A DNA stretch of 64,000 nt, from assembly GCA_019321725.1 (NCBI GenBank), contig CM033118.1:10566071-10630070 (forward strand). Direction: 5' to 3'. This document shows, piece after piece, positions 1 through 64,000 of this stretch; within the stretch, counting starts at the first letter, position 1, and each line of letters starts with the position of its first letter. The DNA comes from Paulownia fortunei. Taxonomy: Eukaryota; Streptophyta; Magnoliopsida; Lamiales; Paulowniaceae. The notes under the pieces are model-generated. The model ran no database searches. It saw nothing but the letters and a program-made list of their open reading frames with translations, and was not told where the DNA came from. A program made the position numbers and the translations under genes.

Positions 1-1019
1 TTTGGAAAGGCAAAGAGGGCTACTCATCCTCTAGAGTTAGTCCACTCGGATATATGTGGACCCATGAATGTGAGGGCACGACATGGTGCATCTTATTTTC
101 TCACTTTTATTGATGATTATTCATGCTATGGGTCAGTATATCTCTTGTCTCATCGGTCAGAAGCACTTTATTATTTTAAGCGATTCTTGGCAGAGGTTGA
201 GAACCAAAGAGATAGGAACCTCAAAATTCTACGTACTAACAGAGGGCGAGAATATTTGTCTGATCAATTTAGATAAATGTGTGAAAAAAAGGGATCATCA
301 GATAATTAGCGATTCCACACACTCTGCAATAAAATGGGGTTGCAGAGAGGAAGAATCGCACACTTCTGGATGTGGCCAGATCAATGATGGCGCAAGCAAA
401 TCTTCCAATATTATTTTGGGGTGATGCAATTTTGACTGCTGCCTACATATTGAATTATGTGCCTTCTAAGTCAGTTCCTTCGATACCCTATGAGATGTGG
501 CATAGCAGAAAGCCTAGTTTAGAAGGCTTGCACCTTTGGGGGTCGGCTGGATTTATTCACAACACTTCTTATAAGCATGGGAAGCTTGGCCCTAGAGCGG
601 TCAAACATATCTTTATAAGGTATTGTGATCACTCAAAGGGTTATGTGATGTACGGTGAACACCCTGATAGAGGAATGACTGAGATTGAGTCCCATGACGT
701 GAATTTCCTCGAGGAGGTTTTTTCGACCATTGGTGAAGTCAAAGGGGCCCTTGAACTGTATGAGTTGCAAGATCCTCAAGGTGGCACTCCAATCCTTGGT
801 GAGGGTGAGGCTTCGCAGCCTTATCCAGTAATTGACGGGGATAATGCAAGCGACTTAAATTCAGTGGGAGTGACCCACTGGAAGAAGACTCTCAAAATCC
901 ACAAGCGCGTAAGAGCAAACATGGAAATATACCCCATCGACGTTATGAAATCGAAGGGGAATATTTTATGTGTGCTTCTATGGATATTGATGAGCCAGCC
1001 ACTTATGAAAAGGCTATGA
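1..1019 (+). pseudogene. copia integrase region, frameshifted
   Basis: Integrase inserts the element's cDNA into the host genome. The first frame (1-276) carries the copia integrase core with HSDICGPM and TFIDDYS, and stops at 274-276. The second catalytic Asp region reads RTNRGREYLS, where the usual RSDRGGEY Asp is Asn, so the site is lost. Between 277 and 371 the frame is broken and the catalytic Glu segment is scrambled. The frame 372-1019 resumes with the integrase C-terminal part (FWGDAILTAAYILN, then the GSAGFIHN and GPRAVKHIFIRY region), followed by the linker to RT. It cannot give a working enzyme. Family assignment is secure. Confidence 0.9.
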
Positions 1020-1038
1020 CTTCTCCAAATGCAAATGA

Positions 1039-2556
1039 GTGGATAGCTGCTATGAAAAAGAGTTGAGCTCGATGGCTAAGAACCATGTTTGGGAGCTAGT
1101 CGATCTTCTATCCAGACATAAGACCATTGAGAACAAATGGGTTCTAAAGGTCAAGCAAAAGTCAGATGGATCAATCAACAAGTATAAACCTCGACTTGTG
1201 GCGAAGGGTTATACCCAAAGAGAGGGTATAGATTATGAAGAGACATTCTTCCCAGTGGTGAGGTTTGCCTCTATTCGCCTCATATTAGCCATTGTCGCCC
1301 ACCTAGATCTGGAATTATTTCAGATGGACGTCAAGACAGCATTTCTCAATGGAGAGTTGGACGAGGAGATCTACATGGATCAACCTGTTGGATTTCAGGA
1401 AATAGGACAAGAGCGCAAAGTATGCCGCTTGAAACGTTCTATTTATGGACTGAAACAATCATCTAGACAGTGGTACCATCAATTTCATCGAGCTATCACT
1501 ACGATAGGCTTTACGATGATCGAGAAAGACCATTATGTGTATGTCAAGAGAAGTGGGAGAAATTTCTTAATACTATCATTGTATGTGGATGATATTTTGT
1601 TGGCTGGGAATGATATAGAGATGATTATCGCCACTCAGAAGTGGCTGTCCTCTACTTTTGAGATGAATGACATGGGAGAAGCTAAATACATACTTAGTGT
1701 TAACATACACCGAAATCGTTCTAGAAAACTCTTGAGTTTGTCTCAAGAGGCTTATATCAAGAGAATTATAGAATGCTTCTGTATGCATAATGCTAATCCT
1801 GTTGACACACCCATGGATAAAAATTATGTTCTTAGCAAAGAATTGTGCCCTAAGACAGAAAAAGAAAGGGAACGCATGGCTAAGGTTCTATATGCGAGCG
1901 CGGTAGGGAGTCTGATGTATGCAATGATGTGTACTCGACCAGACCTATGCTTTGTAGTTGGAATGGTGAGTAGATATCAAAGTAATCCTGGACATGACCA
2001 TTGGGCCATGGTCAAAAGGATACTTAGATATTTGAAGGGAACAAGTGATCTCACTTTGTGCTACCATGGAGGTAGTTTAAAGCTAATTGGATATAGTGAT
2101 GCTGATGGATCAGCAGATAGAGATGAGTGCAAATCCACATCGGGATATGCATTCTTATTGGGAGGCGCTGCTATCACTTGGTGTAGCAAGAAGCAGCCAT
2201 GTATCTCTTTATCCACCATGGAGGCCGAATACGTTGCTTGTATATCAGCAGTCTAAGAGACTATCTGGTTAAGGAGATTCCTACAGAGTCTACGCGTTGT
2301 GGCGCATGTTGATGATGCAGTTGTTGTCTATTGTGATAATACAGCTGCACTAGCATATGCTAAGGACCCTAAGTATCATGGGCGGACTAAGCATATTGAT
2401 ACCAGATATCACTTTATTCGAGAGAGCATTATGCAAGGTCAAGTTGTTCTCAGGCATATTCCTACTAGCGATATGGTCGCTGATCCTTTTACTAAGCCTT
2501 TGTGGAGAGATGTGTTCCAAAGGCATGTTAGTAGTATGGGACTTCATAGGATTTGA
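1039..2556 (+). pseudogene. copia reverse transcriptase and RNase H
   Basis: This is the best preserved coding part of the element. The frame 1039-2256 (405 codons) is the RVT_2-type copia RT. Visible motifs are WVLKVKQKSDG, KPRLVAKGYTQREGIDY, QMDVKTAFLNGELDEEIYM, GLKQSSRQWYHQF and the polymerase site YVDDILLAGND. The RNase H part starts near codon 340 with IGYSDADG and TMEAEYVA. A TAA at 2254-2256 interrupts the RNase H, which continues in the same frame at 2299-2556 with YCDNTAALAYAK and KHIDTRYHFIRE, ending in the usual ADPFTKPL tail. A single stop in an otherwise open RT and RNase H suggests a moderately old copy. Confidence 0.93.
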
Positions 2557-3611
2557 GTTTATAGGCCTGTATGAACACTTTGTTGATTAATGAGATTTTT
2601 TTTCTTGTTAAATTTTTTAGTGTACTGAGTCTATTATGAATGTCACCAGGCTTAGATTGACCCACTCACACGGGCAATCACCCTGGCGCTTTGACAGCGA
2701 GCAAGATGAGACTCAAAGATCATGTTCGCACCATTAGGAGGGGCGCGAATGATCGCCTTGACGCTTGGAATAGCAAGGAAGGTTAAAGTTTAATAGTCTC
2801 CATGGCATGAGGCCAAGATGAGATCATACTTGATCAATTATGAAGTATGTCCAAACTTCATAAAAGCATGTCTATAGCCAAATGTGCAAACTACTGCATG
2901 ACACTTTGGAGAGTGACTTATGATGGCACGCAGGTCAGGCGCTTGGATAGCGACTGGACTAAGATTCGTATGATGTTAAGAGTGTGGCATGCCCAAATTG
3001 AGTGGGAGCTCTATCATAGCATGTATTCATACTACATATGCTTTGAGATGACCTTATAAGTGGAGTGACTGAATAGATCCCTGCTTCGTCACTGTGTAAG
3101 CCCTTAACATATTTTTCATACCCTTTAGGACTCTGGACCGTGTCATGAGGTGTAAACTTGATGATGTTACTTTAGCATGTTTCCAATGATCACGTTTGAT
3201 CCGGTTGTCGGAGCGTGACTAAGAAAGCTATCAGGACCAAGCTGATTGACATGAGGGGTCGAGAAAGAGCTAAACTGGTAACGCACTTTTGTTCTATGGC
3301 TCATTGGCCGGCCGACTAAGTTAAAAATATGTTTGACATAGTCATAAGCATAGATACATAGCTGAGAGATTCAAGCATGCTCTACTCATTATAGGGGGAA
3401 TCAGAGATGCTTGATCTAGTGCGACCACATAGTTTGGGGTACATAGCGAGTTTTGAGTTGTAGAGTTATGTTAGTTAGGTGATGACTTAATATAACTCTC
3501 CTCATTCGTTCCTTTCTCGCTTGGTCGCACACCTTATTCCCTGTATGAAAGAAGGGATGTGAGATGAGAATTATGAAGATATGATTCGAATGAGTCGAGT
3601 CAAATATGTAT
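2557..3611 (+). other. non-coding 3' region of the copia element
   Basis: About 1 kb lies between the RNase H stop and the purine tract. I see no domain here; the short open frames look accidental. It is slightly less AT-rich than its surroundings and is best read as the element's 3' untranslated region. Confidence 0.5.
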
Positions 3612-4051
3612 GAGTGGGAGATATTGATGCATTTTTTATTTGCATCCATATTTGTGATTAGTTAGAGTCCTATTTGGATAAGGATGATGGTTATCAAGAA
3701 ACCTCTCCTGATCGGACTCAAAGAGTGATAGGGATAGAGAGAATCTTTTTCTAGTTATCTCTCCCTACCACTATAAGATATCACAATGATACGCAATTTA
3801 ATACACAGAAAAATATTCTCTCTCATCTATATTCTCTCTACGTTTATTCTTGGAGTATCACCAAAAACTTAAAAGGTGTGTAGTTATAAATTTAGTGAAT
3901 GCTCTAGTAGTATTTACTGGAGTGAGAAAGACTGTGGTAATATTATTGGGAGACTTGTAGTCGAGCTGTTCATCTGTGAATCAAACGAATTTTCGTTGTT
4001 GATGTAATATTGATTCAATTATTATTTATATGCGACTATAAATTGCTTACA
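3612..4051 (+). repeat. copia purine tract and 3' LTR (outer edge estimated)
   Basis: The tract gagtgggag (3612-3620) is a typical copia polypurine tract, and tattgatgca follows where LTRs of this type begin TGTTGATGCA. The LTR runs through a CT-rich leader-like stretch (about 3820-3850). A plausible end is gcttaca at 4051. Only one LTR is in view, so the end is a guess and no target duplication can be tested. Confidence 0.5.
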
Positions 4052-4204
4052 ATTAACAATAAAAATCTTAAATGGATATTACAATTCAAAAGTAGGAAAT
4101 AAGGAATACTTACTTCTAAATTGATTCATAAATGAAATAAGGAATACTACTCCCTTACAAATTATGATATCTTAAAAAAGATAAATGAAGCCTATCTACA
4201 TAAA

Positions 4205-5200
4205 GCAGTCTAGGTATAAGCTCATGGAATATAAGTAGGTCCGAGGGAATGAAGACCAAATTTATCAAATACAAGATTAGCCAATCAACCAGCCACCTGA
4301 TTACATTCTGTGCATATATTAGAGATTTAAAAAGTCAGAGATCGAAGAACTTGGTTTTCTGTGAGTTTATTTTGTAGCTGCCAGTACCTTTGATTCTTCA
4401 ATGAAATGAGATGGATGATAGATGTGGAATCCGATTCAATACACACAAAGTGAAGGCCCATTTCCTTGCAAAATTGAAGACTACTTGCAAGAGTTGCTAA
4501 TTCTGCAAACATGTTGGTTCAGTCATCTAAATATTCATGAAAAGCAAGTGAAGGCTAACCCTGGTTGTTTCTAATCACTCCACAAGGCGCACCGGGACCC
4601 TGATTTGCTCTATATGCTCCGTTTGTGTTAAGCTTGAACCACCCATGTATTGGAGGAATCCAATAAACATTTGTGATTTGAATAGATGGATAAAAAGAGG
4701 AAAAAGCAAACAAGCAGGAATTAGAGAGTCTAGAATCTCCTTTCCAACAAATTAGGGTAATAACCACATAAGAAAGAATAGCCGAGATAATATGACGTAA
4801 GCTGAATTTGATACCTCCATACTTATGAGTCATTTCATGCTCTCAAAATGAAACATAGAATCAACATAGAAAGCACGGAATGAACATGGTTGACATCGGA
4901 TGAGGCTCGCATGGATCTCCAAGATTGAATGACAAGGATAACAGAATAAGATGAAGGAGATGGAAGGTTAAGAATTGATTTGAAGAAATTCCAAACTTGC
5001 ACAGCTTGAGGACTTTTTATAAAAAGGTGAAGAACCATTTCCCTCTCTACACAATACTGACATTTTGAAGGAAGGAAGAAACCACGTCTCTGAAGTCTAT
5101 CATCTATCGAAATCTAGTCATTAACTAGTCGAGAAACAAATACAAACATGGTAGGGGACAACACCTTATTCAACAATGCATTCAAGAGGTAATCCAAGCT
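4205..5200 (-). pseudogene. LINE ORF2 C-terminus: zf-RVT and RNase H-like
   Basis: Read on the minus strand, 5200-4835 matches the zinc-binding segment after plant LINE reverse transcriptases (zf-RVT): DDRLQRRGFFLPSKCQYC, then HLFIKSPQAVQVWNFF. The frame 4833-4555 ends with an RNase H-like start, PPIHGWFKLNTNGAYR and GPGAPCGVIRNNQG; the first catalytic Asp (usually NTDGA) is Asn. The frame 4512-4327 continues the RNase H fold (MFAELATLASSLQFCKEMG, VCIESDSTSIIHLI), followed by CNQVAG and LANL. The RT itself is absent. Stops separate the pieces, so this is a 5'-truncated, decayed non-LTR element. Its 3' end abuts the copia LTR. Confidence 0.8.
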
Positions 5201-5516
5201 ACCAAAAAAAATTATTATTTTTTAACAAAATTAAGCAATAGACTCAGACTTCCGACAACTCAGAAACTAGAGTACCATGATCTACAACAAACTTTGGCCA
5301 CAAAGACTAAACTCGAAAACTTTACAAAGAAAGGTTTCCTCGGGCCAATGGAGATTGGCCTCCGAGTGCAATGGTAGAAGATAGCTTAATTGCGGAGGCA
5401 AGGAATTAAGGTCAAAATACCAAATGAAAGTAGATCGGTTTTTAACTGGACACATTCTACACAAAGATAAGTAGACAAAATTTCTAAAAGGATAAATTAT
5501 TTAAACAAATTTAAGA
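5201..5516. other. unassigned spacer
   Basis: This stretch lies between the LINE fragment and the S18 pseudogene. A 60-codon minus-strand frame (5282-5464) is not recognisable. No other signal is seen. Confidence 0.4.
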
Positions 5517-5962
5517 TTAACACTTTTATGGAGACACCAATAGTCTTGCCTCTACGTCATGTGGTCTTGGTGTGCTGAACTCGGATGCTCAAACCCAAAT
5601 AGTGTTGGAGACCTTGGTGATTTTTTATTTTCTTTAAATGCATAAGGTCGTCCCTCAGTTTTATGTCCAATACATTAGAAATAACCTGTAAATACTTGTC
5701 ATCCTTGTAATCCTTTTGCTTGTTGGGAAAATAATTTGGGATCTTTAACAAATGAGGATTTGCAACAACTATTATTAACTTGTTGATTTCAGTAGCAAAA
5801 AGTTCACCAGCTTCTTTTTTCATGTCAGACATCGGCTTTTGCAGACGATATTCGGTCGATACCTTTGATGGAAGTAAGCGCAAACATAATCTTTTCTTCC
5901 CATCCACGTTAGTGTCCAGCACACACAATATGTGCTGAAAATCCTTATTTGCCACCACACAT
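5517..5962 (-). pseudogene. RPS18: 40S ribosomal protein S18 (uS13) processed pseudogene
   Basis: S18 sits in the head of the small ribosomal subunit. The minus-strand frame 5958-5557 aligns with eukaryotic S18 along its length: [20 protein letters not shown] near the N-terminus, [16 protein letters not shown] in the middle, then [52 protein letters not shown] and RVQHTKTT. The native start is probably the ATG at 5962, two bases out of frame. The middle region after [12 protein letters not shown] is scrambled by indels. A TGA replaces the Gly after HTKTT, and RRGKTIGVS is still readable behind it, reaching a TAA at 5517-5519. There are no introns, consistent with retroposition, although no clear poly(A) tail remains. 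A real S18 is about 152 residues. Confidence 0.9.
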
Positions 5963-6029
5963 GGCTACAGGTTTTCGGCAGCTGTTATATTAGCATCCAA
6001 ACTATTAGGAATGGATGCATAATATTTGA

Positions 6030-7518
6030 GTTATTGGGGTTTCAACTAACAATCTATGCCTTAGGCTTAATCGAGAGATTAGTTGATGGAATGATCGTAC
6101 TTGCTTGGTATTTATAATCGGAATAGGGTTGCACTTCACCTAAGAGTAGGAGTCATGATACATTACTATGTGCTTCCCATGACTTGCGGGTTATTGGATT
6201 TAATAAGTTAATTCCATTATGACTAATTAATTAGATCAATTGATCAGAATAATTAATTTGTTCAATTAAGTCACAAGATTTACGGGCCCATGGCTAGTTT
6301 AGAGTGAACCTAAGGGGTCACACACTAAGTTGGAAAGAGTACACTTTTAGCTAGAATATATCCAAGGGTTGGATCAACAATTAATAAAGATTAATAATTT
6401 GAGGCTCAATATGATTTAAGGAATTAAATTAATTTATCCAATTAAAATAATATGATTATAGAATTGGACCTAATAAGATTAGGGAGCCCATGTGGACCTA
6501 ATTAATTAATTAATACGATCAATTAATTAAGGAGAATATAAAATAATTTAAGGAGTTAAATTAATTTATCCTATTAAATAATATGATTATTTAATTGGAC
6601 CTAATATAATTGAGAGCCCTACATATGATAGTGTTAATTAATTGATATGAAAATGTTAGTTAAATTTGACATATTAAATAATATGATTATTTAATAGGTT
6701 CTAATATAATTAGAAAGTCTAAGTAGAACTATTGGATCAATTAATTAAGTTAGACTTATTTAATTAATGGGATTCAATTAATTGAGTTTAATTAAATTAA
6801 TTAAAGTCCAAGTCCAAGCTAATGGGCTCGTAGAAGGCTCGTTAGAAAGTTTAATTATAAGAATTAAACTTGTCATAGAGTTTGATAAAAAGAAGGAATC
6901 AAATAAGGAAGAAAGCAAGTGGAAACTTAGTGGGACTAGGATTGGAGGAGTCCTATATAAGGACTCCCCATATGGCCGAAAATTGCTGAAAAATTAAGAG
7001 CCAAATATCGGCCAGCACTCCAAAAAAAATCCATCCCACTTTGTCTTCTTCCTTTGATTCCTTTCATCCACCAAAAGATTCCATCTTTTGGTTCAATTCT
7101 TCTATTGAATTAAGTATTGAACTCCACATATTCTAGAGTAGAATAGGTCTTTTAGATTACTAACATAAATTCAATTGATATGGAAAATTCCAATGTGTGA
7201 TACGCTTAAAGGGATAAACTTGGGACTCTAAGCAAATCATTTCCAACAAGAGGAGTATGGTTCAAGATTCGTGAAAGCAGTTCGTAGATGGATTTGAGAT
7301 TCACAAAGGAGTTCGTGAAGAGATAATAATTTGGATTGTAACAAGCATCTTTTTCAGACAGAGTGCAAATTAAGGTAAAGGTTTCTACAAGCTTCCTGCT
7401 ATAGATATTAGAAATTGCACAATTGAGTAATCGCACATGGTTTCTAGAATTCATTTTATTACATGTGATGTAATGTTTGTTTATTTTTTTAAAAAAATGT
7501 TAAATTCCATTACGTAAT
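6030..7518 (+). repeat. copia-type LTR, first copy
   Basis: From about 6033 the sequence matches 8665-9440 in the same orientation, starting at the shared gggtttcaacta core. Shared blocks are rich in attaatta and ccaattaaataatatgatta motifs. It contains a TATA box in a small palindrome (6947-6967) and ends just before a decayed methionine-tRNA type primer site. The start is set by where similarity to the second copy begins and is approximate. Confidence 0.55.
6947..6967 (+). promoter_or_regulatory. TATA box inside a 7-bp inverted repeat
   Basis: ggagtcc, tatataa and ggactcc follow each other without gaps: a TATA box framed by a perfect 7-bp inverted repeat. It is the likely LTR promoter. The second LTR copy breaks off before this point. 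Confidence 0.55.
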
Positions 7519-7519
7519 A

Positions 7520-7537
7520 TTGATATCGAAACCAAGG
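7520..7537 (+). other. decayed primer-binding site, initiator Met-tRNA type
   Basis: ttgatatcgaaaccaagg fits a TGGTATCAGAGCC-type primer site decayed mainly by transitions (about 9 of 13 core positions kept). It lies directly after the LTR, as expected for plant copia elements. Confidence 0.4.
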
Positions 7538-8660
7538 TTCATGCATTTCTGATACCATTTCGATTGTGTTTATCCAATTTACGTGATAAATTAAAAATTT
7601 ATAGTTGTGATTGTGAATCAATGAATTTCTTTATTTGGGATCATGGTGTTTGTTATTCTCAATGGTTGAAACAAATAAAGTAAACTAAACATAAAAAAAA
7701 TACTAGAAATCCACACGCACAGTGCTTAACAGAGCACTGGCACTATGGCGTCGGTGAGACAAAGGAGCTGGCATTGCGATACTAATTCGTCTGCTATCGA
7801 ACAATAGGTTTTAAGCCATGACACATGTTTTTGGCACCGCAGCCCCAATCGGAACTAGTGCACAACTGCGTGAGGACCTTTTTGTTCTGTCTAATTGCAT
7901 AATTGTTATGCGATTGATTTGTTTTAATTTTTAAAACATGTAAGATGATCAAAACGAATTACATTTTCATAAGAGTTGATTTCTTGATTAAAGAATATGA
8001 TTCTTGAGTTCAAGATTTCAAGTTTTGCATTCAAAAACATGATTATTGAATTCAAGATTTGTGAAATCTTTAAACTCTTGATTCAAGAACTTCATGATTT
8101 TTGAAATCTTGAAATTATTGAATTGATGGTGATAATAAAATCAAGTAAGTTAATTTAGTGATCACGAAAATTAGTTTCTTGATTGAGTTTTTTCAAGATT
8201 TCTTGATAAGATCAAGAAAACCACGAGTTCTTGATGTTGATTAAGAAAAAAAAAGGCAAAAGTTATAAAATTATGCCTATTTTGTTTTGAGAAAATAAAC
8301 ATTGCACAAAAAGTTTGTTTTTCAAAATTAAAATTAATAATTAATTTTATGAAAAATTATTTTTCTTAAAAAACCAAGAATTTTGATGATTTATGTTAAG
8401 CATGTTAGTTGGATATTCATGGAGTCTAAGCTAATGTGATTGGTTTAGTTTTATGCACTTCATGGTTATTTTTAGGTTTTAATTAAAATGAGGCCTACGA
8501 GTCTCGTATTTCTCTGGTTATTTTTAGTTTTTAGCATATTAGGTGATCTTATATGCATTCCACGGTCCTTGACTCAGAAGTCTTTAGCTCAAAGTAAGAT
8601 GAATATTAGATGATGGTTTTCTAATAATTCATCTCGAGTCAATGTGATTAGAAATAAAAT
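7538..8660 (+). other. non-coding leader of a defective copia element
   Basis: A leader containing several ttcttga/attcaag repeats (about 7970-8240) follows the primer site. No gag or pol frame remains, so the pair of LTRs encloses only about 1.1 kb of non-coding DNA. This is either an internally deleted element or a non-autonomous one. Confidence 0.5.
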
Positions 8661-9442
8661 CATAGTTATTAAGTCAGTTAGGGTTTCAACTAAAAATCTA
8701 TGCCATAGACTTAATCAGGAGATTTATTGATGAAAGGACCAGACTTGCATAGTACTCATAACAGAATTAGGTTCGCTTGCTAATTCACCTAGACTAGGTA
8801 GTCACGATCCACTCATATTGCTTCCCTTGACTTGTAAGGTTTTTAGAATTAAGGAATTAATTACAAAATGAATTAATTAATTGGACTAATTAATTATAAT
8901 ATATTTTTGTATATTCACTAAGTTGCAATAGTTGCAAACCCACTTCTAGCTTGGTTATGAACTAAATAGGTCACACACAAAACGAGATGGATCACTTCTA
9001 TCTAGAATATTATCCAAGGAGTTGGATCAAGTTGATTAATAGAGATTAATTAACTTTGAGTTACAATTAATTTAAAGAGTTAAATTAATTCATCCAATTA
9101 AATACTAGGATTATTCAATTAGACCTAACAATGATTAGGGGCTCTTTTGGAGTAATTAACTAATTGATTGAATTAATTAATTAATGGGCCTAAATTAATT
9201 CAAGATAAATTATTTGACCAATTTAAATAATATGATTAATTAAATTGGGCCTAATTTAATTAGGTGGCCATATGGAACCAATGAATTAATTCTTTGGATC
9301 AATTAATAAAATTGGGCTTCAATTAAATGATGGAGATCAACAAATGTCAAAACCCAAAGTTAATGGGCTCGCAGGAGAAACCTATTAAGTGTTTGTAATT
9401 AGAGAATTAAACTCCTTGTATTCAATGGAAATTGATAAATAG
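8660..9442 (+). repeat. copia-type LTR, second copy, truncated
   Basis: This is a direct repeat of 6030-6880, sharing the gggtttcaactaa start, the tcacacaca block, the tagaatat-tccaagg block and the attaattaatt-rich body. Similarity stops near 9440, before the TATA box, so the 3' half is missing. Confidence 0.55.
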
Positions 9443-10375
9443 GTTTGATACCTATTAATTGAGTATTATTTGCTTAACTTTTTTATTAGTTTTCGAAATT
9501 CTTGTGAATTTTATCATCGTTTTTAATGTTATTTTACAAATTTGAGGATGAAAAAAGAACAACACTTGAATTTATTAAAATCTACATTTATTTTATATTT
9601 TTTCAAAAAAAAAATTATTTCGTCTGAGTCAAGAAGAGAAAACATTTTAGGGCATCTCCCATCTCATTTTTAACATCCTAAGATCCTCCAAATTAGTTTT
9701 TGAGGGACAAAGAAGAGAAAACAAGCCAAGAAAGAAGAAAGAAGAAGAGAAGAGAATTCTTTCATGATTTGAGAAGAAAACATCTACAAGGGAAGAAACA
9801 CATGCACTTTCAAGGTCCATTTTATTTTCTTCTTTCTTTCTTTAATTATGTTCATGGATGTTGTTAAGTTATTATTCATTTTTACTACCATCATGAACTA
9901 ATTTATTTTTCTAGGGTTGTGATGTAATCTAATTAAGATATTTTGAATATTTTATCAATTCAATTATTGATTTGTTTTCAAGTCGAGTATTCTATATGGT
10001 TCCTAATGCTTTCAATTACTTGCTAATCATATTGACCCAGAAGGTGATATATGTGTTTAGTTTTGAGTGTAGGAAATCACAAATTGCATGTGAGATATGA
10101 ATATACTTGCATGGTTTGTTTAGTCTTATTTGAGATCCATAAAACCTAATGAATTATTGATTGTTGTAATTCACATAAGAATATAATGGGCTAGCAATTG
10201 ATGATATTTTTATTAGATCTCGGGAGAGGCTAGTGGATAATTTAGGGATTATCAACTATCACTTGAAAAATGATCACAATATAGTGATATTTACATATTG
10301 GTTTTATTTACATATAGTTATATGATCACATTAGGGATTCTCAACAATCATTTGGTTTAATTTACATATTAGTCA
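9443..10375 (+). other. unassigned, possibly old gypsy LTR
   Basis: Non-coding and AT-rich, with a purine-rich stretch at 9700-9800 and a gatctcgggagaggctagt motif near 10220 that recalls LTRs of plant Athila/Tat-type gypsy elements. The assignment is a weak impression only. The integrase of element A begins abruptly after it. Confidence 0.3.
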
Positions 10376-11208
10376 ATATAGATTATGTCTCAAAATGGAT
10401 CGAGGTAATTTTCTATTGAAATAATGATCACAATATAGTGATAAATTTTTAAAAGAAAATATTTTAACTCGATTTGGAATTCCTCGATCCATTATTAGTG
10501 ATGAGGGAAAATAAATTTATAATAAAGTTTTTGGAACATTCATGAGGAAATATGGAATTATATATAAAGTTGCAACTCCTTATCACCCTCAGATATATAG
10601 ACAAGTTAAACTTGCAAATATGGAGATAAAATAAATTTTAAAAAATACAGTTAACCCAAATTGTAAAGTTTGGTCTCTTAGACTTAACAATACACTTTGG
10701 GCATGTAGAACTACTTTCAAAACATCATTAATCATGTCTCCTTATAGGATAGTTTATGGTAACCCTTGTTATTTACCTATTGAACTTGAACATAATAAAG
10801 CTTATTGAGAAATCAAAATATTTAACTTCAACCATGATGAAGTTTCAAAATTGTACAAATTGCAAAGCAATGAACTCAAGAGCTGAGAAATGAAGCATAT
10901 GAGAATTCTAAATTTCATAAAGCAAGAATCAAAGATATTCATGATAATAAAATTTCAAGAAAAATATTTGAGGTCGGTTAAAAGGTTTGCTTTATAATTC
11001 TCGATTGCATTTATTTCTTAAAAAATTTAGATCAATGTGGAGTGGTCCTTTTGTTGTAAAAGAGGTATATCCTTATGGGGAGATTGACATTGAAAATCCT
11101 AGAAATGGTAACATATTCAAATTAAATGGACAAAGATTCAAACTATTTCTAGAGTATCAATTTTCACAAGAGGAATTTTTTTTTCTTTCTAATCCTTGTT
11201 ATGATTAG
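10376..11208 (+). pseudogene. gypsy integrase of element A
   Basis: It starts within the integrase core (DYVSKWIEV) and continues through the second Asp region (SRFGIPRSIISDEG type) and [15 protein letters not shown]. The C-terminal part at 10987-11208 is open for 73 codons ([20 protein letters not shown]). There are several in-frame stops and at least one frameshift. The same segments recur at 46148-46960 and 56760-57600 on the other strand. It is not functional. Confidence 0.85.
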
Positions 11209-11400
11209 TGTGTGTATATATACTTATTTTCTCTAACTTTATTTGTTTTGTTGGCTTTCTTTCTTTTATTTTTTTTCTTTTCCTAGCGGACAACAGTACT
11301 CCGTGGCTATTAAATTCGGACTTATCAGTTTCCCAAATAACTGAAATCTTTGTACAAAGTTTTTCTCTTTTTCTCATTCTCTTTTCTTCTTCTTTTCAAA

Positions 11401-11964
11401 ATGGATGACATTTTTCTAACTCTCAAGAAGTGATTTCCTTTTCTTTTTAAAAATGCAATTTTAAAAATTTATAAAATTAGAATTTAAAGATTAAGGATAC
11501 TTATGCACAAAGGCATCCTATGGGACATACGATGGATAATTGAAGGAAAGGTAAGAGCAGCAGGTGAATTTTCATACGAGTCTTCAAACTTGCTTACTAG
11601 ATGCATACTTGGTTGGTTTTGGTAAAAGCACATATTCAAAAAAAAAAGGGCGAAAAAAATGCAAGTTTATCATAAATGTGCTTAATGGACTTGCAGCACA
11701 AAGTATCATTCCTTAGGAATTGTTTCTAAAAATTAAAAAGATAAAATTCAATTTATTATGGATGGACTGAGTAAGGAGTCTTTAGATGACATTTTATTGA
11801 CTCTTGAGATGTATTCATATGGAATAGTGCATCGTGCAATTCTTTATTTACGAAATCACTTCCAAGATGAATATAAGTGTTGCAGTCTTGAGAATCTAAC
11901 ATTAAAAGACCCAGTTTGCCAGTTTGTAAGAAAATTGGATGAGAAGCATATCCTCGACCCATAG
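11401..11964 (+). pseudogene. ORF X, conserved element ORF, copy A
   Basis: This unrecognised coding region lies between integrase and LOG and is present in all three family members. It begins MDDIFLTLKK and has a middle section matching HKGIPEDIRWIIEAKVRAGE of copy C. It ends in a well-kept frame at 11758-11964: KESLDDILLTLEMYSYGIVH, RAILYLRNHFQDEY, then VRKLDEKHILDP and TAG. Copies A, B and C end at the same HI(L/F)DP stop, which suggests a real coding sequence of roughly 185-190 residues in the ancestor. Copy A carries several stops. I see no signal peptide or known fold and assign no function. Confidence 0.55.
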
Positions 11965-12204
11965 AGGGTGTTTAAGTCATTCCAGGACATAAAATCAAAA
12001 AAAGATGTGAGCCACAATCACAACTACATGTACATTCATGTGTAAGTAGATAATTTTTAAATTTTGTGTGTCCTTATTTTCAACCTTTCTGACAAAAGAA
12101 AAGGACGTGCAATAAATGCATACCTCTGTTCACACCTCAATAAATTGCACCATACTCACTCCATTTTGCACAACTCACTTTCAAAAAATAAAAAAAGAAA
12201 GAAA

Positions 12205-12851
12205 ATGGAAGGGTCTTCTACTTGCAAGTTCAACTGTATTTATGGAACCAATCCAGAAAAAAATGATGAGTTTATAGGGACAGCCAATAACCTTGGTAAA
12301 ATTTTAGCATAAAGAAAAATTTATTTAGTGTATGGGGGAGGCAATCTGGGGTCAATGGGGAGTGTTGCTACTTCTGCTCTTGTAGGAAAAGTCAAAGTTT
12401 TAGGAGTTATCCCAAAACCTTTAACAATATAGAATATCACATGTATGACTATCAAAGATGAGCTAAAAGTGTCACATATTTTCAAGACAAAATGCCTAAC
12501 ATATTAAACAATGTGGATGCATTCATCAACTTACCTAGTGGTTTTGGTACACTAGAGGAATTATTCCAAGTTGTTTCTTGGGCATAACTCAACATTCACC
12601 AGAAACTTATAGGTATTCTTAATGTTAATGGTTTCTATGATGGTTTGCTATCTTTTGTAGATCATGATGTGGAAAAGGGTTTTATTTCATCATCTGCAAG
12701 ACGAATCCTCATTTTTGCTCCAACACCTAACCAATTGATTGATCAACTTCCAACATATGTGCCAAAACCAAATCTAGCCTTGGCTTGTATGGATTGGTCC
12801 AACAGGGACAGTGGTCGAAAATGCAAAATAAATTTGACTCTCAACCTGTGA
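12205..12851 (+). pseudogene. LOG: LOG cytokinin riboside monophosphate hydrolase, copy A
   Basis: LOG enzymes cleave cytokinin riboside 5'-monophosphates to free cytokinin plus ribose 5-phosphate. The copy starts at ATG 12205 (MEGSSTCKFNCIYG). It shows the nucleotide-binding motif as VYGGGNLGSMG, the LGVIP strand, the signature as LPSGFGTLEELFQ (family: PGGxGTxxE), and a full C-terminus at 12645-12851 (LSFVDHDVEKGFISSSARRI, LACMDWSNRDSGRK) ending at its own TGA. Length is 647 bp, so it is full-length with a net one-base loss. Early stops and a frameshift near 12480 kill it. It has no introns, whereas plant LOG genes have several (known). The first Gly of the signature is Ser. Confidence 0.9.
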
Positions 12852-14167
12852 AATTTATCCTTAATAGTTTCAACTAATAGTGTGTGCTTTGTGTTGTTTT
12901 AGCTTTATATTTTTCAATAAGCCACATTTCATGTGATATCTTTTAAACTCTACTTTTCTATTATTCTCGACATTAGGAACAATGTCTAGATTGGGGGAGG
13001 GGATAGTTGATATCATGTCTTGTGTGTTCAATGTGTGTTTTTTTACTTTTTTTAAAAAAGAAAACCAAGCATATTTTCTTTTGGATCCGTTGAAACCATG
13101 AGTAAGGGTGGCCAGAGTAAAGAGTAATCTTTTGACACTCTTGACACGCACCTCCATTTTATTTTTTATTTTTCATAACATGGCATGTTTGTGAAGTTTT
13201 TAATTGAAATTTTGTGAATTGCCAAGATATAATTATAATCGTCTTTTTTTTAGAATCTAAGGATACTATCTTAAAAAAAATATTAGTCTTGTGCACATCC
13301 TACGCCTTGTGGAAAGATTAGTTGTGATACATATAACTAAAAATTCCAACCATGTTAAAGTGTTTACTTTTTAATATTCACACATCTTTTGTCAATAAGT
13401 GGATAGTTTGAGAAAACAAGCATTCTGAACTTTAATTGATCATTTGAATTGGTTTCGTTGTAATTTGAGATGCCTAATCATGTCTACCTTGCACGTGTAG
13501 AAATGAATTGGGTAAACATGTGTAGTTATCTATTTATATTGAAATATTTCTCTTTGTAGCTAGTGATGTGAGTATAATTATAAATTCTTCTTTTGATCTT
13601 CTATTATCATGCGAGTCATGTTGTATAATAAAAATAAACAAACAAACAAAAAAACAAAAACAAAAACAAAACAAAGCAAGCAAGCAAAAAGATTTATTTT
13701 TAGGTTAACCAATGAAATTTTGTGGCATTTTATGATAAGACAGACTAGGTATTTCAAATTTTGTAACTACCTATCTTATGCTCAATTTTAGTTTGAATGT
13801 TTGTCCTAAATTATTTAAGCCATTTCTCTGATTATTTTTCAACTCCATGAGTGAACACCTTACCAATTTAAATGGCAAACACTTATCTATAAAGATATGG
13901 AGTTGAGGCTTTTTCATGATTGATTTTGAAGTTATATGTATCTTGGTCTATAGAATAAAAGGTTAGCGTACGTGCACATACACACAACATCATTTGAAAA
14001 AAAAAATTGATAGCATCTGTAATCTCTGACAAATGATTGTTTGTGATTGTTAGACTATTTTACGTTTTTTTTTAAATTTTGATCATCATGCCATGTTGCT
14101 TTTTATTTGTATTGCATTTTATTACGTTATAATTACTAGGGACTAGTAATAAGCTGGTTGTGGGTTG
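12852..14167 (+). other. non-coding 3' region of element A with internal purine tract
   Basis: It contains ttgggggaggggatag at 12991-13006, a purine tract of the kind found upstream of the 3' LTR in plant Tat/Athila-type elements. Equivalent tracts lie near 44430 and 54930 on the minus strand. A purine-rich tract also lies directly before the LTR. No ORF is supported. Confidence 0.6.
13630..13690 (+). repeat. A-rich simple repeat (CAAA/CAAAAA)n
   Basis: About 60 bp of caaa, caaaaa and caag units lie within the non-coding 3' region of element A. It is low complexity and probably arose by slippage. Confidence 0.8.
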
Positions 14168-15803
14168 TGATGAACATTTAGAAGTGTACAATTAATTAGG
14201 ATTTATATAATTATTTTCACTTTGAAATTGTCTATAGAACTCTCAATTAAAGTATTTTTGTATTTTAGAAATAAAATGGGAAATCAACATAAAAAAATGA
14301 GATTAAAAAGTTTTATCTTTTTTTATATAGGTTTTAGAGAAACTGGCGTAACTTTGATTCCGGAATGGTTTTGGGTTAATTTTTAAGACTATGGATTGAT
14401 AAGTCATTAATCTATAAGTTCATATAGACCTCGAATTCCATACTAAATGTGTAAGGATCAAAGAAGTTGGATAACAAGTGGCCGTACAAAATAGATCACC
14501 AAAAATTCGGATCACACTTAAGTCTAATCCTATTGGGTCATATTTTTTAAACTAAAATTGATTTTGGGCTGAAATTTGGATATGTTATACAAAAGAGGTA
14601 GATAAACAATTTTTCTTAAGACAAGATTGTGAAAAAATATATCAAAATAGTCAATAAACATGTTGTAATGCGCTACTGATATTGAAGAATGTCTCTTAAA
14701 CTTGATCCGGTAATTTGATTATATCTCCCTCATCCTGCTATCAAATTTGACAAATGACATATGAAACTCTATCATCAAAGAAATATCTACAACTTGTATT
14801 CTTTACCCATCATCAAATTCAGGTCGTATCCAGCTTAAAATTTTAATTTAATCAGGTAGATAAAAATTTAGAGGATTTGATGTAACAATTTACCAACTCT
14901 TGACAACTAGCATACCACTTGATTGTTTAACTCCTCCATTATATGTTTGGTCCTAGCATACTCCAAGTACTATAAATAGGTCATGTATTAAGCTTGTAAG
15001 AGAGGGGATAGAGGGGAAAAGAAAGTTTTATTGTTGTCTTTCTTTAGGCTAAGTTTTCTAGTAGTAATATAAGTTTTCTAGTAGTAATAGAAATGTATTC
15101 TCTAGTTTCTCTTCTATTTTTAGTCTTTTCTATTTTCATTATGTCTTTCTAAATTTTATTTTGCTGAAAAAAAAAGGGTGAACCTCTTGATGGAGGAAGA
15201 GGAATGATTATATAGGTAGAAAATATTTTAAGTGTGTTGTATTAAACCCTACTTCTTTTGTGGTAATTCTTAATTTATGTATCACTAATGGCACAACAAA
15301 TACTTGGGTTCATTTAGGTAGACATTTGGTTTTATTACACCAACAACTAACATGAAACTTTGATTTATTGTGGACAAATGTGTGCATAAATACTTGATCA
15401 TATCAATAAGTGTTGCGTTAAAAGATAATTTGTAAATAGTAAGACAATAGTATGATTACCTTATTTCATGAGCTATTTGATAACATCTTTCCATTGGAAC
15501 CTTCATTATGTATGAATTTCAATAGTGGCAATTAAAAGAGGTAAAAAGAATAAATAATCATTCTTCTATCCAAAACTCACGAGCGGATCCCTAATCCTCA
15601 ATACTTTTATTACTTTGGTTTTTTTGGTTATAGCGTAACATTATTTTTTATATATATTCTAAACCACATAAAACCCATCTTTTTTTCTAGAAATATAATA
15701 TTAAAATCTTCAAACAATTTTCTTGTAGATCGACCTCGGACTCACTAGAAATTTATTACCTGATATAATTTGCACTTGGATTTGCAACGTTAAAGTTGTA
15801 ACA
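14168..15803 (+). repeat. 3' LTR of element A
   Basis: It starts tgatgaacattt after a purine-rich tract and ends gttgtaaca (TG...CA), 1,636 bp. The reverse complement of 41666-43279 matches it over most of its length, and its 3' half also matches the LTRs of element C. A TATA box, tataaatagg, lies at 14971-14980. The flank after 15803 cannot be tested for a target duplication because the 5' end of A is lost. Confidence 0.8.
14971..14980 (+). promoter_or_regulatory. LTR TATA box, element A
   Basis: tataaatagg stands at the same relative place as the reversed ctatttata motifs in the LTRs of B (about 42470) and C (62935-62943). It is the likely core promoter of the family. Confidence 0.6.
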
Positions 15804-16642
15804 ATTTTTGATTGTGAATTTTCATGTGGGGTAGTGTAGTATATTTATTCCACAACAAGCACCCGCATACATAAATTAGTATCATCACACCAATGCCCAT
15901 GGAACGAGGCATCCTACTTTCGAACTTGCATCATATGTGTAAGTTTTAGTAAGATCAATGATATCCCATTTCATTGATCCTTGACTTGGGATATTTTAAG
16001 ATCACAGTCTTGGAGGTATATTCCACGATTGCCATCATATGCACGACCACGCCTCATAGCTATATATGATCTAAGAACTTCATTTAATTCTTATAAAGAA
16101 CTTAAGTTGAAGATTTCCATTTTAATAATACTAATATGAATAAGATTGGTTCACAAGAATATAAGGATAATCAAATCAATTGGCTCACCGGGCACTACTC
16201 TAACAGTTATAACATGGACGGACTTAAATCTAATACGATAATTTTGGAGTTCTACCTAGAGGTCATGTTTCTCCTATCAACACGTCCTTTTGGAAACTCA
16301 AAGAATTTTTAGAAAAAATTAAAAAAAAATTAAGAAAAAATCTTGAAACTTGTTTCAAGAAAATAAAAATTAAAACAAAGAGTTTGAGACAAGGATTATC
16401 TTACTCCCACACCTAGAAGTTGAAATGTTTGGATCTATTGAGCATACTCTTCTCTCAGATTTTACATGTAGAAGTAATAAATGTATTTTAACTGACCACC
16501 ATACTTATGTCTGCTAGAGCATAAAACCTTGAAGTTCTACAAGAGGGAGTACAAACATGAGTACTTTTAGAGGCAGACACTTGGATTGCGCAATGATGTA
16601 AGATCTTGGAGAAGTTATTTGTGTGAAAAATTTCTTGGGGAT
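15804..16642. other. unassigned non-coding sequence
   Basis: No coding region is recognised. It has mixed composition with an A-rich patch near 16310-16380. The last 250 bp may be the 3' end of a copia element, because a copia-like LTR start follows. Confidence 0.3.
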
Positions 16643-17250
16643 ATTGATAAAACGTTAGTGTTGACATTATAATTTTATTAGGATAAATTATTATTTTAAT
16701 AGCTCAAATAAAATCAGTTATTAAGTTTAGATCCCGAGTGAAGATCCATAATAAATTAAGTTTGTTAATGAGGTTAATCCAAAAAAAATATGAAATTTTT
16801 ATTTTTATTTTGAGTTTGTTAGTTGGGCAAGTAAATGTTTAAATATAGCTCATTAGAAAGTTAAGCCCATCAAAACGTATAACAAGAATCCAAGGGAAAG
16901 CCTAAGCTCCAAGTCAAGAAGACATAGAGCCTATGTAAAAAGACACCTGAGTTACATACAAACACACCAAAAATTACATCATCCAACTCCCAAATCTCAA
17001 GCTTCTGGCATGACCAAGTGCCACAACCCTAAGGTGCTACATCTTCCTCAAAGCATCAATTTCTTAAGGCCTTGAATTCAATGCATATATATTTGTTTTC
17101 AAGGTGGTTTGTAATATTCTTCCGCAAAGTTTCAAGGTGATCTTGCATCCTACTCAAGAACAAATTTCAAACTCTTAGAATCATACTTTCAAGAGAGGAA
17201 TTAGTCTTCTTTTTCAAAGATTTTCTCAATGATTGTAATCATTTATTTAT
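16643..17250 (+). repeat. possible copia LTR (solo or remnant)
   Basis: cttggggata (purine tract-like) precedes ttgataaaacgttag. A body with the look of a copia LTR follows, ending in a CT-rich, leader-like segment (about 16970-17230). No partner LTR or target duplication is found, so this is tentative. Confidence 0.3.
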
Positions 17251-18319
17251 AAATTCACTAGTAAATAATACGTGTGTTACATATGATTTATATGATTCTA
17301 GTAAATTAATTTTATTATTTAACAATTTATTTAAGTAAAATTAAGATATTATAAAGACTTTATAAATTAAAAAATATTAAATAAAATATTTGAATATATT
17401 TCATAAACTAATTATTGATCGATATGATATTCAATAAAGCAAGAGACTATCTTCCAGTTCATACTTTGTAGGCGATACATATTTTCTAAAAATTGAAAAA
17501 AATTGGCAAATTGAAATAATCTAAATATTAAGCAACATAGATAATTAATATTAAAAAAATATCCTTTTTACAAACATAAATAAAACTATAATTTAGCTAT
17601 ATTTCTTCTTTATGATGAATACATGTGGAACTAAGTGAGAGGATTAGGGTTTAGGATTACAAATTAAGTAAAATACATATCTAATATTCAAGAATCTATA
17701 GAATTATTTGTCAATTTTTACAAATTATTTGGTGTACATATGGCCTATATATAATATTATTAAACTACTTAAGTGTGACTACCATAAGTAATCAAATTAT
17801 TTTTTCTTTAATTATTTGCATGCTAAAAGTTTCTTCACATTACAAAATTGTTAGGTATCAAAACTTTGTGCGGCAGTGAATCATGTTTTAATGTTGTTTT
17901 TTTAATAAAAATAAAATATTAGGTACTATTCATAATATATAATGCATTACTTAAGGAAAAAATATTTGTTCCTACACTCAAAACTTGTCTACACATAATA
18001 TTTTTAGTCTACGTCTTTTTCTTACAATTGAAGTATCTTATTTAATCAACTATTGGTTATAGACATTGAAGTTTCTCTAAAGAGAGCAATATATAATTGG
18101 CTTGAAAAGATGCTAAATAAGGCAAATAAACACCAATATTTGGAATTGTTTTATATAGGATTGTTTATATCTAAATTGAAATGGATAACCTTGATTTTCA
18201 ACTGGTTAAAGTGGCACTCTAGTTATACAGACAAACTTTCCAGTATGTTGCCCAAACATAATCTTTGTATTAATTACGTTATTCTTGAAATCATGTATAC
18301 CAATCTTGTACCATTACTC
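17251..18319. other. AT-rich, no gene seen
   Basis: Very AT-rich sequence. The 119-codon plus-strand frame at 18053-18412 resembles nothing known and partly overlaps the helicase relic on the other strand. No feature is supported. Confidence 0.4.
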
Positions 18320-19270
18320 AATCTATTTTATGGTTCCAGATTCCTCAAAAGAATTATTGGACAATTTTCTTTTCAGCACCAATTTATAAGGAGGCAAGCC
18401 ACTTGGAGTTAAAGAGTTCAAAACATCCTCTTCATAACAGTAATTTGTATCATCAATAACTTCATCAAAACTGATAAAAGTTCTTGCTTCTCGATGCTCA
18501 ACTTGCATGTAATGAGTTGAAAGGACATTATTAATTAAAGTTGGGAAAATAGCCCTAATAAATTGTAATATTAAGTTTTCTTCATTGTCATAGTCATAAT
18601 CATCTCTTTTGGAATTTTGATGTTACCTTTAGTATGTATCACTTGGTTCCTCACATTTTCCAACTCTAAGTAAAAACTCACTGAAGTTTGAATTATTCGT
18701 CGACTCATGTTCCTTGATAAAGTATAGGCTACAAATATGATTTCACCAAACTTGAAGAAATAGTTTGATAGATTGTTGCCCTAGGAACAACTGTTAATAC
18801 TTGTCTAAAATCTTCACAAAAAACTACCACTTTTCCACCAAAACCATCATCATTTTCCATTATATCTTTCAATAATTTATCAATATTCTTGATAGCCATC
18901 GTTCTTCCATTAGTGCTTCATTCCATTAAAATAATTATGCTTTACATAATAGCTCTATAGCCATACTTTGCTTGGACATAGTGTATTCACTTGATTCAAT
19001 TGCATCTATTAGTATTTGGAAGAGAGAATGTATTGTTCTACCCCCTGACATTACTATGATTGCAACTCCAGTTGTTGTGGTTACAAGTGATATTTGATTT
19101 TTGGATCTAAGATGAGCTAATAATGCAAGGTATAAAAAAATTTCGTATTCCACATAGCCCATCAATAAAGAAATCTTTGCCCTTTTGTATGCAATCTAAT
19201 ATCATTAGAAAAACTTTATGTTGTTCAGGATTCAACTTTAGCTATGCTTTATAATCTTCTAGAGGTATTC
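18320..19270 (-). pseudogene. PIF1-like helicase relic, Helitron type
   Basis: Read from 19270 downward, the minus strand gives LNPEQHKVFLMILDCIQKG and FFIDGL (decayed Walker A region), then ALLAHLRSKNQISLVTTTTG and SGGRTIHSLFQILID (19165-18935). Next come a decayed Walker B region, a WKMMMV/FGGDFRQVLP-like stretch near 18800, and DVLNSLTPSGLPPYKLVLKR (18508-18323). This is the order of the PIF1/RecD helicase domain encoded by plant Helitrons; host PIF1 genes are less likely given the RSKNQI and SGGRTIHS forms. It is full of stops and frameshifts. No Rep domain or Helitron ends were found. Confidence 0.75.
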
Positions 19271-20384
19271 TATTGACATTTTATCTTTACCTCTCTTGAA
19301 AAATTATTGTTCATATTATGTATATAAATAGGAATGTTTGAAAGATCACATGAACTAATGCTTTTTTTCATGCTATCTAAGAAAAAATTCAGACTTTTTA
19401 AAATTTTGACCACTTATAGTTTAACTGATGTTTTTGGTTCTCTTTTGAAATCTTTATATTGTTATGTGTCCCAAAACCTCTCACATCTATTGGTGCACAA
19501 TATACACCATTACCATTGTTGACTCCATGATAAATTTTAGGCAGCTCGACTAGATATTTGATAGTAAAAGTATTGTAGGCTAACAATATCATTACTCCAA
19601 CATGTAAACCTAAAATCTTGTTTGATGGTTGATTGTGTTTTATTTTTCAAGTTTGCCATATTGATGAATATAAATGACTTCAAAATCATGCAGTTAGTAT
19701 ATATAAATGATGATACTTATAATTTTTAGAATTTTATTTGTTGTAATTTTATTTTGAATATATATATAAACTCGAGAAAAAGAAGATGAATTGAAATTAG
19801 CACGAAAAATTAAGAATTTTAAAAGAATATCAATTGAGTATTACAAAAAACAAATTACAGTTGACATTGCACCAAAGTAATGAACTCTCTTTCAACCCAT
19901 AATTTATAGGCAACACTTTTTTTTTAGAGATTAAAAAAATTTGCCAAATCAAAACTGAAAATTCAGTATGTACCAAAGTCAAACAAAAAAATTTGATTTG
20001 ATATTTATTTCTGTAATAAAAATTTTGTATTTTTTTTATTTTTTATTCCAATTTATCGAACTGTACCAAATATCGAATTTAATTTTTATAAATTGATAAA
20101 ATAAAAGGTAAAATACTTAAAAATATAATTTTCACACATATCTGTAATGGAATCAAATATGGGTGGCTTGAGTTTCTGTAATAATAAATTCAAATACGGG
20201 TGGCTTGAGAAAACATATGCTAATGGAATCAAATATCTGATTAATTGACATAATTATTTTTGCATTTCTCAAGTACAGGAAACTATACTTTTAGTCTTAT
20301 AGTTCAGGAGCCCTTGCAAATTTAATCCAATGATTCAGAAAAAATTCAATTTTAGTCATGAATACATTTTGATACAGAGGTGTC
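19271..20384. other. AT-rich spacer before the tandem array
   Basis: No gene is recognised. A short imperfect direct repeat with the core gggtggcttgag occurs near 20160 and 20200. The segment about 19865-19965 weakly resembles 17430-17520. Confidence 0.35.
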
Positions 20385-21208
20385 AAATTAAATGGCGACA
20401 CATGTGCAATAATATATTAAATATCAATTTTCTATTTTCTATTTATATTATGGATTTAATCAAATTTAATTCATAAATTAAATAGTTAATTACTTGATAT
20501 TGCAAAATATATTTTACTGGTCAATCACATGTCGTCAAGTGTCAAATCTCAATTGTTTGAAATCAAGACTTATCTTGTAAGTTATGGAAGTGAGTACCAA
20601 CACAATTAGTAATTCAAATAAAATCTTGTGATGTCAATCAAATCATGAATAACCAATCAAACTTTGCCACTTCATCAAGTGATTTATCTAAGAACTCCTA
20701 TCTTACTAGTATAAATAGGGGTCATTCTCAAGAGTCAAAAATATAAGTTGTGAAGCGATGTTTAGGTGAGGCTGAAGCCATCTAACCTTAAGCTCATTTT
20801 GGGTTTTGTGGATTACTATTGGCCGATAATAGTAAACGATTGCATGGATTATGCATAAGCATGTCAAGTCTATCAATTTCATATAAATCTTATTCACCAA
20901 CCGCCTGAGTTGTTACACACTACTATTGCTTCACGGTCATTTGACGCTTGGGGATTAGATATGGTTAGACCTATGACAAAGTCTTCTAAAGGGCATTTAT
21001 ACATTTTGGTTGCAACTGACTATTTTTCTAAGTGGACTGAAGTGATACCTCTCAAAGAATTAAAGAAGAAAAATGTTGCTGACTTTATCTGTATCAATAT
21101 TATGCATCGCTGTGGATTCCTAGATATATAACACGGATAATGGAAAGCCGTTTTGTATAGTTTGATAGATAAGCTTTGCGAGAAGCTAATTTGTAGAAAA
21201 ACAAAATT
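20385..21208 (+). repeat. array monomer 1
   Basis: First unit of the array, 824 bp, with its TATA box at 20710. The integrase piece is deleted around the first zinc-binding segment. The frame 20910-21131 holds SFDAWGLDMVRPMTKSSKGH and breaks just before the second Asp block. Confidence 0.85.
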
Positions 21209-22066
21209 GCCATTTATATTAAATATAATTTTATATTTTCACTTATATTTTGGAATTTAATCAAATTTAATTACTAAATTAAATAGTTAATTACTTGATA
21301 TTGTAGTATATATTTAGTGGCCAATGATATCTCGCCAAATGTCAAATCTCAATTCTTTAAAATCAAGACTTATCTTGTAACTTATGGAAGTGAGTACATC
21401 ACAAATCGGTAATTTAAATTACATCTTGTGATGTCAATCAATTCATGAATGAGCAATCAAATTTTATCATTTCATCAAATGATTTATCCAAGAACCCCTC
21501 TCTTACTAGTATAAATAGAGGGCATTCTCAAGAGTCAAAAACATAAGTTGTGAAGCGATGTTTAGGTGAGGATAAGCCATCCAACCTATCGAATAAGCTC
21601 ATTATGAGTTTTGTGGTACTCATAATTAGGCCTAAAGTTGCACTTCCGAATAAAAAGTATGGGTTACTATTGGCCGACATTAGTAAAATATTGAATGGAT
21701 TATGCGCAAAGATGTCAGTCTATCAATTTCATGCAAATTAAATTCATCAGCTGCCTGAGTCGTTACACCTTACTATTGCTTCATGGCTATTTAACGGTTG
21801 GGGATTAGATGTGATTGCACCAATTACAAAGTCTTTTAGAGGCTATTTGAACATTTTGGCTACAACTGACTACTTTTCTAAGTGGCTGAAGTGATACCTT
21901 TCAAAGAGGGAAAGAAGGAAAATGTTGCTGACTTTATCCGTATCAATATTATTTATCACTATGGGATTCCTCGATATATAATCACGGATAATGGAAAGCC
22001 CTTTTACAACAGTTTTGATAAAAAAGCTTTGTGAGAAGTTAAATTTGTAGACAAATTAATTTTGGG
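21209..22066 (+). repeat. array monomer 2
   Basis: TATA box at 21510. About 35 bp at the start, including the ggcgacacgtg motif, are missing, which explains the short spacing to monomer 1. The integrase part carries the gatgtgattgcac variant shared with monomer 5. Confidence 0.85.
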
Positions 22067-22950
22067 CCAATTAAATGGCGAAACGTGTACAATAATATAT
22101 TAAATATCAATTTTATATTTTCTATTTATATTTTGGAATTTAATCAAATTTAATTCCTAAATTAAATAGTTAATTACTTGATATTGTAGTATATATTTAT
22201 TGGCCAATGATATGTCGCTAAGTATCAAATCTCAATTCTTAAAAATCAAGACTTATCTTGTAAGTTATGGAAGTGAGTACCAACACAAATTGATAATTCA
22301 AATCAAATCTTGTATGTTAATCAAATCATGAAAGGCCAATCAAATTTTGCCACTCATCAAATGACTTATCTTAGAACCCCTATCTTACTAGTATAAATAG
22401 GGGTCATTCTCAAGAGTAAAAAACATAAGTTGTGCTGCAATGTTTAGGTGATGATGAAGCCATCCAACCTATGGAATAAGCTCATTCTGGGATTTGGGGT
22501 ACTCATCAATCAGGCCCAAAGTTATAATTATGATTAAAAAGATGGGTTACTATTGGCCAACAATGGTAAAAGATTGCAAGGATTGGGCACAACGATGTCA
22601 AGTTTATCAATTTCACATAAATCTTATTCCCCAACCACCTGAGTCGTTACACCCTACTATTGCTTCACGATCCTTTGACGCTTGGGATTAGATGTGGTTG
22701 GACCTATGACAAAGTCTTCTAGAGGGAATTTATACATTTTGGCTGCAACTGACTATTTTTCTAAGTGGGCTGAAGCAATACCTCTCAAAAGAGGTAACGA
22801 CGAAAAATGTTGCTGACTTTATTTGTATCAATATTATTCATCGCTATGGGATTCCTCGATATACAATCACGGAAAATGGAAAGCCATTTTGCAACAGTTT
22901 GATAGATAAGCTTTGTGAGAAGCTAAATTTGTAGAAAAATTAAATTTGTG
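22067..22950 (+). repeat. array monomer 3
   Basis: 884 bp, TATA box at 22392. The frame 22494-22691 covers the zinc-binding part (MGYYWPTMVKDCKDWAQRC). It shares the tgtgc-gcaatg variant and the aaaggcc variant with monomer 6. Confidence 0.87.
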
Positions 22951-23820
22951 GCAATTAAATGGCGACACGTGCATAATAATATATTAAATATCAATTTTAT
23001 ATTTTCCATTTATATTTTGGAATTTAATTAAATTTAATTTCTAAATTAAATAGTTAATTACTTGATATTGTAGTATATATTTTATTGTTCAATGATATGT
23101 CGCCAAGTGTCAAATCTTAATTCTTTGAAATCAAGACTTATCTTATAAGTTATGGAAATGAGTGACAATACAAATTGGTAATTCAAATCACATATCAAAT
23201 TATGAATAACCAATCAAATTTTGCCCCTTCATCAAATGATTTGTCCAAGAACCTTTATCTTACTAGTATAAATAGAAGGTCATTCTCAGGAGTAAAAAGC
23301 ATAAGTTGTCAAGCGTTGTTTAGGTGATGATGATGCCATCCAACCTATGGAATAAGCTCATTCTGGGTTTTGGGGTGCTCATCAATCAGGCATGAAGTTG
23401 CACTTATGAATAAAAAGGATGGGTTACTATTGACCAATAATGGTAAAAGATTGCATGGATTGTGCATAAAGATGTTAAGTCAATTTCATGCAAATGTTAT
23501 TCACCAACCGCCTGAGCCGTTACACCCTACTATTGCTTCATGGCCTTTTGACGCTTCGGGATAGATGTGGTTGGACCTATGATAAAGTCTTCTAGAGGAT
23601 AATTGTAAATTTTGGCTGCAACTGACTACTTTTTTAAGTGGGCTGAAGCAATACCTCTTAAAAAAGTAAAGAAGGAAAATATTGTTGACTTTATCTGTAT
23701 CAATATTATTCATCGTTATGGGATTCCTTGATATATAATCAGAAAATAGAAAGCCCTTTTGCAACAGTTTGATAGATAAGCTTTGTGAGAAGCTAAATTT
23801 GTAGAAAAACAAAATTTATG
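22951..23820 (+). repeat. array monomer 4
   Basis: 870 bp, TATA box at 23267. It lacks about 12 bp (cttgtgatgtca) upstream of the TATA box, exactly like monomer 7, and shares the aacctttatc and gcgttgtttagg variants with it. Confidence 0.87.
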
Positions 23821-24682
23821 CCAATTAAATGGCGACACAAGTACAATAATCTATTAAATATCAATTTTATATTTTCCATTTATATTTTGAAATTTAAACA
23901 AATTTAATTCCTAAATTTAATAGGTAATTACTTGATATTGTAGTATATATTTTATTGGCCAATGATATGTCTTTGAAATCAAGACTTATCTTGTAAGTTA
24001 TGGAAGTGAGTACCATCACAAATTGATAATTTAAATCATATCTTGTGATGTCAATCAAATCATGAATGATCAATCAAATTTTGCCATTTCATCAAATAAT
24101 TTATCGAAGAACCCCTGTCTTACTAGTATAAATAGGGGTCATTCTCAAGAATCAAAAAACATAAGTTGTGAAGCGATGTTTAGGTGAGGATGAAGCCATC
24201 CAACCTATGGAATAAGCTCATTCTGGGTTTTGTGGTACTCATTAATTAGGCCCAAAGTTGCACTTCTAAATAAAAAATTTGGGTTACTATTGGCCGATAT
24301 TAGTAAAATATTGAATGGATTATGCGTAAAGATGTCAAGTCTATCAATTTCAGGCAAATCGAATTCACTAACTGCTTGAGCCGTTACACCTTACTATTGC
24401 TTCATGGCCGTTTAACGGTTGGGGATTAGATGTGATTGCACGAATTACAAAGTCTTCTAGAGGGCATTTGAACATTTTGGATGCAACTGACTACTTTTCT
24501 AAGTGGGCTGAAGTGATACCTTTCAAAGAGGGAAAGAAGGAAAATACTGCTGACTTTATCCGTATCAATATTATTTATCACTATGGGATTCCTCGATATA
24601 ATCACGGATAATGAAAGCCCTTTTACAACAGTTTGATAAAAAGCTTTGTGAGAAGTTAAATTTGTAGACAAATTAAACTTGT
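23821..24682 (+). repeat. array monomer 5
   Basis: 862 bp, TATA box at 24127. It lacks about 21 bp after ggccaatgatatgt, as monomer 8 does. Its integrase part matches monomer 2, so the edge of a duplication block falls inside it. Confidence 0.87.
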
Positions 24683-25572
24683 TCCAATTAAAATGGCGAA
24701 ACGTGTACAATAATATATTAAATATCAATTTTATATTTTCTATTTATATTTTGGAATTTAATCAAATTTAATTCCTAAATTAAATAGTTAATTACTTGAT
24801 ATTGTAGTATATATTTATTGGCCAATGAATATGTCGATAAGTATCAAATCTCAATTCTTAAAAATCAAGACTTATCTTATAAGTTATGGAAGTGAGTACC
24901 AGCACAAATTGATAATTCAAATCACATCTTGTGATGTTAATCAAATCATGAAAGGCCAATCAAATTTTGCCACTCATCAAATGACTTATCTGAGAACCCC
25001 TATCTTACTAGTATAAATAGGGGTCATTCTCAAAAGTCAAAAACATAAGTTGTGCAGCAATGTTTAGGTGATGATGAAGCCATCCAACCTATGGAATAAG
25101 CTCATTCTAGGATTTGTGGTCCTCATCAATCAGGCCCAAAGTTACAATTTTGAATAAAAAGGATGGGTTACTATTGGTCAATAATGGTAAAATATTGCTA
25201 GGATTACGCACAAAGATGTTAAATTTATCAATTTCAGATAAATCTTATTCCCCAACCGCCTGAGTCGTTACACCCTACTATTGCTTCATGATCGTTTGAC
25301 GCTTGGGGATTAGATGTGGTTGGACCTATGACAAAGTTTTCTAGAGGGCATTTATATATTTTGGCTGCAACTCACTATTTTTCTAAGTGGGCTGAAGCAA
25401 TACCTCTCAAAAGAGGTAACGAAGGAAAATGTTGCTGACTTTATCTGTATCAATATTTTTCATCGCTATGGGATTCCTCGATATACAATCATGGAAAATG
25501 GAAAGCCATTTTACAACAGTTTGATAGATAAGCTTTGTGAGAAGCTAAATTTGTAGAAAAATTAAATTTGTG
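24683..25572 (+). repeat. array monomer 6
   Basis: 890 bp, TATA box at 25012. Closest relative is monomer 3, 2,620 bp upstream. Confidence 0.87.
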
Positions 25573-26441
25573 CCAATTAAATGACGACACGTGCATAATA
25601 ATATAATAAATATCAATTTTATATTTTCCATTTATATTTTGGAATTTAATTAAATTTAATTTCTAAATTAAATAGTTAATTACTTGATATTGTAGTATAT
25701 ATTTTATTGTTCAATGATATGTCACCAAGTGTCAAATCTTAATTCTTTGAAATCAAGACTTATCTTATAAGTTATGGAAATGATAACAATACAAATTGGT
25801 AATTCAAATCACATATCAAATTATGAATAGCCAATCAAATTTTGTCCCTTCATCAAATGATTTGTCCAAGAACCTTTATCTTACTAGTATAAATAGAAGG
25901 TCATTCTCAAGAGTCAAAAAATAAGTTGTGAAGCGTTGTTTAGGTGATGATGATGGCCTTCCAACCTATGGAATAAGCTCATTCTGGGTTTTGGGGTGCT
26001 CATCAATCAGGCCTAAAGTTGCACTTATGAATAAAAAGGATGGGTTACTATTGACCAATAATGGTAAAAGATTGCACGGATTGTGCATAAAGATGTTAAG
26101 TCAATTTCATGCAAATGTTATTCACCAACCGCCTGAGCCGTTACACCCTACTATTGCTTCATGACCTTTTGATGCTTCGGGATAGATGTGGTTGGACCTA
26201 TGACAAAGTCTTCTAGAGGATAATTATAATTTTGGCTGCAACTAACTACTTTTTTAAGTGGGCTGAAGCAATACCTCTTAAAGAGGTAAAGAAGGAAAAT
26301 GTTGCTGACTTTATTTGTATCAATATTATTCATCGTTATGGATTCCTTGATATATAATCACGTATAATAGAAAGCCTTTTTGCAACAGTTTGATAGATAA
26401 GCTTTGTGAGAAGCTAAATTTGTAGAAAAACAAAATTTATG
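25573..26441 (+). repeat. array monomer 7
   Basis: 869 bp, TATA box at 25888. Closest relative is monomer 4, 2,621 bp upstream, with the same small deletion. Confidence 0.87.
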
Positions 26442-27302
26442 CCAATTAAATGGCGACACAAATACAATAATATATTAAATATCAATTTTATATTTTCCAT
26501 TTATATTTTGAAATTTAAAAAAAATTAATTCCTTATTTAATAGTTAATTACTTGATCTTGTATTATATATTTTATTGGCCAATGATATGTTTTGAAATCA
26601 AGACTTATTTGTTAGTTATGGAAGTGAGTACCATCACAAATTGATAATTTAAATCACATCTTGTGATGTCAATCAAATCATGAATGACCAATCAAATTGT
26701 GTCATTCATCAAATGATTTATCCAAGAACTACTATCTTGCTAGTATAAATAGGGGTCATTCTCAAGAGTCAAAAACATAAGATGTGAAGCGATGTGTAGG
26801 TAAGGATGAAGCCATCCAACATATGGAATAAGCTCATTCTTGGTTTTGCGGTACTCATCAATCAAGCCCAAAAGTTGCACTTCCAAATAAAATGTATAGG
26901 TTACTATTAGCCGACATTGGTAAAATATTGCATGGATTATGCACAAAGATGTCAAATTTATCTATTTCATGCAAATCTAATTCACCAACCGCCTGAGTCG
27001 TTATGCCCCTACTATTGCTTCATGGCCATTTGACGCTTGGGATTAGATGTGGTTGGACCTATTATAAAGTCTTCTAGAGGGCATTTGTACATTTTGGCTG
27101 CAACTGACTACTTTTCTAAGTGGGCTGAAGCAGTACCTTTCAAATTGGTAAAGAAGGAAATTGTTGTTGACTTTATCTTTATCAATATTATTCTTCACTA
27201 TGGGATTCCTCGATATATAATCACAGATAATGGAAAGCCCTTTACAATAGTTTGATAAATAAAGCTTTGTTAGAAGCTAAATTTATAGAACAATTAAATT
27301 GT
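26442..27302 (+). repeat. array monomer 8
   Basis: 861 bp, TATA box at 26744 in the cttgctag variant. The promoter part matches monomer 5, but the integrase part matches monomer 10 (attataaagtc, attcttcac). The frame 27037-27255 holds GHLYILAATDYFSKWAEA and RYIITDNGKPF. Confidence 0.87.
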
Positions 27303-27876
27303 GCCAATAAATGACGACACATGTACAAAAATATGTTAATATCAATTTTATATTTTATATTTTATATTTAGATTTAATCGAATTTAATCCCTTAGTTAAA
27401 TAGTTAATTACTTGATATTGTAGTATATATTTATTGGCCAATAATATATCGTCAAGTGTCAAATCTCAATTCTTGAAAATCAAGACTTATCTTGTAAGTT
27501 ATGAAGTGACTACCAACACAAATTGATAATTCAAATCACATTTTGTGATGTCAATCAAATCATGAATGGCAATCAAATTTTTTCCACTTCATCAAATGAC
27601 ATATCCAAGAACCACTATCTTTCTAGTATAAATAGAGGTCATTCTCAAGAGTCAAAAAAATAATTGTGAAGCGGTGTTTAGGTGATGATAAAGCATACAA
27701 CCTATGGAATAATCTCATTCTGGATTTGGTGCTCATCATTCAGGCCTAAAGTTCTACTTCCGAATAAAAATGATGAATTACTATTGGCCAACAATGGTAA
27801 AAGTGCATGGATTACGAATAAAGATGTCAAGCCTGCAATTTCATGCAAATCTTATTCACCCCGTCTGAGTATGAAA
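27303..27876 (+). repeat. array monomer 9, truncated
   Basis: TATA box at 27627. The unit is cut off inside the integrase zinc-binding segment near 27870, where an inverted piece of a monomer begins. Confidence 0.8.
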
Positions 27877-27883
27877 ATCTTAT

Positions 27884-28290
27884 CACAAAACCCAGAATGA
27901 GCTTATTCTGTAGGTTTGAATGGCAACATCATCACCTAAACATCGCTTCAACAAACTTATGTTTTTTACTCTTGATAATGACCCCTATTTAAACTAGCAA
28001 GATAGTGGTTCTTGGATAAAATCATTTGATGAAGTGACACAATTTGATTGACATCACAAGATGTGATTTGAATTACCAAATTTGTATGGTACTCACTTTC
28101 ACAACTTACAAGATATCTTGTGAATGTCAATCAAATTGTGTCACTTCATCAAATGATTTATCCAAGAACCACTATCTTGCTAGTATAAATAGGGGTCATT
28201 ATCAAGAGTCAAAAACATAAGTTGTGAAGTGATGTTTAGGTGATGATGTAGCCATTCAACCTACAGAATAAGCTCATTCTGGGTTTTGTG
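27884..28290. repeat. inverted duplication within the array (hairpin)
   Basis: The left arm 27884-28060 is the reverse complement of the right arm 28117-28290, with a 56-bp spacer that is itself inverted monomer sequence. The arms share private variants (cctacagaataag, attatcaagag, attgtgtcac) and look more than 90 percent identical by eye. A transcript across the site would fold into a stem of about 175 bp. Confidence 0.85.
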
Positions 28291-28747
28291 GTACTCATCA
28301 ATCAGGCCCAAAGTTGTACTTCCGAATAAAAAGGATGGGTTACTATTGGCTGACATTGGTGAAAGATTGCTTGGATTATGCATAAAGATATCAAATCTAT
28401 CAATTTCATGCAAATCTTATTCACCAATAGCCTGAGTCGTTATGGCCTACTATTTGCTTCATGGCCGTTTGACGCTTGGGGATTAGATGTGGTTGGACCT
28501 ATTATAAAGTCTTCTAGAGGGCATTTGTACATTTTAACTGCAACTAACTACTTTTCTAAGTGGGCTGAAGCGATACCTTTCAAAGAGGTAAAGAAGGAAA
28601 TTATTGTTGACTTTATCTTTATCAATATTATTCTTCACTATGGGATTCCTCGATATATAATCACATAATGGAAAGCCCATTTGCAACAGTTTGATAGATA
28701 AGCTTTGTGAGAAGTTAAATTTGTAGACAAATTAAATTTGGGCCAAA
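28117..28747 (+). repeat. array monomer 10, truncated at 5' side
   Basis: TATA box at 28184. The frame 28378-28668 (96 codons) covers SWPFDAWGLDVVGPIIKSS and the following core to RYIIT. The unit stops at tttgggcc, where gypsy RT sequence in the other orientation begins. Confidence 0.83.
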
Positions 28748-29346
28748 ATTCGCACTTTTTGAATTTAGCATACAACTGCTTTTCCTTAAGAACTTGCAGC
28801 ACAATCTTCAAATGTTCCTTGTGTTCTTCTTTATCACGTGAATAAATTAGATATCATCAATAAACACTATCACAAATTTATGGAGATATTACTTGAAGAC
28901 CTTATTCATTAGATCCATAAAAGTTGCAGAGGCATTGGTTAAACCGAAGGGCATCACTAGAAATTCATAATGTCTATACCTTGTTCGGAATGCAGTCTTT
29001 TGTATGTCTTCTTCCTTGATCTTCAATTGATGTACCCAGAGCGCAAATCAATCTTAGAAAATATTGATGCTCCCTGCAATTGATCAAACAAATCATCTAT
29101 TCTTGGAAGTAGATACTTATTCTTGATTGTTACTTTATTCAATTCTCTATAATGAATGCACAACCACAATGTACCATCCTTCTTTTTCACGAAAAACACA
29201 AGTGCTCCCCAAGGAGAATAACTAGGGTGAATAAAACCCTTATCAGGCAATTCTTGCAATTGAACCTTTAACTCTTTCAATTCTGTTGGTGCCATTTGAT
29301 ATGGTGCTTTAGAAATAGAGGTAGTCCCTAGCATAACATCAATCAT
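28748..29346 (-). pseudogene. gypsy reverse transcriptase, N-terminal part
   Basis: The frame 29346-29023 holds [60 protein letters not shown] and [12 protein letters not shown]. After a frame break, minus-strand sequence to 28748 continues with [17 protein letters not shown] and VFIDDI (the polymerase Asp pair), then a stop. The sequence ends after the thumb-proximal part, at the array junction. Confidence 0.88.
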
Positions 29347-29753
29347 AAATTCAATCTCTCAATCCGGTGGTAGTCCCGGTAAATCATCTGAAAATACCTC
29401 AAGAAATTCTTGAACCACATCTATATTTTCTGGCTTCAATTGTGCTTCGACCAAAGTGTCCAGAACATTTACCAAATATCCAACACAACCTTTATTCAAC
29501 ATCTTTCAAGCTTTCAAAGTAGTTATAATTGGTAAAGATAGTGAGGATGAAGTACCATTAAACATAAATTGTTCTTCCCCAGGTGGCTAAAAAATCAAAA
29601 TCTTCTTGTTACAATCAATTATTGCATGATATTTGGTAAGCCAATCCATACCCAAAATAACCTAAAAATTTGGCATCGATAAAATAACGAGATCTGCATA
29701 GAGAGTCCTATCACTAATCTGAATAGAACAAGCCCTTAACATTTAGTTGGAAT
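29347..29753 (-). pseudogene. protease to RT linker, decayed
   Basis: Continuation of pol between protease and RT. No long frame is left. Its position and orientation support the assignment, but I can define no motif. Confidence 0.5.
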
Positions 29754-29951
29754 CTATTTTTCCCCGGATGGAACAGTCACATTGTACCTTACTTTTAATA
29801 AATCTGGTGTAATACCTAATTTTCTCACAAATGCACGTGATGCAAATGAATGCATAAATTCAGAATCTATCAATACAATTATAGATATCCCAAAAATTAA
29901 AATAGTACCTGTGACTATGAAAGCATCTATATTAGCTTGTTCTTGTGTCAT
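29754..29951 (-). pseudogene. gypsy aspartic protease
   Basis: The frame contains GISIIVLIDSEFMHSFASRAFV followed by KLGITP. The family motif is DSG(A/S)THSF; here the Gly after Asp-Ser is Glu, so the protease is inactive. It overlaps the end of the gag frame, as usual in gypsy elements. Confidence 0.75.
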
Positions 29952-30901
29952 TGCATATACTCTCCCCTGTACTATTGGGCAATCCTTTGCTATATGTCCA
30001 GCTTTTTACATTTAAAGCAATGATTTGTACTACTAAAGCATTCCCCAAAATGATTTTTCCCACACTTAGCACATTTAGGTCTTTCAACTGTAGTAGAAGT
30101 TTGCCCAACTCTAGGACACTTTTCATTCCCTGGTTTGATTTTTGCTCTCCTTTCTTCCATTGCTTCAGATTTCTTGGAGTGAATACTTGCTTCTTTTGTT
30201 GATGGAATTTCTCAATCTTTTTCTCATCTAAGTCAGTCATCAAAGCTTTGTCCACCAGTTCCCTAACCTCTATTGCTGAAGACATTCTCATATCTCTTCT
30301 AATTTCTATATTAAGGCCCCTTAGGAAATGATTCATCTTCTCATTGTTGTCTCTAATGATGTAGGACACATACTTGCAACCTTCTTCAAATTTTCTCACA
30401 TAATCACATACAGACATCCCTCCTTGTTTTAACTCCAGGAATTCTTTTACTTTGAGGGACTAGCATCCCTAGTGAAATACTTATTATAAAAGATTGTTTT
30501 AAACCTCTCCAAGTCAACTCTTTCATATTCACTGCAAGTTTAGCGCCTTCCCACCAGGTTCTATCATCCTTCTTTAACAAGAAAATTGCATAGAGTACCC
30601 TCTCAGCATCATCAATTCGCATGCAGTCAAAGATAGGGTCCAAAGATTTCACCCATTCCTCTGCAAAAATAGGATCAGACCCACCATTAAAATCAACAAG
30701 TTCCATCTTTCTAAATTTCTCATACACAGCTTATGGTGGAGGAAGTCGTTGATTCTGTTCTTGGCTTCTCTATTGCATATCTAGCAATTGTTGTATCTAT
30801 TCACCATGCATTCTAGTCTATTGTTGAATGAGATCAGTCAAATTATTCACCACACTATGATTACCCTCATGATCATCCATTGTCTTCATTTTTGGTGCCA
30901 T
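29932..30901 (-). pseudogene. gypsy gag with zinc knuckle
   Basis: The probable start is the ATG at 30901 (MAPKMKTMDDHEG). The frame 30727-30404 holds [20 protein letters not shown], the typical capsid region; 30417-29932 continues with [15 protein letters not shown] and [17 protein letters not shown] zinc knuckle ([13 protein letters not shown] type) and a second Cys motif are readable near 30000-30080 in shifted frames. It is broken by stops and frameshifts. Confidence 0.85.
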
Positions 30902-31082
30902 GACCTAATATGCATTATCTGATCTCATTCCATTCATTAGCTAATAATAAATGCATAATCATGACAATAACATAAAATAAAATTTGATCAAGTAAACATA
31001 AAAGCAAATAAACAAATAGTTGATCGAGTTTTTCAGTCAGGATGTGTTCATATGCCTTTTTCTGTCTTCAAGAATGACTAAA

Positions 31083-31099
31083 CCTCCGCTCTAATACCA
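31083..31099 (-). other. primer-binding site, initiator Met-tRNA type
   Basis: The minus strand reads tggtattagagcggagg, one mismatch from the TGGTATCAGAGC core, placed a few bases after the LTR end. Confidence 0.75.
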
Positions 31100-31104
31100 C
31101 AAAC

Positions 31105-33362
31105 TATAACACCCTTAACCTAACTACAGAACCTAAACAAGTTAATACAGCTAAGTCAAGAAGTGTTAACTTTCATCAATACTAGAGTTATGATTTTAAT
31201 AGAAGTTCTCATTTCTGACTATAAGATAAAGAACTTGAATTCATTTGTTGTTTTATTTCGTTGTAGACACAACATATACATAAATCAAAACTGAATACAT
31301 CCGTTTACAAAATCATAACAGAACGGCTTATTTAAAAATAAAATAGAGTTTTCAAAATAGACTACAAAATAGCTCAAAGCATGGCAGATGAACAAATCTC
31401 TATCCGGCCGCTCTGGAGACTCAGTCAACCTCTAAACCTATACATTTCCACCTGCATCACATGAATCTAATGAGCTAAAGGCTCAGTAAGGTGGAACTGA
31501 TGCAGTAACAAATAACGTACATGCAAGTCACATAAATAATTAAATGCATTATTCAATTTAATAACTTGCATTCATAAATCATTCTTTAAGGCCCTTGAAG
31601 TGTGGTGCCTAACTAATAGCGATAGAACCATAATTTTCAAAACCTATTCATAATGATTGAACAATAAGAGAAATAATACGGGGTTTTCATACTTGGTCTT
31701 TCAACCTCAAGTATTAGTTGTATTCTGTCTCATTCATTGTAGCTTTTCTATATCGATTTTTCAACATCAAGTATTTACCACTATTTGTTGAGTCCGTCAG
31801 TCCCTCCCACATTCCTTACCTACCCAACCATTAATCAAGTACCATACTTCCTTTTCAAAAATCTCATTATATTTTTAATAGTATCATACTTCATGAACCA
31901 TGAATGCATCAAACATTACATCACTTGACAAATAATGATAATTACATTAAAACATGAACAACATTATATAATTCTTGTGATGCAGCAAATGAAAGTTTCA
32001 ACTTACCTCAAGTCCACTTTGTGCTAAGTGAAAAGGTCAATCTCTTTGGAAGATAGGATATGTTAAAGGCCTACCATAATCAAATCATGTACCTTTCAAT
32101 ATCCTTTTAATAAATCATATAATCTATTCTAATTAAAATCACATACACTTTTCAATCTTTTGTAAACAATTACATATCAATTACATGACCTCAAAAATAT
32201 TGCATAATCCATATTTTACTACTAATTCAAGACATTAAACATTAGGCCAGCAATTAAATAACTAATAATCTAAACATAAATATTAGGGCTGCCCCCAAAA
32301 CTTGAACACAATCTAAAATAACATGAGTAAACTCGATTCTATCTTAAATTAATTCTAACCATTAATTAAGCAAACTAATTGCTATTATTCTCAATAATTC
32401 ATAGAAACTTCCAAACACAATATAAACATTACAAGATTAATAGAAATAAGTAAATTAAGCATATTTTACAAGACTCAATTTTGCTAGAAACTAGCTTTGT
32501 TTTGGATTCAAGTCTATCCTAGTTGAGTTTTCATTCATACAAAAATATACTAAAATATGTAACCATCCAAGATACTATAAATTCATCATAAGAAACATTG
32601 AAAAAGAATATACCTTGATTAAGTTGGAATTAAGCTTCAAAATCAATAGTTTTCAAGCTTAAAAGGGTAAAAATTTGTTCTAGTTTGTGTTCTATGGATT
32701 AAATTCAATTTTTATGAGTATGACAGTGTAGAAATTCGAGACAAACTTGGAAAAAAAGGGCTAGTCATTTTTTAGGTGCTTTCATAAGAAAATATGGCTA
32801 AAATGACTTCTTTGACATTTCAAAGAGAGGTAAGTGGAGAGTGATGATTGGTTGCATCATGCTTGGTGTCTTTTCATGCCAAAAAGCCACATTTATGGGC
32901 TAGGGAGATGACAAAATTGATGCTTTGGTATTATAATCAATTAGAATGATTTCATGCAAGCTAGTCAACCTACCAATTAAATTGCACCATTTTCCATACT
33001 TTTAGTTCTTAGCCAAATGTAGCATATTTCATGCAAATATTTAGGCAAACAATCACTTTAGAATGTAACAAGTATGGAGCAATACAAATAATTTATTTCA
33101 TTACCATTCAACATATCAATCTTTCTTAATCGAGATACCGAGTTTTTTACTACAAAAAGTCACTTAAGTAATATGTTAATAAAAAAACAAAAGTTTGATC
33201 TCATATTTTATGTACTAGCATAAGTGGAGCATATAGTAACAATTATTCATGTTTGAACAATCATGCTATTTATAAGCCATAATCCAATAATGCGTATTGA
33301 TTAGATGTATATTCATGCAAGAAGTTTATTATTGGATATGTAGGAGACAATTAGGCAATACA
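31105..33362 (-). repeat. 5' LTR of the chromovirus-like element
   Basis: The LTR is 2,258 bp. On the minus strand it starts tgtattgcc at 33362 and ends gggtgttata at 31105. It aligns along its length with the solo LTR at 50071-52398 (opposite strand). It contains imperfect repeats of a tcaa-cctcaagtatt motif near 31690-31790, also seen in the solo LTR. Confidence 0.82.
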
Positions 33363-33604
33363 TACAAAGTCTTCTAGAGGGCATTTGTACATTTTCGCTA
33401 CAGCTGACTGCTTTTCTAAGTGGGTTGAAGCGAAACCTTTCAAAGAGGTAAAGAAGGAAAATATTATTAACTTTATCTGTATCAATATTATTTATTGCTA
33501 TGAGATTCCTCGATATATAACAATGGATAATGGGAAGCCCTTTTGCATCAGTTTGAGAGATAAGCTTTGTGAGAAGTTAAATTTGTAGACAAATTAAACT
33601 TGTG
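33363..33604 (+). repeat. array monomer 11, 3' part only
   Basis: The unit starts in mid-integrase at tacaaagtcttctagagg, directly beside the gypsy LTR edge. The frame 33385-33588 holds YIFATADCFSKWVEAKPFKE and DKLCEKLNL. Confidence 0.83.
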
Positions 33605-34493
33605 CGAATTAGATGGCAACACGTGTACAATAATATATTAAATATTAATTTTATATTTTCTATTTATATTTTGGAATTTAATCAACTTAAATTTCTAAAT
33701 TAAATAGTTAATTACTTGATATTATAGTATATATTTTATTAATCAATCACATATCGTCAAGTGTTAATTCTCAATATTTGGAAATCAAGACTTATCTTAT
33801 AACTTATGTAAGTGAGTACCAACACAAATTGGTAATACAAATTACATATTGGGATGTCAATCAAATCATGAATGGCCAATTAAATTTTGTCATTTCATCA
33901 AATGATTTATTAAAAAACCTCGATCTTACTCGTACAAATAGGGGTTATTCTCAAGAGTCAAAAACATAAGTTGTGAAGCGATGTTTAAGTGATGATGAAG
34001 TCATCCAAGCTACAGAAGAAGCTCATTCTGGGATTTGTGGTACTCTTCAAATAGGCCTAAAGTTGCACTTCTGAATAAAAAGGATAGGCTAATATTAGCC
34101 GACACTGGTAAAAGATTACATGGATTATTTATAAAGATGTCAAGTCTATCAATTTCATGCAAATCTTATTCACCGATGATCTGAGCTGTTATACCCTACT
34201 ATTTTTTCTTGGCCGTTTGACGCTTGGGGATTAGATATGGTTGGACATGTCACAAAGCCTTCTAGAGGGCATTTAAACATTTTGGTTGCAACTGACTACT
34301 TTTCTAAGTGGGTTGAAGCAATACCTTTCAAAGAGGTAAAAAAGGAAAATGTTGCTGACTTTATCCATATCAATATTATTTATCACTATGGGATTCCTTG
34401 ATATATAATCATGAATAATGGAAAGCCCTTTTTGTAAAAGTTTGAAAAATAAGCTTTGTGAGAAGTTAAATTTGTAGACAAATTAAATTTGTG
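33605..34493 (+). repeat. array monomer 12
   Basis: 889 bp. It is the only unit with a sense codon (cagaagaagctcattc) where nearly all others have an in-frame TAA, so it keeps the ancestral integrase state there. The TATA box is decayed to tacaaata (33933). Confidence 0.87.
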
Positions 34494-35381
34494 TCAATTA
34501 AATGGCAACACGTGTACAATAATATATTATATATAAATTTTATATTTTCTATTTATATTTTAAAATTCAATCAAATTTAATTCCTAAATAAAATAGTTAA
34601 TTACATGATATTGTAGTATATATTTTATTGATCAACCACATATCGCCAATCGTCAAATCTCAATTCCTTGAAAATCAAGACTTATCCTATAAGTTATGGA
34701 AGTGAGTACCAATACAAATTGGTAATTCAAATCACATCTTGTAATGTCATTCTAGTCCTGATGGCCAATCAAATTTAGCCACCTCATCTCATGACTTATC
34801 CAAGAACCCCTATCTTACAAGTATACACAGGGGTCATTCTCAAAAGTCAAAAAGATAAGTTGTAAAGCAGTGTTTAGGTGATGATGAAGCCATCCAACCT
34901 TTGGAATAAGCTCATTCTAAGACTTGTGATGCTCATCAATCAGGCCCAAAGTTGTACTTTTGAATAAAAAGAATGGGTTACTATTTGCCAACAATGGTAA
35001 AAGATTGTGTGTATTATGCACAAAGATGTCAAGCCTGTCAATTTCATGCAAATCTTATCCACCTACTGCCAAAGTCGTTACACCCTACTATTACTTCATG
35101 GTTATTTGACGCTTAGGGATTATATATGGTTGAACCTATGACAAATTCTTCTAAAGGGCATTTGTACATTTTTGTTGTAATTGACTACTTTTCTAAGTGG
35201 GCTGAAACGATACCTCTCAAAGAGGTAAAAAAGAAAAATGTTGTTGACTTTATCCCTATCAATATTATTTATCGCTATGGGATTCCTCGATATATAATCA
35301 CGGATAATAGAAAGCCATTTTGCAATAGTTTGATAGATAAGATTTGTGAAAAGTTAAATTTATAGACAAATTAAATTTGTG
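34494..35381 (+). repeat. array monomer 13
   Basis: 888 bp, decayed TATA box at 34822. The frame 35126-35365 (79 codons) covers the core from MVEPMTNSSKGHLYIF to ICEKLNL. Confidence 0.87.
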
Positions 35382-36249
35382 CCAATTAAATGGCGACATG
35401 CGTACAATAATATATTAAATATTAATTTTATATTTTATATTTTTATTTTGGAATTTAATCAAATTTAATTCCTAAATTTAATAGTTAATTACTTGATATT
35501 GTAGTATATGTTTCATTAGCCAATGATATGTCGCCATGTGTCAAATTTCAATTTTTAAAAATCAAGACTTATCTTGTAAATTATGGAAGTGAGTACCAAT
35601 ACAAATTGGTAATTCAAATCACACCTTGTGATGTCAATCAAATTTAACCACTTTATCAAATAACTTATCCTAGAACCCCTATCTTACTAGTATAAATAGG
35701 GGTCATTCTCAAGAGTCAAAAACATTAGTTGAGAAGCAATGTTTCGGTGATGATGAAGCCATTCAAGCTATGGAATAAGCTCATTCTGGGATATGTGGTA
35801 CTCATCAATCAGGATTAAAGTTACACTTCTGAATAAAAAGGATGGGTTACTATTGGCCGACAATAGTAAAAGATTGCATGGATTATGCACAAAGAGGTCA
35901 AGCTTATCACTTTCATGCAAATCTTATTCACCAACCGCTTAAGTCGTTATACCCTACAATTGCTTCATGGTCAGCTGACGATTGGGGATTAGATATGGTT
36001 AGACCTATGATAAAGTCTTCTGTAGGGCATTTGTACATTTTGGCTGCAATTGACTACTTTTTTAAGTGGACTGAAACGATATCTTTTAAAGAGGTAAAAA
36101 AGAAAAATATTGCTGACTTTATCTACACCAATATTATTTATCTCATGGGATTCTTTGATATATAATCACGGATAATGGAAATCCCTTTTGCAATAGTTGG
36201 ATAGATAAGCTTTGTGAGAAGTTAAATTTGTAGACAAATTAAAAATGTG
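35382..36249 (+). repeat. array monomer 14
   Basis: 868 bp, TATA box at 35691. The frame 35842-36165 (107 codons) runs from MGYYWPTIVKDCMDYAQRG through LDMVRPMIKSS to the second core block. Confidence 0.87.
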
Positions 36250-37132
36250 CCAATTAAATGTAGACACGTGTACAATAATATATCAAATATCAATTTTATA
36301 TTTTCTATTTATATTTTGGAATTTAATCAAATTAAATTCCTAAATTAAATATTTAATTACTTAATATAGTAGTATATATTTTATTGGCCAAAGACATGTC
36401 ACCAAGTGTCAAATCTCAATTCTTAGAAATCAAGACTTATCTTGTAGTTTATGGAAGTGAGTACCAACACAAATTAGTAATTTAAATCACATCTTGTGAT
36501 ATTATTCAAATCATGAATGGCGAATCAAATTTTGCCACATCATCAAATGACTTATCCAAGAACCCCTATCTTACTAGTATAAATATTGGTCATTCTCAAT
36601 AGTCAAAAAGATAAATTGTGAAGCATATTTAGATGATGATGAAGCCATCCAATCTATGTATAAACTCATTATAGGATTTGTGTTGCTATAAATCAGGCCT
36701 AAAGTTGTACTTCTGAAAAAAAAGATGGGTTATTATTTGCCAACAATGGTAAAAGATTACATGGATTACCCACAAAGACATCAAGCCTATCAATTTCATG
36801 CAAATATTTTTCACCAACCACCTGAGTCGTTACACCCTACTATTGCTTCATGGTTGTTTGACGTTTGGGGATTAGATGCGGTTAGACCTATTACAAAGTC
36901 TTTTAGAGGGTATTTGTATATTTTGGCTGCAACTGACTACTTTTCTAAGTGGGCTGAAGTGATACCTTTCAAAGAGATAAAGAAGGAAAATGTTACTGAC
37001 TTTATCCATACAATATTATTTATTGTTATGGGATTCCTCGATATATAATCACGGATAATGAAAAGCCCTGCTGTAATAGATTGATAGATAAGGTTTATGA
37101 GAAGTTAAATTTGTTGACAAATTAAATTTCAG
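36250..37132 (+). repeat. array monomer 15
   Basis: 883 bp, TATA box at 36578. The frame 36725-37048 (107 codons) has the same extent as in monomer 14. Confidence 0.87.
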
Positions 37133-38021
37133 CCAATTAAATGGCGATATGTGTACAATAAAATAATAAATAATAATTTTATATTTTCTATTTATATTTT
37201 GAAATTTAATCAAATTTAATTCCTAAATTAAATATTTAATTACTTGATATTGTAGTATATATTTATTGGCCAATGATATGTCGTCAAGTGTCAAATCTCA
37301 ATTTTTTGGAAATCAAGATTTATCTTGTTAGTTATGGAAGTGAGTACCAACACAAATTGGTAATTCAAATTCCATCTTGTGATGTCAATCAAATCATGAA
37401 TGATCAATCAAACTTTGCCACTTCATCAAATGACTTATCCAAGAACCACTATCTTTCTAGTATAATTAGAGGTCATTCTTATAAGTTAAAAAGATAAGTT
37501 GTGAAGCGGTGTTTAGGTGATGATAAAGCGAGTAAACCTATGGAATAAGCTAATTCTAGGATTTGTAGTTCTCATCATTCAAGCCTAAAGTTGCACTTCT
37601 GAATAAAAAGGATGGGTTACTATTGGCCGACAATGGTAAAAGATTGCATGGAATACGCATAAAGATATCAAGCTTGTTAATTTCATGCAAATCTTATTTA
37701 CTAACCACCTGAGCTTTTACACCCTACTATTGCTTCATGGCCATTTGATGCATGGGAATTAGATGTGGTTTAACCTATTACAAAGTCTTCTAGAATGAAT
37801 TTGTACATTTTGGCTGCAACTGACTACTTTTCTAAGTAGGCTGAAGCGATACCTCACAAAAAGGTAAAGAAGAAAAATGTTGCTAACTTTATCCCTATCA
37901 ATATTATTTATCGCTATACGATTCCTCGATATATAATCATGGATAATGGAAAGCCCTTTTTGCAATAGTTTGATAGATAAGCTTTATGAGAAGTTAAATT
38001 TGTAGACAAATTAAATTTGTG
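37133..38021 (+). repeat. array monomer 16
   Basis: 889 bp, altered TATA box (tataatta) at 37461. It shares the gcggtgtttaggtgatgataaagc variant with monomer 9. Confidence 0.87.
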
Positions 38022-38233
38022 TTAATTAAATGGCAACACGTGTACAATAATATATTAAATATCAATTTTATATTTACCATTTATATTTTGGAATTTAATC
38101 AAATTTAATTCTTAAATTAAATAGTTAATTACTTGATATTGTAGTATATATTTTATTAGCCAATGATATGTTGCCAAGTGTCAAATGTCAATTTTTAAAA
38201 ATCAAAACTTATCTTATAAGTTATGGAAGTGAG
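38022..38233 (+). repeat. array monomer 17, cut by the gap
   Basis: Only the first 212 bp (ggcaacacgtg to atggaagtgag) are present before the Ns. Confidence 0.85.
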
Positions 38234-38333
38234 NNNNNNNNNNNNNNNNNNNNNNNNNNNNNNNNNNNNNNNNNNNNNNNNNNNNNNNNNNNNNNNNNNN
38301 NNNNNNNNNNNNNNNNNNNNNNNNNNNNNNNNN
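38234..38333. other. assembly gap, 100 N
   Basis: Exactly 100 N, the usual placeholder for a gap of unknown size. It lies at the edge of the tandem array, so more monomers are probably missing. Confidence 0.99.
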
Positions 38334-39900
38334 AGTGTCCTAATTTATGTGTGGCTCCATCAATTGAAGAGGTAAAGGAGATAATTTTCAATATTTCTCC
38401 TCAAGTGTTGCTGGTCCCAATGATTTTTCTGCATTATTCTTCCAACATTGCTGGGACATAGTAGGGGTGGATCTTTTTGAAGTGTGTAAAGATTTCTTTA
38501 ACGATTCTCCAATGCCAATAAGTTTTACAGCCATAATGATTGTTTTAATTCCAAAGATAGCATCACCTACATCTTGAAGTGATTTTCACCCTGTCAGTTT
38601 TTGTAATGTGACCAATAAACTAATTCTAAAAATCCTTGCAAGAAGATTGAGAGAACTCTTGCCAAAAATAATTTCACCAACATAGAGTGGTTTTGTCGCG
38701 AGCAGGCCAAATAGATATAACATCCTTTTGGCACAGGAGATGGTGAACTCCCAATAACTGTAAGTATGACAATGTTATTTTCAAACTTGATATGACCAAG
38801 GCGTATGATAGAATGAATTGGCAATTCTTATATTCAGTATGTCATCATTTTGGATTTTCTGATGAATGGATTGCTTTGATAAAAAGTGCATTGAACATGT
38901 ATGGTTCTTGGTTCTTATTAGTGGGGCGTCAGCTATTTTCTTTTTTAAATCATCTCGAGGCTTTAGACAAGGTGACCCTTTATCAGCACTTTTATTTATC
39001 CATGCATCTGAAGTGTTCTCAAGAGGGTTGCACAATCTTTTTATCAAGCATAGTTCACTGATTTTTATTCTGCAGGTTTTGCATCTGTCATACGCTGATG
39101 ATATTTTGATCTTTTCCAAATCATCGAAGAAAGGGCTAAGATTGTCGATGAATTTCATTTGAGATTATGAGAAACGTTCTAGCCATCTTTTTAATCCTTC
39201 TAAATGTTCCTTCGTGGTTAGCAAAAGAACTCATAATAGCCGTGTATGTGTGATTAAGAGATTAATGGGCTTTACCTTCAAATAATTGCCAACGGTTTAT
39301 TTATGGGCTCCTTTATAATAGGGATGGAAGAAAAATGCATTGTTTGTGGGCCTCATTGCTAAAATCAGATCACGACTACAAGATTGGGAATAACATTCTC
39401 TTTCCTTAGGTGGTCGCTTACTTCTCATCATACATGTGTCGGCTGCCATGCCCATTTAACTATTACAGATCATTCACCCTCCAAAGGCCGTGTTGCATAG
39501 GATAGACATATTGTTTGCTCGTTTCTTTGGTGTTCTTGGTCAAAGATTTGTTTCCCCATGGAGGAAGGAGGTTTAGGAGTACGTAACTTAGAGGATGTGG
39601 CCTTCCTTATCCTTTGACCATAAAAATATGGTAGAGATTGAGGATGAGTGACTCATTATGAGCCTCATTTAGGACATATAAATATTATTTTGAATCATCT
39701 CCAACTATCGCGAAAGTGATGGTAAACCATTCAATTGTTTGGAAATGATTAGTCAAAGACTAGGAACCTTACAAAATAATATATTTTTTGGAGCACAGGC
39801 AAAGGAGTCGGCTCAGTTTGGTTTGATTGTTGGCTAAGGGATCAACTTTTATATAAATTGGGATGAGTTAGTAATTCCACTTAAGATGATCTGGACATAT
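38334..39900 (+). pseudogene. LINE reverse transcriptase (non-LTR)
   Basis: Directly after the gap the plus strand shows plant LINE ORF2 RT in broken frames: APSIEEVKEIIFNI, then VLIPKIASPTS and NKLILKILARRLRELLP. Next come DMTKAYDRMNWQFLYSVCHH (first catalytic Asp, near 38790), RGFRQGDPLSALLFIHASEV and LSYADDILIFSKSS (YADD site, 38866-39162). Downstream, FPMEEGGLGVRNL-like sequence near 39560 marks the post-RT part. The endonuclease and zf-RVT/RNase H ends are not seen. At least four frame changes make it inactive. Confidence 0.88.
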
Positions 39901-40079
39901 AAACAAACTTACTAGTTCAATATATGTGAAAGGATACATGTTTGTCACCATTACAGATATTTAGAACATGGGAAGAGGAAGCACAAGTATAGATTTGCTT
40001 AGTTGAATTAGAAGGAGTTCTAATTCAAGTTTTTACTTTATTGAAATCAACCATTTAGGTTGATTTATCTTACATATTG

Positions 40080-41665
40080 GATGGTGGACATGATCTCATC
40101 TTTGCAAGAGATTCTAAAGAATGATGAGAAAAATGAGACTAAGACAAAGGATAATCCTTAAGCTTGCAAATGAAGGGTTGCTTCATTAGTTGTAGAAACA
40201 ATCCACTTAGCTCTAGATGGAAGGGTAGTATTAGTTATTTATATTTGCTACATTGACAAATAATTTATACAATTCCAAATTCCATGTTACATAATCAATA
40301 GAGTAACATTAGAATTTGATAATCCAAACAAAGTATACTTGTGGTAGACTAGATTAGGTGAGATCTCTAAAGAAAGAATTCACAAGATGACACATTTTCT
40401 TGACCTGTTAGAATTGCATGAGGTGCTGACTTGTGAATCATGTCTCAAGGAAAAGATGACAAAATCACCATTTATGAAACAAATAGAGCAAACTATTCCT
40501 CTCGATTTGATTCAAATGGATGTATGCAGTCTACTAAGTATTAGTGCACAAGTGAATTATTCTAACTTCATTACTCTAGTCCTTTGAAGGATTCAAAGAA
40601 TTTAGACATGAAGTAGAGAATTAAGCTGACCAAAGTATTAAATCCAATGATGTGATCAAGGAAGAGTATACTAAGGCGGTAAGTTCTTTGATTATCTAGT
40701 GGAGAATTGGATTCTCACTAAGGCAATCTATGTTGAGTTTCACTGAACTTCCTCCTTCATTCTTGGAATACGCCCTAGAATCAACGACATTCTTAGTAAA
40801 TAAGAAAATCATCTAAGTGAGTGCTTAAAACATCATATGAGATATGATGTGGCAAAGACCCCTCGTATACATACCTAAGAGTATGAATGAGCCTGCTTTT
40901 TTAAAGCAGTTAATGGGAGATAAATTGGATGTGAAATCAATCTTATGAAAATTTGTGGGGTGTTCGAATGAATTCATTGGGTAGTATTTCTATGATCCTT
41001 AGGAACAAAAGAGTTTGTTTTCCAAGGACTCCACCTTCTTAAGAAGGAGTTTTTATTGGATAAAAATGGCTAGATCATAGAACTTGAAGGAGTTCAAGAA
41101 CCACAGTTGATCCCACAAGTGGCAATGGTGGTGTATATACAAATTACTAAATTTCTAGTACACAACCTTCAAGGAGATTTAAAAGGATCTCAGGGCCACT
41201 TGTACGATAAGAACCTCTTGCTAGAGAGCAACTAGGAGAATTTCCTTTTTGGGTATTAATCTAAGGAATTGAGAAATAATGATGTATGACATCAATTTGG
41301 GAAGATGGAGAAATTCTATGCAATTTGAGATGGATTCCATGCACTCCAACAAAGTATTGACCTTCATGGGCCCACTACAGAGAATGGTTCCCATTGGCTA
41401 TAATTTTTTCTACAAACAAAAATTAGAGAACATGGGGAGGTGGTGACCTATAAAGGCAAGATTGGTGGTGAAATAATATGCTCAAAGTCAAAGTGTTGAC
41501 TATTGAGAAAACCATTTACCAGATGTGATACTAAAGTATATTCGGATCTTACTGGCTATATCTACGTATTGTGACTACTAGATATGGCAAAAAGGGATGT
41601 GAAGACCACTTTATTCAATAGAGGTATTGGGAAGGAAATCTATATTTAGCGGCCTGAGGTCTTAA
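40080..41665 (+). pseudogene. copia pol fragment, host of element B
   Basis: The plus strand carries a decayed copia pol. The pre-integrase zinc region LLELHEVLTCESCLKEKMTK (40387-40587) is followed by integrase pieces near 40590-40740 (RFKEFRHEVEN-like and EYL-like), more integrase to 41100, and RT starting near 41300. It ends at QMDVKT/FLN-like sequence near 41600. At 41665 it is cut by the LTR of element B; the rest should lie beyond the right end of the window. It is unrelated to the copia at 1-4051 in detail. Confidence 0.75.
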
Positions 41666-43279
41666 TGCTACAGCTTTAAGGTTACAAATTCAAGTATAAG
41701 TTGTGTCAATTAATAAATTTCTCATGAGTCTGAGGTCGATCCACATGAAAGTTGTTTGAAGATTTCAGGATTATAATTCTAAAAAACTGAGCTTTATGTG
41801 GTTTAAAATATAATTAAAAAATAATTTATGCTATAACTAAAAAAAATTAATAAAATTACTGAGGATTAGGGATCCGCTCTTGAGTTTTGGATAGAAGAAT
41901 GATTATTTATTCTTTTAACTCTTTTAATTATTACTATTGGAATCCATACATAATAAAGGTTCCAACGGGAAGATGTTTTCAAATAGCTAATGCAATAAAG
42001 TAATCATGATATTGTCTTACTATTTGCAAATTATCTCTTAACGCCAACACTTGTTTATGGGATGAAGTATTTATGCACACCTTTGTCTATAATAAATTAA
42101 GGTTTCACATTAGCAGTTGGTGTAGTAAAACCAAACATCTAGCTAAATGAACCCATGTATTTATTGTGCTATTAGTGATACATAAATCAAGAATCACCAA
42201 AAAACAAGTAGGGCTTAAATAAAAAATTTAAACTAATAATACAACACACTTAAACATTTTCTACCTTTATAACCATTCATCTTCCTCCATCAAGAGGTTT
42301 ACCATTTTTTCTCAACAAAATAAAATTTAGAAAGACATAATATAAGTAGGAAAGACTAAAAATAGAAAAGAAACTAGAGAACACATTTCTAGTACTACTA
42401 GAAAACTTAGCCTAAAGAAACCCTCTATCCCCCCACTCTTACAAATTTAATACATGGTCTATTTATAATTCTTGAAGTATACTAGAGGCCAAATATATAA
42501 TGGAGTAGTTAAACAATCAAGTGGTATGCTAGTTGTCAAGAATTGGTAAGTTGTTACACCAAATCCTCTAAATTTTCAACTACCCAATTGAATTGAATTT
42601 TTAGGCCACATACAACCATTTTGATGATGAGTAAAGAATAAAAGTTGTAGATCTTTATTGCTGATATATTTTCATACATCATTTGTCAAATTTGGCCATT
42701 AGATGAGGAAGATATGACCAAATTACCGAATCGTGTTCAAGAGTCATCTTTCAACATCAGCAGCACATTGTAGCATGTTTATTGGCCATTTTGACATATT
42801 TTTTTCTCACCATCTTGTATTTAGTAAACTTGTTTATCTACCTCTTGTGTATAACATATCCAACTTTCAGCCCAATTTTTGTTTAAGAGATATGACCTAA
42901 TTGGTAAAATAGGTGAGGACTGGGCTTAACTTTGATCCGAATTTTTGGTGATCCATTTTGTACAACTACTTGTAATCCAACTTCTTTAATCTTTACACAT
43001 TTAATATGGGATCCAAAGTCTACATGAACTTGTAGATGAATAACTTATCAATCCATAGCTTCAAGAATTAATCCAAAACCAATTCAAAATCAAAAGTTAC
43101 GCCAGTTTCTCTAAAACCTGTACAAAAGAAGATAAAACTTTTTAATCTCATTTTTTTATGTTTATTTTCCATTTTATTCCTAAAACACAAAAATGCTTTA
43201 ATTGAAAGTTATAATGATAATTTTAAAGTGAAAATAATTAAAAAATCCTAATTAATTGCATACTTTTAAATATTCATCA
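41666..43279 (-). repeat. 3' LTR of element B
   Basis: The LTR is 1,614 bp. On the minus strand it starts tgatgaatatttaaaag at 43279 after the tract ttgggaggtg, and ends ctgtagca at 41666. It is closest to the LTR of element A. A reversed TATA motif lies near 42470-42477. Confidence 0.82.
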
Positions 43280-44550
43280 CACCTCCCAATTAGCTTATTA
43301 CTAGTCCATAGTAATTATAGCGTAATGAAATGCAATACAAATAAATATGAACATGGTATGATGATCATAATTTAAAAAAAATCTGTAAAATAGTTTAACA
43401 ATCACAAACAATCATTTGTCAGAGATCACAGATACTATCGAGATTTTTTTTTAAATTTCCAAAGGATGTTGTGCGTATGTGCACTAAGACAACTTTTTAT
43501 TCCACAGACAAAGATACATATAACTTCAAAATCAATCATGAAAAAGCTTCTTCATATCCTCACAGGTAAGCATTTGCCATATAAGTTGGTAAGGTGTTCA
43601 CTCACGGAGTTGGAAAACAGTTAAAATGCTCAGGGAAGTGGCTTAAATGATTTTGGACAAACATTCAAACTAAAATTGAGCATAAGATAGGTAGTTACAA
43701 AATTTGAAATACCTAGTCTGTCTTACCAAAATATGCCTCGAAATTTCATTGGTTAACCTGAAAATGAAAAAGTGATTTTTTTTTGTTTTTTGTTTTGGCA
43801 ACATGATGCGCATAATAGCAGAAGATCAGAAGAAAGGTTTATAATTATACTCACATCACTAGCTACAAAGTGAAACATTTCAGTAGAAATAGATAACTAC
43901 ACAGGTTTATCCAATTCGTTTCTCTACATGCAAGGTAAACATAATTAAGCATCTAAAATTACAACAAAACTAATTCAAATTATCAATTAAAGTTCAGAAT
44001 GCTTGTTTTCTCAAACTCTCCACTTATCACAAAAGATGTGTGAATATTAAAAAATAAACACTTTAACATGGTCGGAATTTTCAGTTATATGTATCGCAAC
44101 CAAACTTTCCACAAAGCTTAGGATGTGCACAAGACTAATTTTTTATTTTTTTCAAGATAGTACCTTTGGACTCTAACAAAAAGAGGATGACAATTATATT
44201 TTGACAATTCACAAAATTTAGTTAAAAACTTCACAAACATGCCATGTTATGCAACAAAAAAAAAATGGGGGTGCGTCTCAAGAGTGTCAAAAGATTACCC
44301 TTTACTCTGGCCACCCTTACCCTTACTTATGGTTTCAACAGATCCAAATGAAAACATGATTGATTTTAAAAAAAAAACTGCAAAAATGCACATTGAATAC
44401 ACAAGACATGATATCAACTATCCCCTCCCCCAACCTAATCTAGACACTATCCCCAATATCAAAAATAGATAGGAAAGTAGAGTTTAAAAGATATCACCTG
44501 AAATGTAGCTTATTGAAAAGAATAAAGATGGAACAACACAAAACACACTA
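43280..44550 (-). other. non-coding 3' region of element B
   Basis: The counterpart of 12852-14167 in element A, including the GGGGGAGGGGATAG tract near 44420-44435 and the same A-rich patches. No ORF is supported. Confidence 0.65.
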
Positions 44551-45152
44551 TCACCTGAAAGTCAATTGTTTTTACATTTTCGACCACTGTCCCTATTGGA
44601 CCAATCCATACAGGCTAAGGCTGGATTAGGTTCTGGAACATATGCTAGAAGTTGATCAATCAGTTGGTCAGATATTGGAGTAGAAATGAGGATTCGTCTA
44701 GTAGAAGGTGAAATAAAATATTTTTCCACAGCATGATCTACAAAAGATAACAAACCATTATAGAAATCATTAATATTAAGAATACCTATAGGTATTTGGT
44801 GAATGTTGAGTTGTGCTCAAGAGATAACTTAGAATAACTCCTCTAATATACCAAAACTACTAGGTAGAGTGATGAATGCATCCGCATTATTTAACATGTT
44901 AGGCATTATGTCCTGAATATGTAACACTTTTAGCTTATCTTTGATGGTCATACATGTGATATTCTATACTGTTAAATGTTTTGGGATAACTCCTAAAACT
45001 TAAACTCCTTCTGCAAGAGTAGAAGTAGTAACAATTCCCATTAACCCCATACTGCCTCCCCCATACAGTAAATGAATTTTTCTTTCTCCTAACATTCTTC
45101 CAAAATTATGGGCACAAATACAGTTGAACTTGTGAGCGGAAGACCCTTCCAT
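44551..45152 (-). pseudogene. LOG: LOG cytokinin riboside monophosphate hydrolase, copy B
   Basis: Start ATG at 45152 (MEGSSAHKFNCIC). About 50 bp behind it are deleted, removing the end of the first strand. The nucleotide motif is intact as LLYGGGSMGLMG. The signature region reads LPSSFGILEELF, with two changes from PGGxGTxxE, and stops flank it. The C-terminus 44753-44562 keeps LSFVDHAVEKYFISPSTRRI and LACMDWSNRDSGRKC. It lies between ORF X and the purine tract, as in A and C. Damage differs from both other copies: deletion, stops at 45000 and in the SWAQ region, and a late frameshift. Confidence 0.9.
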
Positions 45153-45389
45153 TTTTTTTCTTTTCTTTTTTTTTAAAGTAAGTTGTGAAAAATGGAGTGA
45201 GTATGTGCTATTTATTGAGGTGTGAGCAGAGAGTGCACTTATTACACGTCTTTTTCTTTTGTCAGAAATGTTGAAAATAAGGACACACAAAATTTAAAAA
45301 TGATCTACTTACACATGAATATACATGTAGTTATGCTTGTGGCTTATATTTTCCTTTGGTTTTATGCCTAGTAACGGCTTAAATGCCAT

Positions 45390-45916
45390 CTATGGGTCGA
45401 AGATATGCTTTTCTTCTAATTTACTTATAAATTGGCCAACATAGTATTTTAATGTCAAATTTCCAAGACTATAATCAAGAATTGCACGATGTACTAATCC
45501 ACATAAATGCATCTTAAAAGTCAATATAATGTCATCTAAATTCTCCTCACTTAGTCCATCCATAATGAATTGAATTTTATCTTCTTAATTTTTAGAAACC
45601 ATTCATAAGGAACAACATTTTGTGTTGCAAGTCTATCGAGCACATTTGTGACAAACTGTCATTTTTTTGCCCTTTATTTTTTAGAATATGAGCTTTTACC
45701 AAAACCAGGTATGTATCTAGTAAGCAAGTTTGAAGACTCGCATGAAACCTCACCTGCTACTCTTATGTTTGCTTCAATTATCCATTGTATGTCCCCTAGA
45801 ATCCCCTTGTGCATAAGCATGTTTAATCTTTCAATCCTGGTTTTATAAATTTTTAAAATTACATTTTTAGGAAGAAAAGAAAATCACTTCTTGAGGTTTA
45901 TAAGAATGTCATCCAT
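45390..45916 (-). pseudogene. ORF X, copy B
   Basis: The equivalent of 11401-11964. It starts MDD(I/L)L at 45916, and the middle reads HAYAQGDSRGHTMDN-like in a shifted frame. The 3' half is MDGLSEENLDDIILTFKMHL, with CGLVHRAIL kept and then a deletion of about 30 bp, and it ends EEKHIFDP and TAG at 45390. Frameshifts and stops are present. Function unknown. Confidence 0.5.
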
Positions 45917-46135
45917 TTTGAAAAGAACATGAAAAAAAAGAATGAGAAAGAGAGACACTTTGTACAGAGATTTTAGTTGTTTGGAAAATTGATAAGTCCA
46001 ACTTTAATAACTTTAATAACCACTTAACTGGGAAAAAAATAAAAGAAATAAAACATACAAAACAAATAAAGTTAGATAAAATAAGTATATATACACACAC
46101 TATTCATAAAAAGGGTTAGGAAGAAAAATAATTTC

Positions 46136-47340
46136 TTCTTGAGAAAATTAATTCTCTAGAAACGGTTTGAGTCTTTGTCTATTTACTTTGAATACATTAC
46201 TATTTTTAGGATTCTTAATGTCAATCTCCTCATAAGGATATACCTCTTTTACAACAAATAGACCACTCCACCTTGATCTCAATTTTCTAGGAAACAAATG
46301 CAAATAAGAATTATAAAGAAAAACCTTTTGACCAACTTCAAATATTTTTCTTAAAATTTTATTATCATGAAAATCTTTGAAACTTGCTTTATGAATTTTA
46401 GAATTCTCATAGGCATAATTTCTCAATTCTTGAAGTTCATTGGTTTACAATTTGCACCATTTTGAAACTTCATCAAGGTTGAAGTTAAATATTTTGATTG
46501 TCCAATAAACTTTATGTCCAAGCATAACAAGTGAATGACAAGGTTTTCCATAAGCTATCCTTTAAGAAGACATGTCTAATGATATTTTGAAAGCAATAAA
46601 TATACCTGAAATATATCGGTAAGTCTAAGAAACCAATCTTTACGATTTATTTTAACTGTCTTTTTCAAAAGTTATTTTATCTCCCTATTTGCAAGTTCAA
46701 CTTGTCCATTTATTTGAGGGTGATAAGGGGTTGCAACTTTATGTGTGATTCCATATTTCCTCATTAAAGTTCTAAAAACTGTGTTACAAAAATATTTTTT
46801 CCCATCACTGATAACGGATCAAGGAATTCGAAATTAACTTAATATATTTTCTGTCAAAAAATTTATCACAATTTTGTGATCGTTGTTTCAATAGAGAATT
46901 GCCTCCATCCATTTTGAAACATAATCTATGGCGACCAATATGTAAATAAAACCAAATAAGAATAGAAATAGTCCCATGAAGTTAATATCCCAATAGCCAA
47001 AGATTTCAATTATTAGGATAGGGTGTAGGAGCATCATGTTTCGCTTTGAAATAAACCCTAACTTTTAATAATTTTTATAACTTTTGAAGAAAGTGCAAGT
47101 GTCTTTTCAAAGAGTTGGCCTATAAAATATACATTGCAAAATCTTTGTAGCAGTTTTCTTTGTCGAAAATTGACCATCACATGCTTTTGAATGACAAAAT
47201 TTAATAATATTACCTATCTCATTATCAGACATGAATATTTGAAAGTTTTGATTAGGACAATATTTGAATAAGTATCGATCATCCCAATAAAAGTTTTTCA
47301 CCTTAGTCACAAACTTCATTTTGTCTTGGGAGTTCAATGC
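46136..47340 (-). pseudogene. gypsy integrase of element B
   Basis: The frame 47337-47107 holds the zinc-binding segment (CHSKACDGQFSTKKTATKIL). The core (DYVSKWMEAI-like, 46960 downward) and [23 protein letters not shown] sequence near 46690-46740 follow in broken frames. The C-terminal part 46426-46148 is open ([40 protein letters not shown]). It is inactive. Confidence 0.87.
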
Positions 47341-48789
47341 GATGACATTTTTCTTATTACAAGAAAATTAACAATGTCAGCAAACCAAGGTAAAATAGAA
47401 ACATTAAATAATTGTTCATCTGGGAAAGTGTCATTAATGGATATGGTTTGAAATGAGTCATCACAAACAAGTCTCAACAAATGATTAGCTACCATATTCT
47501 CTACTCCTTTCTTATCTTGAATTATAATGTTGAATTTCTAGAGTCAGAGAATCCACCTAATCAGTCTAGGTTTGATATCTTTTTTTGACAAAAGATATTT
47601 TAAAGCTACATGATGACTGAAAACAACAATTGGTGAGCTAACAAGATAATATCTAAATTTGGCCAATATAAAAACTACAATAATTAATTCTTTTTTAGTT
47701 GTTGAATAATTCAATTGAGCACTATTTAAAGTTTTACTTGCATAGTAAATAACATATGGTTTCTTATTTTTTATTTATCCTAAGACAGCTCCAACATCAT
47801 AGTCACTGGCATCACACATTATTTCGAAAAGTAAAGTCCAATCTGGAGGCTGCATGATTGGAGTAGACGTAAGCATGCTTTTAAGCTTAACAAAAGTATT
47901 TTCACAATTTTCAGTCCATTCAAAAATAGTGTCTTTTATTAGAAGATTACACAAAGGTTTAGATATTATACTAAAATATTTGATAAATCTTTTATAAAAC
48001 CAGCATGTCTGAAAAATGATCTTACCTCCTTCATAGACTTTGTATCGATAAATTGGTAATTAACTCAATTTTAGATTTATCTACTTCAATACCTTTTGAT
48101 GAAATAATGTGTCCAAGAACAATACCAGTTATTACCATGAAATGACATTTCTCCCAATTGAGTACCAGATTCTTTTCTTCACACCTAATCAAAACCTTTT
48201 TCTAAATTAGACATGCAATCATCAAATGAATTACCAAAAATAGAAAAATCATCCATGAAGACTTCAAGAAAACATTCAACCATATTACTAAAAATACTAA
48301 GCATGCATCGTTAGAATGTAGATGGTGTATTACATAATCCAAAATGCATACTTTGATATGCAAAAGTACCAAAATGACATGTAAAAGTTATTTTCTCTTG
48401 ATCTTCAAATACAATTACAATTTGATTATATCCAAAATTCATGTCCCACAACTCTTTCTAAGATTTGATCCATGAACGTAGTGGAAAATGATATTTTCTA
48501 GTAATTGAATTGAGTTCCGTATAGTGAATACACATTCACCAACTAGTAACGGTCCTAGTTAGAATTAATTCATCATTCTCATTTTTGACTACAGTAACTC
48601 CAGATTTCTTAGGTACACCTTGAGTAGGACTCACCAATTTGCTGTCAGAAATAGGATAAATGATTCAATCATCTAAGAGTTTAATGACTTCATATTAGGA
48701 TTTAGCCTTTATTGCATCTCTCTGTGTGTAAATTAAAGGACTAATACATTTAATGATAGCAATAGTCCATCCTAAAGCATTCTTATGCA
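47341..48789 (-). pseudogene. gypsy RT and RNase H of element B
   Basis: RT runs from about 48640 to 47990 and RNase H from about 47950 to 47500, collinear with 59251-58112 in element C. It shows the same FFSNMVECFLEVFMDDFSIF-type catalytic block near 48250, and MCDASDYDVGAVLG in RNase H. There is no long frame; many stops are present. Confidence 0.82.
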
Positions 48790-49460
48790 TTATAGAGTTT
48801 CGACCAACTTACCTTCTTGGGATGAATAAAATTTGAAAGAAATTATTACTGAAAAAGTTTCATTCTCACCAAAGAAAGAGTATTTCAAATCAAATGGCAA
48901 AGGTTTCAAATCAATCATGGGAGCTTTAATACTTGATGGAACAGATTGTACTATTGATGATAAAAGTTTTTGAAACCTTAACTTCCAAAAATGTTTTTCT
49001 TGTACCTGCGAAAATTGAGAGAGAGTATTAGAGTGTGGCTTTTTACAAATACTTTCACTTTTAAAACAAGTCTCCAAAGAATCTAAAGAGTTAGTGGTAG
49101 TAAAATATTCATAAACAAGTTCCTCGATTAAATCCACTGTCTGTACTCCGATATCTTCTGTAGGTTGCTTACAAACATTAAACATATTTAGTTCCAAAGT
49201 TATATTTCCAAAAGATAACTTTAAAATACCATTCCTACAATTAATCAAAACATTTGAAGTTGTAAGAAAAGAACGACCCAAAATAATTGAAATTGTGCAT
49301 GTTCATGTGTAATACACTCTGTGTCCAAAATAATGAAATCTACTAGAAAGTAAAATTTCTCAATTTCTCAATTTCTACCAACACGTTTTCTACTACTCCC
49401 TTTGGAACTTTAATTGAACGATCAGCTGGTTGGAGTACAACAAAAATTGTTTTAAGTTCT
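48790..49460 (-). pseudogene. protease 3' end and linker of element B
   Basis: The frame 49281-48790 (163 codons) begins MGRSFLTTSNVLINCRNGIL, KLSFGNITLELNMFN, the conserved segment after the aspartic protease in Athila/Tat-type elements, followed by an acidic linker. At 49460 it is cut by element C. Confidence 0.85.
49456..49460 (+). other. target site duplicate of element C, left
   Basis: gttct lies immediately before the LTR end tgctaaaac; the partner gttct is at 63731-63735. Confidence 0.88.
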
Positions 49461-50065
49461 TGCTAAAACTTTAAGGTTGCAAACCCAAGTGTAGGTTGTA
49501 TTAAGTAATAAATTTCTTGTAGGTTCGAGGTCGATCTATAGGGAAGTTGTTTGAAGAATTCAGGATTATAATTCTAAAAAAAATGGGATTTATATGATAC
49601 AAAATATATGAACAACTAATGTATGTTGTAAATAGAGAAAAACCAAAGTAATAAAAGTACTGAGAATTAGGGATCCACTCTTGAGTTTTGGATACAGAAA
49701 TGGTTATTTATTCTTCTTACCTCTATTAATTGCCACTATTGGAATCCATACATAATGAAGGTTCTAATGGGAAGATATTATCAAATAGCTCATGTAATAA
49801 GGTAATCATGATATTGTCTTACTATTGCAAATTATCTCTTAATGCCAACACTTATTTATGGGATCAAACATTTATGCACACCTTTGTCAACAACAAATCA
49901 AGGTTTTACATTAACAGTTAGTGGGGTAAAACCATACAATAAGCTAAATGAACTCAAGTATTTGTTGTGCCATTAGAGATACATAAATTTAGAATCACCA
50001 CAAAATAAGTAGGGTTTAGATCAAAACTCAAAATATTAATGCAACATTCTCAAACATTTTCTACC

Positions 50066-50070
50066 CTTAT
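50066..50070 (+). other. target site duplicate of solo LTR, left
   Basis: cttat is repeated at 52399-52403. The empty site is visible in the 5' LTR of element C near 62700-62716 (ctacctttataaccattc). Confidence 0.9.
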
Positions 50071-52398
50071 TGTACTGTCCAATTCTCAATTCTATCCTAC
50101 ATAGCCAATAATAAGCATTTTGCATGAATATGCATCTAATCAATGTGCATTATTGAATTATGGCTTACAAATAGCATGATTGCACGAACATGAATAATTG
50201 TTATTATATGCTTCAGTTATGATTTAACATGCATTAGTACATGAAATATGATATCAAACTTTCATTTCTTGATTTAACATATTCCTTAAGTGCCCTTTTT
50301 GCAGTGAAAAGCTCGGTATCTCGGTTAAGGAAGATTGATGTGTTGAATGACCATGAAATGAATTATTTGTATTGCTCCATTCTAGTTATATGCTAAAGTG
50401 ATTAATTGCCTAAATATTTACTTGAAATATGTTACATTGGCTAAGAACTAAAAGTATGCACAATGGTGCAATTTGATTGGTTGGTTGACTAGGTTGCATA
50501 AAACCATTCTAAATCGCATTGCACTTGATTATAAAACCAAAGCATCAATTTTTGTCATCTCCTTAGCCCATGAACGTGGCTTTTGGCATGAGAAGACACC
50601 AAGCATGATGCAACCAATCATCACCCTCCACTTACCACTCTTTGAAAGGTCAAAGAAATCATTTTCATCCATATTTCTTGTGGAAGCACCTCAAAAATGA
50701 CCATCTCTTATTCTCCTAAATTTCTCCCAAATTTCTACACTCTCATACTCACAAAAGTTGAATTCAATCCATAGGAATCCATAGAACACAAGATAGAACA
50801 AGTTTCCATCCTTTTAACTTGAAAACCGTTGATTTTGAAGCTTAAATCCAACTTAATCAAGGTATATTCTTTTTCAATGAATTTGTAGTATCTTGGATGG
50901 TTACATGTTTAAGTATGCTTTTGTATGATTGAAAACTTAAGTAAGTTACACTTGAAGCCAAAACCAAGCTAGTTAAGCTAATTTTTAGCAAAATTGATAG
51001 TCTTGTGAAATTGTTTAATTTACTTATTTCTATTGATTTTGTAATGCTTATATGGTGTTTGGAAGTTTCTTTGAATGATTGAAAACAATAGCAATTAGTT
51101 TGCTTAATTGAAGGTTAGAATCAATTTAAGTTAAAATCAAGTTTACGTCATTTTAATTCGGATTGTGTTCATGTTTTAGGGGCTGCCCTAATAATCATAT
51201 TTGAATTATTAGTTATTTAATGGCTGCCCTAATAATCATATTTGAATTATTAGTTATTTAATGGCTGCCCTAATGTTTAATGTCTTGAATTAGTAGTAAA
51301 ATATGGAGTATGCATTGTTTTTAAGGTTATGTAATTGATATGTAATTCTTTACAAAAGATTGAAAAGTGTATATAAACTTTAACTAGAATAGACTAAATG
51401 ATTTATAAAAAGGATATTAAATGGTACATGATTTGATTATGTTAGGCCTTTAACACATCCTATCTTCCAAAGAGATTGGCCTTTTCACCTAGCACAAAGT
51501 GGACTTGAGGTAAGTTGAAGCTTTCATTTAGTGTGTCACAAGAATCATATAATGTTTGTTCATGTTTTAATGTGATTGTTGTTGTTTGTCAAATGATGTA
51601 ATGTTTGATACATTTATGGTTTATGAAGCATGACACTATTAAGAATATAATGAGGTTTTTGAAAAGGAAGTATGGTACTTGATTGATGGTCGGGTAGACA
51701 AGGGACGCGGGAGGGACCGACGGACCCAACAAATGGTGGCAAATACTTGAGATTGAAAAATCGGTATAGGAAAGCCACAATGAATGAGATAGAATACGGC
51801 TAATACCTGAGGTTGAAAGACCAAGTATGGAAACCCCGTATTAGTTCTCTTATTGGCCAATCATTATGAACAGGTTCCGAAAACTATGGTCTATCACTAT
51901 TAGTTAGGTACCACACTTCAAGGGCCCTAAAAAATGATTTATGAATGAAAGTTATTAAATAGAATATTGCATTTAATGATTTATGAGATGTGCATATATG
52001 TTATTTGTTATTGCATCAGTTTCATCTTACTGAGCCTTTAGCTCATTAGATTCATGTGATGCAGGTGGAAATGTACAGGTTTAAAGGTTAACTGAGTCTC
52101 TAGAGCGGCCGGACAAAGATTTATTCATATGCCATGCTTCGACCTGGTTTGTAGTTTATTTTGAAAACTCTGTTTTGTTTTTAAATAAGCCTCTCTGTTA
52201 TGGTTTTGTAAACAGATGTACTCAGTTTTGATATATGTATATGGTGTGTTTAAAATGATTCAAGTTCTTTCTCTCTTATAGCTAAGAATGGGAACTTTTA
52301 TTAAAAACCATAACTCTAGTAAAGATGAAAAATTAATATTTCTTAACTCAACTGTATCAGCTTGTTTAGGCTCTGCAGTTAGGTTAAGGGGTGTTACA
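50071..52398 (+). repeat. solo LTR of the chromovirus-like gypsy family
   Basis: 2,328 bp, from tgtactgtcc to gtgttaca, with perfect TG...CA ends and the 5-bp duplication CTTAT. It is homologous to the LTR at 31105-33362. No internal sequence remains, so it arose by recombination between two LTRs. It holds a 41-bp tandem duplication (51181-51262) and an imperfect repeat of a tacttgaggttgaaa motif (about 51738-51840). The 75-codon frame at 50473-50700 is not a gene. Confidence 0.93.
51181..51262 (+). repeat. 41-bp tandem duplication in the solo LTR
   Basis: Two exact copies of a 41-bp unit beginning ggctgccctaataatc, followed by a partial third (ggctgccctaat). The related LTR at 31105-33362 has the unit only once, so the duplication is private to this copy. 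Confidence 0.9.
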
Positions 52399-53404
52399 CT
52401 TATAACCATTCATTTTCCTCCATCAAGAGGTTCACCCTTTTTCCTTAGGAAAATGAAATTTAGAAAGACATAATAAAATTAACAAAGACTAAAAATAGAA
52501 GAAAAACTAGAGAATACATTTCTATTACTACAAGAAAACTTACATTACTAGAAAACATACATACTAGAAAACTTAGCCTAAAGAAACTCTCTACCCCCCT
52601 ACAAGCTTAATATATGGCCTATTTATGGTACTTAGAGTAAGCTAGAGGTCAAACAAATAATGGAGGGGTTCATTAAGTTGTATGCTAGTTGCTAAGAGTT
52701 AGTAAATTGTTACACCAAGTCCTCATCTACCGAATTGAATTGCATTGGTAGGTTAGATACAACTGGATTTGGATGATGACTAAAGAAAAAATATTGTAGA
52801 TCTTTTGATTTTGATATATTTTCATATATCATATGTTAAATTTGGTTGTCATGTGAAGGAGATATGGTCAAATTACCAAATCATGTCCAAGATCCATCCT
52901 TTAACAACAACAGCAACTTGTAGCCTATATTTTTACCATTTAGACAAATTGTGTCACCATTATGTCTTCAGCAAACTTGTTTATTCACCTCTTGTGTATA
53001 ACAACATATCCAAATTTGGTCTTAAGAGATATGACCCAATTGGCGAAATAAGTCAATATTGGGTTGAATTCAGTTTTGGATTTTGGTGATCCATTTTGTG
53101 CAATCAATTGGATGAATTTTATACTATAATCAATATAGAATTGGGCTGAGCTTCCAACAGAAAAGTTGTACTTCTATCTCTTCGCTTTCAAATGAAATAA
53201 GATTTAGATACATAGGACTTTTGATCATGGAGTTATGCTCAAAATACCAAAATTGCACAAGTTTGAAAACATGCTTCTTTTGATATTTTTATATTCATTG
53301 ATTCCCTAACACAAAACATTAATAAAATAATAATATTAACAAGAATAAAGTAAGAAAAGTATAAAAAATTTGATACAAAAATATATCAATATATGCACTT
53401 ATCA

Positions 53405-55067
53405 AATTTCCCCACACTTAACCCTTGCTTCTCCTCGAGCAACCCTAAAACAAACCGAAACTAATCTATTTTTGTAGGAAATCACGATTGCATTTAGCAT
53501 AAGCAACAAGTCTTTAAACTCCTAGGTGGCCCATAGAGGATGAGTTATAGTCTCGTGAGGGTTTTCAGCAGTGATACCCACAAACACCTATAGTAACTAT
53601 CTTCCAACTATTATTCTCATGAAACAACAAAGTAATATGAAAATGAAATCAAACAAGTGTTGAGTTTAACTCTTGGTCATTCAAAAGTCAATACATTTCC
53701 ACAATAAGCATACTCAAGTATGTGTGGATAGTTAGTGTGAATAGTGATGAAACTATGGATTTTTCAAATAAGTGAATTCTCATAAAATCTTACAAAAAAC
53801 CGTCACCCAATCTCTAATAGAAAAGTTAAACATCATAGGCTCTTTCTTTGGTGCGAATCTCCACTACACTGAAGGCACCATACGAAATCAAAAGGTCTTC
53901 AACAAAGGTTGTAATAGGGCCAAAGGGTAGTGATGTAGCTAAAAAATAAAATGATAGGATGCAACAAATGTTCTAAAAACTTCATGGAATTAGAGACAGA
54001 GTTTATCGATGAAGATTTCTCAAACTCTACAAATTTCAACACTAGGGTCTGTTGAATTGGATCCCCCTTATTCATCTTGCAACATCTTCATTTTTAGTTG
54101 CAACTCATAGCACTTTGCAATTTTTTTATTTTTATTTTTAGAAAATCCCCCACAGTTATTTTCCATTCCAACCTAAATTTCTTTTGCAAGTTCACGTTGT
54201 CAATAGAATATTTCTTAAACTCTAAATTATTTTTAAAACAAGGGTTGGATAATAGTATATTTAGGTTAGGTAAAAGATATGGTTATAAAAAATATTTATT
54301 TATTGAAAGGTTTAAAGTGGCTCACTAGGGGGATGTTCTCTTGGAACAACACATGGGGAACAAGCTGATTTGTCAATGGTCCTAGGAAGCCTAATGCCTT
54401 AATTATTTTTCTAGTGGTTCACTATCAGTCGTTTGCCTTGATAGACCAAAAGAAAAAGTTCTAATACTCAACCCCCACATGTTGAAGATCCAAGTTCTAA
54501 TACCATAAGAACTTCCTATTTTGACATGATTGTCTTCACACTGAATAACATAACTATTTATGCAAAAAAAATGAGTATAATTATCGCAAAAATATATTAA
54601 TCAAATAACAACATCAAAGTCCAAAACAACACACATTATTAATCAAACCACATTATGCATGCTTAATTTTAATATTTGAAGTTGGAATAACCTCTCCGAC
54701 TAAAAAAATGGTAATTCACAAACTTTTGTTAAAAACTTCACAAACATGCCATGTTATGCAAAAAATAGGGATGCGTCTCAAGAGTGTTACAATTACCCTT
54801 TACTCCATCACCATTTTTCATGATTTCAAAGGACCCATAAGAAAACACGCTTGATTTTTTTTTATAAAATACTAGAAAAACACACATTGAACACACAAGT
54901 CATGATATCAACTATTCCTCCCCCCAATCTAATCGAGACATTGTCCCCAATGTCAAAAATAGATAGGAAAGTACATTTTAAAAGATATCACCTTAAATGT
55001 GGCTAAAAAAATAAAGCTGAAATAACACAAAACACATACTATTATATAAAACCATTAACAATGAGTT
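53405..55067 (-). other. non-coding 3' region of element C
   Basis: From 55067 to about 54700 it matches the LOG-downstream regions of A and B, including the GGGGGAGG-like tract near 54930. From about 54650 to 53405 it differs from both and ends in a different purine tract (aagtgtggggaaatt). No ORF is supported, and the region is about 1.66 kb. Confidence 0.65.
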
Positions 55068-55721
55068 TCACAGACTAAGAATCAAATTCAATTTGCGTTT
55101 TCGACCATTGTTCCTGTTGGACCAATCCACATTGGCCAAGGCTGGATCAGGTTCTGACATATATGCTAGAAGTTGATCAATCAGCTAGTCAGGGGCCGGA
55201 GCATAAATAAGGATTCTTATCGCAGATGGTCAAATAAAACCTTTTTTCATAGCATGATCTACAAAAGATAGCAAACCATTATAAAAAGTATTAATATTAA
55301 GAATACCTATAGATTTTTGGTGAATGTTGAGTTGTGCCCAAGAGACAACTTGGAATAATTCCTCTAGTGTACCAAAATCGCCAGGTAGAATGATAAATAC
55401 ATCCACATTGTTTAACATGTTAGGCATTCTGTCCTGAATATGTAACACTTTTAGCTCATCTTCAATAGTCATACCTGTGATATTTTGTACTGTTAAAGAT
55501 TTTGGAATAACTCCTAGAACTTTGACTCCTCCTACATAAGCAGAAATGGCAACACTCCCCATTAACCCCAAACTACCACCACGATACACTAAATGAATTT
55601 TTCTTTTTGCAAAAGTTCTACCAAGGTTATTAGCTGCCCTTATAAACTCACCATTTTTTTCTAGATTGGATCCACAAAAGATACAAATGCAGTTGAATTT
55701 GCGACTCAAAGAAACTTCTAT
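55068..55721 (-). pseudogene. LOG: LOG cytokinin riboside monophosphate hydrolase, copy C
   Basis: The best preserved LOG copy: 654 bp, 218 codons with no frameshift. The start codon is ATA instead of ATG (55719-55721). A 159-codon open stretch covers CICIFCGSNLEKNGEFIRAA, the nucleotide motif as HLVYRGGSLGLMG (first Gly of GGG is Arg), LGVIPKSLT, the signature as LPGDFGTLEELFQVVSWAQL and SIGILNINTFYNGLLSFVDHA. A TGA at 55227-55229 and a further TAG interrupt the C-terminus, which otherwise continues to the native TGA at 55068. The family acts as a homodimer in the cytosol (known). It lies between ORF X and the 3' purine tract. Inactive as it stands. Confidence 0.92.
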
Positions 55722-55963
55722 TTTTTTTAATTGTTTTCTTATTTTTGAAAATAAGTTGTGTAAAAATCAAGTGAGTATGGTGTTATTTATTTAGGTATGA
55801 TAGGGAATACATTTATTGCACGTCTTTTTCTTTTATTAGAAATGTTGAAAATAAGGACACACAAAATTTTAAAATTATATACTTACACATGAATATACAT
55901 GTAGTTGTGATTGTGACTCACATCTTCCTCTGGTTTTACATCTAATAATGGCTTAAATGCCCT

Positions 55964-56522
55964 CTATGGGTCGAGGATATGCTTCCCATCTAGTTTTCTT
56001 ATAAACTAGCAAACAGGGTCTTTTTAATGTCAGAATTCAAAGACTATAAAACTCATATTCATTTCGAAAATGATCCCATAAATAAAGAATTGCATGTTGT
56101 ACCAATCCACATGAATACATCTCAAGAGTCAATATAATGTGGTCTAAAGACTCCTTACTTATTTCATCCATAATGAATTTAAGTTTATCTTCTCGATTTT
56201 TAGAGATCATTCCTAAAGAACGACACTTTGTATTGCAAGTCTATCTAACACAATTGTGACAAACTTCTATTTATTTCACCCTTCATTTTTTTGAATATGT
56301 GCTTTTATCGAAACCAGGCATGTATCTAATAAGCAAATCTAGAAACTTATGTGAAAACTCACCTGCTCTTACCTTCGCTTCAATTATCCATCGTATGTCC
56401 TCCGGGATGCCCTTGTGCATAATCATTCTCAATATTTCAATCCTGATTTTATAAATTTTTAAAATTGCATTTTTAGGAAGAAGAGGATATCGCTTCTTGA
56501 GAGTCAGAAAAATGTTACCCAT
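55964..56522 (-). pseudogene. ORF X, copy C
   Basis: The best preserved 5' half of ORF X: from ATG 56522 an open frame of 79 codons reads MGNIFLTLKKRYPLLPKNAI, KIYKIRIEILRMIMHKGIPE, DIRWIIEAKVRAGEFSHKFL, then MPGFDKSTYSKK and a stop. The second half (ESLDHIILTLEMYSCGLVQH-like) continues to the common HILDP stop at 55964 in broken frames. It is basic and predicted mostly helical from composition. I do not recognise the family. Confidence 0.58.
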
Positions 56523-56759
56523 TTTGAAAAGAACAAGAATAGAGAACGAGAAAAATAAAGAAAATTTGTACAGAGATTTCAATTGTTTGGGAAACTGACA
56601 AGTCCGACTTTAATAACCACAAAGTACCGTTATCCGCCACTTAGCTGGGAAAAGAAAAAAAAACTTCAAAACAAATAAAGTCTGAGAAAGTAAGTATACA
56701 TATTTATACAACATTAATCATAACAAGGGTTAGAAAGAAAATTAATTTCCTCTTGTAAA

Positions 56760-57900
56760 AATTAATTTTCTAGAAATGGTTTAACTCTTTGTCCATTTAC
56801 TTTGAATATGTTACCATTTCTAGGATTCTCAATATCAATCGCCCCATAAGGATATACTTTTTTAACAACAAAAAGACCATACACATTGATCTCAATTTTC
56901 TAAGAAATAAATGCAAACAAGAATTATAAAGTAAAACCTTTTGACCAACCTCAAATATTTTTCTTAAAATTTTATTATCATGAAAATCTTTGATTCTTGA
57001 TTTCTAAATTTTAGAATTTTCATATGCATCATTTTTTATTTTTTGAAATTCATTGATTTGCAATTTGCGTAATTTTGAAACTTCATCAAGGTTGAAGTTA
57101 AACATTTTGATTACCGAATATGCTTTATGTTCAAGTTAAACAGGTAAATAACAAGGTTTTCCATAAAGTATCCTATAAGGAGACATGCCTAATGATATTT
57201 TGAAAGTAGTTCTATATGCCCAAAGTGTATCGGTAAGTCTAAGAGACCAATCTTGATGGTTTGGGTTAACTGTTTTTTCCAAAATTTATTTTATCTCTCT
57301 ATTTGCAAGTTCAACTTGTCCATTTTTTTGAGGTTGATAAGGGGTTGCAACTTTACGTATGATTCCATATTTTCTCATTAACGTTCTAAAAACTTTGTTA
57401 CAAAAATATTTTTCCCCATTACTGATAATAGATCGAGGAATTCCTAGTCGACTTAAAATATTTTCTTTCAAAAAATTTATCACTAGTTTGTGATTATTGT
57501 TTCGACAAGGAATTGCCTCGATCCATTTTGAAACATAATCTATGACAACCAATATGTAAAAAAAACAAATAATAATGAAAATGGTCCCATAAAATCAGTA
57601 CCCCAACAGTCAAAGATTTTGATCACTAGGATAGGGTGTAGGGACATCATATTTCGCTTTGAAAGGGACCCTAACTTTTGATAATTTTCACAACTTTTGT
57701 GAAAAGTGTAAGTATCTTTGAAAAGAGTTGGCCAATAAAATCCACATTACAAGATTTTTGTAGTGGTTTTCTTTGCTGAAAAGTGACCATCACATGCTTC
57801 TGAATAACAAAATTTGACAATATTACCTACCTCATTGTCGGCACACATCATCTAAAGATTTGATCAGGAGAGTATTTGAATAAGTATGGATCATCCCAAT
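56760..57900 (-). pseudogene. gypsy integrase of element C
   Basis: The zinc-binding segment lies near 57900-57720 (CYSEACDGHFSAKKTTTKIL-like). The core frame 57552-57286 holds VVIDYVSKWIEAIPCRNNNH, SRLGIPRSIISNGEKYFCNK and [14 protein letters not shown]; the second catalytic Asp (usual SDGG) is Asn, while the Glu is kept. The C-terminal part at 57100-56760 reads KVYPYGAIDIENPRNGN-like. A frame break lies after the core. It is inactive. Confidence 0.88.
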
Positions 57901-58111
57901 AAAAGTTTTTCACTTTAGTTAAAAACTTCTTTTTATCTTAAGAGTTCCCATGCGATGGCATCATTCCTGTCACAAGAAAATTAACAATATCAGCAAACCA
58001 AGGTAAAATAGAAACATTAAATAGTTGTTCATCAGGGAAGGTGTCATTAATGGGTGTGGTTTGAAATAAGTCATCACAAATAACTCTTGATAAATGATCA
58101 GCCACTACATT

Positions 58112-58489
58112 CTATACTCCCTTCTTATCTCGAATCGTAATGTTAAATTCCCAGATTAAGAGAATCAACCTAATTAGTCTAGATTTGGCATCTTTTTTTG
58201 ACAAAAGATATTTTAAAGCTGCATGATCACTGAAAACAACAACTAGTGAACCAACAAGATAAGATCTAAATTTGTCCAATGTAAAAACTACAACAAGTAA
58301 TTCTTTTTCAGTTGTTAAATAATTGGATTGAGCACTATTTAAAGTTTTACTTGCATAGTAAATAACATATGATTTCTTATCTTTTCTTTGTCCCAAGATA
58401 GCTCCAACAGCATAGTCACTAGCATCACACATTATTTCAAAAGAAAAAGTCCAATATGGAGGCTGCATAATTGGAGCAGATGTAAGCAT
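58112..58489 (-). pseudogene. gypsy RNase H of element C
   Basis: The 125-codon frame holds FSFEIMCDASDYAVGAILGQ, KSYVIYYASKTLNSAQSNYL, TTEKELLVVVFTLDKFRSYL and VVFSDHAALKYLLSKKDAK. These are the catalytic Asp, Glu and Asp positions of the RNase H family in gypsy elements. This domain looks intact, but the frame is broken on both sides. Confidence 0.9.
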
Positions 58490-58606
58490 GCTTTTAAGCT
58501 TAACAAAAGCATTTTTACAATTTTCAATCTATTAAAAAATAGTGTCTTTTGTTAGAAGATTACACAAAGGTTTAGATATTATACTAAAATCTTTGATAAA
58601 TCTTCT

Positions 58607-59561
58607 CTAAAAACTAGGATATCCTAAAAATGATCTTACCTCCTTCATAGTCTTTGGTGTTGGCAAATTGGTAATTAACTCATTTTTTGATTTATCAACC
58701 TCAATAACTTTTGATAAAATAATGTGTCCAAGAACAATACCAGTTGTTACCATGAAATGATATTTCTCCCAATTGAGTACAAGATTCTTTTCTTCACACA
58801 TGATCAAAATAATTTCTAAATTAAATAGACAATCATTAAATGAATTACCAAAAATAGAAAAATCATCGATGAAGACTTCAAGAAAACGTTCAACCATATC
58901 ACTAAAAATACTAAGCATGCATTGGTGGAATGTAACTGGTGCATTACATAATCCAAAAGGTATCTTTCGATATGCAAAAGTACCAAAAGAACATGTAAAA
59001 GTTATTTTCTTTTGATCTTCAAGTGCAATTGCAATTTGATTATACCCAGAATATCCATTTAAAAAGTAATAAAATTCATGTCCCGCAACTCTTTCTAAAA
59101 TTTGATCCATGAAAGGTAATGGAAAATGATATTTTCTAGTAACTGATTTGAGTTTCCTATAGTCAATGCACATTCGCCAACCAGTAACAGTCCTAGTTGG
59201 AATTAATTCATCATTCTTATTCTTGATTACAGTAACTCCAGATAGGTACAACTTGAGTAGGACTTACCCATTTGCAATCAGAAATAGGATAAATAATTCC
59301 ATTATCTAAGAGTTTAATGACTTCATTTCTCACTACTTCTTTGATACTAGGATTTAGCTTTTGTTGTATTTCTCTAGAAGGTTTAGCATTTTCCTCTAAA
59401 TAGATGTTATGTGTGAAAATTAAAGGACTAATACCTTTAATATCAGCAATGGTCCATCTTAAAGCATTCTTATGCATTTTCAGAGTTTCGGTCAACTTAC
59501 CTTCTCGAGATGCACCGAGTTTGGAAGAAATTATTATTAGAAAAGTCTCATTTTCACTCAA
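58607..59561 (-). pseudogene. gypsy reverse transcriptase of element C
   Basis: The frame 59561-59217 is the pre-RT segment (VVRNEVIKLLDNGIIYPISD). The frame 59251-58607 (214 codons) is RT proper: GWRMCIDYRKLKSVTRKYHF, FLNGYSGYNQIAIALEDQKK, KIPFGLCNAPVTFHQCMLSI and VFIDDFSIFGNSF. The first catalytic position is Asn (FLNGYSG, usually LDGYSG), so RT would be dead even without the frame break between the two parts. Confidence 0.92.
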
Positions 59562-59674
59562 AAAGAGTATTTCAAATCAACCACAGGAGCTTTAATACTT
59601 GATGGAATAGATTTTACTGTTGATGATGAAAGTTCTTCAAACCTTGGCTTCTAAAAATGATTTTCTTGTACTTG

Positions 59675-60280
59675 CTAAAATTCAGAGAGAGTATTAGCGT
59701 GTGCCTTTCTACAAATACTTTCACTTTTAAAACAAGTCTCCAAAGAATCTGAAGAGTTAGTGATAGTAAAGTATTCATGAACAAGTTCCTCGATTGAATC
59801 AACTTCCTGTACTTCGACATCTTCTGCAAGTTGCTTATAAATATTAAACACATTTAGTTCTAAAGTCATATTTCCAAATGATAACTTCAAAATACCATTC
59901 CTACAATTGATCAAAGCATTTGAAGTTGTAAGAAAAGGACGACCTAAAATGATAGGAAATTTTGTATGTGTTTGTGCCATAGGCTCTGTGTCCAAAACAA
60001 TGAAATCAACTAGAAAGTAAAACTTATCAATTTATACTAACGCATCTTCTACTACTCTCTTTGGAACTTTAATCTAACGGTCAGTTAGTTGGAGTGCAAC
60101 ATAAGTTGTTTTAAATTCTCCCAAACCTAACTGTTCATAAATTGAGAAAGGTAGAAGATTTACACTAGCACCAAGATCAAGCAAAGCACACTCTATTCTA
60201 GTGTTCATGTGATACATGAAATGGTTGGACAACCTACATCTTTGTACTTGGGTGGAGTGAATTCTTGAATAATTGAACAA
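59675..60280 (-). pseudogene. gypsy aspartic protease of element C
   Basis: The frame 60280-60074 holds ECALLDLGASVNLLPFSIYE, QLGLGEFKTTYVALQLTDR. The active site is DLGAS where the family has D(L/S)GAS, so it is plausible. The frame 59995-59675 continues with KFPIILGRPFLTTSNALINC and RNGILKLSFGNMTLELN. A frame break separates them near 60070. Confidence 0.88.
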
Positions 60281-60399
60281 ACACTTTCAGTTAAAAATGT
60301 CTTCTTTTGTACATAATGTTTTCTTTTAATTGTACACAAACCTTTCAAAAATTTAGCATAAGATGGAACTTGCTTGATTGCATCCGATAATGGAATATT

Positions 60400-61917
60400 A
60401 ATCTTGACTTATTTAAAAACTTCAAAGATGTCAACATTTGAGTTCAATTTATGAGTTGCTTGCAATCTTTGAGGAAAGGGTGGTGGAAGTAAATATTTTT
60501 CTTTTTCATCATTTTTACACTTACCTTCATCGTCAAGACTATTTCCATTCTTCATTTCGGAGGTGAATTAGAAACTTTCTCCTTGAGATGAATAGTCTTA
60601 TCAATAACTTTTTCATTCTGAAGAGTTGTGACTGAATTAGCCTCCTTGACTGAATTTTCACCTAAAGAAAAAACATGACACTGAGTAGAAGGATTAGGTT
60701 GAGGTTGACCATAAAATTTACCTTTTTCATGAGTACGCAAAGAAGCTGTCAGTGTTGAAAGTGTACTTCTGATCTCAATAATAGCTTGTGAAGTCTGATT
60801 ATTGATGTTTGTTTGTTCATGCATAAATGCTTGCAAAGTCTCCTCAAGGGATTTTGTATGTAGAGCTGGATAAGAACGAAAGTTTTGTAGTTTTTATGAA
60901 AGCAGTGGTTCGGTATAATTATCATCTTTCCAACTAAAATTGGGATAATTTCTCTATTGGGATTGTAAGTTTCAGAATATGGAGAATGAAAAGGTTTTTT
61001 GAATGTGTTCATGAAATTTACTTGTACTGGAATGTTTGGACATTCATTGGGGAGTGCCCCAAAAGTTCACAATTGCTACAACTTCCTCCTCTTGCACAAA
61101 TTTGATTTCCTTTACTTTTATAGTTCCATGGCTTCAACTTTTCTTGTTAAACTAGCAAGCCTAGTATTTAGATCATCTTTTTGGCTAAGGTAATATTTTC
61201 CTTTATTACTATTAGTAAGATTAGCTCTAATAGAACCTTCGGAAGAATTAACACTATGCCATGACTGAGAGTTTTCTGTCAAATGATCTAGATATTCTAG
61301 GGCTTCATTAGGTTCTTTATTAAGAAACTCACCATTACACATTATTTCAACAAATTATTTTATTTCAAGAGTTAAACCTTCATAAAAGAAACTAATTAAG
61401 TGCCATTTTTCAAAACCATGACGTGGGCATGAATTCAACAATCTTTAAATCTTTCCCAACATTGAAAGAAAGCTTCATTAGAATTTTGAGAAAAAATTTG
61501 AATATGTCTTTTCAAAGCATTAGTTTATGAGTTGGAAAGAATTTTTTTAAAAATTCAGCTTACATTTCTTGCCAAGTGCCAATTGACCTAGGTTTTAAAG
61601 AATTCAGCCAAGTTTTTATTTTATCTTTTAAAGAAAAAGTAAATAATTTAAGCTTAACAATCTCATTTGTGTAAGTTTGATCATCAAAAGTGGAACATAC
61701 TTTATCAAATTCTTTCAAATGCAAGGAAGGACTTTCAGAGTCTAAACCATGGAAATTAGGAAGTAAAGGATCCTATATGGCTTGAATTGAAAGTTATTTG
61801 CATTGAGAGGAAAAATGAAATAAGAAGAGAAGAATTTCGAGGAAGTTGCAAGTAATAATGTATGGTACGCACCTGTTGATTCTCATTTTCATCCTGGACA
61901 CTTTCATTTTCAGCCAT
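60400..61917 (-). pseudogene. gypsy gag of element C
   Basis: It begins at ATG 61917 (MAENESVQDENENQQ). The capsid region is in broken frames; the frame 61342-61118 keeps MCNGEFLNKEPNEALEYLDH, LTENSQSWHSV, the Athila/Tat-type gag segment. A CxxC zinc-binding stretch reads CNELLGHSPNECP-like near 61060. The low-complexity C-terminal part (61012-60552) holds SQAIIEIRSTLSTLTASLRT. Several stops are present. Confidence 0.82.
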
Positions 61918-62092
61918 GGTGGAAGTGTGTGGAGATGATTCAAACAAATTACCAAACAAAGTTTTAGAATTATTTCTGACTAAACGCCGAGAAATATCAT
62001 TACAATACCATATACCATATCTCCATAAAGAAAATAAACAAACTATATTTACAAAGGAAAAATATTAACAAACCTCAATACTTACCATGCCT

Positions 62093-62110
62093 TCCACGAT
62101 AAAGGCGCCA
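62093..62110 (-). other. primer-binding site of element C
   Basis: The minus strand reads tggcgcctttatcgtgga, six bases after the LTR end. TGGCGCC followed by a GTTGxCGGGGA-type sequence is the usual plant gypsy primer site; the second half is partly decayed. Confidence 0.75.
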
Positions 62111-62116
62111 AAAATA

Positions 62117-63730
62117 TGTTACAACTTTAAGGTTGCAAAGCCAAATGTAGGTTGTATTAAGTAATAAATTTTTTGTGAATTCGAGGTCGATCCATAGGGA
62201 AGTTGTTTGAAGAATTCAGAATTACAATTCTAAAAAAATGGGATTTATGTAAATCAAAATATATGAATAGTTAATGTATATTGTAACTAAAGTAATAAAA
62301 GTATTGAGGATTAAGAATTCACTCTTGAGTTTTGGATAGAAAAATGATTATTTATTCTTTTTACCTCTATTAATTACCACTATTGGAATCCATACATAAT
62401 GAAGGTTCCAATGGGAAGATATTATCAAATAACTCATGCAATAAGGCAATCATGATATTATCTTACTATTGCAAATTATCTCTTAACGCCAACACTTATT
62501 TATGGGATCAAACATTTATGCACACCTTTGTCAACAACAAATTTAGGTTTTACATTAGCAGTTGATGGGGTAAAACTGTACAATAAGCTAAATGAACCCA
62601 AGTATTTGTTGCGTCATTGGAGATACATAAATCAAGAATCACCACAAAATAACCAGGGTTTAGATCAAAACTCAAAATAATAATACAACATACTTAAATA
62701 TTTTCTACCTTTATAACCATTCCTCTCCCTCCATCAAGAGGTTTATCCTTTTTCCTCAGCAAAATAAAACTTAGAAAGACATAATAAAAGTAGCAAAGAC
62801 TAAAAATAGAAGAGAAACTAGAGAATACATTTCTATTACTATAAGAAAACTTACATTACTAGAAAATATACATACTAGAAAACTTAGCCTAAAGAAACCT
62901 TCTACCCCTCCCTTTTACAAGATAAATACATGGCCTATTTATAGTACTTGGAGTAAGCTAGAGGCCAAACAAATAATGGAGGGGTTAATCAAGTGGTATG
63001 CTAGTTGCTAAGAGTTGGTAAGTTATTATACTAAGTTCTCACTACCGAATTAAAATACATTTTTAGGTCAGATACAACCATATTTGATGATGAATAAAAA
63101 TAACAAAAATTGTAGATATTTCAGTTTTAATATATGTTCATATATCATTTGTCAAATTTGGGTGTTAGATGAAGGAGATATGGTCAAATTACCAAATCAA
63201 GTCCAAGAGTTGTCCTTTAACATCAATAGCAACTTGCAACCTATGTTTTTACCATTTTGACACATTTTCTTACCATTATGTCTTCAATAAACTTGTTTAT
63301 TACTCTTTTGTATAACATATCAAAATGGAAGCCCAAATAAATTTGAGCTTAAGAGATATGACCTAATTGACCAATAAGTCAATATTGGGTTGAATTTTGA
63401 TTCGAATTTTGGTGATCCATTTTATGCAACTAATTGGATGATTTTTTTGCTATAGTCAAGATAGAATTGGGCTGAGCTTTCAACAGAAAAGTTGTACTTC
63501 TATCTATTGGATTTCAAATGAAATAGGATTCAGGTCCATAGGGCCTTTGATCATGGAGTTATGCTCAAAATACCAAAACTGCACAAGTTTGGAAACATGC
63601 TTCTTTTGATCTTTTTTTATTCATTGATTCTCTAACACAAAACATTAATAAAACAATAATATTAACAAGAATAAAGCAAGAAAATTATGAAGATTTTGAT
63701 ACAAAAATATGTCAAAATATACACTTATCA
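62117..63730 (-). repeat. 5' LTR of element C
   Basis: 1,614 bp, from tgataagtgtatat (63730) to gttgtaaca (62117). A reversed TATA motif, ctatttata, lies at 62935-62943. It shows the uninterrupted version of the site where the solo LTR entered the 3' LTR. Confidence 0.92.
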
Positions 63731-63735
63731 GTTCT
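63731..63735 (+). other. target site duplicate of element C, right
   Basis: gttct is followed by cccaaacctaactg, the continuation of element B's protease sequence that breaks off at 49460. Confidence 0.88.
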
Positions 63736-64000
63736 CCCAAACCTAACTGTTCATAAACTGAGAAAGGTAGAAGATTTATACTAGCACCATGATCAAGCAA
63801 AATATGCTCTATTCTAGTGTTTCCTATGGTACATGAAATGGTTGGACAACCTGAATCTTTGTACTTGGGTGCAGTGAATTGTTGAATAGGCCTTCTTTTG
63901 TACATGATGTTTTCTTTTGATTGTACACAATTCTTTCAAAAATTTGGTATGAGAAGTAACATGTTTGATTACATCTAATATAGAATATTAATCTTGACTT
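63731..64000 (-). pseudogene. aspartic protease 5' part of element B
   Basis: The minus-strand frame from 63905 holds SGCPTISCTIGNTRIEHILL, DHGASINLLPFSVYEQLGLG, where the active site reads DHGAS. It is the upstream half of the protease whose downstream half is at 49460-48790; element C separates the two. The rest of gag and the 5' LTR of B lie outside the window. Confidence 0.85.

Follow-up and report, generated by a model that had tools for sequence, protein, structure and literature searches.

The genome of Paulownia fortunei harbours a large, recently copied family of Ty3/gypsy retroelements in which a LONELY GUY (LOG) gene lies in sense orientation between integrase and ORF X on one side and the 3' LTR on the other. 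The explanation that we prefer, at a probability of roughly 0.45, is that this family, apparently of Athila type, carries ORF X together with an active LOG acquired once, which would raise cytokinin and thereby favour the element's own inheritance.

The window, by which we mean the whole stretch of 64,000 nucleotides analysed on contig CM033118.1, holds three copies (A, B and C) that self-BLAST assigns to one Ty3/gypsy family, with 80-86% identity internally and 75-84% across LTR pieces. Each has a damaged, intronless LOG frame 3' of integrase. With the LOG frame of C as tblastn query, LOG was located at 12226-12686 (+) in A, where it is split over two frames, at 45137-44712 (-) in B and at 55709-55230 (-) in C. 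The LOG of C matches Pfam PF03641 (E 4.9e-26), and its top PDB match is Arabidopsis At2g37210 (2a33, E 1.3e-44). An Rfam scan returned no matches. The features are as follows.

10350..15803, + strand: element copy A, Athila-type Ty3/gypsy, integrase to 3' LTR, 5'-truncated (self-BLAST to B and C)
11401..11964, + strand: ORF X remnant of A, broken (sequence compared with intact copies)
12205..12851, + strand: LOG remnant of A, ATG kept, internal stops and a frame change (tblastn and sequence)
14168..15803, + strand: 3' LTR of A, start approximate (similarity to the LTR of C and sampled LTR pairs)
41666..49460, - strand: element copy B, 3' part, resuming at 63731 past the nested C (self-BLAST; TSD and flanks of C)
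41666..43279, - strand: 3' LTR of B, start approximate (self-BLAST; sequence)
44562..45152, - strand: LOG remnant of B, N-terminal deletion, stops, shortened tail (tblastn and sequence)
45390..45916, - strand: ORF X remnant of B, broken (sequence and frame survey)
49461..63730, - strand: element copy C, complete, nested in B (LTR pair and TSD AGAAC)
49456..49460, - strand: TSD AGAAC, 3' side of C (flank comparison)
63731..63735, - strand: TSD AGAAC, 5' side of C (flank comparison)
49461..53404, - strand: 3' LTR of C, with foreign DNA inserted at about 50071-52398 (self-BLAST; insertion edges)
62117..63730, - strand: 5' LTR of C (LTR pair, self-BLAST)
55068..55721, - strand: LOG of C, ATA where the start codon is expected, open for 159 aa at 55230-55709, late stops (ORF and PF03641)
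55964..56522, - strand: broken remnant of ORF X in C; Carla_C4 is matched by intact copies at other places (sequence and frame survey)
58607..59251, - strand: reverse transcriptase stretch of C (Pfam RVT_1, E 1.4e-20)

The damage to LOG in A, in B (where about 16 N-terminal residues are missing) and in C is, on inspection of the sequence, what the initial annotation had described, although two of its boundaries have moved. It had started A at 10376, whereas similarity already begins at 10350, inside integrase, so that A is 5'-truncated; and the purine tract that it placed between LOG and the LTR (in A near 12990) is internal. A tract abutting the LTR is found, in sampled copies, about 1.6 kb 3' of the internal one, and the LTR of A, as read from the sequence, begins about 1.2 kb 3' of the internal tract; LTRs of the family are about 1.6 kb long. 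Since C is complete and nested inside B, B resumes at 63731 and runs beyond the window.

Genome-wide, a first look gave 2486 LOG candidates, 150 of which were scored. Eight of the ten places read over about 13 kb are full elements, in the order LTR-gag-PR-RT-RH-INT-ORF X-LOG-LTR, and in 37 of 40 further places the integrase C-terminus and ORF X precede LOG on its 5' side. LTR pairs of eight copies are 94.8-99.6% identical, and, as we read the flanks, a 5-bp TSD accompanies six of eight sampled copies, one of the others having no readable 5' flank and one being mismatched. The single gypsy family proposed from the window, with its LOG placement, therefore recurs in the sampled copies, and further integrase-ORF X-LOG-LTR copies, far from being absent, are plentiful. 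Recurrence of the same arrangement rules out chance similarity of LOG, and the notion of an isolated gene lying beside a retroelement was likewise rejected. An ancestor with an intact LOG, as had been suggested, is supported by 217-aa frames opening on ATG in 32 of 50 sampled places, these having been pre-selected as good matches without stops.

Working from integrase, a count over 40 sites gave 20, and LOG adjoins integrase at 26 of the 28 anchored sites examined; the other two appear to have lost LOG by deletion. These two LOG-less copies indicate that LOG is not strictly required in cis, the more so as the integrase of one of them lies in an open frame of 1794 aa. We considered them as an ancestral empty state and rejected this: both (L089 and L091) share a breakpoint in the A-rich tract before LOG but end in different A-rich tracts after it, and the differing 3' breakpoints make them look like deletions.

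The Ty3/gypsy assignment rests on two LTRs and gag, PR, RT, RH and INT in order at eight of ten places, and on Pfam domains in open stretches (gag, Asp_protease_2, RVT_1, RT_RNaseH, Integrase_H2C2, rve). Pfam searches of four open stretches at E <= 0.01 found no second RNase H, a result that depends on Pfam's sensitivity. By domain order and single RNase H the family would be classed as Athila-type, and its RT and PBS also have what we take to be an Athila-like look. In the OTA superclade, the archaeal-type RNase H (aRH) is the mark of Tat, according to the accessible part of PMC6317226.

Intact ORF X comprises 185 aa with a basic patch and a Cys cluster, and appears to resemble a carlavirus nucleic-acid-binding protein. 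All five of the intact ORF X proteins that were scanned exceeded the gathering cut-off of Carla_C4 (PF01623; 25.3-27.0 bits against 20.9), over 34-47 residues spanning the basic patch and Cys cluster, while reversed or shuffled controls (0/7) and the broken pieces from the window (0/3) gave no Carla_C4 match. The related PF05515 scored E 0.0007-0.0018, below its cut-off, and the structure model of ORF X has a pLDDT of 43. The viral contigs scanned contained no relatives of ORF X, and none of LOG.

The element LOG has the catalytic Arg and Glu in most homologues and, as modelled, a LOG fold: R98 is kept in 107 of 120 homologues and E121 in 113, the PGGxGTxxE / PGGxGTxEE motif is mostly kept, and the model (pLDDT 85.7) fits 2a33 at 0.9 A rmsd. 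This retention bears on the possibility that LOG is a functionless cDNA, acquired by accident and propagated only because the element copies itself. All three window copies are broken, LOG-less copies exist and the selection signal within the genome is weak, as a mere passenger would lead one to expect; yet LOGs of six rosid and asterid genera are full-length, with catalytic residues mostly kept, at pairwise identities of 47-68%. Furthermore, among 43 intact Paulownia frames, changes shared by copies alter the amino acid less often (59 N : 36 S) than singletons do (106 N : 33 S; Fisher p 0.028), a difference that we count towards our preferred explanation, singletons being near neutral and shared changes more constrained. 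The dN/dS comparison between copies proposed at the outset reveals some constraint, albeit a weak one (shared-change omega 0.60-0.78, p 0.013-0.14 depending on kappa) and from Paulownia copies pre-chosen as good matches without stops. We regard the passenger explanation as improbable. A different enzymatic role, acting mainly on nucleotides other than cytokinin precursors, either in pool clean-up or in breaking a nucleotide immune signal, seems unlikely too, if a little less so. K99 of six aligned host LOGs is replaced by I, M, L or T in 120 of 120 homologues, so substrate use may differ from that of host LOG, and the nucleosidase PpnN occurs among the Foldseek matches; but PpnN ranks lower down, the nearest structures are plant and type-I LOGs, and R98 and E121 are mostly kept.

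Most element-type LOGs end in a basic tail with an EAR-like LxLxL, which falls within the last 12 residues of 66 of 82 full-length element-type rows and of no compared host row (0/114 LOG3, 0/108 LOG8). Such a tail could be the main working part of the protein, bringing in TOPLESS-type corepressors, with the enzyme core as a scaffold; its low model confidence is that expected of a disordered stretch, and the EAR motif is defined as LxLxL or DLNxxP in the accessible parts of PMC6283911 and PMC9956375. Against this, LxLxL is a short motif, its strict form is found in 0 of 10 Orobanche rows, and the kept catalytic residues would be needless, so that we place this reading between the passenger and the altered hydrolase in likelihood. 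As to origin, a tree of 63 element-type, 20 LOG3, 16 LOG8 and 2 bacterial rows unites the element-type LOGs of six eudicot genera, Populus rows included, in one clade on a long stem (support 100/99), apart from host LOG3 and LOG8; the scattering among host LOGs that the initial annotation had set against a single family did not occur. LOGs of genera other than Paulownia enter as sequences in this clade, element context having been read in Paulownia only. Several independent captures from host genes are very improbable given this clade, the common tail and the grouping of Lamiales rows (100/93), though the hosts compared are of LOG3 and LOG8 types only and an unsampled subfamily (LOG5, LOG7, LOGL10) could split the clade. 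Capture of a host gene is plausible, the LOG being intronless and plant-like.

Under the preferred explanation, two accessory genes, ORF X and then LOG, would occupy the region 3' of integrase where Athila elements can hold an env-like frame. A processed LOG copy would have joined the lineage a single time, either ahead of the split between the sampled rosids and asterids or by passing between them, and would still encode an active cytokinin riboside 5'-monophosphate phosphoribohydrolase. Wherever the element is transcribed, LOG could then raise the level of active cytokinin in the cell or its surroundings. This would favour division and a meristem-like state, where new insertions can arise and be passed on, and ORF X may act beside LOG on nucleic acids or host regulation. 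A bolder version, which we think rather doubtful, is a two-gene host-control cassette in a long-lived retroelement lineage: a carlavirus-like protein would bind nucleic acids, LOG would activate cytokinin and its tail would bind TOPLESS, and between them they would push cells that express the element to a dividing, stem-cell-like state, so that insertions reach the germ line; if true, the retroelement would secure its inheritance by manipulating a plant hormone. Should the enzyme prove functional, a mobile element would be producing active plant hormone, and the role of extra genes in plant retroelements would become directly testable. Annotators should note that the element-type clade includes predicted proteins from poplar, Rehmannia, Reevesia, Diplodiscus and Orobanche, some already named LOG; these may be element genes, in which case they would inflate counts of the host LOG family.

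An additional LOG-type domain in plant gypsy elements has a precedent. In the accessible part of PMC9289625, LTR-element consensuses of Citrus sinensis and C. clementina are reported to contain a YgdH/LONELY GUY domain, as is, under a looser filter, a P. trichocarpa gypsy consensus, in agreement with Steinbauerova et al. 2011, which the paper cites; the initial annotation, which knew of no description of a gypsy family with a captured LOG, is not supported on this point. That part of the paper describes neither the element layout nor a tail or neighbour gene, presents no LOG tree and does not mention Paulownia. Pairing of a Carla_C4-like ORF X with LOG in an element was not found in the literature searched, which included few subscription journals and the accessible parts of PMC9289625, PMC6317226, PMC11963269, PMC7588395, PMC7264820 and PMC5348765; within the scope of these searches, what is new is the Paulownia family, the LOG clade, the tail and the Carla_C4-like neighbour. 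Athila, as described in the accessible part of PMC6317226, shares the domain order, one RNase H, long LTRs, extra frames 3' of integrase and 5-bp TSDs, a likeness by features; the Paulownia family differs in having ORF X and LOG as those frames. Phalaenopsis gypsy elements with an AlkB m6A demethylase likewise have an extra cellular-type enzyme frame, retained through replication, but enzyme and host differ, and demethylase activity was seen in vitro (PMC9289625, accessible part), whereas the Paulownia LOG is known from sequence and model. Carlavirus nucleic-acid-binding proteins such as chrysanthemum virus B p12 (PMC7588395, accessible part) resemble intact ORF X through Carla_C4, although ORF X sits in a retroelement, has 185 aa and matches over 34-47 residues only. 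Finally, the plant LOGs At2g37210 and At5g11950 share the predicted fold at 0.9-1.4 A and, mostly, R98, E121 and PGGxGTxEE, whereas the element LOG is intronless, lies inside an element, lacks K99 and bears the basic, LxLxL-containing tail.

Three copies (A, B and C) of what the initial annotation took to be a single LTR retrotransposon family lie in the window, and self-BLAST bears this out, with mutual identities of 80-86% across their internal regions and 75-84% across their LTR pieces. Each copy also retains the predicted gene for LOG, a cytokinin-activating phosphoribohydrolase, as a remnant. These copies and the other repeats of the window are as follows.

372-2256, Ty1/copia remnant, two long open stretches with SH3_retrovirus and RVT_2 domains
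10350-15803, plus strand, element copy A
12205-12851, LOG remnant of A
20380-28746 and 33363-38233, tandem array with a unit length of about 870-890 bp
about 29000-31000, minus strand, gypsy remnant with gag/RT, adjoining 31107-33352
41666-49460, resuming at 63731, minus strand, element copy B
44562-45152, LOG remnant of B
49461-63730, minus strand, element copy C, complete, TSD AGAAC at both ends, nested in B
50071-52398, insertion in the 3' LTR of C, starting TGTACTG and ending GTTACA, CTTAT on both flanks
55068-55721, LOG remnant of C

The open LOG stretch of C matches PF03641 (E 4.9e-26) and Arabidopsis At2g37210 (E 1.3e-44). The LTR pair of C is 88.3% identical (K 0.128), which would place its insertion at about 5 My, given the substitution rate of 1.3e-8 per site per year used for LTR dating. 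The insertion in its 3' LTR looks like a solo LTR and has a relative at 31107-33352 (identity 83-87%). Units of the tandem array, which is split by the gypsy remnant, are 82-90% identical in most comparisons.

Many further LOG copies are found across the Paulownia fortunei genome. A search with PF03641 returned 2486 first-look candidates, of which all 150 scored exceed the cut-off, about 115 having no stop inside the matched stretch; a Rehmannia LOG query returned 3885, with 150 scored. Ten places, picked for a stop-free LOG domain, were read across about 13 kb, and eight have the order LTR, gag, PR, RT, RH, INT, ORF X (an accessory frame), LOG, LTR, including one in which the 5' LTR runs past the edge of the stretch read and an RT/RH piece is duplicated. 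In the ninth, the stretch from gag to RH is missing between the LTRs, and the tenth is without pol. In the sampled copy L017, a second, diverged RT/RH piece (about 5243-6052) lies behind the first, as a duplication or a nested element. The LTR pairs of seven full elements and the gag-to-RH deletion copy are 94.8-99.6% identical, suggesting insertion ages of 0.14-2.1 My at the rate used for C. In 37 of 40 further places, LOG is preceded by both the integrase C-terminus and ORF X.

All fifty places were selected via LOG, and a survey anchored on integrase provides a check from the other side. This query gave 6375 candidates, 150 of them scored, and among the best 40 places 20 have a same-strand LOG match no more than 3 kb downstream, counting matches listed from the PF03641 and Rehmannia LOG searches. 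Eight of the remaining 20 were read; a broken LOG is still present in six, and the other two (L089 and L091) have lost it by deletion between A-rich tracts, such that LOG is present at 26 of the 28 integrase places examined, drawn from the best 40 of 150 scored. The two deletions share an identical 5' breakpoint, just ahead of the LOG start, and differ at the 3' breakpoint.

A protein search with the LOG stretch of C found 429 homologues, of which 120 were listed (40 Reevesia, 15 Diplodiscus, 11 Orobanche, 8 Rehmannia, 5 Populus, 4 Paulownia and 37 unnamed). A tree was built from 101 rows, taking 63 of these listed homologues as element-type rows, 20 of 120 LOG3-type, 16 of 120 LOG8-type and 2 bacterial rows; in it, element-type rows form one clade with support 100/99 against the LOG3 and LOG8 host types, rather than being scattered among host LOGs, in keeping with the initial annotation. 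Paulownia, Rehmannia, Orobanche and three unnamed rows cluster together (100/93). Three Populus records annotated 'LOGL10' (P0028, P0071 and P0073) fall inside the element-type clade, and are probably element genes annotated as host LOGs.

Numbered as in the LOG8 structure, R98 is retained in 107 and E121 in 113 of the 120 listed homologues; we take these residues to be the catalytic pair. At position 99, all 120 have I, M, L or T, and the six host rows aligned have K. A model built from 24 aligned rows, six of them host LOGs, has a pLDDT of 85.7 and lies 0.9 A from 2a33, the At2g37210 structure; its last 16 residues fall below 50. This tail reads like KRKLDLSLSL, and LxLxL occurs within the last 12 residues of 66 of 82 element-type rows of at least 210 aa, 0 of 114 LOG3 and 0 of 108 LOG8 rows (Reevesia 13/17, Diplodiscus 7/8, Populus 5/5, Rehmannia 5/5, Paulownia 4/4, unnamed 32/33, Orobanche 0/10). 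Outside the tail region it occurs in 2 of 120 LOG3 rows. The EAR repression motif can take the form LxLxL, according to the abstracts of PMC6283911 and PMC9956375.

A complete 217-aa ATG frame is present in 32 of 50 sampled places, leaving out L020 and L026, where the stretch read begins after the frame start. With these 32 frames, pre-chosen like all copies in the selection test as good matches without stops, omega is 0.41-0.54 for shared changes (p 0.003-0.03) and 0.77-1.02 for singletons. The signal of constraint became weaker once 11 of 20 more divergent copies were included (shared 0.60-0.78, p 0.013-0.14; singletons 1.19-1.52; contrast by Fisher p 0.028). This contrast is less affected by copy choice because both classes come from the same copies, and the shared class may be inflated by recurrent mutation in old copies. 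Conservation between genera is the main argument for constraint on LOG.

The protein encoded by intact ORF X is 185 aa long and has a basic patch as well as CHIC...CNTKC. Carla_C4 is matched by each of the five intact proteins that were scanned, at 25.3-27.0 bits against a cut-off of 20.9 (E 4.4e-6 to 1.5e-5), and Viral_NABP matches them under its cut-off. No Carla_C4 match was seen in seven reversed and shuffled controls, nor in the three broken ORF X pieces of the window; a relationship to Carla_C4 is therefore likely, albeit on a short matching stretch.

Alongside the established architecture, abundance, recent copying, common tail, Carla_C4-like neighbour and retention of catalytic residues and modelled fold, we infer that the LOG would be enzymatically active and was presumably acquired once by the lineage. 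The element may also gain through cytokinin. Against such a benefit stand the LOG-less copies, one having a 1794-aa open frame at integrase; LOG has therefore been dispensable in cis at least once, and trans-acting helpers could serve such copies.

In 4 of 8 copies inspected, the 5' LTR is followed by TGGCGCCGTTGCCGGGGA, which presumably pairs with tRNA-Asp. Pfam identifies gag, aspartic protease, RVT_1, RT_RNaseH, Integrase_H2C2 and rve in four open stretches and no second RNase H in these; by the RNase H criterion given in PMC6317226, this domain set fits Athila rather than Tat. Our literature searches found no account of the Paulownia family, the cross-eudicot clade, the tail or the Carla_C4-like neighbour. 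The initial annotation had considered a gypsy family with LOG to be undescribed, which does not hold, as gypsy elements with a LOG-type domain are already published in PMC9289625. PMC7264820 reviews additional frames located between pol and the 3' LTR, including the env-like frames of Athila.
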